From Owenia fusiformis (lineage: Eukaryota > Annelida > Polychaeta > Sabellida > Oweniidae): a DNA stretch of 64,000 nt. Position numbers and translations under genes: made by a program. Below, piece by piece: positions 1 through 64,000 of the stretch (the stretch's first letter is position 1; each line of letters opens with the position of its first letter). The DNA is taken from positions 4,903,730 to 4,967,729 of the forward strand of contig CAIIXF020000007.1 in NCBI GenBank assembly GCA_903813345.2, read 5' to 3'. The notes under the pieces were generated by a model. The model did not search any database, had not been told where the DNA came from, and saw only the letters and a program-made list of their open reading frames with translations.

Positions 1-1017
1 CAAACCTGATTACAGAGAGACTCTTTTAAGTTTGGTTAAAGTCTGCTGTAAAGGAAGCATCCAAAATAATTTCATAATGTAATAGCAAGCGAACCCCCCC
101 CCCCCCCCCGGCCAAAAATTCTTTTAAAATCATGCACTTTTTCACCATTCTAAGAACTTTTTGAGTGATTTAGGCCGTTTTTAATAAATCCATAAACATA
201 ACTTCTAAAAAGGAAATCACTTGATTACAGTAAACCTAGCCTCTCCAGTTTGATTAGAGTCTGCTTTAAAGGATGTGTCTAAAGAAACTTTATTAATCCA
301 CTAACAAAACAAAATATTTTGACAAGGCAAAACAAACCTGATTACAGAGAGACTCTTTTAAGTTTGGTTAAAGGCTGCTGTAAAGGAAGCATCCAAAATA
401 ATTTCATAATGTAATAGCATTCCTGTTGGGGGGGGGGCTTCAGGGGTCCAAGCGAACCCCCCCCCCCCCCGGCCAAAAATTCTTTTAAAATCATGCACTT
501 TTTCACCATTCTAAGAACTTTTTGAGTGATTTAGAGTTTATAAAGTATGCCTTACATTTACGTTTTCTCTTATTTCCATTATTGGGCACAAATATTTCTC
601 ATTGCATATATTTATACTTAAAATTATCCTTAAATTTCAGTATATTTTTCAGTACATTTTTATACTGACTTTTGCACTTAAATTTCAGTACATTTTTCAG
701 TATATATTTGTACTTAAATTTATCCTGAAAATTTAAGGATAAATTTTCAGTGCATTTTTCAGTATATTTTTGCACTTAAATTTGTCCTTAAAATTCAGTA
801 CATTTTTCAGTACATATTAATACTTAAATTTGTACTTAAAATTCAGTATATTTTTCAGTACATGAATTTGTACTGAAAAATATACTGAAAAAAATTCAGT
901 GCATTTTTCAGTACAAAAATATACTTAAATTTGTACTGAAACAAAACTAGTACATTTTTCAGTACATATTTGTACTGAAAACGCTCCTTTCAGTACAAAT
1001 GCTCTGCCCTAGTGAGT
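1..1017. repeat. Dispersed repeat, partly tandem, cut by window edge
   Basis: The block opening the window (CAAACCTGATTACAGAGAG) recurs about 333 bp later near 334, each copy followed by a poly-C run (near 96-110 and 456-470). From about 600 to 1010 the sequence is a degenerate series built on TTTTTCAGTACAT and TACTTAAATT. It ends in ATGCTCTGCCCTAGTG. The reverse complement of that end and of several interior blocks occurs near 36745-37110, so this is a dispersed family and not unique DNA. I see no coding sequence in it. Confidence 0.7.
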
Positions 1018-1116
1018 GGTCTAAAAATGAATAACATACAAGATACATATTATATGATCTTAAGATGTAGTAAAATAGTGCCTAATTCATATAATAATAT
1101 ATGAAATTTACATGTA

Positions 1117-1215
1117 AAATGTCATCCACCTGCCATTTGCAGCTGATGCTGAACACCACCCACCAAACTTTGTCTCCAAAACAGTTGGAGACCATTAACA
1201 ATATGTCACCATGTA
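1117..1215 (+). mobile_element. Degenerate copy of the ATGTCACCACC MITE family
   Basis: It shares the body of the family (CACCTGCCATTTG, an ACCACCCACCAAAC segment, AGTTGGAGAC, AACAATATGTCACCA) with better copies near 11.8, 22.7, 29.8, 50.35 and 55.65 kb. The 3' inverted end is degraded here. It lies just upstream of the first visible exon of the receptor-like gene, in its intron. Confidence 0.55.
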
Positions 1216-1256
1216 ATTATATATCATATTATAATGACTGAGTTGAATGATTCCAG

Positions 1257-4200
1257 GTAATCAAATCATGAGACTATGTGAAAGCAAGACTATCACAGCT
1301 AATGAAATACACATCTTGAATATGGACTATCCCATTTTTACAAAGAATTGGGATAGAGAAACCAAAAGAATCAGATCTCCATGCCATTGTAGTGTAAATT
1401 CATCAACTTCAAAACATGCTATTATAACACGAATAAGATCAGGAGATGCAGGAAATAAAATTAATGTTGTCATCCAAGGCAAAAATGAACAAGATAAACT
1501 TGCTGTTGGTGAGCATGAGTATAATATAGGATATGAGGCATACAATGGTAGCTTACCTATGCATTTAGTGTACAATTATACAAACAAGATTGGAATTCAT
1601 TATATGTGGTTCATGATAAATTGTAAGTATGCTTTTTTACAGTTTTTTCAAATCAAAATCAAAAAATGTGAGCAAATGGTCAGTAGTGTGAAAATGTGAT
1701 ATTTTACAAAAAAGCTGATTCCTTCAAAACGAGGCAAAAGTAAGAGTGGGGACAAATGCCGAAATGGTAGAAATTACCTGCACTCCCATATAAAATGGAT
1801 ATGAGATCAGTTCAGACGATATGCAGTTTTGATTTTAATAAATATTGTTGATGGATGGGCAGAGAGGGATGAGTGGGAGATTATATAGGCTCAACATGTA
1901 TATAACTTGTGATCAGTAAAAAACTGTATAATGTAATACAAATAATAAATTGCAAATCATATCAATCAATTTCATAGCTGATGATGATGGGGATATAACA
2001 CTACAATGTGAAGAGTCTGGGGATAAATTGGATGATACTCTGCCTGAAGTGTGTAATGTTTCTTCTAACCTAATGACAACAACTCTTTCGCAACAAATAA
2101 ACACTACCATAACAACAAAAGGAGGTTCCACTCTTGGAGAAAAAAACCCTGTAAGTACAACTATAGTGCATAATACGACAGCTGTATATGATGATCTTGA
2201 TGATGCCACAACTGGAAATGAGAATCTCAGCCATGATGATCAGCCAAGTAAGGATACAGAACAATTGAATCTAGGTACAATGTAGATACTTTATCTTTAT
2301 GTATACTATAACAATGTTGTGTTCAAAATGTCGAAATCCATTAAAATTATATTTACATGTATAGTTGTATGCTCTCAATATGTAAAAAAATATATGGAAA
2401 ATGAAAAACTTACAAATCATCAAAAACAAAAACATCATACAACTGAATTCTTGCTTCAAGGCCTGGTGGTTATCAGGAACCATACTACATGTATATACTG
2501 TAAGTATTTTCAGTATGTGTTAACAAACATACATGTATAACGGATTCAAACATGACCGTGCTCTATTCGAATTTCTCAACCAATCAGAATGCAGCATAGC
2601 CAATATAGAACGTTCTCTAATTCTCCATAGATGCACGACCATGCTCTATTCAATCTGCAATTTGCATTGTTTTGAGTGACGTCACATCTCAGCTGCACAT
2701 CTGGGGCTCTGTCCGGGGATAGCTGTTCTTTTTTACTCCCTCCGTAACTACTGTAACTATTTAACTATGGCTGACTTCAAGTTTGCAGTCGGTGAACTAG
2801 TCTTATTTAAGGGGAGTAAAATAGAACAGCCCAAACAAATTCTAAAAATTTTCCGGCCGACTTCAGAATCTTGACAGCATGCGTATTCTTCCTTCATGCC
2901 CGTTCCACAGACACGGCTTTTACTAATTTTTATGTTTGAATCGGAATAAATAATGTTCGGTTCGTGCTTTGTACAACATTCTGTCCAACTCGTGCTGAAT
3001 TTCACCATATTGAATGGCCTATCATTATTTATTCCTTAATTATTGCAGGTCTAATTATTGGTTGTGTGGTGGCTGTGGTTGTGGTATGTCTCATAGTGTT
3101 GGTACTTGTGATATGCTTGGTCAGCAGACACAAAAAGTAAGTTCAATGAAAAATTACTCAAGCAAAAAATAGCAAAAGTGACTCTGGCAATTTGAAAATT
3201 CTAATATCTGAGATTTAAAATTCTAGATCTAATTCTAAGACAAGACCATTTAAGTCCAAATCTTGTTCCCTGAACAAGGAAAAGTTTTGACATTCCTTAG
3301 TGTAATGATCATAAACATATAAGGTTATAATAAACTTCTATATTTCTCCAAGGCAAGGTACTAAGAGAAACAATTCTGATGATGAAAAGATTGAACTGGA
3401 TTCTAAACAACATAGTCATACCACTAACAAAACTCATCTACATAATGAATATTCTGCTCATGATGCAACTGATATAAATACTATAGAGGAGGGACATGAC
3501 AACTACGCCTATGTTGATGCAGATGTACAAAGTATAAGACTCCCACCAGATGGTATATCTGTTGATGATGATGGCTATGCTGGTATTCAGATTCAACCAA
3601 CTAAATTATGTGCTGTTTATAAAACATCAAATGTGACAACAGATGTTGATACTGTAAAAAAGAAGGAAGAAATAATCAGCGAAGATGGAGTATCTAATAA
3701 ACTAATATCCCCAATTAGAGAACTTGGTTTAAGCATTGATAGAATCCCTCACCATGATATGTACACAAATGTACAGATTGTTCAAAAACCATCAATTGAT
3801 ACCCCCCAAGATAAGGAAACAACAGTTGAAAGTCCTGTGATACCTAGTAAAGCTTGGGGCGATCAAAACTACAGTGATATTACCCTTCATAGTAACTCCC
3901 CTGCAACTAATGAACAACCGATATCCCCTACCAAACCACCAAGTCTAAGCAATGAAATTAACCCCCACAATAACATAAACACAAGTGTGCAAAAGCCTCA
4001 TGTTTCTCCAAAACCATTTACTGAAAAAAAAGAAAAGGAAAAAACAGATGAATACCCTGCGATACCTGACAAAGCATGGGGAGATCAAAACTACAGTGAC
4101 ATTCCACTTAACAATAACATATATGATACAAGTGTGCAGAAGCCTCAGGTTTCCCCAAAACCATGTATTGAAAAACAAGCCAAGGTAGCCACCGATGATT

Positions 4201-4493
4201 GCCCTGTGGTACCTGGTAAAGTTTGGGGTGATCAAAACTACAGTGATATTACTCTAAATAATGACTCTCCTGCAAGCGAGGACAATGTGAATGGAAGTAG
4301 CAATCAACACAATGAGGTGAATGATGATACACAAAATGGTTGCGAGATGATAGACAATGATATCTATGTTACTAAAGAAAATATGGATTATAATGGACAA
4401 GGTCATCTGTCTGAGAATAACACTGGCATAACACAAAGCTCCTATGATGACATTGAAATGATTGAAAATGATATTTATAACAGTGTTTTGTAA
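1257..4493 (+). CDS. Single-pass receptor-like protein, CUB-like ectodomain, tyrosine-motif tail (5' partial)
   Basis: Exons visible: 1257-1622, 1978-2274 (a stronger GTAAGG donor at 2248 is an alternative end in the same phase), 3049-3136 and 3353-4493. Phases match: the first two junctions are phase 1 and the third is phase 2. The exon at 1257 begins in phase 1 after an AG, so signal peptide and start lie in an unseen 5' exon. That exon gives about 122 residues with three cysteines (LCES, PCHCS) and beta-rich spacing resembling a degenerate CUB module. The next exon is a Ser/Thr/Asn-rich stalk with many NxS/T sites. The 3049 exon is one hydrophobic helix (LIIGCVVAVVVVCLIVL...) followed by the stop-transfer RHKK. 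The 380-residue tail holds three repeats around AWGDQNYSDI or VWGDQNYSDI, plus YAYV, YAGI, YTNV, YDDI, IYVT and IYNSVL. Such YxxI/V and YxN motifs are known SH2-docking types, so phosphotyrosine signalling or phagocytic-receptor function is inference. I do not recognise a named orthologue. Confidence 0.75.
2560..2874 (+). other. Promoter-like block and 35-codon ORF inside the receptor-gene intron
   Basis: This intronic stretch is unlike its neighbours. It has a palindromic CRE-type site (GTGACGTCAC, 2676-2685), CCAAT motifs (ACCAATCAG near 2579, GCCAATAT near 2597), and then an ATG at 2767 opening a 35-residue ORF (MADFKFAVGELVLFKGSK...) that stops at 2872. The ORF could be a first exon or a retrocopy remnant with its promoter. 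I cannot name a family with confidence. A dispersed-repeat origin is also possible, because ACATGACCGT at its left resembles the end of another repeat family in this window. Confidence 0.3.
3826..4275 (+). repeat. Three in-frame repeats in the receptor tail
   Basis: Three units of about 25 codons share the pattern P-x-I/V-P-x-K-x-WGDQNYSDI-x-L. They lie near 3826-3906, 4048-4125 and 4192-4275, separated by linkers that share SVQKPxVSPKP. Nucleotide identity across the core is high but the linkers differ in length. This fits duplication followed by selection on the WGDQNYSDI core. Confidence 0.8.
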
Positions 4494-4961
4494 CAAGTGT
4501 ATAGATAAAGCTCTGGTAAAAAAATATTTTTTTTAAATGGAGAGTCAGTAGAACAAAATAATGTAAGTAAATTTGATATATTCTGTACAAAGACCTTGCT
4601 GTCACGCTTAACTATATGACTTGATTTGCTGAGCAAGGACATGTCAATCAAAACAACATCACTGATACAGTGTCTGTAGCAGAGTTTCCAAAGCAACAAA
4701 GGGAACAGATAGCTAAGCTACAGAGCAGCTTTACAACACAAGTTAATTTGGGAAGATGTTCACGAGAAATTAAACTAACTAGGTCTAAACTGTATATATT
4801 TGTACAAATATTGAACATGTATTGAACTTGTAATGCACAATTTCAACAAACATTAAAATGACACTTTACGAATAAGTGATATTGTCTGAAATGGGAACGA
4901 GGCCTGAGCTTTTGGTGAAGGGAATTGTTTCAGGCAGAAATAAACCACACAGAATACTCAC
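4494..4961. other. Gap between receptor gene 3' end and CDC16 exon 3
   Basis: This presumably holds the receptor 3' UTR and part of CDC16 intron 3. An open + frame near 4631-4826 reads QGHVNQNNITDTVS and then KQQREQIAKLQSS. Its opening resembles the QGHLSENNTGIT stretch near the receptor C terminus, so it may be a decayed duplicate of the last exon part or an alternative 3' end. I see no exact AATAAA shortly after the receptor stop. Confidence 0.35.
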
Positions 4962-7247
4962 ATGGCATTTTGCTGCAAGGTACCGACAAGCAGGGTTCTT
5001 TTTGTCTAATTGTTGCGTGCATAGTAGGTTGGATGCTCTGTGGTACTGCTCTGTTAAATATAATGTCTGTGCATACCAGTATATGTCTTCGGTGTTGTCT
5101 AGAAAGAACAGATGAAACGAATAATCCATATGACCAGTGTATGCTTATTTTTGCTTATCTATTGCTGTATTATATTGCTAGTACATGCCTGCCCTTCTTA
5201 TACAAACCAGAGAGCAATATTCTTCAAAATACTAGCTGAAAATATTCCTATTAGCAACTTAATGCCTGAATTCTTAATAAAGGAGATCATGAACAGCAAA
5301 ATTAACATATTAAAATATTTTGCCAAATTCCTCATAGATTGTAACAATGTAAGAGCATTCATATCCAGTCTTTAACATTGTATAAGTTTGTAAATATTTG
5401 TAAACTTAGTTTGTATCATAGAATGTACATTTTGTAGCAATTATGTTTGTCAAGCCTATTTGAAAAGGTGTTTTCAGTCTGAATGTATATATCAACACTA
5501 CATAAGAATCATGATGTAATGATTTTTGTATTTTTCCATTTTGCTTATGACTGTATATTTGTATATAAAACACATGTAAATAACTGTATAGTGACCCATG
5601 TGTCGGAGAGACTGACATACATAAGAGTCAATAAAAGAATATATATATGTAATCAGAGTAGCAATAGTTTTACTTTGGGTATAACATGTTGTATATCTCT
5701 GGTTGTATCTATCAATCAATGTACTAAAAGGTTTCTAAAATACCTAATGCAGGCCATCAAACTGGTCAGCAAGTATACATACAAGGCAACTTATCTATGA
5801 ACCTATATCTCAAAGAGTTTTTATCATTTAAAAGTAAATCAATGCAATTGGTTGACTGCAACAATGTGTGTAAATGTCAATGTTAAAAAGTTTTAGACAG
5901 AGGAGGGAATTTGCTGGTGAACTTTTATGGAATTCAACACGAAAATCAACGTTTTCAATATAATAAATTTTGTTGGGAAAAGGGGAAGGTGCTATTAACA
6001 ATAAAAGATTTACTTCGTTTTTACACAATGACATTTTGAACACAATAAATAAGATAATAGACACTTACTATTAGATAATGTCACCACCTTGTCTGCCCAG
6101 AATAATGCTGTATCATACTGATGCTAAAAAAATAAAATGAATAAAACAATTCAAAACAAGTTCTTGAAGGTAATTGAGTTTTTCAAGGGATAATATTGTT
6201 TGCTTATTATCAAACCTCAGAGTACTTAACTGAATTATGAATTTTACTTTAATTCTGTCTCAACCATCAATGTTGTCACAATGAGCTAAATGCTAAGTTT
6301 CATGTCTCCAACTCTCCCAAGCGGTAGAAAAATAATTCCTGTTCACTCTAAGTAGCACCATAAATGAATCCAAAGCTTCATACCTGCAAATGATAAATTC
6401 CTTCCAAATCGAAAAATGTTTTCATGAATCCCAATGATTGTGATCCAAGGAGGATTGACTCCCAGAATGCAACATCAGTTAACCTTATTTACTGGTGACA
6501 GGTTTCAAAATGGCGGAACGGCATTTTGAAAGCTGGCACGTGCCATGTTGCATTCTGGGAACCAATCATCCTTGCGGCATAATCAGGCTCCAACATCACC
6601 TCAACATGTGAAGAGTCGGCATTAACAAGTGAATATCACTTCAAATTTTTAAGTTCCTATTTGTCATTATGGACACAAATTCCATTATATTTGTACGTTC
6701 CGGGACGGAGAAAATAGAGCATTCAATTCACTGAGGTAAGAATTCAAGACATATGTAACAGAATGTCTTTTTACAAAATGTTATTCGTTATTTATGATCA
6801 CCACTTTACATGTAGATTTAAGGAATATTAGTGGTTTTACCACTGACCATGGGCTTTCAACAGACTCTTGAAGGCCCATGATCTGACACAATGGCAAATT
6901 ACAGACGGCCTTGGAATGAGAGAAAGCTGTTATTGAGAAGGACAGACCACATGTACATATAATCATGCTGTTATCATTAGTTTGCACTGTTGTATTATAG
7001 GAAATATTTTTTTCTCTAAAATTTTAATTTCAAAAATATTTTCTCCTTGGTGGGCGATAATATGTGATTTTAACACTTCGAACACCAATTTCGATTTACT
7101 GAAATAAAGGATACATATAATGTTCTACCAAATTTACGACTGTTCATTAATCTAAATATCAGTACTTACCTGATCAATAGAGCTCCTCACGATTTCCCTT
7201 AATTTAGGTAAATACGAACATTTTTCAATTAGAATTTCACCCGCCAT
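4962..7247 (-). CDS. CDC16: CDC16 / APC6, anaphase-promoting complex subunit, N-terminal exons
   Basis: Three exons are visible in transcript order: 7247-7170 (start ATG, 26 codons, phase 0 end), 6117-6069 (16 codons plus 1 base) and 5098-4962 (1+2 joined codon, then 45 codons, phase 0 end at a GTGAGT donor). The joined protein of 88 residues reads MAGEILIEKCSYLPKLR, then YDTALFWADKVVTLSN, then DIYWYAQTLYLTEQYHRA and ACRYLAAKCH. This follows the N terminus of animal CDC16 (ALFWADKV...DIYWLAQCLYLTAQYHRA...CRYLAARCH) closely. CDC16 is a TPR subunit of the APC/C ubiquitin ligase, acting in mitotic exit. The remaining exons are not visible in 1-4961, so they lie left of the window beyond an intron of at least 5 kb, or the locus is truncated. 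The first exon faces AKAP14. Confidence 0.92.
6445..6575. mobile_element. 130-bp MITE with inverted ends in CDC16 intron 1
   Basis: The left end CCAAGGAGGATTGACTCCC continues as AGAATGCAACAT. The right end is its near-perfect inverse (ATGTTGCATTCTGGG then AACCAATCATCCTTG), about 27 of 30 positions pairing. The interior includes AAAATGGCGG. It has no coding capacity. Confidence 0.75.
6848..6880. repeat. Stem-loop repeat CATGGGCTTTCAA / TTGAAGGCCCATG
   Basis: A 13-bp inverted repeat with a short loop. The same hairpin recurs at 9588-9620 and 61985-62014 with different loops, and in decayed form near 7990 and 36705. It lies in CDC16 intron 1. Confidence 0.65.
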
Positions 7248-7406
7248 AGTTTTATTTGACCAATCAAATTTTACGTGTTAGATTCTTTTGGGAGTGGTGG
7301 TTTGTGTTGAACGATCTGATTGGTTGAGAATTCAATCCTCATAGAAACACAAACAATCTCAGTACATTTTCTGAATTCGCTCAAAAACAGACAGATTTCT
7401 CCAAAA
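7248..7406. promoter_or_regulatory. Bidirectional promoter between CDC16 and AKAP14, with AKAP14 leader exon
   Basis: The CDC16 ATG ends at 7247 on the - strand. The inferred AKAP14 leader exon ends at 7406 on the + strand. Between them are a CCAAT box on + (7260-7264) and one on - (ATTGG, 7319-7323). I see no TATA box, which fits divergent housekeeping-type promoters. The transcription starts themselves cannot be read from sequence. Confidence 0.65.
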
Positions 7407-10400
7407 GTAAGTGCTCCGATTTCGTATTTGTATGTATTATGTAAAGATAGCCTTGTTGTGACACTGAGGTCTATATTTCAATAGTGAAATAATAGTAGAA
7501 AGACCCCAAATCCACTCTGACAAATATGTATAAAAACTATTTCATTTGCAGTTGAAAGGATTCTTAATTTACGTTTGCCTACATGTGTTAAGAATTGAAT
7601 AGACACCACTATCACTGGTGATCCACTCGATTATGCTGGAACCGTTTCGGTAACAAAATGTCGGAACATCGAGGGATTTTTCCTTTTTTCCTTATTTCAC
7701 ACGTTGTAGGCAGAATTCCCACGACATTTTTAATACAAAACGTGTATCAGTGTCATATGTACAAGGTACATATTTGCAAACAAATAGTTCAGAAGACAAC
7801 AGAATCATCAATTTAATTCCTCACTTAAGTTACAGAAACGGTATTTCAAAAAACAGTTAAGATCTGCACCCAAACCGTTTCTGTAACGCATAATCCAGCG
7901 GATCACCAGTGACTATAGTCCAGGTCTCTAATTTCTCAGTTGACATTGCATGTCATGGTATTGCTGGGTCCAGTAAACGTATTATCACAGGCTTTCAATA
8001 GAATTGAATACCCATGAACCACATAAAGAAATTCAATATTGAAATATGTCCCCTACAATGCAGCAATTCCAGCAAGTACAACTTGACTGTATTTTGTGAA
8101 ACTAACTACCGAAATTTCCTAGGATCAATTCCCAAAGATGGGATATTGAATTTGGCAAAACTTAATTTAAATTTGTCTTCCTTGCACAGGCCCGTAGCCA
8201 GGATTTGCCAAGGGGGGGGGGGTTCATTTTTCAAAAATTTCCAGGGGGGGGTTCACATTTGACAATTTTGTTTTATATGTCTCTGGTTTTACTTTCTACT
8301 TTCCCCTCATTTCCTTCTTATAAAAAAACTGTCCAGAAAATTTTCAAAAATGTAAGATACATGTAGTATAACAAGGGCATCTCCCGAGGGCTGTATTGTA
8401 ACAAGCAAGATACAAAAATGGAAGGGAGTGTGCTGAGTGTAATGCCTCGTGCAGGAATTGAACCCATGACCTTCCAGTTCAGAGTTTGTGCCATCAAGAT
8501 TTAAGTCAACAAAACTGAGCTGTAGTAGCAATGAGGGTCATTACAATATCAAACTTTTTTTATCTGAACACAGACTAATACAGGCTGAGATAATACTAGA
8601 TGCATATATATTTTGTTTATTTTCTTCATTTTTAATTGCTTACAGTGAGTGAAATAGAACCAGACCCGTATTCTGAGACAGCCAATGAACTTGTTGATGA
8701 AGTATTAAACAGCGCAATCATTGATGTACAAGAACAAATCAAACTCAACAGCAATAATAGTGCAGATACAACAATAAAGAAGGAGAATCATGAATATAAA
8801 GACATTCAATGGTTAACTTTACAGGAATTTACAATAGAAAAGGGCGATGAAAAAATAAATGAGTTTTTAAAGGTAATAAATGTACTTCATTCTAAATATT
8901 TGAATTTTGCTCAGCTCAAAGCCCACAATTGGAGCTCAGTTGAGTCATCAAATTGTTTATGTGGTTCCCCTGAAACTTTTCCCCACTTCTTTTTCAAATG
9001 CCCTCTGAAAGAACAACAAAGAAATAAATTAATAACAGATACCTTAGGGATATATGGGGACTTATTAACTCATTTCAGAACTCAGCAAGACAAAATTCAC
9101 TTTTTTCTTTTTGGGGATCCATCATTAACCCAATTAGAAATGGATAATCTATTTTCACTGGTTGCGAATTATCTCATTGAAAACACAACCAGAATCTAAA
9201 TATTTTCCTGCCTATGACCTGTTTCCATTTTTCAACATACTACCCCCCCCCCAGGATATCAGCAGCCCTCCTATCTTTTGTTTCATTGCAAGGCATTCTA
9301 CCATTTACAGGTGACATCCAGGTTAAGATGAATATTGTACTTTATTGTTTATTTATATAAGGGGACATCTAATGCTTACAGCGCTTTGCCCCTTGTAATT
9401 GTATCTAAATGACTTGTGCTTACAATAAATATGAAAGATGATAAAAAAATTTGAACTTTGTAATCTTTCTTTTTTAAAGTTGTGATGTTTAATCTCACAA
9501 GAATAATCAAAGTAGTCAGCTTTCAGAGATCAGAAAAAATCTCCAATAAGTTATTTTTAGTTTTGGATGCAAAATGTTCAATTTCGTCATGGGCTTTCAA
9601 ATAATAATTGAAAGCCCATGATTTTGTCATACATCATACAACTTTTGTATCTTCACACCTCAGTGATTGCACTTCTACAAAGTTCTTCATCCAAATTTGT
9701 TTTTTACAGACTTGGGAATTTGAGGGGTCCTGGTTACATTGTTGTGACTACCTAGGTGCAGACAAGCATGAGTTTGATACACGGTACAGATATAGAGTGC
9801 GCTGGAGTATACCAACACGTCGTAAACCTATCCCTCGTGCCACTGCCTGTGTGTACTTCACATTCCAAGTATCAAAGATTAAACCTAAGTCTCACCCTGT
9901 AGAAGTGTTTTACGTTTTTGAAACCAACAGATTAGTTCACAGGTATGTAGATACAGAAAATGAGAAAAATGCGGGGATCATGTTTTCAAATGCTAAGTAC
10001 AAGAACAGATTAAAATTAGCAAGGAATAAAACAGGCATGGTGTCAAAGTTGTAAATGATTGTAGTATTATGTATACTGTAAAAAGTTAGTATGTACTGTA
10101 AGAATTGAGGCATACTTTTATGTTAGTTTGAAGACTTTAGATGCATGCATTATTTTCTGAGAGAAAATTCTGTTGTTCATGGTATATAGTGGTCACAGAT
10201 ATAAAAGTTGGGAGTAATTTCATATTACATGTCAGATTATAATATTTTTAATGCCTTTGTGATTTCTGAAATCTTGGTAGATTGTATTTGAGTTTCAGAT
10301 TTGTTTAATGCCAACAATATTTTTGTATGACCTAATAATTCAATAAAAAAAATCTGTTTCAGGCCAGGCCAATCCAGATTCAGAGAAACATGGCTAAAGG

Positions 10401-10447
10401 ACATTATAGAGAGCAAAGTCCTCATGATGCGTGCAGTAGACTTCTGA
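7406..10447 (+). CDS. AKAP14: A-kinase anchor protein 14 (AKAP28-like)
   Basis: Coding parts: last base of a leader exon at 7406 (A, before GTAAGTG), 8646-8872, 9710-9942 and 10363-10447. The sum is 546 nt, 181 residues plus stop, near the vertebrate length. The start codon is formed by A plus TG across the first intron, giving MSEIEPDPY. Residues about 12-29 (ANELVDEVLNSAIIDVQEQI) are an amphipathic helix at the position of the known RII-binding helix of AKAP14. The later part matches the family: EFTIEKG, YRVRWSIPTRRKPIPRA, FQVSKIKPKSHPVEVFYVF, LVHRPGQSRFRETWLKDII. Family knowledge: AKAP14 tethers PKA to ciliary and sperm-flagellar axonemes. Reading through the GTATGT donor at 9943 gives a false longer ORF to 10054. 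The leader-exon assignment is inference; the three later exons are firm. The 3' end is tail-to-tail with SNX13; an AATAAA lies near 10904. Confidence 0.92.
8187..8270 (+). repeat. Fragment of the GCCCGTAGCCAGG repeat family
   Basis: GCCCGTAGCCAGGATTTGCC is followed by G-runs and TTCATTTTTC. The same family appears in inverse orientation at the right end of the window (GTTACGGGCC near 63896). It lies in AKAP14 intron 1 and the long G-runs are typical of it. Confidence 0.6.
8873..9455 (+). mobile_element. 5'-truncated LINE (non-LTR retrotransposon) 3' end
   Basis: Directly after the AKAP14 donor an open frame runs to a stop at 9199. It encodes a terminal LINE zinc-finger region: AHNW...CLCGSPETFPHFFFKC, a CxCGxxET..H..xC pattern known from the C terminus of non-LTR reverse transcriptases, then FLFGD and a short tail. 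After the stop comes a 3' UTR-like stretch with AATAAATATG and a GATGATAAAAAAA end near 9450, as expected of LINE 3' ends. No RT or endonuclease core remains, so it cannot move by itself. Because it is in frame with exon 2, a retained intron would give an AKAP14-LINE fusion. Confidence 0.75.
9588..9620. repeat. Stem-loop repeat CATGGGCTTTCAA / TTGAAAGCCCATG
   Basis: A perfect 13-bp inverted repeat with a 7-base loop in AKAP14 intron 2, just after the LINE remnant. It is the best-preserved member of the hairpin family also found at 6848 and 61985. Confidence 0.7.
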
Positions 10448-11815
10448 TATAGTATATAATTATAATTAATACTGGCTGTACATAATTAGGACAATCTGAC
10501 ATTGGATTGAACACTCCCTTCAAAACTGAAACACAGTTTATTCAATCAAAAAAGTAATTTGTCAGGGATAGTAACATACTTAATGATGGTCTTACATTAT
10601 TGCATTAAGGAACCCAGTGCCTGTTTCTGAAAACAAAACTGAAAACAATGAGAATAACCTATACTTAAGTTTACATCATCATGAGACTTAAAATATTGGA
10701 ACTTGATAATTCGCAACAGAAGAAAAAAGGGGATAAAATGTAGATATGTTGTATTGTAAATATATACTACTGGATTAGTATACATATACCAAATGTAAAT
10801 AAATGAATAAACAACAATGCATTTTAATTTTTTACATTTTCTGTATTCATTCACAAAATTATAACATGTCTTTCCTTCGCTGACTCAACCAAGGAAAGAT
10901 TCTACAATAAAACAGCCTGTTTAATAAGTTATAAAATCCTTCAGCTAGGCATGTACCACATTACATATTCACGGAATGTACCTACATAGCATGACAAAAC
11001 ATGAAAAATAAAAAATATGTATTTTCTGAGATGATAATAATAATATGCCTTGTGCTTCAATAACTAGAATAACTTTTCCACCTTTTTTCTATATTCAACA
11101 TAAGTGGCAGTTTTACATTGGAATATACTAGAAAATGATGAATGTTCAAAGTGAAAATGAAGATAGCTTTACAGTACATATTATAGTGCTTCTGGTGACA
11201 AAAAAATTTAATCCAATTTAACCAAATAAATGATTTATATGAAAAAATACTGTAAGAATATGCAGTTCCTATTCAGAAGTATAGCCTATTCAAAAATAGC
11301 ATTTAGGATGTATTCTAAGACATTATATTTTTATGTCTGTATATGTTTCCAATGTATCTATAGACATACATCATATATAAAGCATGTGTCTTCAAACACA
11401 TGACCTTTTGTCACGCAAACATGTGTAATACAATTTTATTAACAGACATTTAATTTACTGTTTACATGTAAGTATTTCCATACAAGCTATATTGCAACAT
11501 GTCTCTTGATATTTACAATTTTATTTTTAACAATTTATGGAATAAATTAACATGGCCCATTCAATCAATTTATGTATAATCAGTGTTGAAAAAGGTCTAA
11601 CTGTATATAGTAAAATGAACTCAAGAGATTGTACATACAGTAATACGATGGATAGTAACTCTATTATGAGTGAGAATGATAAACTTATCTTGCATCAACC
11701 CCCCTCCCCACCCCCTTGGTATAATCTTTTGCAACCAGTAGGATAGAAATATCATAATGAAAATGTCTGCATAGTGGCTATTTACAAATAACAATGTAAC
11801 AAAGCATTATCATGC

Positions 11816-11914
11816 AAAATGTCACCACCTGTCATTTGTTACAGACACCAACCACCGAGCACAATCCACAAAAAAAGTTGGAGACTTACAATATGTCACC
11901 GATTGTGGCGATAT
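11816..11914 (+). mobile_element. ATGTCACCACC MITE copy
   Basis: It opens with AAAATGTCACCACCTG and runs through TTTGTTACAGACACC, AAAGTTGGAGAC and ATATGTCACCGATTGTGG. It is a short copy with a decayed right end. Confidence 0.7.
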
Positions 11915-13530
11915 ATAAAGTTGATTTCATCTGACATCATGTCTTTGGATCATCATCACTCCCTCCTTGTGGAGATTAGTTACAAACATGGGATGACTTA
12001 AATAGATTTAATTACTCAGGAGGCGAATTAGCAAGGAATTAAGTATGCCTACAAAACATAAATTCATCTAGAAATTCAAAGCAATCAAGCAGATTATTAA
12101 GAAAATGACATAGGTATGATGCAGAGCAAAATTGAACATGGAAAAACGTAGGACTAAGTTAGCTTGGTGAAAGACGAGTTAACATTCTTCCAGAACTTTC
12201 TGCAAGTTCCAGATCATGTGACCCCCTTCCCTGCCTATTTCTATTAACAATATACATATGATTAGTTAAAGGGCTAATAGCTGTAATACTCAACCTAAAT
12301 ATCCCTACAGCATTTTTAAATCATAGGTACAAAATGAAATAGAACTTAAACAATCAATAAACTTTAAAACTTCTTTTTTGTAATTATGAAGGATGAAAAG
12401 AATCACTTTTGTATTGAAGAAAAGTATTTGATTGCCTTTTGAAATTGAAAAAATGAAAAAAGATGGGTGTAGTTTATTCAGCATGGAACTTGGCTAGGCA
12501 TTCTTTCAAACTTCAATATTTGTACAAAAGTCTATTGATGAAACAAGTAACATGTGTTAGAATAAACATTTTGGGTCTATTTAGTATTAGAATTACAGAT
12601 ACTACCCTTTTCAGTTAGATCTTAATGGGGAGGATAGGAAATCAAAAATATACATTTACCGTGAAAGAATTTACTACATGTCTAAGTATACCAGTGTGTC
12701 AGACTATAGCACATGTAGCACTTGTTTCATTTGTATGACATAAAAACAGAAAAATAATCCGATCTCTTTCATAAAAGTGACAGAAAAGTGAGGGAGACTT
12801 GATGCATACTAAACAATTTCTATTTGCTGACATCTTCTAGCTCATTAGATAGACATTCGATAGAATGAGTTGTTATCTAGCTTACACATTATTACCGTAA
12901 TTTAAAGGATTTTGGTCCAACTTTCACTTCACTAGAAAAATTGAGAAACTGCATGAAAAAGCAGTGATATGACACTGGAAGGCTAAGTGATGGAATGTAT
13001 TAATGGTTTGGCACAATGTGACATCTACACAGCATGACACCTAAAAAGTGTAACATCTACAAAGTGTGACATCTACCTACATGACGCAATATAACTATTT
13101 GTTATCACTTTTGGCTGGTGACATAAAAAAGTTCACGTCTTAAAATGTCAAATCTAAAACAATTACCTACTAATGACATGTAAATCTAGTTGTAGACCAA
13201 TTCAGTAAATCATGCCACAAATTAGTGGGTATGATGTCAATCTTAAGCTTAACTTTTTGTTAATTTTCGACTTTCAAAATTGTTCACCAACATTACTTTC
13301 TGGAATGTATGATGTCACAAATCTAGTTGCTTTCATTCATCAAAGTAGGTCAGGACTCACTGGAAAGGTCTATTATGTTGAGTAAATATAATTTGATACA
13401 AAAAGCAGAAGGTTAATTCTGGATAAGAGACAAGATGAGTTAATATGTTTTACAATGTGAAGTTTGAGTAATTTGAAGTATTATGCAATATATCACAGAG
13501 ACCATCTAACTTTCATCTAACACCCTAACC

Positions 13531-13684
13531 CCTCTCTTTCCCTCCCCCAACCAATACTTGACTTAGATTCTCACTAATGTACTCTCTTTCCCTCCCCCAA
13601 CCAATACCTGACTTAAATTCTCACTAATGTACTCTCTTTCCCTCCCCCAACCAATACCTGACTTAAATTCTCACTAATGTACTC
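13531..13684. repeat. 50-bp tandem repeat, about 3 copies
   Basis: Near-identical units (CTCTTTCCCTCCCCCAACC then CAATACCTGACTTAAATTC then TCACTAATGTA) start near 13533, 13583 and 13633. Only two or three substitutions separate them, so the duplication is recent. Confidence 0.85.
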
Positions 13685-14359
13685 CAATAATTTGTCTTAT
13701 ATATTAACCCGCGGTCCAATAACAGAAAATTCATAGAGTTAAGAAATCCTATTGTTACTATGGATATAATGACATCATACATGTAGTATGAGAACAAGGG
13801 ACTTAGGAATACTGATTTTTTATAAAGTTTCTGTTAATGACCCATGGATATTTTACATGCAGGTCTAAACAGTGACATCTGCCCAATTTTCATTATCAAA
13901 ATTCAATTTAAGAAAATTATACTGTTTTGATATTCTGTAAGCCTGTCATAATCAAATCAATCCTGGATTAAAAATATAATTAATGAATGAAACAGTACTC
14001 CTTTTATGCCAGGATTTGCCAAGATAGTAATTTTACTAATATTCTTTGTATTTGCGGTATCTGCGTTTACATTAACAACAACTGGAATAAACGAATATTT
14101 TGAAAGTCTAACCCCAGAATTTTGCGAGAAATGAGTCTGTTTGAAAGAAATATATTTCAACAATATCAGATGAAAAATGGAGTAATGCTATCATGTATAA
14201 TACATACATACATTACATACTGTACATGTAGTTTCTCAAATCTGTGAACTATATACATGTACATGCTTTAGACCTGAACAAAACTGGCAAGCCTTTGAGA
14301 CAATAATTTACAAGTCATATTCACACTGTACAATTATACTAATATGACACAAGGTATTT

Positions 14360-14515
14360 TTCACACAGCTGACACCTATTACACAGATGACATCTATTGC
14401 ACAGGTGACAACTATTACACAGATGACATTTTTTAACACAAGTGGCATCTATTATACAGATGACATCTATTACACAGGTGACATCTATTATAAAGATGAC
14501 ATCTATTAACATTGA
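14360..14515. repeat. 18-bp tandem repeat
   Basis: About eight degenerate units of ACAGATGACATCTATTAC follow one another with small variants (GGTGACA, AAGATGACA). Confidence 0.75.
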
Positions 14516-14829
14516 GCTATTAATAACAAATTACTAACAGTATTGAGACATCTCTACAAATACTGGTCCAACCGAGGATATTTTATTTGTCCTCATGGAA
14601 AGATAACTTCCTTATCCCTAAGTGAGGATAAAAGTCCACTTCCTAGCTAGAGGATGTTATTCTCATATGAGAAAAGTATTCAAATGAGGAGATACATTCC
14701 TAAAGGGGAAAAAGTCTCATGACAAGAGAACACATATCCCCTATTGAGGTAAAATTACCTTTCAGTGGACAAAAACACTCAAGTAGGAAAAATATCCCAG
14801 ATTGAGAACTACCCTGTTTTGCGCCTCCA

Positions 14830-15000
14830 CAGCATTCAAGTTATTGTACCTATTTAATACACTATTGTACTTATTCAATACACTATTGGCCATTGCTGTA
14901 CCTATTCAAAATACTATTGGCCAATTTTGTACATATTCAAAACACTATAGGCCATTGTTGCATCTGTTCAATACACTATTATGGTCATTATTGTGCAAAC
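14830..15000. repeat. Degenerate repeat of TATTCAATACACTATTGGCC
   Basis: About six irregular units built on TATTCAA(T/A)ACACTAT and GGCCATT(G/T)TTGTACC. Units vary in length. It is low-complexity and non-coding. Confidence 0.65.
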
Positions 15001-15284
15001 CATGATGGTGAATATTGGCAAGTACATTGGAATTAATATAGAAAATATAAAATTAGGCAGAGAAGATGGATTCCTGATGATATCTAGCTGGATATGAATG
15101 ATTCACTCGACATTTTCCAGCATTTCAGAACAACCTATAATCCATTTCTTTATGAGGGGCACTTGTACAAGAATACTGCAATAACATTTAAAATCAATAA
15201 CATTGTGCGTAGATATCTATGTAGTGGACTCTTCCTTTGCATCAGTAGTTCAATACATAGTGGTGAGATGAGCTATTGTAGATG

Positions 15285-15625
15285 AGTAATCATTGTTGAT
15301 GAGCTGCAGCTATTGATAAGCTGTATCTACATTCTTCATAAGCTACACCTATTTTTGATGAGATACAGCTATTGTTGATGAGGTACAAGTATTTTTGATG
15401 AGCTACAGCTATTCTTGTTTAGCTGCAGCCATTTTGCTCCTGTTGATGAGCTGCATCTATAATTTTGATGAGCTACAGGTATTGTTGATGAGCTACAAGT
15501 AATTTTGATGAGCTACAGGTATTGTTGCTTAGATGCAGCTATTTTGCTTTTGTTGATGAGCTCCATCTATAATTTTGATGAGCTACAGCTATCTGTTGAT
15601 GAGCTACAAATTAAGGTACAGCTAA
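15285..15625. repeat. Degenerate repeat of TTGATGAGCTACAGCTATT
   Basis: About fourteen irregular units of roughly 20-27 bp share GTTGATGAGCTACAGCTA on the + strand. The array ends less than 100 bp from the SNX13 stop codon, so it probably lies in the SNX13 3' UTR, where the transcribed strand reads as repeated TAGCTGTAGCTCATC. Confidence 0.7.
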
Positions 15626-15719
15626 ATCTGATTTATCTACAGCTGTATGGCAGTGACTTAGCCATTGCTACAACATGGCCCCAATGACAAAATTCTAATC
15701 GCAATCACACAAACTCACG

Positions 15720-18319
15720 TCACCGCTTTTTTCGCCTGTTCTGTGTTCCTTTAGATGTATTCGAGCGTCTTTCTAAGTGGGGTTTCACCCTTGGTGACTT
15801 AGAATGCACTTTCAGGAATATCTCCTGGAATTTGTTTTCAGTGAATAATGTTTCTAACATGCCCTCAAGAAGGACATATACTAGTCTTTTGTTAAGGGTA
15901 CGTTGCTGGAATAGATGGAAGATACGGATGACACCCCTACGTGTTGTTTCTGTCCCAATTAAATGTCTCAAGTCATCTGAAACAAAAAACAAGTGAGGTT
16001 ACAGAAAAATCTACACGTTATTTACTGATTTCCATGTTTTGATTGGCTTTTTGATCTGATAGGCTTCATATGATGAAAAAAGTGTTCATGATAGTTTATG
16101 TGTGGACTTTCCCTTGATCAAATCCAAATGGGCATCAGCATTTGCTACTACTATTACAGTATTGTCAAGATGGCCATGTTTTGAGAGTAAAAACAGAGAG
16201 TAAAAGAGTGGAATCAGCCAATAATAAAGTAAACAGGCATGTAGTTAACACTCTAGAATGTACAAAAATGACAGAATATTTGACACTTTATTCAATTTTT
16301 ACGGAGAAATGGAGTGAAATAAGCATGAGCAGACGGACATTTTACCTGATAAGCTGGCCAAGAGTTTGGCTCTACAAACCACCCGTGTTCTCCTTTGTGT
16401 GTTCTGGTCCCTCTCTGTTCTTGGTTCAGCCAGGCAACCACAGGGCCAGAAGGAGTCCCTGAAATATGGGATGGCAACATTTAAATTATCCTTGGTTTGA
16501 TCTTTTGTTGGGCTATTGGGGTTTATTTGTTGTATTGCCAGTAGTGCCTTTTGCTGCTGATTTGTTTTCTTACTGTTTTTCTATGATATCTTATGGATAT
16601 TTTCCCTTTTTAAATATTGTGTTTTCATGATTATTTAGTATTTACACAGGTTGTGCCACATTTAAATTCATAAAATTGAAATAATAAACAATATTGGAGT
16701 TAAAGCCCAGGTAGAACCAAAATAAAAGAATTTGTATGGTTTCATGTACCTAAGTGAAAAAATGAAAATCAGAACTCAAAAGTATCTCAAATCCACCTTT
16801 TATAATCGTGTATGTACATCAATATTTGTACATGTATATGGATTAATCTAGGTATTTTGATCATTGTACTAAAGGTGGTAAATAGATAGTATAACAACAT
16901 AAGCATTTGCCCATGGTTCTACTCACCTAAATGTTTTCAGATTTTCAGCACACTGTTCAGCAGAGGTGACCCATTCTACATGGTCCACAATTTTTCTGAA
17001 ACACACAAAGAACAAGCATTGTAAGACCCATTAAGCATACCCAAGTACATGATGTTAACTAAGCCAAAAACTCTTGTATATATCACATATTAGATAATAA
17101 ATATGGTTCTGATAGGATAGGAGGGTTTAGGAGGACATTTCTTACTTGTTAATCATGTCTCCAAATGCAGCTTTGATGATTTGCCTCAGGATGGCTATGA
17201 TTCTCTTCTGAAGCCATTGGTTCATGTTCTTCAAGTCAAACACTTCGTCCATCAACAATAACATGATCCTCATTGGGATGTTGTCTTCTTCCTGTAAAGT
17301 GTAATTGCACAAGAAAACATAAGTCAATCATTATACAGTAAAAGCTATCAAAACTGACACCAATGGGACCAGCCAAAAATCTTCAGATTAGCAGATGTTC
17401 TCATTTTGAGGTTTTAACAATATTGAAGTCTGTCCCAGACTACAAATGGGGCCAGATAAGCACTGAAATTAAGAGGTCTTCGGATTAGGCGTTCAGTTAT
17501 ACAGGTGTATACTTCTTGTGTAATGTTTAAAAAATAATGAAAACATGAATTTCTTGGACTAAAGATCCAACCATGGCTGATTTTCTGTATGACTTCTGCA
17601 CTTTTCTATGTGGTTTGGTTTACAGCTAGCTAGCAGCTGGTAAGGTGAACAATTTTAATTGTCTACTTACCTCAACATCCAAGACTGCACCTACTTTACC
17701 ACTGTCCAGCATCTCAGCCTTAATGTTCTGGAAAACAACAAAATAATAATATTGCACAGATATAAATGAAAACACACATTTATAGGAACAAACACAAACA
17801 CATACAGTATACAGAATGACAATTCATTCTTTTCTCAACCATGAAAAAAAGGTCACCACCTGGCTGGTTACTTATAACACAAACAGTAAAAAGAATGAAT
17901 GACAACATAGTTCAAGAGATAAATTTATTTTTTTGATTCTTTTTTCATTCATTTTTATACATTCTTTCATTAAAAAAATTCTAAAAATTTGAAATTGCTG
18001 AATCAAATCAATAATAAAATCAAAAATAAAGGCTAATCAGTTTTCTAATCCCTCGGGATATATTCTGAAAATGCAAGATAAATACCTGAAATATGTACTG
18101 TTGTCAACTTACACCCAATTACTCCAGGACATACAATATACTTATACTTACATTTTTAATATTGAAAACTTTAGATATCCCATCCACCATATTTCCTGGG
18201 ATACCCTTGATTCCCCCAGATACCTTTGCTACACCATCTACCAGATTATCAGGCACAGACTTGACAGCATTGCCAACTGTCTTTACAGATGTCTTCAGCG
18301 GGTTCACAAATGTGTCCAT
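15720..18319 (-). CDS. SNX13: SNX13 exons 17-22: post-PX linker and nexin-C domain
   Basis: Exon 17 (56 codons) begins MDTFVNPLK and is a run of alternating amphipathic segments (NAVKSVPDNLVDGVAKVSGG). Exon 18 is a short 19-codon linker. Exons 19-22 form the nexin-C domain: NIPMRIMLLLMDEVFDLK, QIIKAAFGDMIN, VDHVEWVTSAEQ, then LIGTETTRRGVIRIFHLFQQ and LVYVLLEGMLETLF. The basic C terminus ends RRKKR before TGA at 15720-15722. Exon 21 (CGCLAEPRTERDQNTQRRTR) is the least conserved of this block but has correct phase on both sides. Confidence 0.95.
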
Positions 18320-21300
18320 CTGAAACAAAAATTAAATAAAAACATTGAATTCTGTCTCAGTTTTACGTATTCATTGGTACAAAGTGTTTTTAGGATTGAT
18401 CTAATGACTATTTGGAAACTAAAGAAGAATGATCTATTCTGAGCTAAAGTTGATCTAAAGAAAGAAAGAAATCACTCAGTTAATATTTCATATTCATACT
18501 TCTGATAAATATCTATGAAGACATAATTCTGTAAAAGAGAAAAGAATCAGTCCCTAAAGCCAACAAAAAGCAAGACTTTTACCTGAACAAGAAAGTGCTA
18601 GTTATGTATCAAGAGATTTTGACAAAATCATACCTGCAGCATATAACTTCCAATGTACTAAACACAGTGAAATAAGCAATACCAAGAACTGCACTAAATA
18701 TAAAGAAATAGAGAATGTATGCATAAGGGTTATGTACTGGTAGGTTTTGGATACAAGGTTTATCCCAATGGAAATATGTGTATCTCCCTAGGGACCAGAG
18801 GGACTCGAGGTATAAATTTTGTATCCGAAACCGACCATATATAACAGATGTATTCCATACCTACTGAGGTTCTAGATATGTTATACCTCATAAAGTTTCT
18901 AAATTCAAAAACATATTTTAATGTTTTCTTAGTTTTAAAAGGTAGTTTTTAAATTTGTGAAATTTTCAAACTCATATTTTGAAATATAATTTCTATTTTG
19001 TGAATTGAGTAAAATGTAAATTGAATTCGCTTTTCAGGAGTGGGACTGGGATGGATACAGCGTGTATCCATCCTGGTCCCGGACCTTGACGAACACTCTC
19101 TAGATACACTATTTAGTCCCGCTCTTTAAGTACCTAGAACCTCAGTAGGTATGGAATACATGTATGTAAAGGCACTTGTTGAGAATATGCATCAGACTGA
19201 ATTGTTTAGTGCAATATTTAATAATTGTGATAGTTATGATATACTCCTTGAAAAGGTTTGGACAAATATGAATTTGGATTGAATGACTTTCTACCAGTGC
19301 CATATCTTACAAGTACAACCAGCCTAAAACCTGTACAATGAAGCAAGTGTCAACACAAATAAAATTCAGATATATTCAAATGGGATTCAGATTAAAGTAC
19401 AAGTAAAATTATGGTTAAAACAACCAGATAAAATCATCTAGTGCTATCGAAATCTCTGCTATGTGTGTCTTTTCTAAAATCATCAGTGGTACCAGATATA
19501 CAGTATGCACCTTATAGGCATATCTTAGAGTTTCTGATCTCACATTTGAGCATATATGAATTATTGTATTGACACTGCAATAACCAACTATTCCAAACAT
19601 TAACATTAACAACAATTAGTGACCTCCATGACATCTTTTATTTTATCCAGTCATAAGTGGAGTTGTCTGAGGTTATTGCAACAAAACCTGATAGCATATT
19701 CAGTATATTCCACTATATTGGACATACCTTTTGTAGCAACTATTTATATTTTCCAAATAAGTTATACACAATTCGGAGGTTTATGTAAGACCCCACACAG
19801 GTATGGTCGGCAATTTGACACACAGTATTTTGTAGGGACTTTTGAAATGTATATCCCTGAAAGTTTGATTATAAATATTTGACTAGGTATTATTTCTCCC
19901 AGGGTGGGGGTATGGACTATCTAGATTGTTCCCTCAGAAGGAAATTTGACAGTCCAATTTTTATATTGTCAAAATGCCTAATCCTTCCGACGTGGAGATC
20001 TCATGTAAACCTTTGAATGGTGCAAAAACCAGTCAGAATTTCATCAAAGTATTATTGATCACAAATGGGCAATCACAGTTTGTAAATGGTGCCCCTCGGA
20101 TGAAAATCTATGGAAGAAAAGCTATCAGGTAAGTTGTTAACATTGTGCTTGATATAAGTCTACATGTGATCAACACTTCTACCAACAAAAGCTTTGGTGG
20201 TCCAGATTTTTCAATACTCATTATTACAAATTACCGGCAGATCCAGGTGGATCTTATATTTCATTTTGTTAACAGGTCTCATTTTTGATACAGGCTTTTT
20301 CAGAAAATTAGGACATGCCTTTTTGAAAAGTAAGTAAATTTCCAAAGGGCCTAACTTTGCTTCACAACTTATTTTTATAAACATTTTTTGGGGTCCCCTT
20401 TGTCCACTTACAGGCCCTCCCCTGCAGATTTTTTTTTATATTTCTGGTTGATTGTTTGCTCAGAACTATGTGTTGAGTTATTCTTTGAGCAAATATCAAA
20501 TTTCTATATATTAAGACCTTTTTTTCCTGTAGAGTGAATTTTGAACAAAGTGAGAGTCAAAAATCTTTTTTCTCAAATCACTTTACCCTAAAATATTTTT
20601 CATGAAAACTGCAATGTGCATATTTGATGTGTAGATGCTCAATTTTGGGTAATTTCTTTCTTGAAATCAAGATTGGGACATCAAGATCATAAAACATTTT
20701 AACGTAGATGCAAATATCCATCCTTGATATTTTCACCAGACATATATATGTATTCCCTCTAATATGAAAATGAAGTGTAACTGTTTCTAGCATTTCCACA
20801 CAATTCAAAATATAAACTAAATGTACATGTCTGTTAATTTTATTCTTTGCAGATTCCATTGTATTACCCTTTATTTTAAATTTGTAAACATGGCGATCTA
20901 CATATTTTTTCACATTGATTAGACTGCTTGCAATCTGGGCCCACCACTGCAACTAGACACTGATCTACTTGGGGACAGACTATCACTATGGTCATGCTTA
21001 TTTCATAATATTTCTCTTGAATTTGTCCATCTGCTCATGCCTATTTCATACAATTTCTCTAAAAAATTTGAATAAACAAAACAGTTTTCTTGTATTTCTA
21101 TACAATTTAGAATGTTAACTTCATGCTTGTTTACTTTATTCCTTGCTAATTCCACTCTTTTTTGCTTTATTTTATGTTTTAAAACATGACCATAGTGATG
21201 AAATCATGGGCTGTCAGTTACCGATATGTGAAGAGGGCTTGGGATATGTTCAACTTTGTCAGCAACCATGTCCAGAATGAGGCTCTGAAATACATTTTCA

Positions 21301-24300
21301 CATATTTTCCCTTTACTAATTTCATCTACCATTGTTTAACATTCATTTGCATCATTTTTCTACGTTCATATTACATATGTTTGAGCAGTATCCTGTATTC
21401 AATATGCAACATTCCTAATTTTGGAATAGAGCAAAACGTGTGTAAGTGGAACACCATTGGTACCTCTAAAAAGAGTTCCACTTGGGAGGTGTGCCACCTT
21501 TAGAGGTTCATTTATCATCAAGTCACTTGGTCTACCGACTCTGAGAAGTGTTCTCCTTACAGAGGTGTTCCACTTGTAGAGGTGTTCCACTTTACAGGTT
21601 TCACTGTATATAAGGTGATATTTCCATACAAATTGGGACTTTTGACCATGGTAACACGAGCATATTCATTCAGAAGCCAGTTACCACCTGGCCGCCTGGT
21701 TTTTCATCCTCATTGTTGAATTCTAAAACATGAACCATTGTTTTTATCTCATGGGCAGCGAATGTGCAAAAATATAAAAGCATCATAATTAGGAATTACA
21801 TATAAAATATCACTTAACTGTCACCAATAAGTAGAATTAATCACATTTGCATCAGAAATAGGGATTAAACAGTGAATAAGGAATCTAAAAACAGCATAAC
21901 AAAAGCTAAATGTTGTTTAGATGATAGAAATAAACCGAACCCTAAAAAGATGATTATAACAAATCATGCATAGCATTATAATTGTCTTTACAATTTAAAA
22001 TGAATCATCCTTTGATTGGGCTACCTTGTGTCATACTCCAGTTGAGCAAAATGATTATTTACTGGCCCCCATGGTCAGCCATGTTTTAAAAACACATGCT
22101 TTCTATCACATGAGAAATTCAATTTGATGAGATATTTTGTAATCAGATTACTAAGAAGTTTGACAAATTTCATGTTGAATATGATAGCATATTGGAATTT
22201 TAAAAATTTCCTTCTGACCTCCTTTTGCCAAATATGGTTATACAAACCGTTAAATAATGCAGCTTAAGTAATATAAGGCTTCAAATAACTATATGTTTAA
22301 CAACTATCTCAAGTGTGTACATGTTGTTAACCAAATAATTATGTCGCCTCAGCCTTGTGGAGCATTAAAACATGGTGCTGAGTTAGCATAAAGCCTAAAT
22401 AACCATTTGTTTAACAAAGCACACACATTATCAAGAGCTGTTAACCAAATTATTATTCATCTCGGCTCTGTTGACCATCATCATTTTTGACATGCTTACC
22501 ATAAAATCTTCCATGTTACCGAGCATCCAATCATTTGTCTTTAAAAATCAACAAACCAAATAAAACACAACCAAAGAGCACAAAATATATTTCACTGATA
22601 GAATTCAGTGATAAAAAGAGCAAAAACTATTCTATATTAGAAACAAGGCATAAACATGCAAAATGTCACCACCTTTCATTTGTTATAGACACCGATCACC
22701 AAACACCAACTGCTGAATGCCAAACACCAACCACAGAACACCATCCATAAAAAGTTGGAGATTATATGTCACCACTTGAGATGGTGACATAATAAATACA
22801 TGTATTCATAATAAGGTAAGGTAACTTTGCTGAGGCAATCCCTCACGTTTGGGATTAATTCAAAATTGCTTTCAAAAATTCTGAATAAACAAATGCATGA
22901 TCGCATCAAAATATCAATAATTGCATAAGCACAAAATTCATTTTGATTTCAGGAAATATCTTATTTAGATTGCTATTTTGGAAACCATGATATCAACTTT
23001 TTGATTGCGACAGTCTTACATCAATATGCCATACTACCCCTTCTCATTTACAAAGACTTGGTGAAAGACAAATGGAGACAAGATGGGGACAAGTTGGGGG
23101 ACATGGTCCTGATGTAAGAAGACATTTCTAAATTGATTTACAACAGCTTCTCACAATGTGTACTGTCCTTTCACAATCTTTGATATTTTGAAGGATCCAT
23201 TATTTCCTAAAACACTGGCCAAAAGCCTCAACTTCCTTATTATTCAATTTGATATTAACTTCGAAATAATCACTGTGTAATACAAAACTGTGGCAGGATC
23301 TTACACAATGGTCTTCTATGGAAATCCTGGGGAGTGAGTGAACAATGCAGAAGTGATTGAGCACTTATTTGAACGAATAATACTGTTCTGTTTAAAAGTG
23401 TTCCAAATGTATTAAGGAGTGCAGAGTAGAATGCATTCTGAATATGAGTATAAAGCCATCAGTATGTCGGTGTAACAACTCCTCAACCAAATTTTGCATT
23501 CTATTCTGCCTACCTAAATATCCAATTACAAGAGGAGGCTTTTGGCTCATGTCTATAAAGAAAACTCATACTTGCATCTAATAAATTAAAGCTAAATAAA
23601 ACAATGAATGTTAATAAATCATCAAGATAAAGAGGTAAGCACCTTTCTTGCCATCTCGCTTTTGCCTTTTTCCCATGGCCCAGGTTGTAAGAATGGGTAG
23701 AGCAATTCTTGTAAACCAGGGTAATTGGCCTGCACCCCAGGGTCTTGAAGGGTCTGAAAAGTTCAAAATTTACATAATATTCCAGTTAAAAATCTAGGAA
23801 AAATGTTGTACATGTACTTCAAGCATTCTATGAAAATTATAAAATGACTTGAATGCTTCATAGAAATACATAAAACTATGTATCCTTGAAAAAAATGTTT
23901 TGTTGCTGGTAATGCTTTTAAGGGCAAGAATGTCAAAGTGGCATCAGCATTAAGTAAAGGTGTTGCACTCAATAGAAATATATGAAAATTGACAGGTACG
24001 TAGAAATAGTGTGAAGTATAGGAGTCTTTACTTACTTGTAAATAATTATCTAATGCTATTCGCCTTTTCTCTAAAAAGTCCTTATTCATATTGTTGAAGG
24101 CTTTCTTACTTGGGAGACTCAATGTGCCCAATGCCTCATACTAAAATACAACATAAAAATAAAAATACATGATGTGAACATAAAGATAAAATCTATCTTA
24201 ATCAAGTGAACTGTCTGATGTGACTGGATATGCACTCAAACTGATAGAATCTATAATATTCACAATTAAACACAGGGTTAAAAATATTCCTCAGAAGAAT

Positions 24301-27300
24301 TTCTTTTTTGATACATAAACTATTCAAAATTAAAGTTTATTTAAAAGCAATTAATTCAAGGCCCCTAAATAATGCCATTAATGAACTGGCAATGCAGGGT
24401 TAACATAATGAAAATGCTCACTTTTTCTTTAATGGTCATATGAAGGTCGTGAAAATCGCTGTATCTTCTATATACATCGACCACATCCTCAAGACCATCT
24501 CTGTGTGTTTTGGTGACTGTTATAGCATAGACTGCATAAGCTCTACCCTGCTCCTTTACAATACCTGTAACACATCGCATGTTCATCTTTGAATAAATAC
24601 ATTCATTATCTGGGGCCCTTTTTGGAAATATTTTTCCCCCTTTGATAAATAAATTCACTACCGGGGAGTTTTTGGTTATAATATTTTCATGTTTTAATTG
24701 AAACACTCATAAGCAGAGACCTTCCAAGTATTAATATTTTATACTTAATACAGTCATTACCAGGTGCCTATTATGGCAATAATACTTTCACATTTTAATT
24801 AATACACTCATTGAACAAGACATTGAAAAAAAGGGAATACCAAAAGGGCATTGTGATAATAATTCACATAGATACATGATGTTAGTCAGGAAATACATAA
24901 GCACTTATCAGATTCTATTATAATTTAGTACATTATTTTTCTATATCTGACAAAGAATGTTAATATTGGATGCTAATGCTGACCCAGTGAATAAACCCAT
25001 TCACTAAAGCTTCTGGAACCTACAACAGACATGCCCATAGCGAGGAGATTAGGGGTCAGAAGGCTTTCTAAACATGATATCTCTCTAATAAACGCACAGT
25101 ACACCTCCCAAATTTCCCTGTAGAAGATTCTCAAATCACATATTGCTGAGGTACTTGTGCACCATGTTTTAGGACTACTCTCGGAGGGTAGTTTAGAGAG
25201 ACATCTGATGTTTTAATAAGAATGGGATTTTTGGGACACAAATGAGCAAATCAGATCCCATTTTGTCTCAAAACCATGCGATAATAGATGTTTGCCATTA
25301 AAAGAACCAAGCTAGTTACTTTTCAACTAAAAGAATAAGAGATGTTTTTACTACCCAAATGCATGTTAAGTTATAGAACTGGATAGAAATCTAACATTTT
25401 TTACATTTTTACCCTTACACTAATTATCTGACATTTGCTAGAACTCCAACATCCTCCTACATAGAAAATGTTGGAATTCTAACATTTTTTTATTCAATTG
25501 CTTAAATGTCAGGGCCTAGGGCAATGCACATATTAAAAGCATCATATTTATATTGTAATAACACCAATTTCCGATTACAGAAAAACATATTAGGCAACAT
25601 AAATAGGGGGTGAAAGAGTTAATTTATTGGAGGCCATTAACATTTGAAAAATCAATGAGAGAAATAGATAGGACTCAGCATTGCCATTCTCACTCATGGT
25701 CTCCTTTACCCTTTTAAAGAATTTGATTTTGCATCTTCATCTAGACTCTGAATAAGCAAATCTTTTGATCTAGCACCTACTCTGAGAAATAGAATGTAGA
25801 AAAAACAAGGCCAGAAAAAATAAGCGATGAGAAAGTTCCATTTGTAAGCCCAATGTTGTTCTGATACAGTCTTATCACTCATAGTCAATATACATGTACA
25901 TACAGTATGCCGAAATACATAAATTAACATAAATTAACTAATGCAGTCTATTGCACAGGCCCCCTAGATAACATAACATGATAACATGGTTTTGGTTCTA
26001 TGTAATAAGAGCCATTTTGTGGGCCTATGTACTAGACTGAATACATATCATAAACTATAATCAAGCAGCGGTAACATACATGTAGGCAATATAACAATTT
26101 CACATTCCTCCCCAGAACAGATGAAGTATCCCATTTATCTCCTCCTTTCTAAGGTTTAGTGACATGTACTCTCCCCCTTTCGCTTTCCCCGATCAGTTTT
26201 TTGAATTTGAGGAACCCAAAACATGGTGCAACATATCTGATGCTATGAAGTTTTACAAAGCAATCTGCCCCATGCCTTTCTATTTCAACAATTTGAAAGG
26301 GTGTGACTGATGCCAGACTACCTTGGGTTTTATGAAAGGATGAGATGGGGATATAAGAATTAGTACATGATTAATTGATGAGAAAGAATGATAACATGTA
26401 TTCATTTATATTGAGTATAATGCTAGAGACATGTACATATACATACAAACATATGTAAACTGAAACCTACAGGATGGTACAATAGTATGTGGGAACTAAC
26501 ATAAAGCTAAATAATAAACAAAAATCAAGCACTCTTTATATGCATATATCAAATAAACGTTGTACCTTTGCGTATGGACTTTAAATCAACTGTAAAACAT
26601 AAAAATGATGGCCCTTACACACAAACATTTATAAAAACTGATTTTGCAAATACAACATATACTGAAGTAAATCTATAGAAATCATAAACTAGACAGCATA
26701 CCTCAAGTCCCATATCAAAGGGATCATATCGAAGATCCATTCTCATAAAATATTCTTCTGATGTTTTTAAGTGTATGACCACTACCATCTTTCACAATTT
26801 CTTAGGCTACTATTCCACCCCTTAACACCCCTACACCCAAATAACCTAAAAGCCAAATTCTGGCACCCCCATTACTGCCTTGTCTGGAGGGACAGATCCA
26901 ACTTAATTGCCATGTTAAAAGAAATTTGCTATGACTAAAGTTTGAAGTGATTAAGAAAGACTACATTGTTTTCTAATTGCCCAAACCTCCTCTAAAACAT
27001 TGTATTGGTCCTTCTAATATCCCCCTAATCCATCACCCTAAAACCCACCTGTTTGAGATATCTTTGCAGTGACAATTAAATCGCTCCAGCTCTCACAGTT
27101 ATTAGAGAGATCCTCTGTAGAGGCATGGTTGGAACTAGATGGGGAAGACATGGTCTCGTCATCAGGTATTGAGCTCTCATCGTCAGATGGGACGTCCCGT
27201 AACAAATCCAGCTCAGCTAACAGTTTAATGTAACTAGAGCTTTTCTTGAAAGCACCATAGAATTTATTCTCTTGCAACAGGTGGTAAACCTGGAATAGGT

Positions 27301-30300
27301 GAATAACATATCTATGATGAGAGAAGTTTTGTTACTTATTTCAAATCATTTTCATTTTTAATCTTAGATTTCTTAGACTTAGATTTAAAAAAGATATTAA
27401 TATTTGTCAATAAATTCAATTTCAAATAACTTTTAACGTAATCGGTTTATTTTTATCAGCATAGTCCGCATACAATTTACGTTCAATTCAAATAAAATTT
27501 CATGGCAAAAATAATGCAGTGGGCATGCTTTAGACAGAAAAATGGAATGGAAAGATGTTGAATGAACATGGAATACAGTAAACGCAGTAAATGTACAGTA
27601 AATGCCCATTAAAATTTTAGCGAGTAAAGTAAAAAAGAAATAGGGGAGATCAGAGAGGACAAGAAAGTACTTGATGTAGGAGTAAATAATTCCAAACCTG
27701 TGCCTGTATAGGGTCAAATATTTCTTCAGTTATATTCTCTTTTTGTATGGCTTGTAAAGTCCTCTTTAATGAACTCTCCTCAACCCGAACCCGCGGTGAA
27801 GCCTACATATAAAAGAAGACACACAGTGATCAACATTGCACTTTTTATTGAAAATTCAAATTGATCATCATGCCCAAAACCCATCCAGATCTTGGTATTT
27901 ATCTACTCTTGCAACTGTAAAAATATCATATTGAACAGGTTTTTGGAGAATTCTGATGACAAGATTTATGTGGGAAACACCCAACCACCAATACAGTTAC
28001 ACGTCCATCAGGGCAAGACGACGACGACAATATAGTACTCTGAAAAAGTCTGATAAAAATAGTGTGCTTAAAAAGAAATATGTTAAGTGTCCATTAGTGT
28101 TGTCGCGATGTGCCATAATCGTACATCGATGCATCGGCAATTTTCAGTAGTAAACATCGATGCACATCGCGATGTACATCGAGAAAAAGTTCGAGAAAAG
28201 TGCACTGAAATACCGAACGCTAATGCACTAAAATACCGAACAGAACAAATTAATAAGAGTAGGCTGGGACATCCGGGAACTTCTAGTAACGGTGAAATGA
28301 AAGTAGAGTAAATTTTTTCATTAATGGTTCATTTCGACTAGCTAAAACAGTTTTAAAGCGAAAGAATATCAGAAAACATTGGGAAATGAAATAAGACATG
28401 AAAAAAGGGAAGCAATTTGCGTCAAAATAAGATAAGAAAGTGCGATTTTTAGCAAATTAAATTTTTTAAAAAACATCGATGTTTTGTTTCAGACATCGAT
28501 GCATCGCCAAAACCAGCTTTGGCGATGTATATTGCGATGTATCGATTAATCGCGACAACACTAGTGTCCATACAATATAGGTATCTCCCAAAAGATCCAG
28601 AGTTATAAATTGGTGAAGTTATTCAAAAAAAGTTATTCCAAGTGCAAAAATGGGCAAAGAATGATATGAGCTATAAAAATTTGTTTGATCGATTGCTAGA
28701 TCTGACACTCCTTTCAATCTTCTGAATGTATCATATCGTTGATGAATTATGCAACGTTGCAATTAATGTATATCTTTATATACTACTCGTATATTGTGAT
28801 ATGCTTAGCTCAATATGGTTGATAAGATTATTTTATACAGACTTATATGTCAAGTAATGACATTTAAAAGTCAACAAAAGGTAAAGCATGTATTTCATAA
28901 ATGTAATAGACTACATAATTCTATCTAGAAATAAGCATTTTACTTTTCAAGTAGACACAATTATAATAGATATAATTCTTAACTACATGTACTGACCTTT
29001 TCTGATAAATATTGTTCATAAATACTATAGGCGGCAGCACTAATCATCTCTAGATCGGGGCCGGGACTGGAAGAGTCCGCCAATTTTTGCAGTTGCGCTG
29101 CATTAATCTGCTGTTCTGCAGACACTCTGAATCCCTGAGAGAAGAAATACTAAATGGATGCTTCATCTTAAATGGTGAAAATTAAAATTCAAGCAAATCA
29201 AAAACATTTGAGTGTTGGAATTCGCTTGTAGTTTGTCCGTGCAATATTTCATGATGATTCAATAAGGGGAAAGGGTTTATAACAAGTTTTAAAGTCTGTG
29301 ACTAATTAGTGTTGGGGTACTAATGTATAATAATTTGGGGAAATAGTAATCAGCAAAAAAATAAACTTGTACAGAAATGTCTGGAGATCTGGTACAAGTT
29401 TTTAAAATATTTTTTGATCATATTTGTTTCAGCTAAATGTTTCAACTCTTAATGTTACCATTAGGCCTCTTATGAATGATTTTTCTACTGATAGAGCTTC
29501 TCCCAGAATATAGATTTCAGTGTATATACGTGTGCTGACTAAAATGAGCAAAACATATTGAAGATATGAAAAGGAACTTACCTCAACATTTAAATAGAAA
29601 AATAAATAATTCTGGAAACCTAGGCCTGTCATGAATTCTGAAAACACAAATTAATGATCATTTTGCCGAGGCTTTATCTAGAAGAACAGTTTAACATAAT
29701 GCTTTGAAAGATTAGTGATGAGGATCAATGTAAAAATAATCTACTCCCGAGGTGATGCATTTAAAAAATAGAACAATAAAGAAAATTAAAACAAGGCATT
29801 AACATGTAAAATGTCACCACCTGCCATTTGTTACCACCAAACACCATCCACAAAAAAGTAAAGTTGGAGACTTTAACAATATGTCACCACCTGCCATTAG
29901 TTACAGATGCCAAACTCCAAATGCCAACCACCAAACACCATCCACAAAAAGTAAGAGGACTATAACAATATGTCACCACTTCTGGTGGTAACATAAAATT
30001 ATAAAATAACTAATAGCAACTCTTCAGAGTGAGTAACCTCTAAAGATACTGTTATATTACAAATTGAACAAATTGACTTCTGGTGAACTAATAGAGGGAA
30101 TAATTCCCAAAATAATAATATCCCAAAGAGATTTTTAGGGTACCGTATTATCTCTAATAGGCGCACATGCTCCAATAAGCGCACACCTGACTTTTTCATG
30201 AAAGATTCTGTCAACTTGAGTAACAAAAATCACGAAAAAAAATAAAAAATTCGAAAAATATCATTGGACTATAATAGGGTTTGACTCAAACTCATAGTTG

Positions 30301-33300
30301 TCAACAAATCCCACACAATTCTACAGTTAACTTATATCTTACTATTGGACTGGGTTGGGTTATATTCCTGATGGCTTTGACATGTAATGAAGCAGTATTA
30401 AGCTTAGATTCAAATTCATATGAATTACAATTAAACAATCAACTTAAACATAATTTCCTTTCTGTATTAACTATGAAACAAATTACAATTTAGTAATGTC
30501 ATTGTTACAGTTAATCTTTGTTGTCATACAATGTTGTCAAAAAAGTTGACAACAAATGTTCAAGGACCATCCATGTGAAATATGATGCTAAAAAAATAAA
30601 AATAGTATTATTAATATGAGAGCAAGATCTCCAGACTGTTTGGACAACACTCGTATTCACAAACAATTCCCTTTCCTGACTCAGCAGTGACATATTCCTC
30701 TCATATATTACTTTAGCATTAATTTGTTAATAGAATTTATTTCAACTTAGTTCTAACCTTTTCTCCGAATGATTCACATTCCACTAGCACGCTTAGTTCT
30801 TTAAGTGCAAGCATGGGCGGGCATTAGTACATTGTATTTGCAAAGCCAACTTGATACAAGTGGATGTGTATTGTACTCATATTAGATATAACTGCGAAAA
30901 TGAGCACAGTATAGAAGCTTCTACAATTTTAATGAAACGTGTTTAATTAGTGATTCTTCTGTGAAAAGGAATGCTGTAGAAAATAAAATCTGACTGTGCT
31001 GATGGAAAGGACAATATGGACAACTACATAGCACATGGAATCATAAAAACTTTAAACTCTACATTGGATTCAAATGAAATTTCAATATTTGTACAGCCAT
31101 TTCTGTTTTACGAAAAATACATAGCGAATGGTTTTTCAGTACTTGGAATCTACGGAAATGTAGTGAGTATCTACATATTTTGGAGTAATAGAAAAGATCA
31201 ACATCCTTGTAATCTGTTTCTATTGGCCCTTGCATTTGCTGATATCGGTGTGATCGTTTGGAAGAGTTTGCTCGGGGGCTACCTTGGCGATCAAGTATTG
31301 AAATGGTTGACATTGTCAGATGGGTCCTGTCAAACTATCAAATACATGTGGACAGTGAGCACATTCATTTCATCCTGGTTAATCGTTGCTTACTCCGTGG
31401 AACGGTTCATAGCGATCACCAAGCCAGATTGGTTCAGGACAGTCACGTCAAGACACGCTAAGATAATGATAGGATGTATTGTGTGTTTTCCATTCATACT
31501 TTTCATACCACATTTCCTGGTTTATCAAGTTATCACCATAGAACCAAACAACAAACAATGCCAATTTGACCCAGGGGCTTCCAGACTAGGGGCATATTCA
31601 TTTGTTTCAAATATTGCATTGATCTTCACTCTTCCATGCTTGATCTTACTTGCAGTTAACATCTTCATAATCTGGCGATTAAGACGAAGAAAAATTAGGC
31701 GACAAGATACCTTCATTAAATCCCATTCTGCAGCACATTCTAAACGGGTGATCAAAAATGAAAACAGAAATAGAAAGATCACTCTAAACCTATTGATTAT
31801 ATCAGGCTTCCACTTAATCCTGTTGCTCCCATTCATCACTTTGTGGGCATTGCATTGCTTCAAATTCTGTGGCTTGAATGGACATGAAAATAAGCTACAA
31901 ATGATAACTTCAACAGTTGGTTCTGACATATGGGCTCTTGGAAAACTCTTCTCAAGTATGACTTCATTGAACAATTGTTTAAACTTCATCTGCTATGGCA
32001 TGAACTTGGACTTCTACCGAAAGAAATTTCTAAAAATTTCAACATGTGGGTTGTTTTCAAGCAGTTGGACCAGGAAACCTGCGACTAATCCGAACGCTAT
32101 TACAGAAGGCTCTGGCAGTGTTGACAATATTTTGGCCCTACCTTTAGGACAAAATAATCTTGTGAATGATATAGAAATGATAAACTCTTGTATCACATCA
32201 AATATTTAGTCTTGGATATAAAGTATGATGTCCAAGATGCCAAAGCACAATGCAGCAGTACCTTCTCAACAACTTATCAGTACATAGTTTGTATCTTGGA
32301 AAGAATTCTTGAGCTACAAATATATCAGACTTACAGCCTATTGTACATGTAGACACCATTTGAGACAAATTATCAGAACATTTTACAACACTGGCAGTGG
32401 CAACATACCACATCACTAAGTGTAAATTCTTTTTTCATAAAACCTGTACATATACAGTATAGTAAAACCGGTGTATATTGAACATTTTTTGCCAAGAAAA
32501 AATGTTCAGAATTTGTAGGTGTTCACTAGAGAGAGGGTAATTTATACAAAGTCAATAGAGAATGTGTGGAATAAGGGTGTCTTAATGTTTTTGTTGTGTC
32601 TTAATTTAATGTTGTCAAGCTTAATTCAAAATTAATTTAAAATGTTCCTTAATATAATTTTCAAGTTAATGTAATATATTGGGCACACTATGCACTGAGA
32701 AAACATGTGTTAATAATAGGGAGTTTTTAATATAAATTTTCAGCCAAACTTATACTGCAACTTGAACTTTTAAATGATTCAAACACCATGGGGAGGTTTC
32801 TCAAAGAAACCAGGAAAGTTAGAAAATCTTTTTCTTAATCGTTGTTTTATATCTAAATAATAATAGATGCTTAGGATTTTTCGCAAAATGAGAAATATAT
32901 CCTGTATATGTAACTTTTCTGACATATTGTATCAGAACATGATTACATTATGCAGATGAGATTATAATTTGGGACAATGTTTATTGGTTCAACCAGAAGT
33001 CAATTTGCTATACCTTTAGAATTCTGCTTACGAACTTATGACTTTAACTCACTTTGAGTTATGTCACGGGTTGATGGAGTTAATGTTATATGTACAAGTT
33101 ACTTATTAATATATATCAGTACTAACCTATAAAGTAGGACAGGGCTACATTGTTATTCAATATCACATCAAAGGGTAAGGAGTAGAGCTTCTGACCTGGG
33201 GTTAATAGTTTTTGTACATCTAGGCCCTGAAAATATAGGGTACAATATGGTAGAGTACATAAGGGTTATGTACTGGGAGGTTTTGGATAGAGGGTTTATC

Positions 33301-36300
33301 CCAAGGGAAAATGAATACATCTCTTGAGGGACCCCAGAGACACATATTTCCTGAAAACCATTTATCCAAAACATAACAGATGAATTCCATACCTATTGGG
33401 GTTCTATATATATTCTGTATATTCTACTTTATTAGTTCCAAGAAAAGACGATGAAAGAGTACATAGTAAGATACAATATGGTAAAACACAATGTGGTAGA
33501 ATACAATATGGTAGAGTACAATATGGTAGAATATAATATGGTAGAGTACAATATGGTAGAATACAATATGGTAAAGTACAATATACAGTAGTAGAATACA
33601 ATATAGTATACATCTGCTCCAAATCACATATTATGCTTCTGCATTAATTAAAGTAAAATCAGTAGACACAGAATAGACTAATTTGGTTTTAAAAGCAGAT
33701 ATCCTTGTAATTGATTCAAAATGATAAGTGTAAACAAACCCTAATATGCATGACTATCTACATATAATGTTAATAGATTCATTCCCTGAAAAAGTAAAAC
33801 AGTTTTGTTCTTGTTTGTACCCAAATTCTTGGAGCTACTCTTAAATATTGCATCAAATTATTGTGAGGCATAAATTAATGCATACAAAGTCATTAATCAA
33901 TGCATACAAAGTTTTCTGTTTATAAAATACAAAACTGTCAATAGAATTTCAAAATTAAACTTCAATAAGATACCTTTAGATAACAGCGAAATAAACTTAT
34001 TATTTAAGATATTATTTTGATTGAATAATATTGTGCAAAGTGCAAACCTAAATATCCAAATGTGTTTGCCATGCATTATAATCAGAATATGAAATATAAA
34101 GCATCAATACTTATAGATGATTCTACAAGCCTAACTAAAATGTGTGGACAAGATGCAATATTTACAGTAGATTTAGAAAGTAACAGGTCTCCAAGACTGA
34201 TCTTCCACAACTCCGGACATCAATTCCAGCCTCGCTAACAACATTCCTTGCACCTAAACCACAGTTCTTATATGGTGAATATCAATTCTTTAGTCGCGAA
34301 CTACTATTTCCTCTCTCTTGAGCTTATTTCTCCACTCGCGCACTTAGTTCCAACATCATGAACAATTTGTACATAGAATCCCAAGTACCCAAATGTACCA
34401 TGTACACATTTTTTATGATGTGGGAACTCAGTGCGCGAGACGAGAAATAAGTTTGGGAAAGAGAAAATGGTGGTTTGAGACTCAAGAATCAGTATTTCCG
34501 ATGTGAGAAGCATGGTTCAGGTGCGAGGAATGTGGTTAGTTAAGTTGGAAGTGATGTCCATGGTTGTGGAGGTCTAGGAGGCCTGAAATAAGATTTTCAA
34601 AGAAAATGATGCAAAATCAAACATTTGTGACATATGCAAGCAGAAAAACAAGCTTCAAGCCTAATTTTGTTTAAACCTAAAATTAAAATAAAATTTGCAT
34701 GCAAATATACATGCAGTGCAAACCTATAAAGGCAACAAGCTTTCATCATTGCATTAAATTAATTTGCTGCCCCTCAGATTACCCATATTCTATCTGTTTT
34801 TTCAAATAATGCTCATTGTAGTCCCTCACTCACTATTAGTGATTCTAATACAGGAATCAATGATAATACTAGGAATCCCACAATACAATTTTTCGATATG
34901 TATCTCGATATTATGAAAATGATGCAATACAAACAAGTCCATACATAGGTATTTTTTGATTTTCATTTTCATTTGAGTAACATATCTCACACAGACACCA
35001 TAGGGCATATACGTGTGGTAGGATAATGTATCTTGAAATCTCAAGGTAGAAACAACTCCCCGTATTAATCTGAGAATCTGGCTAGGACCACAGACAGTTC
35101 AAGCCACCACATGCCTTTTATCGAGTTAGTATCACTCTAGTAATCAATTCTCTGGTGCACTGCCCTTATAAAAAATTCAACCTTGAAAGTCCGAATTTAA
35201 ACCGTTTCCATCAATCATTGAAAGATCAAAGGAAAAACCATTGTACGGTGATAAGCAATCATTGTGCAACCATTGCGTTCAACCAAACAAAGTCAACTCT
35301 TTTTCAATGACTGCGCAACCATTTCTATACAATCATTGTAATCTGCAACCATTGTAAACTGCAACCATTTCACATTGAAATGTAAATGGTTGCAATACGT
35401 TTTGTTCAATGATTACATAGTTCAAGCCCTGCAACCAATTGGTATCGTTCCAAAAAAGTAATCATTTTACTTGAATTAAAATTATCTTTAAGTAAGGATT
35501 TGAATCTACCTCTCTTCAACAACAGTATATTAGGATATTTTTTCTGCAAGCAAACATGCATGTTTATTATAGTAAATTACTAAATTCATGTTCATATGTT
35601 TCTTTCTCCAGTACGGATTTAGGAATGCGATACCAGACTAGTTTTCCACTCAATGGCATATGATAATTTATGTTCTCTGTCATTTACATTATTTACACAA
35701 TTAAAAGTACCATATCTAGTGTTTATTTCCCATTATCTGATATTGCCAAAATAATGTATCTTTGATGTTAATTATGAAAAGAATTGAGCAAAATTCCAAT
35801 TTGGTTAAGAAATTGACCAAGGAAAATCTTAAGATTTCCTTTAAACTTAACAAAATCACAAGATGAGACACCATTGTTTTTGTTCATGATTAGACTGATA
35901 TACAAGTATGATCAAAAGAAGCAGGATATGATGTACAAAATAATACAAACATGTAATCACAAGTTGATTGCTTTATTTAGTGAAAATGTTTTTATAGTAA
36001 TAATGCATTCAGGCACCAAAGACTTAATTTTTACAGTTTCAATGGAAAACATCTGAATTAATAATTTCAGTAAAATTTACAATGAACAGGCCAGTAGTCA
36101 GCCTCCCCCCAGCAAAATGGGTCTTCAAATGTATCCATGTGTAGTTAACACCAAATATCAAGAGTATGACTCACTAACATTTAAAAAATACAAACAAGAG
36201 GACTATTTAGATATTGACTGTATATTATGTGTGAAACACATTATTCACAACAGATTTAATAACCATGTTCTTTCTTGGCAAATATTTTTTATAACAATGC

Positions 36301-39300
36301 TCAACACAACAATACCTACTACATATTCATATTCTCATGGGTTTAAGAAAATCAAAATGCTTGAACAGCCAATTAAAACGGTTGAACAGCTAATTAAAAC
36401 AGTTGAACAGCTAATTAAAACGGTTGAACGGCTAATTAAAATGCTTGACCAGAAAAAGGGTTCATAGTCCTAGTTTCTGTTATCTATTTTCATCATGTGT
36501 TATACTATATATTTATTTTAATTATCTATTTCATGCAGAGGGAGGGGGGAGTTAAAATTTAAAAAGTGTTTTCAGATTTTTGAGGGTTTATTTCTTTATT
36601 TAATTACTTCAATAAGTGCTTAGAAATCTCAAATAGCAAGTATATGAAACTGCAAATAATATTTTCAGAATTTTTTTCAGAATATTTTCAGTTTGTTTTA
36701 CCATAGGCATTCAATAGATTGAACGTCCATAGTTTTACTTTATTCACTAGGGCAGAGCATTTGTACTGAAAAGTGTTTTCAGTTTAAATAATATGTGTTG
36801 ATGATTAAAAAATAACCAAAAACAGGGCTTATTTTTCAAAACTCTAAACTTGGAAAAATCTGGAGGAAAATATGGGAGATTTTCTTTGGCAAATTATTTA
36901 TCAAGTTCTGTGTATGGAATAATTTAAATTACATAGGATGCTTCCTTTATAGCAGACTCTAATCAAACTGACATAATAAGGTTTGTTTTGCCTTGCTGAA
37001 TTATTTTTGTTTTGTTTATGGATTAATGGATTAATAAAGTTTCTTTAGACACATCCTTCAAAGCAGACTCTAATCAAAATAGATAGACGGAGTCTAACTG
37101 TAATCAGAGTTTTTTAAGTTATGCTTATCGTCTTAATTATTTAAAACACATCCTGTAATGTCTGATTGCATTTTCTCTATCAAATCAAAAATATCAAATC
37201 AAAACAGATTATTTTCCCATTGAAGGATTTCTTCCTTCCAGACACATCTTCCTTCCTTTATAATTGCGATGATTGCAAGGTGAAGTGTAAAATCCAAGAC
37301 TTGACCCAATCAAAATTTTTTCAAATGATTTTGCAATAACTTAAAAAGTAGTGAAGTGATTTTGTAAAAATGATAGTCATGACAGCGAGGGGGATTTGCT
37401 ATGCCTAAGCATTAATTGCTGTTATCTAGATAATATACATGTGAGTTAGACAATCACCATCCTTCAAAGTTAGATGAAAATTGGTTCAATATATTTTCAT
37501 TCACAAGACAAGTTTACTTAACTATTTCAATACTTTAAACATCTTTTTGATCAAACCATTTAAATTCTGACCTGTACAGTATGCATGAAATACACACATT
37601 TGAAATATATTCTTTAAAGAGCAAAATAATTATTTTATGTTGTATTGAGATAAAATTGCCATAGTTTTAAAGGGTTGCATTCGATTGAAACAGTTGCAAG
37701 AAATGCACCCAAAATTGTCAAGCGTTTACAATGGTTACATATGATTGAAACATTTCAATGAGTTTACAACCAAAATTGTAATGGTTGCATCGTAACGGTT
37801 GGCATGGTTGCATAAATGATCGGATCAATGATTGTACAATGATTGTGCAATGGTTTAAATTCGGACTTTCAAGGTTGAATTTTTTATAAGGGTAGTTAGC
37901 ATGATATCCTCCATATTACGAATATTAGCAAGAATATATTCTAATTGATAGGATTTAAATTTTACAGAGGGTTCACTATTCATTAATAAATATTTGATAG
38001 TCAGGTTTGGTAAATGTTTGCTAAATATATGGCAAATTGGAAAGATACTTTAAAATCTTTATTATAAAATAACAAAATGCAGAGGGAATATTGCTTTTAT
38101 TACATATTCAGATAATTCATGCTATATTATTTGGTTGGAAATGCACATAGGTCATCTAAAATCACAAATGTTCGCAAAATTAATGAAATTCTAAAATAAA
38201 CTGCTTTTTGCAAAAAAACGTTACAAGGCATGTCATATTTATTGTCAAAAGATTTTACTTTTATTTTAATTGAGTTTTGCTGTGTCAATTTTGGGTTATA
38301 TATCTCCTCTACTAAGATTTGGAAGTGATTTCTAATGATTATTTTGGTGTATCGAGCAACCGTGGGATCCCTAGTTTTATACCCATGCAGATTAGTAAAT
38401 GTGCAATTGTGCTTTTTATGCCCATTTCTTGCTTTCTCTATGATTTCTCTCTCTAATTTGAATGGATGACTCATTTTCTGTCATTTCCATACAATTGAGT
38501 GAAGACTTCATGCCTCGTATGCACTTTTTTCCTTGTTATTTCCCTCTTTGCCCCTATTTAGGATTTCAAATCATTAACCCCATGACAATTTTGGCAGGCA
38601 TGGTGATTTTTGTGCCACTTTAATGGACTCACACTCTGATTGCTATTTAGGTAAGCCACCAAATCTTCTCGCGATGAAACTTTTGACATCGCCAGATAAC
38701 TCGTTGAGCGCATTCTCTTGAGCCTATAGTTCAACTAAAGGTGCAACAGAATTAAATATCATGCAAAATATGTATTGATGTTAAAAATTAGTATATTAAT
38801 ATCCATTAGTGATTAACTACTGACATTCATTTATCTTCCAAAATATATATAAAACAAATAAACTAATTATGTACAAATAATATGTAAACAATATTGTGCA
38901 AAAATAATTATAGAAGCAACATTCATGTATGTATGCACATAGCTGATGAGCTTATAGAGATCATAATGCATTTTTTCTGTATCATAAGAATGATGTAAAT
39001 ATGGCATACATTTCTTAAATTTAGAGCATCTAAAGTATTTCATGGAATGCTTGCAAATAATCTCTAAATTGAATAAGTGCCAAGAAAAAATCTAATGGAC
39101 ATTATGCAAGGGTCGATCCAGATATTCTGATAAAAATGCTCTTATTTATTTATTTTTGGGAGATGCATGATATTAGCACATAATGTAAAACTTATTTGGA
39201 CATAAGTCATAACAATCAAAATTGTAGTTTAATATTCAAGCATTTAACAATATTTAACAACATGAAGTTAATACATATACAATATCGAATGAACACAGTA

Positions 39301-42300
39301 ATGGTAAAGCAACACTTACCCCATTAGCTGTACCATCATCGTACCCCAGGCCCGCCTGGAGTCTCGCAATTCTCAATTCACATTGACTTTTTACAAATAC
39401 AAGACTGCTAAGCTGTTGCTTGACGAATGTATCATCCTCGCCTCCTGTGTCCTTTGAGCGCCATCTGGCGATATCCATGTCAAGCTTTTCTCGGACAGCT
39501 TGGAGTTCATCTAAACTGTCTGAGAGTTTTATCGCTAGCACAAATGTATCATTATTAATAGGGGTATCCAGACACTGAAATCGAAAAAGAGATATTTATA
39601 AATGATCTCATGTATACCACTAAGTAAAGGGTCAGATTATAGATATTACCATAAAATATCACTAACAGTAAGTGGTACAGAGAAAAGGTCAAATAAAACT
39701 AAAAACATTGATTGAACGAAACTCAGGAAACTTTGGGTTATGATGGTCCAAAAAGTAGATGTCATTTGGCCAGACATGGCCTTGACTGGAAAAACATATC
39801 CCATAATGCAATTCCCAATAAGCAGACGACAAAGTTATGACTTACCATCCAGATAATAAGCTGGTTGATGTAGTCTGGATCAGACATGAGGTTAATGACG
39901 GGAAGGAACACACCATTGACTAGACATTCACGCACTATGTGTTTGAAAGGTTTGTTGTGGAAGTCCTCAGGAGGCAGAAGTAAATACAGCAAAACATCAC
40001 TTAGTTCTTGGAGATATTCTGCAAGTTCAGACAATGGCATGTTTTGAAATGTAATATATAAAGGATATAAAGTGAAACAACAAGGAATAAAATATATGAG
40101 TACAGGTTTTTGTCAACACTTAAAATTGAATAAAAATGTCAGAAAATCAGCCATATGCCATAATGCTACAGACATTGAAATTCAGCATGATATCCATTTA
40201 AAATGTAATAGCCTATACTTGTGTATAGTAAATGATGATTTCATATATATTTACCATAATGCAAAACACATTTTTAACAAACACTGAAATTCAGGAAAAT
40301 ATTACATTATCCCATAATGCAACTCGAAAAACAGATAAGAAATGATGAGTTCATATCCCATAATGCAACAGAAGAAGCAGACTACACACTTTACCTCTTT
40401 CTTTGAATGGGTCAGTACAAATAGTATCTCTACATAAGTTGTTTTCCATCTCTACCTCAAGATCAAAGAATACTGATGTCAAATCAGGTGGGACTTTACT
40501 CTCTGAAATAATGTGTATAAAATGTGTATTTTCAAATTTAAATAAAGGAAAATACAAGTAAACAACATATTACACAGACTATTTTTATGTTGAAATAAAA
40601 ATCAGTTTATTTCAGTTCTGAACAGTCTAAATTTAATAATTTGAAGGATTTTACTTTATTTTTATCATATTAATCTCTTTATATTTCAAGGATATGTGCT
40701 GATAAGTGTTCTATTCTTACCATCTTTTTTAGCTTCCTTTCGCACTTTTTCTTGCGCTCGTCGGAATAAACGTAAATGTGATGCAAAGTCATCTACTAAA
40801 TTTGTTGTACAATATGGCACCCAGTCAACCTCTTTACATCTGGAAGATAAGCAATCCATGGACCAATCATTAAGACTATCTTATGATACTGCTAAGGGCG
40901 GAACAAGGATAAGGTGAGGCAATCTTAAATAGGTGAGGCAAATTTAAATAGGTGAGGCAAAATAAAATAGGTGAGGCATATAATTTAAATAGGTGAGGGA
41001 AAACTTAAGCCAAAGAGGACATTTTAACAGTCATTGATTCAGACAAAAAGATGTATAAGATATAAAAATATTTTTCTGTTAAATATGCAAATATGTATAA
41101 ATCAGTGGAGCAAAATACAGTAAAACCCGTGTTTATTGAACATTTTTGCCAAGAAAAAAAGCGTTCAGTGATGACAAGTGCTTACGACAGAGAGAGAGTA
41201 GTTTATACAGAAGCCAACAGAGTGTGTACGGAGAAAGGATGTCTACTAGAGACAGGTGTTCCCAAGAGAGGTGTTTAATAAGACAGGTTTTACTGTACAT
41301 TCCAATAAGGAATAAAAAACATTTCAGCTGTGACAAATTCCTTGAGCACGCTTATTATCAATACATGTCCACTTTCAAACCATGATTGCTGTTCATGAGT
41401 TATAGCTAGCTCGCAAGTTGAAATAGATTGCGAGTTTCTAGAGGATAACTCAAGGCAATGTATAGGCAGCTCTGACGAGCTATACTCTTATCTAGTTACG
41501 GACTCGGGAGTTACACCTCTAGTTTTTACCCATTTAACATGATTCTTATACATAATAGGTTCTCAAATGAAATTCTACACGATCATTTAATCTTGATGAT
41601 TCGGAAATACTCTTTTGTTAAAATGACAAATGAGAAAAATAATAATTTCGGATATGAGATATGTCCCTGTAGTATACTTTCAGAAAAGGCTGATTAAAAC
41701 AGATATTAACTTTTCTCAAATTATGCACTTTGTAACATTATTCAGTCCAGTGCATAGTTCCAATAAATGCCTCAAACTTAGGCGATCCACCATTTATGTA
41801 TTTGCTTATTAGGGAAATTTCATTGGGTCCATTCATTCAACTGTATTAGCAATTGGTGACTCCAAGCATCAATCAAAGTGGGTGCAGCATTCATTCAAGA
41901 TTTTAAGAACAGGCTTGCACCCTCTTGTCAACTCACTTGCGCCATCTTGAAAATGAAAAGAATCACGAAAAATTGCAGGTTATGTTAAATAACAATATTT
42001 CTCACCTTTCAGAAAATGCTATAACGACTTTTTGTAAAGTGAGTCGCATGTCATACCGGAACTTCCCATCATCGCTGATTTTTTTATACCATATATGAAT
42101 ATAGTCCCGATATGTGAAATCTAAAATCTGAAAAGTGAAGAAGAAAAACATTATATATGAATAATTCATTAAAATTCATATTAGATTAGCACAGTAAGTT
42201 ATTCATATACTAGTGGTGGTAATAAAGTTCTCATAATAAAACGATATAAGAGATAATTTGAGAACCTTATGAGCACCCCTTGTATAATATACAGGATTTC

Positions 42301-45300
42301 CTGCTACTTATGTGATGATAACTTTTGGATAATTCATATTACAGATTTCCTTTTCACCACAGAGGAACTCTTCAAACCGATTGTGAAAATGGATCTGTTT
42401 CAGTTACAAAGCAGTGCAGGCTCGGATTTACAATTTTCCATGATTTCACGAGATGAAGGCACTGGCAAATTCTTTACAACCATTATTTGGCACAAATGTG
42501 TATTTGCACAATTTGATTAAACAGTACCGTTTACATAACAAAAGTGTTTTGATTATTCTGGCATCTTGTGAACAATTCCTTCACAAATGCTTAGATTTTC
42601 TGAAAGATATGATGCTGACAATGAATTATGGAATAAGGAAACACTTGAAAATCAATGTCAATGTTAAATAAAGCGAGGGAAATCTGTTTTTGGCTATAAA
42701 TACACGAACTGTTCCTTCTGACCATACCTATTCCATGCTATTTCTTTCTAAAATTTGAATGAACTACCTCATTTTCTTGTATTTCTTTATAATTTAGAGT
42801 ATTAACTACATGCCTCTTTACTTTATTCTTAACTGATTTTACTCTTTATCTTCTATTTTTAGATTTTAAAACGTGACCGTATGATATTTTTCTCACAGGA
42901 ATGAACAATGCACTAACTCTGACAATCAATATTACCTCAATTATACCCACACACATTTATAGAATACATAGTACTCTGTGATGAAGATCGGGTACTTATA
43001 TATAATTCTCAAGATTTGAGCAGTTTTCTAAATCACTGGAGTAAAAAGTAGAAATGAATCTTAAAAACTAAAATGGAATATTAGTATTAAGTTACAAATA
43101 TATTTAACATCACATTAAAATTCGAGGAATTGTGAAAATGTTGGAATTGGGTTTTACTTCATGCACAGGGTAAATGGTCTTATCTTGTGCCACAAGTAGA
43201 GAGAGGTTATGTACTTCAAGGTGTATCTGACCCTCTCCACAGAAAAGCTGACATTCTAATATCAATCTTTAAATTCTCTGTGATATGTACTTACACAATT
43301 ATATTTTAACAGATACATAAGGGTTATGTACTGGGAGGTTTTGGATATGGGGTTTATCCAGAGGGAGATATGCATATCTACCTAAGGGACCATAGGGACC
43401 GAAGGTAGATGTGCATATCTCACAAGGGATGAACCCAATATCCAAACCGACCGTACATAACTGCTTTATCCTTTACCAAGTAGAGTTTTCAGGGGCATGT
43501 GGCCATTTCAATAGTACAAGGCATAAAAATAAACAAATCATTCATATGCAAAGTCATTTTATTGCATTACCGGAAGCGGAAGATATGCACCGGAAGCGGG
43601 AAGATATGCACCGAAGCGGGAGATATGGCGGGAGATATGGAGGTTCTGAATTTGGAAACCTCAAAATCAGGATACGGGATATATCTTACCAACTTATCTC
43701 CCTAAAACTATACTTGGCATAGGATAAGTGATGTTACGTCCCAGTGATATGTACAGAATACGTTATCATGAGAAATCAAGTCAAACATTTTAATGGGTTT
43801 GCAAACAACCCAAAAAGTCTCTTATAATGACAATTCATGCTCTGATTTTACACCCTTGAGACTGTCTAATCTCCATTCTCTATAATCAAGTCTTACAAAT
43901 GAAACATGGTACAAGATGAGATACAATTCAATGAATTACCCATTCCGCCTACTTCATTAACCAATTCATTTGTTAAGCTTTATATATCTAGTTTCTCGTA
44001 TCTAATCTAATGTTACATACAATAACAAATAATACAGTTGTCTATTATAAAATGTACTTTAGTGTATTGATCATGAGACATCTTATAACATCATAACATA
44101 ATAGCCATGTTTTGAAATGGAAAATAAGGCATACACCTGACAAAATGTCACAACTTGGCTGGACATAGTATGAGTTACAAGTCTACCTGGCTTCTTCTCT
44201 GTTTTATAAAATATGTTGCCATGGTAACATATATTCCTGCGAAGACTCATAATATGTCTAAAGGTGCTCATGGCTAAAGGTGTATTTGAAGTGTTCTGAT
44301 GTAATTGCAAATTAGAAAAATGTAAAAATTTGTTACAGACACCGAAATCCAAGTTCACAAAAAATTGAAATGAAATAAATGAACTTTTTTCTCAACAGGT
44401 ATCTTTCCAACACTTGAATCACATAGAGAAGCCAGAAATTGAGTTTATTAATTAAAATTCTAGAGAGAGAAAACATAGGAACAGACATAAACAGACATAT
44501 GAAACAGTATAACATGGTAAATACTAGCCTTCTAGTAATTACCTTCAGACAGAAATGTGGCTTTGGGAATGACTAAATCCAGATATTGAAAATGAATGAA
44601 TAAATAAATATTCTTCAAATATCTGAAGTTAAACATTCATGGAAAAGCTATGCTAAAATCCTTCTAAAAAAGCATTTCTATTCCTAATTTAGACAAATTA
44701 AGTTGCACCATATAAAAACTATAAATACAATATACAGTAAAAACCTTTGGTACCTCTAAAAAGTGTTCAATTTGGGAGGTGTTCTACTTATAGAGGTTCA
44801 TTTAACAAAAAGTCGGTTTGTCTTGGGATTCTGAAAAGTGTTCCACTAAGAGAGGAATTCCATTTCTAAAGGTGTTCCACTTTACAGGTTTTAGTGTGCT
44901 TGGATCTCAATGTAAAAATATAAAATGAATATATAGTGGTACCTCTTGTAATACTTCATCTATTGCACTTGCCCCTGTCATACGTTTGTCCGTTCTGTAA
45001 TGCCGCTGTATATGGGTCACATCATCGATAATCTGCAAAGAAATTAACATGCAATCGGTCAATTCAGAAAGTCTCTACATTTGTTAGCCCAAGAGCTAAC
45101 CCGCTGAGGAAAGGGGCCTAGTACTATGGCTATGAAGCTCTAATTTGAAGAGGTGTTTTAAAGGGGTGTTCAAGGACAGGTGTCACAGTAGAGCCTCAGG
45201 AAGACTGAACTGAAGTTGATGAAACCGTAGCTCAATAAATGAGTATATTGGTTGAAGACAAAAGAACATGTATTCAGAATGAACTATACAAACCATTAGA

Positions 45301-48300
45301 ACCTATTCTTTAATATTCAAGAACTGTTTTCGCAACGAAGAAAAGTAGAGTGAAAAATGGCTGATCGTTTTTTCATCATCCATCTTTGATTCCATCTCAT
45401 TGTGTTTGCCAGGATCTTTCATTATGGCTGGAATCTTAAGGGAATGTAGATTTTTCCAAATAAAGCGCAGAGATGGTCATGTTTTCAAATGTAGAATAGA
45501 GTGTTAAAGTGAGGATGCAGCAAAAAAACAAAATAAAGAAAAACATGAATAACACTCGAAATTGTGCAGGAATCCCTGAAAATCAGGTTCAACTCTAAGA
45601 GAAAATTGGTGTAAAATATGCCAGTAGACAGATATTTTACATATTCGTACAAGGGTAAATAACACAGAGACAATTAACCTTTCTTGTAGACATTAATCCA
45701 TATTAGGTGAGTGAACCTCTGACTGGACAAACAGGTCATATTTTAGAGATGAGAAACAGTGGGAAAGTGAGGATTAAACAAGGTGTAGGCAAGAAATATG
45801 ATAAACAGCAAGAAAGCATCAATATCAAATTGTGACAAAATATATAAACAACGAAAGAAAAACATTGCCCAAACAGATATCAAAACCATAATAAATCGTT
45901 AAGACAGAGATAGCAAAATAAACAATAAACACAAATTCTTGGTAAACGTGTGATAATATTTATAAGGGAAGATTAATAGAAAACTTGGGTATATTGGTAT
46001 TCACAGTAGAGTTTCCAATCTATTTCTTAAATTGATATAGAATGGTGGTAGGTAATGAAGAACCTTTAGCCTGCCTTGTACATGGACAAGTATTGACCTT
46101 TGTAGGTTTGGATATATGAAAATGAAAGTGGCCAAATCAAAAATAGAAATTTTCATTTAAACATTTGAAGATGTGCCATATTCTAATTGTCACCTGAATA
46201 AGTATTGTTCTCTGTGATCTGATTGGTTCACAGTTGGTTGCTACACCCCATGCAGACAGATCCCCTAAAATTACATTCTTATGATGCGAGAGTCGGCATT
46301 CAACAGGAAACTAGAAACATTTTGTCACCCATGTAGCAAATTATTTTTTCACTGGTGAATAAATTCTGAATGGCAGTCACATAAGGTTTTACCAGTATGA
46401 GAATAGCATGAAATTTTGATATTTCAAAGTAACTCGTTGATAAGGCGAGGGCGTTTGATTGAAATTACTATGTAAAAATAAAACCGGAACAAAATATTAA
46501 TAGATTTCTTTGAAAAAGTAAATGCATCATATGAATATAATTTAAGGCGATCTGTCTGCATGGGGTGTTGCTATGATACCTCAATCTTTCATTTATTTAC
46601 AACGATATTATTTAGCATGATATTCTTGGATCAAGTCTCTATAGAATGAACCTATGTTCAAATAATATTGGTTCATCTATGGATCTTGGGTAATCTTTCC
46701 CTCTTTTCGAAATGCTTACTTTTCCTGGGCCTACTTTAGTCTTTGGAACTCTACTTGGTTTATTCATTAGTGTTGTTTCAGATCTGCTCTTCCCATAGTA
46801 GTATATTATACTGGCACCCCTGCAAATATATAATGTAAATATGTATTCTTCCCATAGTAGTATATTATACTGGCACCCCTGCAAATATATAATGTAAATA
46901 TGTAGTCTTCCCATAGTAATATATTATACTGGCACCCCTGCAAATATATAATATAAATATGTAGTCTTCCAATAGTAATATATTATACTGGCACCCCTGC
47001 AAATATATAATGTAAATATGTATTCTTCCCATAGTAGTATATTATACTGGCACCCCTGCAAATATATAATGTAAATATGTATTCTTCCCATAGTAATATA
47101 TTATACTGGCACCCCTGCAAATATATAATTAAAATATGTAGTCTTCCCATAGTAATATATTATACTGGCACCCCTGCAAATATATAATGTAAATATGTAG
47201 TCTTCTCATAGTAATATATTATACTGGCACCCCTGCAAATATATAATGTAAATACATGTATGTAGTCTTCCCATAGTAATATATTATACTGGCACCCCTG
47301 CAAATATATAATGTAAATATGTAGTCTTCCCATAGTAATATATTATACTGGCACCCCTGCAAATATATAATGTAAATATGTAGACTTCCCATAGTAATAT
47401 ATTATAATGGCACCCCTGCAAATATATAATGTAAATATGTAGTCTTCCAATAGTAATATATTATACTGGCACCCCTGCAAATATATAATGTAAATATGTA
47501 GTCTTCCCATAGTAATATATTATACTGGCACCCCTGCAAATATATAATGTAAATATGTAGACTTCCCATAGTAATATATTATAATGGCACCCCTGCAAAT
47601 ATATAATGTAAATATGTAGTCTTCCAATAGTAATATATTATACTGGCACCCCTGCAAATAATATAATGTAAATATGTAGTCTTCCAATAGTAATATATTA
47701 TACTGGCACCCCTGCAAATATATAATGTAAATATATAGTCTTCCAATAGTAATATATTATACTGGCACCCCTGCAAATATATAATGTAAATATGTAGTCT
47801 TCCCATAGTAATATATTATACTGGCACCCCTGCAAATATATAATGTAAATATATAGTCTTCCCATATATTATACTGGCACCCCTGCAAATATATAATGTA
47901 AATATGTAGTCTTCCCATAGTAATATATTATACTGGCACCCCTGCAAATATAAAATGTAAATATGTAGTCTTCCCATAGTAATATATTATACTGGCACCC
48001 CTGCAAATATATAATGTAAATATGTAGTCTTCCCATAGTAATATATTATACTGGCACCCCTGCAAATATATAATGTAAATATGTAGTCTTCCCAAAAGTA
48101 ATATATTATAATGGCACCACTGCAAATATATAATGTAAATATGTAGTCTTCCCATAGTAATATATTATAATGGCACCCCTGCAAATATATAATGTAAATA
48201 TGTAGTCTTCCCATAGTAATATATTATACTGGCACCCCTGCAAATATATAATAATGCTATACAACGATTAACCATTTAATATCCCAAAATGATGATGTAA

Positions 48301-51300
48301 AATCAAAAAGTACATAAATATGACATTCCATGAACAGCACAATTTTCAAACCAAAAGAATCATCAATACATGCGTCATAATGGCGCAACAAGGTCCAAAT
48401 CCATTCTCTAACTCTTAAATAAATGCATTCCCATTGAGGTACAAGTAGATTTGAGGTAAAATTACAAAAGAGCAATAATCACAAAACAAGGTTATATGAC
48501 CATGCAATTATTTTCATACTAGATTGATGGGATCAAGCAATTCATTTACTCTATAATAGCAGTTACGTCCTATTCGAATGCAGATAAATTGCTGAGGATT
48601 TCCTGACCATATTGCAAATGTACAAAATATCCCGAATTGGAATTTCTAGTTGCTAGACTTTTTACTCAGTCATTCTATAAACTGTTAATATTTTTTTCAT
48701 TTTTGTACAATCAAGGTAGTTAACTTCAAACCTGTTTTTTCTATTCCTTGTTTTTTCCCTTACAACTTTATATTTTAAAGCATGACCATCAAAACAATTT
48801 AGTCACAAGAATATAACACTGACAATGATAAACATTGATGGGACTACCAATCTTAGATGATACCTTTGTAAAAATTTCCAAACGCAATCCCCTCTGACCA
48901 ACAACAGAGGCCCATTTCCATAAGCAATTTCAAAGGACAATGATTATGAGATTATTACACAGCACAAAGTTCTTTTGATTTCATAACTCTATTGTTCTTT
49001 TACTATAACATCTTATCTAGATTACAAAAAATAGTGGACATTCTTAGAGAAGTATGCTACTTTACATGAATTCACTCCAAATAAACTGATATTAAACATG
49101 TAAAAGCAGAAATTAAAGTTTGGGGAATATTGGTATACTAAATGATAAAATGAGGTCAATGTATCCTAGTATTTCTCATTTATTTCACATTCTCTTTTAT
49201 GTTGATATTGTTGATGTTTTAAATGTTAAGGATGTTGACCCTTGGCAGCATCCTCACCCATTAAGATATTACATATGACTGAAGGAATATACTGCTTTAA
49301 CAGTCTGCCTTGTCTGCCGAATGTACAAAAAAAGAAAAACAATGAACATATAAAACATCAATAAACTTGAAAAAATGAAAATTTCGGTGGCCAATTTATT
49401 CAACCTAAGAATTCATAACCTGGTGTTATTCATAACACATTCTCATAAAATAAAAAGTATTATCATTCCATTTAACAATATTTAATCATGGTAACTTGCT
49501 TTAGGTTAGATATAAATGCTCTTTGTCACATACACCCAAACTGCTTCTATTCAAATTGTCATATATTTTATAGTTGATAACTTTAGCCATTCACAAAAAA
49601 ACTTCTATTCACTTAAATGTAGAGTATAGCGTGAACTATGAATATAAACCACTTCAGAATAGGGTTTACTTTATAAGATTTCTTACATTTAAGTAATCTT
49701 GTATCACATCCAATTATACCCCCTCCAATAATCTCCCCCCCCCCCCTTTTCATCACACTCTAAATTTCGCGATCTTTTTCTCCCTCTCTTTCTCCCTCAC
49801 TCTCTCTCGCTCTATCTCCCCTACCCTCACTATCTCACCCCCTTTCCCTCACACACTCATTCAAACAAAGGGTCTTAGTTAGAGTAACAGACTGCAGGGC
49901 AGGAGGGGACGAACAAAATACTTAATGCAAGTCTAGCTTTAGCCAATATGACACATATTTCTAGAGTGTGGGAATCACTGTGAGAAAACATTGTTAATCG
50001 CAATCCTACATTCTCTTATACAACATCAGAACATGTAAAACATAAGTTAACAACAATAATATATGTCAATCTTAAATATTATCTCTGCCACAGAACTCAT
50101 TGACCTAGCATAACAGACAGTATATGATAAAAATACATTGTTCTATGAATACAACCAAATGTATAATCTATCAAGGCTTAAACTAGACTATCAAGCTAAA
50201 CATGTACAAATGTCCTTCATTCTCTTGTTAGAAGGTATTACTGTAGATTTAACAGTTATCATAAACCTTTTGTATGCTATCAAAATAAAAATATGCTATC
50301 AGTGGTTAACATTATGACAAAAATAAATAATAAGGCATTAATAATTGCAAAATGTCACCACCTGCAATTTGTTACAAATGCTGACCATCAACTATGAAAC
50401 CACAACTGCCGATCACTGTCTACAAAAATATAACTAGAAACTAGAAAAACAGCAACTCCATGGATTAGCAAATCCAACCGAATAAAACTTGTTTTGATAA
50501 ATAGCGGCCATATAAAATTTGAGCCAAATCCATCTACTGGTATTTGAGTTATCAAAGATTATGTTTTTCTGAAACATGGTTGCCATTTTGAAATTCAGCT
50601 GTCATCTTTAAATTTCTTCTTGAGCAGAGCTCCTATGTCCCTAAGCATCAGTATATAAAATTTAATCCACATCTGTCAACTGGTACTTGAGTTATCAAGG
50701 ATTACATGTTTACTGAAAAATGGTGGAGATTTCAATAAAGAGCAGCCATCTTTAAATTTTCTTCTAAAGCAGTGCTCATTTATCTCTAGCCACAGTATAT
50801 AAAATTTGAAGTAAATCCGTCTACTGGTATTTGAGTTATCAAATATTACCTTTTTTATGAAAGATGGCAGCTATTTTGAAATTCAGCTTACGCCTTTGAA
50901 ATTTCTTCTGAAGCAGATTTCATTTGTTCCTAGACATCAGTATAAAAATTGGAACCAAATCCATCTACTGGTTTATCAATGATTATGTTTTACGAAAAAT
51001 GGTGGCCATTTTAAAATTCAGAGGCCATCCTTAAAATGTCTTCTTGAGCAGAACTTCTTTGTCTCTAGGCATCAGCATATAGAATTTGAACCAGATCTGG
51101 CAACTGGGATTTGAGTTATCAAGGGTTACATTCTTTTACGAAAAATGGTGGCCATTTTGAAATTTAGCTGCCATCTTGAAAATCCCTTCTCCTATGTCCC
51201 TAGGCATCAGCATGTAAAATTTGAACCAAATCCATTCAATGGAATTGGGAGTTATCAAAGATGTTTTTTAAGAAAAATGGTGGCCATTTTGAAATAAAGC

Positions 51301-54300
51301 GGCCATCTTGAAAATGTCTTCTTGAGCAAGGCTCTTTTGTACACAGGCAACACCATATAAAATTTGAACCAAATCCGTCCACAAGTATTTGATTTATAAA
51401 GGATTATATTTTTCTAATGAAAATTCCTTCTCGAGGTCCTACCCCATAAGGGCATAAGCCTATAAAATTTGAATCAAATCCGTTGACTGGTATTTGAGTT
51501 ATTGCAGGGACAGACAGAAGAACGGACGGACAGCTTTCCTATATCCCCATTGAACTTTGTTCAGTGGGATAACAATATGTCACCACTTATGGTGGTGACA
51601 TAAAACTAAAAAAATAACACGCAATACTGTTTTGACACTGATCTAAGAAAATCTGATACACTATAATTGGTAGAGTTCATAAGCCAGATATCTAACATGG
51701 ATAAGCACTCTTAGTTTTGCGAATTCAATATGTTCCATCACCGCACTATAATATATACTTCCTCGAACTGACACTCATACTCTGATGCTCTACACTATAA
51801 TTAAAACCAGCTTAATATAACAAAGGATACTTGATGTAATGAGTAGATTATCCTTGAGAATTACAATTATATAATATTATTGCATGTGGGTATGAAAAGC
51901 AATGCAAGAGCAAACTCTGCTTGTCCATATTCATCAAATAACATAATTAATTTTTAAGAATAGCTTGGCTCTACCTCATTTTTAATGAAAATACTTTGTT
52001 CTTATTTCTAGGAATAGTACATTTGTATGTAAGTTATACAATTCAATCTATTTTATATGTCATTACTACCAACCAATTACTGATAGTCATTACCTAAATA
52101 TTGATTTAATGACTTTCTTCTTCAAAAAATCAATGATGTAAAAAAACATGATGGCCCTTGACCCCCATGTCTAAATGAAAAATATAATTACATCATTGAC
52201 ATGATTATTCAGATATTCAATTCTACAATTATAACTCCTTCACATTTCCCGTGTGATCCCGATCAGTAAGAAACATCACCTATGTCATTGAATATCTATA
52301 TATAACAGAAAGATTTTTTGATTATCAATCAAATAAGAAGAACAAAACAGAAGGCACATGATGAATAATATTTTCGAAAAAAAACTTCATTTACCTTTAT
52401 CGGTCTATTTAAATGAATGTTGAACAAACAAGAAACCATGAGGTATAATGCTTTACCATTCCTGAAGCAGAACATATGAATATGAGTAATTTAGACAGTG
52501 ACATTGAAGTTGTGAGCTACAATGTCAATATTTTGATGATGCTAATTTGGAAATCCTTGGTTGTGAAATGAAGGATGCATAGGGCATATGCTGCTGTCAG
52601 GAGTGGTATGTGCAATTGAAAGGGAAGCTAGACTCATTTATGCTTTTATTGTAAATATTTTCTGTTTTGATTTGAAGAGAAATTAATTTTAAACAGAATG
52701 TAAAAGTGTCATCAAGTAAAATAAATACCTAAAGATGATAACATCTTTTGTAATCACAGGGTGAAAAAAATTCAGAACTTTTACGTCACGAAAGATACAG
52801 AAAAGGTCCAGAAACTGATCATGGTAGAGTTATACCCAAAAGTTAGTGGCTGCACTATCTTATACTTTTGTTTTTATAAAGATAATTGAGTGTTACCTGC
52901 CTTTGTTCTATACCCAAGTGATATCACAACACCCTTATTTTGTAATTTGTAGGTCAATTGGGAGGATTTTTCTTTTCTGGGACATGTTGCTGGTGTCCTT
53001 TTCTTACACAGAAGAGGCATAAAGTCATGTGAGAGATTATGTGTTATAACTCTTCACTTAAAGCAAGTTATTATAGCATCAATCATTCGTTTATAGAACA
53101 ATAGATACAAAAATTCTAATGGAATTTGTTTTGATGACCTGCTAGGTTATTAAACATACCATTTAGTCAAATATGGCCTTAAAAATCTTTCGCAATTAGT
53201 ATCAGAGAGGAAATTTGATTTAATGGTACAACAGCGAAGATTTGCAAGACAAGTAAGCTCAGAAAAGTAACCCATAGGCAACATGAACATTCCTTCGTCA
53301 TATCTACATATAAAACATTGACACAAAGGTAAATATTATTTAAAATGATCTAGTTTATTCAGATGCTATACAATTCAGTTTATACATATAAACAAACAAA
53401 TTCACTGTTTAATAGTGGTTGTTGTATTGGTTGTATCCAGTATATCCGTAAGATGGGGCTTGGTATCCGTAAGATGGGGCCTGGTATCCGTAAGATGGAG
53501 TCTCGTATGCTGGCTCAGCGTGGTAGACTGGCTCAGGGGCCTTGTACTCTGGCTCAGGGGCTTTGTACTCTGGCTCAGGGGCTTTGTATACTGGGGCACT
53601 GTAGGCAGCCTTGCTGCATACCTTGGTGGAATCATCAAAAGCAGTTCCTGAAGAAAACAATTTTTGTCATTTATTCTAGCTATAAAAACGTATTTACCTA
53701 CTTATATACAGAATACCTGGTCTAAACTATAGATTTTTAGTTCTTAGTGAAGGTAGTGAGAATATATAAATTCCTTTGTCGGAATATTACATTATGTTGT
53801 TAAGGTTGTTTATTGTATTTTAGAGCAGCTTACCATATGGGCACTTCATGAAGAAAGGCTTGCAGCAGATACAGGCTTTGCCATATTTGTAGTCACATCC
53901 GCACTGGATGAAACCATTCTTGTTGTATTTGTCAGCGAAAAGACCACTTGGGTTGTTGTAGCATTTGCCGTCACAGGGATCTAAAATTGCAAGTGTCCAA
54001 ATCAGAAAAACTGTAAAAACTTAAACAATATCGTTAATATCTACATCAGAAGGCTGAAGGTCAAAACAAAAATTACAATATCCTTGTATCACCATGGATT
54101 TCAATTGCTTCTACATATTCTAAAAAAAACAAACAATTTTTTTGTGATGGATGAGATGTGCAAACATACATATACCAACTGCTGAACACATTTAAAGATA
54201 TGTCTACTAACTTGGGTAAGAGGAATAGTAAGATGGCTTGTATCCACAGACTCCATAGTCTCCAAGCTGTTTGCTGTTGCAGAGATCTCCCTTGCAGAAA

Positions 54301-57300
54301 TACCAGAGAGAACCAGCCTGGTTGGCACATTGCTTGTAGGTAGACACTCCAAGGGGAAGGTTCTCCTTGTTAGCACAGCCACGGTACACAAGACCATTGG
54401 GGTCTTTACGGATGAAGCACTCTCCGGAAGCACAGCTCCATTTGTCGAGGGACTCGGCATCTCCATATTTGGCGAGGGCACATCCAGCATATCCTGCATT
54501 AGAGGACACTCTGGTCCAGTAGTTTACCTGCTTGGTGTAACCAGATGGGGCATAGTTGCAGTCATAGCAACGAGCTATAAAAAAGAAGAAAAATCAACAT
54601 AAATATTAAAATTCTTTTGGTTAAATAAGAAGATAACAAGCTAATAGAGTAAAAAATCGAATATTGATGATACTGTCGCTGATCAGTCAAACAATCAATT
54701 AAAAATAGAAAAATTTCCCAAATAGACTAACTTACACAGCAATTTGCTGCCAATGTTATGAAAAAAGATAAAAACTTTGACTTACATCCGTAGCCACTGG
54801 CGAAGACTGTGGCAAGTCCAGCAAGGAAGATGGCAGCAGACAACATTGTTGTGTGTATGATCTGACTGTTCAAGTGGAGATGATTTCTAAATGCTTGGGC
54901 AAGCTTTTATAACAATTGAAACAGGATGAGCCAAACTTGAGTTATGTTAATTAATATACACACCTGAATATTAATTAAAATTAAGGAAGTTCACATGCTC
55001 TGGTTATGCCATTGGCAATGTCGAATCTAGGCTCAAGGAGCAAATGATCGGTCATTAGCTAATTACAGTATAATATTACATTAATTGATACTTGACAGAT
55101 AGAACATGAGTGCATTGGTTTCATTTCCTAACAATACATAACACATATAATTAATCTATTTCTGATCAGACACAAAAAAATTATGGTTAGGACTAACCAA
55201 ACTTAGGTTCAGAGAAGTACATAATAGAATCGTTGAGAACTTTGAAATAAGAAACTCTTATTTCAACTTTTCATCAAATATTGTTGTATTTAGGACAAAA
55301 AAGGAAATGTGTTATCACAAGCAGGTATGTAAAAAAAAATTAGTGTTTGAGCAAAAAATAAATGTTGGAAAAACAAGTTAGTCTATGATATCAACTTAAG
55401 ACCATACTCTTGATAAATCTGTATAGTTCATGATAGATCTGTACCAGATAATGGTATGATTACCATGACAATGTTGAAAATTTATAAATCACTGTTCAAA
55501 ATAAGCTACTGGGAGTTTTGTCATTTATTATCAATCTTCCTAAATACAGATGTTGAGGAAAAATTGTGATTTTTCAATGGGAAATAATGAAAAAGACAAT
55601 TAGAATCTATTTCAAAGATTTTATATCATTAGCATGAAGGCATTGATATGCAATGTCACCACCTACACCTGCCATTTGTTACAAACGCTGACCACCAAAC
55701 TCTGACTACTGAACACTGTCTACTAGTCAATAAAAAAGTTTGAGACTATAACAAAATATGTTACCACTAAGACATTTTTTCAAGATATACACAGCAATAC
55801 ACACTTACAACAGAGCCATTCAAAGTTTATACAATCAAATATTGTTACAATTAAAAGATCTATCACTTCAATAATGGTAAGTATGGAACTTAATTTCAAC
55901 ATTTTTATTACACTTTTCAGATAACTGAGGAAAGAAAGGATGGGACAGAAGAGTTAGGATCTCATTTCAAGTGCAACATTTGAAGGCTTGTCTGATATAG
56001 ATAATCAATTCAGTGAAATAGGCAACAGCCATTATAAATTCTTTCGCTGACATAAGAGGTTCATCGATATGAACAATGTTATCTCCTTTCTTTTCATGCC
56101 TAGATATACTTTCACCAGCACTAAAAGCTGAGGGTCTGATGAACAAAATGCATAAGATAGATCAACATATAATATATTAACAATGGTTCAAGGTACAAAA
56201 TATAATACCTCATTATCCCAAGGTCTTGTTGTTTTTCAAATTGTACAATGTGATAATGCTTCATGAAAAGTTGGGGAGCGGTGTTAGACATTGTTCTTTG
56301 TGTATTTTTGAAGACTCTAATTTGAGATATCAGGTTTTGGAAACCTTTGTTTTATAATGCTTGTGACACAAGTGTTTTATAATGAGTGATTAATGGCTAC
56401 AACAGTTTTCTATTTGCCATGGTTTATAATCTATATGATTCATGAATATGCAATTCTTAATATCAGAGCAGTAAGTATTCTAGGTGTTAAATCTTGTAGC
56501 AGTAAGTATTCTAGTTGTATAAATCTCTGAGCAGTAAGTATTCTAGTTTTATAATTCTCTGAGCAGTAAGTATTCTAGTTGTATAATTCTCTGAGCAGTA
56601 AGTATTCTAGTTGTATAGTTCTCTGAGCAGTAAGTATTCTAGTTGTATAATTCTCTGAGCAGTAAGTATTCTAGTTGTATAATTCTCTGAGCAGTAAGTA
56701 TTCTAGTTGTATAATTCTCTGAGCAGTAAGTATTCTAGTTGTATAATTCTCTGAGCAGTAAGTATTCTAGTTTTATAATTCTCTGAGCAGTAAGTATTCT
56801 AGTTGTATAATTCTCTGAGCAGTAAGTATTCTAGTTGTATAATTCTCTGAGCAGTAAGTATTCTAGTTGTATAATTCTCTGAGCAGTAAGTATTCTAGTT
56901 GTATAATTCTCTGAGCAGTAAGTATTCTAGTTGTATAATTCTCTGAGCAGTAAGTATTCTAGTCGTATAAATCTCTGAGCAGTAAGTATTCTAGTTGTAT
57001 AATTCTCTGAGCAGTAAGTATTCTAGTTGAATAATTCTATGAGCAGTAAGTATTCTAGTTTTATAATTCTCTGAGCAGTAAGTATTCTAGTTGTATAATT
57101 ATCTGAGCAGTAAGTATTCTAGTTATATAATTCTCTGAGCAGTAAGTATTCTAGTTGTATAATTCTATGAGCAGTAAGTATTCTAGTTGTATAATTTTAT
57201 GAGCAGTAAGTATTCTAGTTGTATAATTCTCTGAGCAGTAAGTATTCTAGTTGTATAATTCTCTGAGCAGTAAGTATTCTAGTTGTATAATTCTCTGAGC

Positions 57301-60300
57301 AGTAAGTATTCTAGTTGTATAATTCTCTGAGCAGTAAGTATTCTAGTTGTATAATTCTCTGAGCAGTAAGTATTCTAGTTGTATAATTCTCTGAGCAGTA
57401 AGTATTCTAGTTGTATAATTCTCTGAGCAGTAAGTATTCTAGTTGTATAATTCTCTGAGCAGTAAGTATTCTAGTTGTATAATTCTCTGAGCAGTAAGTA
57501 TTCTAGTTGTATAATTCTCTGAGCAGTAAGTATTCTAGTTGTATAGTTCTCTGAGCAGTAAGTATTCTAGATATATAATTCTCTGAGCAGTAAGTATTCT
57601 AGTTGTATATTCTCTGAGCAGTAAGTGTTCTAGTTGTATATTCTCTGAGCAGTAAGTATTCTAGTTATATAATTCTCTGAGCAGTAAGTATTCTAGTTGT
57701 ATAGTTTTCTGAGCTGTTTTTGCTTGTCTTTTTGACTTACTTGAACCTCATGTTTTAACTTAATTTACTTTAGTAAGGGATTTGTTTAACTTATAAATCT
57801 TAATCATGCCCTAAATGAAAATGTTTTATCTAATGAAAAATAAAACTGCTTTGATCCAAACCAACTGGTGCAAAATGTCAACATGAACTTTAAATCCTTA
57901 TAAAAATTATTAAACATTGGTTTAAATGTTACTGTAGTATTGTATTGAAAAAAACATGCTGGTGTTCTGAACCTTGTTATAAAAATGTATCAGTAACAGT
58001 TCGTTAATTCTGATAGATTGTTGCAAGAATTTAACTACATGATGTATATACAATGTGTTCATCTTGATTTCTCACATTTTTGATTTTGACTTCAAAATAT
58101 TGTGATATCAGTGTATTCTTTCAGTCTAATGGAATAATACCTTGACTGATTAAGATGGCTTCAGCATAGAGATCATTTAAAATGACATTCATAGCCTAAT
58201 TAGCTACTGTCTGTATTATGATCTATTAAGACTTGTCTCACCAATGAAGACGGCCTTAAGGATTACCTAATTGAGGTAAACCTATTTAGGTATTATGCTA
58301 CAATAGTACAGCTCATAAAGTCTTTAAGGACAAAGTAGATCTGGCACGGTGTAAGATATCAACTAGGGTTTACTGATGTTAATTTGTAAACCACATTGTT
58401 CAACAAAAAAGTACAAAATTGCATGAGGATTTCAAAATCACAAATTGAATCAACTCATTCAACAGTGATTGTGCAATAGACCTCTGAAATTTGACAATAA
58501 TAGTGATTTTACTACATGTGCTTGATTTTCACTACTTGACATTGATGTATCAATTTCATTCTCTCAAATTATGTTAAGGTATATTCTTTCTTCAAAAAGA
58601 GGCTGGCAGGTGAATGAAGTCATCTTTTTTTCAAGTTTGATCAAAACAAATTAAAATTATAATTTGTACCCAATGAAGTGAACATTGAGGTAGGTAGCAA
58701 AAACAGCTACTTGGTGATATATACAGGTAGTGTATTGGTCAGATCATAAAGAAAGTACTTCTAAAGAAAGTGACTTGAATAACCTTATCACTATCAGTTA
58801 AACACAAAATTGAGAAAAATTAATGGAATTAGCAAAGATTGAAATACATAAACCATTGCACATCAAATTTTCAGAAAATCAGGCACTTATGGATCCAAAA
58901 TAGAGAAAACTATGACAACCTTAACCATTTATTCATGGGAATGGAGCAAATGAACATTCTATACAAATACAGATGCACCTGAATCAACAGGTTTGATGTC
59001 TATGTAGAATAACATATTTGTTCTTTTAAACAGTCGATAGCTGTTCAAAAGTTTATTGATTGTGTATGTTATGCAATCATGAATATCAAAGAGTTAATCA
59101 AGATCAGAAATAATGGCTATTAGGCCTTTCAAGATAAAAAATTAATCTGAATGACAAAAATTTCTACAAAAATAATTTATTAGTAGAATAGAATAATCTA
59201 TATGTATGATAAATTGTAAAGCAGGATGCAAGGTTTTAATGAGACTCGCTATGATTTTTTATATTACATATTTTTGCAGAATCTCTAATCAAATATACAT
59301 GACATATACAAAATAATAATTTATCAATTTTGTAATAGTCTTTCGTAACTCACCAATATCAACTATTTTTCAACAGAAATTTTGGCCCTATGAATTTGGA
59401 ATCATCTTCTCTATTACAATATCTTCAGTTAAATATTATGAAGATAGAATGTGTACAAAAATAAACCCAACTTTTGGGTCACTCTGTACATTTGTGCTTT
59501 CTTAAATTGTACTTAAATTGTACTTAGGAAAAGTGCTATATTGTCGTTGTCTGTTGTCTGGTGCTGCTTGATCTGATTAGGTTTTGGGCATGCTGGGTAA
59601 ATTACTTGGTGGCCATTTTGAATTTTTTCCATAAATCTTGTCATCAAAATTCCAGGAAAAACACTTTACACATACAACAGCAGACTATTGGCAACAACTG
59701 ATTAGGTTTTGAGCATGCTGGGTAAATAATATGCCAACCGTTTTACTCTTCAAAGTGTGATATTTATCCCTGTGTGTCTTGCTTAAGTTACACCCTATGC
59801 ATATTGAGAAGTTGACCAATTACCAAAAATATGTTTAGTGTATCAAAATGCTATAATAACTCATATTTTACTTCTACAACACAATGTTATATTTAGAACA
59901 TAGAACAACCTCCACTGGTTTATCAGCATCCTCACAATAATTATCTTATAACAAAAGCACTTAGCTGTCAAACATTAATTGTTTATTAATCAAAACCAAA
60001 GTACCAAGTACTTTACCACTAATTCAAACTTTTAGATGCAATAAACTCTATGGAGCAGTAGTATACTTTAAAACGGTTTCATTTGAAGTTGGATTACATA
60101 GCAATATGATGGTAGACAATTATAGTCATTCTGGTGTACCAAATCCCTTTCCCAGGTTTGAATGTATGGGAGAATTAACGATAGTTGAAAGGGGAAGTGC
60201 AAACTGTAAACCCCAGTCGATCCTATTAAGAAGATCCCCTCCCCAAACCTTGTATCATCCAACATCCTGTCAGCTGTGTTAATTGTTAATGTAATATGGT

Positions 60301-61074
60301 AAATGTAAATGTACATGAATTAAATAATTAAGTATGGTTTTAAACCAATATTTATAGAAAACGTTCCTGTATCTAGGAAGTGGTCTTTCTCTCCCCTCTC
60401 ATACACAAAATGTTATAAATTTTATCTACAATGTAGGACAAGATATAAAGTAAGACACAAAGTCATTAATAAAAGAAATATTAACAACGAAGATTATATT
60501 TCTTCTCTCTCAGCTCATCATACGTAATCCATAAACTTGAGAACACTAAGAGGAAGCATAAGGACATTAAGTGATATGATCAGAATTTGTTATTATTATC
60601 AAGTATATATATCTAGTACTATCAGTCTGCTTTCCTTTATTCTCTAAACAAGTCTTGTACTCGAGAGAAGCAAGGAAGAGTTGTGCGAAAAGAATTAATG
60701 CAACACAATAAACATTTGGTTTCTTACAGTATCTCTACTCAGCTATTCTTACTAAGAGAGATATAGTCTTGCATCGGGTCCCTATAGGGGAAGGGTATAT
60801 CACATGGACTTGATGCAAGACTAATAAAGAAATAGAGAATGGCAAAGCAACATCATAATATAACCAAAAATTTGCTAGAGGAACATACAATTTTGATTCA
60901 AATCAAACAAATGTGTCCCTCAAAAACAAAAAAATCCTTGTTATGTTAGACTTACCCAACGATGAAAGAGACAATGTACAATGCCAGGCATATTCCTCCT
61001 ACTGCTCCAAAGCTGCCCAAGAAGAGGGCTACTCCCAGCACCACCCAGAATACAGTTCCTGACATATCAGACAT
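15720..61074 (-). CDS. SNX13: Sorting nexin-13 (RGS-PX1), complete, 22 coding exons
   Basis: Exons in transcript order: 61074-60956, 46819-46720, 45032-44943, 42127-42006, 40839-40721, 40502-40395, 40018-39846, 39574-39320, 33226-33127, 29637-29582, 29134-28997, 27802-27698, 27289-27049, 24564-24422, 24140-24036, 23753-23643, 18319-18152, 17727-17671, 17291-17146, 16995-16927, 16458-16346, 15976-15720. All phases agree, the total is 2895 nt, and the product has 964 residues, about the vertebrate length. Order: N-terminal hydrophobic anchor (about 7-47), PXA (about 90-277), RGS (about 370-520), PX (about 560-690), nexin-C (about 770-930). Identity to SNX13 is clear throughout: LMSDPDYINQLIIWM, SLVFVKSQCELRIARLQ, LLAELDLLRD, YRRYSDFHDLHM, MDTFVNPLKTS, MLLLMDEVFDLK. 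Family knowledge: SNX13 is an ER-anchored protein that binds endosomal phosphoinositide by its PX domain and has been reported as a GAP for G-alpha-s. All donors are GT; GTGCTT after exon 16 and GTTTGG after exon 12 are weak. Introns host two other genes. Confidence 0.97.
16164..16345 (-). repeat. Member of a dispersed repeat ending in CATGACCAT-like sequence
   Basis: On the reverse strand it shares the order TGCTCATGC, TTTCACTC..., TAGAGTGTTAACTACATGCC, TTTACTTTATT, CTCAAAACATGGCCAT with copies near 20985, 42720 and 48605. It lies beside SNX13 exon 21, whose donor is at its right edge. Confidence 0.5.
17337..17512. mobile_element. Possible pogo/Tigger-like MITE remnant
   Basis: The left end reads TACAGTAAAAGCTATCAAAA and GACACCAATGGGACCAGCC follows, a pattern typical of pogo/Tigger-type ends. 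The right part (GGATTAGGCGTTC, then TATACAGGTG) only weakly inverts it. It lies in SNX13 intron 18. Confidence 0.4.
18728..19163. mobile_element. Composite of two TIR elements with a central palindrome
   Basis: 18728-18845 has inverted ends GTTATGTACTGGTAGG... and ...CCGACCATATATAAC, the family also found near 33264 and 43321. Directly beside it, 18848-19163 has perfect 28-bp terminal inverted repeats beginning ATGTATTCCATACCTACTG. Inside the second, 19045-19084 is a hairpin (GGGACTGGGATGGATACA, 3-base loop, inverse). No coding capacity. It lies in SNX13 intron 16. Confidence 0.75.
20985..21197 (+). repeat. Dispersed repeat, ATGGTCATG to CATGACCAT
   Basis: It starts ACTATGGTCATGCTTATTTC and ends TTTTAAAACATGACCATAG, so its ends are inverted copies. 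The interior TTCTTGTATTTCTATACAAT and TGTTTACTTTATTCC is shared with 42720 and 48605. It lies in SNX13 intron 16. Confidence 0.6.
21430..21608. mobile_element. MITE with GGTGTTCCAC modules
   Basis: It shares CCTCTAAAAAG(A/T)GTTC, GGGAGGTGT and AGAGGTTCATTTA with 44735-44895 and ends ACAGGTTTCACTGTA. The right end resembles the CAGTAAAACC inverted end of the element at 41118-41295. A pogo-like superfamily is likely but not proven. Confidence 0.55.
22659..22791 (+). mobile_element. ATGTCACCACC MITE copy
   Basis: It opens AAAATGTCACCACCTTTCAT, contains several ACCAA(A/C)CACCAA units and ends TATGTCACCACTTGAG followed by ATGGTGACATAA. The 3' end is itself a small inverted repeat, as in the other copies. 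Confidence 0.75.
23643..24564 (-). CDS. SNX13: SNX13 exons 14-16: PX domain
   Basis: Exon 14 (24564-24422) carries GRAYAVYAITVTKTH and the YRRYSDFHDLH motif (residues about 607-617), in which the Arg and Tyr of RRYSDF are the known phosphoinositide-3-phosphate contacts. Exon 15 (24140-24036) carries the LPSKKAFNNMNKDFLEKRR segment with the basic residues that complete the pocket. Exon 16 (23753-23643) closes the domain with LLYPFLQPGPWEKGKSEMARK. The donor after exon 16 is an atypical GTGCTT. Confidence 0.96.
27049..33226 (-). CDS. SNX13: SNX13 exons 9-13: RGS domain
   Basis: Exon 9 (33226-33127) gives SLPFDVILNNNVALSYFI, exon 10 (29637-29582, only 56 nt) gives FMTGLGFQNYLFFYLNVE, exon 11 gives AAAYSIYEQYLSEK, exon 12 gives ASPRVRVEE... 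and exon 13 gives YGAFKKSSSYIKLLAELDLLRD, followed by an acidic Ser-rich linker. Together they cover one RGS fold in the family order. The GPCR gene lies on the other strand in the intron between exons 9 and 10, and a hAT-type MITE lies between exons 11 and 12. Confidence 0.96.
28095..28563. mobile_element. Non-autonomous hAT-type element with 8-bp target duplication
   Basis: The left end TAGTGTTGTCGCGAT is inverted exactly at the right end (ATCGCGACAACACTA). Both sides are flanked by the same 8 bases, GTGTCCAT (28087-28094 and 28564-28571). An 8-bp target duplication is characteristic of hAT transposons. The interior is full of ACATCGATG-type subterminal repeats and has no transposase. It is 469 bp long, in SNX13 intron 11. 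Confidence 0.92.
29806..29996 (+). mobile_element. ATGTCACCACC MITE, tandem double copy
   Basis: Two consecutive units each hold AATGTCACCACCTGCCATT, ACCAAACACCATCCACAAAA and an ACAATATGTCACCAC end. The array closes with TGTCACCACTTCTGGTGG then TAACATAA. It lies in SNX13 intron 9. Confidence 0.75.
30134..30290. repeat. Fragment of a GGCGCAC-type dispersed repeat
   Basis: It begins TACCGTATTATCTCTAATAG and carries GGCGCACATGC and AATAAGCGCACACC, then an A-rich body. A shorter related trace lies near 25086 (TCTCTAATAAACGCACAG). It looks like a fragment of a transposon end. Non-coding. Confidence 0.45.
31016..32209 (+). CDS. Rhodopsin-class (class A) peptide-type GPCR, intronless
   Basis: One uninterrupted 397-residue frame. 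Seven hydrophobic segments are visible. TM1 has GN (47-48), TM2 has LALAFAD (D76), C105 and C182 can form the extracellular disulfide, and TM3 ends ERF (129-131) in place of DRY. TM4 lacks the usual Trp. TM6 has HLILLLPF where CWxP is usual, and TM7 has NNCLNFICY (320-327) in place of NPxxY. N14 is an N-glycosylation site; the third loop is rich in Arg and Lys. This pattern fits the neuropeptide-type receptors that are expanded in lophotrochozoans (FMRFamide-receptor-like), but the ligand cannot be told. It lies entirely inside SNX13 intron 9 on the opposite strand. Lack of introns suggests origin by retroposition or membership of an intronless expansion. Confidence 0.93.
   Translation: MDNYIAHGIIKTLNSTLDSNEISIFVQPFLFYEKYIANGFSVLGIYGNVVSIYIFWSNRKDQHPCNLFLLALAFADIGVIVWKSLLGGYLGDQVLKWLTLSDGSCQTIKYMWTVSTFISSWLIVAYSVERFIAITKPDWFRTVTSRHAKIMIGCIVCFPFILFIPHFLVYQVITIEPNNKQCQFDPGASRLGAYSFVSNIALIFTLPCLILLAVNIFIIWRLRRRKIRRQDTFIKSHSAAHSKRVIKNENRNRKITLNLLIISGFHLILLLPFITLWALHCFKFCGLNGHENKLQMITSTVGSDIWALGKLFSSMTSLNNCLNFICYGMNLDFYRKKFLKISTCGLFSSSWTRKPATNPNAITEGSGSVDNILALPLGQNNLVNDIEMINSCITSNI
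32457..32590. mobile_element. Decayed CAGTAAAACC MITE
   Basis: It opens TATAGTAAAACCGGTG then TATATTGAACATTTTTTGCC and shares the order TGTTCA, GTGTTCACTAGAGAGAG, AATTTATACA with the intact copy at 41118-41295. The right end is lost. It lies 250 bp after the GPCR stop. Confidence 0.6.
33264..33410 (+). mobile_element. GTTATGTAC MITE copy
   Basis: It opens AAGGGTTATGTACTGGGAGG then TTTTGGATA and closes with ACCATTTATCCAAAACATAAC. A second fragment (GAATTCCATACCTATTGGGG) follows, in the same order as the composite at 18.7-19.2 kb. It lies beside SNX13 exon 9. Confidence 0.7.
33449..33607. repeat. 15-bp minisatellite
   Basis: About ten units of GGTAGA(G/A)TACAATAT with A/G variation. Because 15 is a multiple of 3, it leaves long repetitive ORFs on the reverse strand that are not genes. 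Confidence 0.85.
36361..36450. repeat. 21-bp tandem repeat, about 4 copies
   Basis: Units of TTGAACAGCTAATTAAAACG with single-base changes. The period is a multiple of 3, so a nearby + frame appears to encode EQLIKTV repeats; I regard that as a by-product. Confidence 0.8.
36745..37110 (-). repeat. Second copy of the window-start repeat, inverted
   Basis: CACTAGGGCAGAGCATTTGT then ACTGAAAA mirrors 985-1017. GCAGACTCTAATCAAA and TTAATAAAGTTTCTTTAGAC then ACATCC mirror blocks near 245-300. It is nested inside the 2.7-kb inverted-repeat element. Confidence 0.65.
39320..45032 (-). CDS. SNX13: SNX13 exons 3-8: PXA domain
   Basis: Exon 3 gives RMTGASAIDEVLQE, exon 4 gives YRDYIHIWYKKISDDGKF, exon 5 gives VDWVPYCTTNLVDDFASHLR, exon 6 gives FFDLEVEMENNLCRD, exon 7 gives LSDVLLYLLLPPEDF and LPVINLMSDPDYINQLIIWM, and exon 8 gives IKLSDSLDELQAVREKLD and LVFVKSQCELRIARLQAG. 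This is the PXA (PX-associated) domain of SNX13, SNX14 and SNX25 relatives; residue-level similarity is strongest to SNX13. Introns here carry MITEs, a short 19-bp repeat and the 2.7-kb element. Confidence 0.97.
40911..41002. repeat. 19-bp tandem repeat, 5 copies
   Basis: Units of GGTGAGGCAAATTTAAATA start near 40913, 40932, 40951, 40970 and 40992. Each + strand unit contains GGTGAG, a donor-like hexamer, but the host gene is on the other strand. Confidence 0.75.
41118..41295. mobile_element. Intact 178-bp pogo-like MITE with TA duplication
   Basis: The ends CAGTAAAACC and GGTTTTACTG are inverted copies flanked by TA on each side (41116-41117, 41296-41297). The end sequence and the TA target fit the Tc1/mariner-pogo superfamily. 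Relatives lie near 21430, 32457 and 44735. Confidence 0.8.
42720..42882 (+). repeat. Dispersed repeat related to 20985-21197
   Basis: It shares TGACCATACCTATTC, CTCATTTTCTTGTATTTC, TAATTTAGAGTATTAACTAC, TTTACTTTATTC and a TTTTAAAACGTGACCGT end. Confidence 0.55.
43321..43463 (+). mobile_element. GTTATGTAC MITE copy
   Basis: It runs from GGTTATGTACTGGGAGGTTT to AAACCGACCGTACATAAC. The two ends form a long imperfect hairpin. It lies in SNX13 intron 3. Confidence 0.75.
44735..44896. mobile_element. MITE related to 21430-21608
   Basis: It starts CAGTAAAAACCTTTGGTACC and ends GTTCCACTTTACAGGTTTTA then GTG. Inside are GGTGTTCTACTTATAGAGG modules. It lies just beyond the SNX13 exon 3 donor. Confidence 0.6.
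46720..61074 (-). CDS. SNX13: SNX13 exons 1-2: membrane anchor, with 14-kb intron 1
   Basis: Exon 1 (61074-60956) starts MSDMSGTVFWVVLGVALFLG and is almost wholly hydrophobic. Exon 2 (46819-46720, 100 nt) joins in phase 2 and gives GASIIYYYGKSRSETTLMNK. The pair matches the N-terminal membrane anchor of SNX13 (FVGG...FGKTNSE in vertebrates). The start is preceded by ATGTAAG, a one-codon upstream ORF, and by TTATAG, so a 5' UTR exon probably lies further right. Exon 2 was identified by phase, by its TTTGCAG acceptor and GTAAGC donor, and by the GGAS...YGKSRSE match. Its 5' end is the last unit of a tandem array. Confidence 0.9.
46785..48255 (-). repeat. 59-bp array made of the SNX13 intron 1/exon 2 junction, about 25 copies
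   Basis: Period 59, about 25 units counted by the core CTGGCACCCCTGCAAATATA on +. On the transcribed strand each unit reads TATATATTTGCAG|GGGTGCC, then about 30 more bases of exon 2, and then a short intron-like stretch. The lowest-coordinate unit is the real exon 2 acceptor; the other 24 lie upstream in intron 1. Divergence is low, a few substitutions and small deletions per unit, so amplification is recent. Since 59 is not a multiple of 3, all frames are visited, which creates long spurious ORFs. Confidence 0.95.
48605..48795 (+). repeat. Dispersed repeat related to 20985-21197
   Basis: It shares CTGACCATATT, AGTTAACTTCAAACCTG, TATTCCTTG and TATTTTAAAGCATGACCAT with the other copies. It lies in SNX13 intron 1. 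Confidence 0.5.
49725..49865. repeat. Pyrimidine-rich low-complexity tract
   Basis: A poly-C run is followed by about 100 bp of CTCTC and CCCTC without clear period. It is purine-rich on the SNX13 transcribed strand and could form unusual DNA structure. No coding function. Confidence 0.7.
50350..51602 (+). mobile_element. 1.25-kb ATGTCACCACC element with internal ~140-bp tandem repeats
   Basis: The left end AAATGTCACCACCTGC and right end GGTGGTGACATAA are inverted copies. This is the long form of the MITE family seen in five shorter copies. The interior has about seven degenerate units of roughly 140 bp sharing CCATTTTGAAATTCAGC, GCATCAGTATATAAAATTTG, AACCAAATCC and ACTGGTATTTGAGTTATCAA. It closes with GGACGGACAGC before the terminal hairpin. 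I see no transposase. It lies in SNX13 intron 1. Confidence 0.8.
53354..53359 (-). terminator. Poly(A) signal AATAAA of the nested secreted-protein gene
   Basis: AATAAA on the - strand about 50 nt after the stop codon of the nested gene. The position is normal for a short 3' UTR and supports an independent transcript. Confidence 0.7.
53409..54846 (-). CDS. Secreted Ly6/uPAR-like plus chitin-binding protein with Tyr-rich repeats
   Basis: Exons: 54846-54786, 54574-54212, 53980-53834 and 53647-53409, all joined in phase 1; 269 residues plus stop. Residues 1-18 are a signal peptide (MLSAAIFLAGLATVFASG). Residues 22-121 form a three-finger Ly6/uPAR-like domain: RCYDC at the start, ten cysteines to C130 and the diagnostic CKGDLCN end. 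Residues 143-201 are cysteine-rich and end CPYGTAFDDSTKVC, the signature of peritrophin-type (CBM14) chitin-binding domains. Residues 205-269 are a low-complexity tail with three KAPEPEY-type and three APSYGYQ-type repeats. No GPI-type hydrophobic tail is visible. Chitin binding plus a Tyr-rich extensible tail suggests an extracellular matrix, cuticle, shell or adhesive component (inference). It lies inside SNX13 intron 1, same strand. Codon use is GC-richer than its neighbours, typical of a highly expressed gene. Confidence 0.92.
54904..54911 (-). promoter_or_regulatory. TATA box of the nested secreted-protein gene
   Basis: TATAAAAG on the - strand, about 60 bp before the ATG. A start about 30 bp downstream would give a 5' UTR of roughly 30-35 nt. 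A canonical TATA box fits a tissue-specific, strongly expressed gene, in contrast to the CDC16/AKAP14 promoter. Confidence 0.8.
55652..55775 (+). mobile_element. ATGTCACCACC MITE copy
   Basis: It opens CAATGTCACCACC, contains GCCATTTGTTACAAACGC and GACCACCAAAC and ends AAAATATGTTACCAC. The right inverted end is lost. Confidence 0.65.
56464..57715 (+). repeat. 32-bp minisatellite, about 39 copies, donor-like core
   Basis: Units of GAGCAGTAAGTATTCTAGTT plus GTATAATTCTCT repeat almost perfectly for 1.25 kb, with TTTTATAATT and ATATAATT variants. Each + strand unit carries CA|GTAAGTAT, eight bases matching the 5' splice-site consensus. It lies in SNX13 intron 1, where the transcribed strand reads the inverse (ACTTACTGCTCAG). 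Confidence 0.95.
57716..60955. other. SNX13 intron 1, 5' part, no gene seen
   Basis: AT-rich unique-looking sequence. I find no exon with family resemblance and no array. A short pair GATTAGGTTTTG(A/G)GCATGC near 59574 and 59701 is a minor duplication, and GATGCAAGACT-type inverted words near 60765-60820 form a weak hairpin. Confidence 0.5.
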
Positions 61075-61984
61075 CTTACATCTCTCTTGATCTGACCTAT
61101 AAGAAATCTTAAAAAGTTTAAAACATTGCAATACGATTATATTCTCTTTATCTAATAGAATGAAAAAACATCAGAAAATAGATATTTATCTTTCTTTTAT
61201 TCCTGAAGTATTCCTTTCCTTAAATTATGCATCTGAAATTTCATAAAATTAAAGTTTGAACTCTAACCTTTGCCAGAAGTCATGCAATATGTATAATAAT
61301 AGCTCAATCGAACTGATGGTAATTTAGCAATTTGGAGTAGAATCAATAGAGGTAGGTGAATATCAAAATGAACAGAAAATTATTGATTAGTCAAGTCTTG
61401 TAACATTTAATGGTACTCATCCTTCAAGTGCACAACTACTGTAGAAAGAGAATGTGTATTCACTGATTTGTTAAACCGAATTATAAATTTTCACGCAGAG
61501 TGTAAATGTCTCAAAAGTCGACAAATACCATTACGTGTACTTAAGGCTACTCGAATAGACTACTGACCAAAATTTCATTTATCAAAGTATGAAGAATTGT
61601 TTTGAAGTTCCAAATACTTTAGTTACTTCCATTACTGTATGATATCTACTTTTGTGAATGGTAAGAAGCAATCAAGTCATAATAATATTTATAGAAAGAT
61701 GAGCATTTTTTCAATTTCAAATTATGTTTATTGTATCATAGTCAATTTGATTAGTTTTGATTCAGTTCCTTATAGAAATTTCGTTTCATTCAGCATTTTT
61801 TCAGAGTTCCGCTAAAAAGGCATGGTTTGACAGTAAAGGAGAGTACTTAAGGTTCAGTTAGAGTCAGTTTCAATATTGGGTTGTGCATCAATAAAACCTA
61901 GAAAAAATAAGCAATCAAAAGACAATGTAATGCAGTATCATAAAGAAAATACAAAAATATTGTAATCTAAAATGTTAGTAAATC

Positions 61985-62014
61985 CATGAGCTTTCAACAC
62001 TTGAAAGCCCACGG
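61985..62014. repeat. Stem-loop repeat CATGAGCTTTCAA / TTGAAAGCCCACG
   Basis: Third clear copy of the hairpin also present at 6848 and 9588, with a 3-base loop and two mismatches in the outer stem. Confidence 0.55.
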
Positions 62015-63559
62015 TATATCTTGTGGTATCACTCACAAAATGTGTGGTCTCTTGCATGTTGATGCGTCTCTGACATGTTTTTTTTTTAAATGGCCACAAC
62101 TTTCTAAATTACAAGAGGACATAGGCTTATTACACATAAAACTAATTTATCTAAAAAATACAAATGTTGTGTATGTAAAATATGAATGCATTTTCCATAT
62201 GAAACTGCACTATGGTCTTTTGATTGCTTAGATTTTAGATTTTCTTGACACACTACCCCATTAAAAAAGTCCCTAAATAATCACTTGATGGGGATGAATT
62301 CCTACACGAACGACAAAGAAAATGATGATGAGGACAACTACAAGTAAGAAGTTCTAGCCATTTCAAATTTAAACTCAAGCTAGGTGAGAACACAAGACCC
62401 TATCTGTTGCAAGATGTATGCCTGGCACAACCGTCACCATGTTATTCAGTGTTTTTAGTTGTGCAAAGATCCTGCCATGACCATGGTAGTGTTATCATGA
62501 AAGCCTGGTATACGTGACAATGTTATATAATATTGCAAGGCCTGTCATGACTGTGGTAATGTTAATGTTAAAGCCTGATATGCCTGTGACAATTCTTCAA
62601 ATTTAAACCCAAGTTAGGTGAGAAACAGACCCAGGAAAACTCGTGGAACTTGATTATCAATTCGCAAAATACAGGCAGCATTGCAGATGTGCATTTATGA
62701 AGATGACTTCGGGTGAGAATAAAATGTCTAGGTTAATAAAGAAAAATCTTCAATTTGAACATGAATATATCTAAAATTGAAGAAAAAAATCAAGTTGAAA
62801 TCTGGAATGAAAAGTGGGCAGGATTTCAGTCAAAATTTTGCCGGAAATGAAATAGATGATGCAGGCAAATTTGGTCGTTGACACTCAAAGTAGCATACAA
62901 TATGAAAAAAGTATATACTTGCCTTTGTTATTAAGGTATCTCTATAGAGGAAATATGTACCAGTATGTTGTAAATCTCCATAATGTGTTGGGTTTTAGAT
63001 TCAAAATTTTTCGATGGTCTCCATATTGATTTGGTGGTGTTGACAATCGACCAATCAGAATCATTGTTACAACCGCTGAATTCAGGTCAAGTCACATCTA
63101 CCATCATCGATTCTGATTGGCTTCAGAAATCTTATCAAAACTTGCCAAGTCGGATAACATGTGCTCTTGTTTTGCAGCCAAATTTGAATCATTTGTAACG
63201 CATATGTGATTAAAATGAGTATTTAGATATGTACATGGAATACACAACTTTATGATGGAGTAAAATTATGGACGATCGATTGTGCAACTTCACGAAATTA
63301 TTCAAGAAAAGCATGTGAGGTAAAAAAAATTGTTATGATTTTATTTTGAAAAGTTCACTCATCAATGTCTATATTACATTTGTTTTATATGACTTATTTA
63401 TGACTTATTTAGGCGAAGGCTAATTTTGCCTGTTTCCATGTTTTCATATTTCACTGATGTTTGGTAACGTTCAGCATTAAATCATTTAACAATTATCACC
63501 AGGAAAGTATTTGGAAGGTTTTCCAGATACATGTACTTTCCTCAGGGATTAAATTCTTT

Positions 63560-63915
63560 ACATACATGCCTGTAGCCAACTTTTACCACGGAGTCAAGGG
63601 GGAGCTTTTAGTCCAACAACATTAGACCTAGCCTGGGGCCTTGTTTCTTATCTGACATGTCTAATGGCCCCAGCTAGCAATAATGGCCAACTAAATTCCT
63701 AAAGTTCTAAAGAAAGTCGTTATTGAGTTTAACAACGTTGAACTAGGGGGAGTTTTTGCCAAGGGAGGGGGGGTGCTATTTGACAGTTTTGGCTAAAAAA
63801 TGTGCGAAAAGTACTCAGAAAGGTGAAAACTGCATGAGTTTGAAACCATTTCTAGCCAGGGGAGGGAACGTCTGCTACCCTCTAGCTCCCCCTGGTTACG
63901 GGCCTGCCTCTGGCC
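63560..63915. mobile_element. G-rich dispersed element of the GCCCGTAGCCAGG family
   Basis: It starts near CATGCCTGTAGCC and contains AAGGGGGAGC and AAGGGAGGGGGGGT blocks. It ends AGCTCCCCCTGGTTACGGGC then CTG, so the ends are roughly inverted. A fragment of the same family is at 8187. A + frame across it is not a gene. Confidence 0.55.
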
Positions 63916-64000
63916 AACCATCAATGAATGCAAATCAGAAATTTAATCACATGCGCCAGTTTGTGTGGAAGGGGTTGGTTTGGAATAAAGTTTCCTGACT

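Follow-up and report, generated by a model that had tools for sequence, protein, structure and literature searches.

A probable "mirage" minisatellite of serial acceptors at the intron 1/exon 2 boundary of SNX13 in the annelid Owenia fusiformis

Minisatellite-like tandem duplications that span an intron–exon boundary have been described in lancelets (Branchiostoma) under the name "mirages" (PMC3087553, PMC3902484). The cases presented in these papers lie in Adh3, the globin genes BflGb6 and BflGb9, troponin C and PGBD5, and the unit of the Adh3 mirage is given there as 10–72 bp long (PMC3087553, PMC3902484). RT-PCR of the lancelet globins together with the Adh3 data is said to suggest regular splicing (PMC3087553), and the Adh and troponin C mirages are reported to duplicate splice sites and yet to yield no aberrant mRNAs (PMC3902484). 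It has also been proposed that new introns may arise from mirages (PMC3087553). In human CBS, 844ins68 duplicates the intron 7/exon 8 boundary; the downstream copy is described as strongly favored, with normal mRNA as the result (PMC2630376). That account itself speaks of the donor, whereas its cited source names the 3' splice site in the title. The same human gene harbors a 31-bp VNTR at exon 13/intron 13, for which more repeats are reported to go with lower CBS activity (PMC1395315, PMC5188458). Among the papers listed in searches of the open-access literature, a scope that leaves most subscription papers outside, the name "mirage" was met only for the lancelet cases and no boundary array of an annelid or a mollusc was found.

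We analyzed a window of 64,000 nucleotides from Owenia fusiformis, to which all coordinates refer, and found in it a 59-bp minisatellite lying across the boundary of intron 1 and exon 2 of SNX13. The author of a first-pass annotation knew of no described case exactly like this; the absence of such cases is refuted by the lancelet mirages, 844ins68 and the CBS 31-bp VNTR. The array is a boundary minisatellite of an already described type, and what is notable about it is the phylum, the 25 intact acceptors and the uniform premature stops.

SNX13 lies on the minus strand and extends from about 61.1 to 15.7 kb of the window. Its model of 23 exons was obtained by spliced alignment of the whole gene, guided by human SNX13; any GT-AG pair within 45.7 kb could be used, and consensus-like sites received a mild bonus. 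The model translation contains PXA, RGS, PX and Nexin_C domains, all above the Pfam cut-offs, and the best match among 766 protein hits is P0001, a 964-aa protein of Owenia fusiformis that shares 96% identity with the model. Judged from these domains and this match, the gene is SNX13. The model departs from P0001 at residues 363–374, at about 560–575 and at the last residues, and it was not relied on in these two stretches or at the C-terminal end; exons 1–3 are unaffected. The features of the locus are as follows.

60956..61074, minus strand: coding portion of SNX13 exon 1, 119 nt counted from the ATG, with donor TGG/GTAAGT
46820..60955, minus strand: SNX13 intron 1, 14,136 nt; the array occupies its 3' end (coordinates from the spliced alignment)
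46788..48252, minus strand: 59-bp minisatellite at the SNX13 intron 1/exon 2 boundary (Tandem Repeats Finder and reading of the units)
46820..48237, minus strand: 24 decoy acceptors, with first exonic bases from 48237 to 46878 and a spacing of mostly 59 nt (53–65)
47326..47679, minus strand: two adjacent three-unit blocks, units 14-13-12 and 11-10-09 (unit comparison)
46720..46819, minus strand: SNX13 exon 2, 100 nt (spliced alignment and residues 1–103 of P0001)
45033–46719, minus strand: SNX13 intron 2, 1,687 nt
44943..45032, minus strand: SNX13 exon 3, 90 nt (spliced alignment and identity to P0001)
15732..44942, minus strand: remaining SNX13 coding model, PXA-RGS-PX-Nexin_C (spliced alignment, Pfam)

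The spliced alignment put exon 2 at 46819–46720, which is on the last acceptor of the array, and found no better exon 2 elsewhere. Joins of a decoy to exon 2 were outside its reach because those products contain stops. Exon 1 ends in a split codon with two bases left over, and exons 1, 2 and 3 joined via the last acceptor encode 103 residues, 103/103 of which equal the start of P0001. The acceptor of exon 2, ATTATATATTTGCAG/, sits within the last array unit, and its donor is AAA/GTAAGC. Exon 2 opens with 31 nt of array-type sequence and continues with 69 unique nt; beyond the array-type part the true exon reads GCAGATCTG, whereas a decoy product runs into the next unit. We infer that P0001 comes from the gene set of the Owenia genome paper (PMC9977687), and it may rest partly on prediction. 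The gene models are described there as combining ab initio prediction with hints from Capitella proteins and with RNA-seq junctions that had been curated with Portcullis (PMC9977687). Therefore the exon 1-2 junction is probably backed by transcripts.

Tandem Repeats Finder reports the array at 46788–48252 with a period of 59 bp, 24.8 copies, 95% matches and a score of 2634. On the minus strand, each unit consists of 28 nt from the end of intron 1 and 31 nt from the start of exon 2; in gene direction the consensus is ACTACATATTTACATTATATATTTGCAG/GGGTGCCAGTATAATATATTACTATGGGAAG, where the slash is the acceptor. The array contains 25 TGCAG acceptors with the CAG intact in 25/25, and the true acceptor is the last of them (first exonic base 46819). 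Successive acceptors stand 59 nt apart in 20 of 24 intervals, and the remaining four intervals measure 53, 60, 60 and 65 nt. A branch-point-like TTTAC is found at −17 in the consensus unit. The first-pass annotation had placed the gene, its strand, the roughly 25 copies of a 59-bp boundary unit and the roughly 24 decoys upstream of the true acceptor correctly. Its "polyT-CAG" acceptor holds for the CAG and not for the poly-T, as the pyrimidine tract is U-rich (TATATATTTGCAG; 65% pyrimidine and 59% U at −20 to −4). Repeat intervals, 25 in number once Tandem Repeats Finder rows had been merged by hand, were checked against the ends of 22 exons of the model, leaving aside one doubtful exon of 27 nt. 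The 59-bp array was the sole interval within 30 nt of an exon end, and no other boundary array was found in the gene. A search of the window against Rfam gave no match at gathering scores.

Three features of a mirage are seen in the array, a unit that spans the intron–exon boundary, splice signals carried by the units and turnover among the units, and in these respects it is like the lancelet mirages as they are described, in which splice signals are kept in many units and sequence is exchanged among them. Unlike those cases, the host is an annelid and not a cephalochordate. There are 25 acceptors here against the 6 and 3 units reported for the two haplotypes of BflGb6, and the acceptor is kept in all Owenia units, whereas in BflGb6 it is described as kept in many but not all. 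Human 844ins68 likewise sets splice sites in series across a duplicated intron–exon boundary, but is described with two copies only, of a 68-bp unit. The CBS 31-bp VNTR is, like the Owenia array, a minisatellite across an exon–intron boundary; according to its descriptions it differs in lying at the 3' end of its exon (the donor side), in being non-coding and in having a copy number that varies in people. The units of this VNTR carry alternative donors. The comparison suggests that mirages are apparently not confined to lancelets and that Owenia provides a long, clean example in a worm.

The units record an exchange of sequence. Comparison of 24 units, the outermost one being omitted, revealed 17 distinct substitutions together with indels and block patterns. 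The two adjacent blocks 14-13-12 and 11-10-09 are identical at 176/176 aligned bases and differ by two one-base gaps. The +19 variant, a silent T-to-C change, is common to the true exon and decoys 1 and 4, and −27A is common to the true exon unit and decoys 3 and 4, as well as to decoy 7, where it lies beside an indel. The copied three-unit block and the variants common to the true exon and the decoys therefore argue that blocks were exchanged, the exon end included. The boundary unit is not exempt from homogenization here, in contrast to BflGb6, whose boundary units are described, in one example, as escaping it. The splice core from −9 to +8 holds 1/17 distinct substitutions (binomial P 0.024, uncorrected), whereas a scan test that allows for the choice of window gives P 0.34 for some 17-nt window as quiet as the core. 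We therefore find no firm evidence for selective maintenance of the decoys, and the claim of such selection was dropped. The CAG kept in 24/24 decoys could hint at upkeep, which counts against neutrality.

Local sequence was then compared between the true acceptor and the decoys. Site matrices were built from this gene with 3/22 model acceptors and 6/22 model donors omitted as doubtful, leaving 19 acceptors and 16 donors; when the array was scored, the true site was also removed from the acceptor matrix, leaving 18 acceptors. With this matrix the true site reaches 9.8; the decoys, 24 in all, range from 7.7 to 11.8, three of them (7.7, 9.1 and 9.6) falling below the true site. A scan of 812 AGs in intron 1, the first 60 nt being omitted, gave 21 AGs whose score equals or exceeds that of the true site; every one of these is a decoy. 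In predicted folding, the unpaired probability of the true AG is 0.66 compared with 0.55–0.71 for the six nearest decoys, and with wider windows it is 0.60 compared with 0.49–0.62. Because predicted folding is alike for the true site and its six nearest neighbors, an RNA structure hiding the decoys was rejected. The AGs in the outermost units appeared more paired, a weak trend to which we give no interpretation. Local sequence hardly separates the true acceptor from the decoys, and the choice between them should therefore rest on position.

We think it probable that the array is a slippage-born mirage in which exon 1 is mostly joined to the last acceptor by virtue of position. Repeated tandem duplication of the ancestral SNX13 intron 1/exon 2 boundary, through slippage or unequal exchange, would have given the minisatellite. 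Across the exon, U1 at the exon 2 donor GTAAGC would pair with the acceptor that lies nearest upstream, defining the 100-nt exon, and the spliceosome would mostly join exon 1 to the last acceptor. The array would be kept up by mutation and not by selection, and it is probably close to neutral. Precedents for this reading are the lancelet mirages, whose splicing is reported or suggested to be regular, and 844ins68, with its downstream copy strongly favored. According to a human survey, the sites closest across the exon are favored between long introns (PMC9225289). For 3' sites the upstream preference is given there as reduced, not clearly reversed, which counts against joining to the last acceptor (PMC9225289). 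Correct splicing had been presented in the first-pass annotation as running against the usual preference for the first AG. That preference holds downstream of one branch point, and the consensus unit has a branch-point-like TTTAC of its own; moreover, sites closest across the exon are favored between long introns, which points to the last acceptor. As the flanking introns measure 14.1 and 1.7 kb, the last acceptor should be favored by exon definition, which makes correct splicing less paradoxical than was claimed.

Joining exon 1 to a decoy leads to a premature stop in 24/24 cases. The stop comes after 23 exon-2 residues (chain residue 63) for 20 of the 24 decoys, in agreement with the TAA after about 23 residues noted in the first pass, and after chain residues 61, 65, 83 and 83 for the others. 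The stops lie 86–1445 nt ahead of the exon 2/3 junction (24/24 decoys), so that every decoy has one trait of regulated unproductive splicing (a decay switch), a premature stop ahead of a junction when the alternative site is used. The 50–55 nt rule for mRNA decay is established, from vertebrates. If the rule is assumed valid in annelids, mRNAs with stops at least 86 nt before the junction should therefore be decayed. Spliced via the decoys, exon 2 would measure 159 to 1518 nt instead of the true 100 nt. With the three nearest decoys, exon 2 would be 159, 218 or 277 nt long, an ordinary length for an exon, and some leakage is therefore likely. In the mechanism proposed above, the nearest one to three decoys may be used occasionally, giving early-stop mRNAs that would then be decayed. 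Predicted proteins were searched for the decoy peptide and yielded no candidate, a weak result as such sets may lack short peptides. The array sets the 25 near-identical acceptors of a single intron in natural competition, with mainly position able to separate true from false; Owenia reads would reveal the reach of exon definition at exon lengths of 159, 218 and 277 nt and more.

The decoys might also regulate the gene, as the first-pass annotation had suggested in proposing that the array could tune SNX13 levels by nonsense-mediated decay. They could compete with the true acceptor and, with decoy mRNAs being decayed, the number of units could set the level of SNX13. The position of the stops in all 24 decoys and the decoy scores, which are like that of the true site, speak for such a control, and the CBS 31-bp VNTR, in which more repeats are reported with lower enzyme activity (PMC5188458), offers a precedent. 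However, in lancelets splicing is reported or suggested to proceed undisturbed despite the mirages (PMC3087553, PMC3902484), the scan test gave no significant constraint on the decoys, and the search for the decoy peptide, weak as it is with such short peptides possibly absent from protein sets, produced no candidate. We consider this control by copy number unlikely. If it were true, SNX13 output would be set by a unit number that may vary between worms and between cells.

It is very unlikely that the array, or its copy number, is an artefact of assembly. The source of the Owenia assembly is described as the sperm of one male, with PacBio reads assembled by Canu and polished (PMC9977687), and exact counts in such arrays can err; a lancelet globin array is said to be aberrantly assembled in its draft (PMC3087553). 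Against this, the read N50 is given as 25.75–30.75 kb, far longer than the 1.5-kb array (PMC9977687), and the distinct substitutions, indels and block patterns among the 24 units are not what simple stutter would make. As PacBio reads of this length can span the array, the array very likely exists in the genome; its exact unit count may deviate slightly from the true one and may vary from worm to worm.

We regard it as highly improbable that a generic satellite inserted into the intron and then supplied the exon start. Such an origin would account for the first 31 nt of exon 2 being array-type sequence. However, the exon-2 start GASIIYYYGK is aligned ungapped and without insertion in 113/120 homologues (the best 120 of 766 matches, from several animal phyla and including P0001), and the G of its GK is kept by 111/120 of the same set. 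In the remaining seven, P0024 and P0047 are truncated and P0005, P0052, P0065, P0113 and P0116 have a gap or an insertion. These alignments indicate that the exon start is old and that the array was therefore copied from it. Moreover, three unit-specific words had zero matches outside the array on both strands of the whole window. Recursive splicing, in which the intron would be removed in steps via the units, would suit many serial acceptors in a long intron but can scarcely apply, as the acceptor has no adjoining donor (CAG/GGGTGCC) and the best of 48 array GTs scores 3.0 against 6.2–12.7 for 16 real donors.

Several other features were observed in the introns of SNX13. Intron 1 contains a second minisatellite at 56466–57714 (32 bp, 39.1 copies, 96% matches, Tandem Repeats Finder). 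Its consensus unit carries GCAGTAAGT on the plus strand, which is donor-like and antisense to SNX13, and no obvious exon was seen in the flanks inspected. A diverged tandem repeat lies in the same intron at 50510–51412 (144 bp, 6.4 copies, 71% matches). An inverted repeat at 46240–46571, in intron 2 and a short way downstream of exon 2, has 48-nt arms that are 90% complementary and 236 nt apart, and it looks like a small MITE-type element. On the minus strand at 53405–54906, within intron 1, we found a Cys-rich frame of 128 codons and a frame with YKAPEPEY/YGYQAPS repeats; three pieces taken from these frames were compared with Pfam and 0/3 matched. They are perhaps exons of a nested gene for a secreted protein. 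Finally, a frame of 409 codons (stop to stop) at 30980–32206 on the plus strand carries a rhodopsin-family 7TM domain (Pfam 7tm_1, E value 9.1e-29) and is nested antisense within an SNX13 intron.
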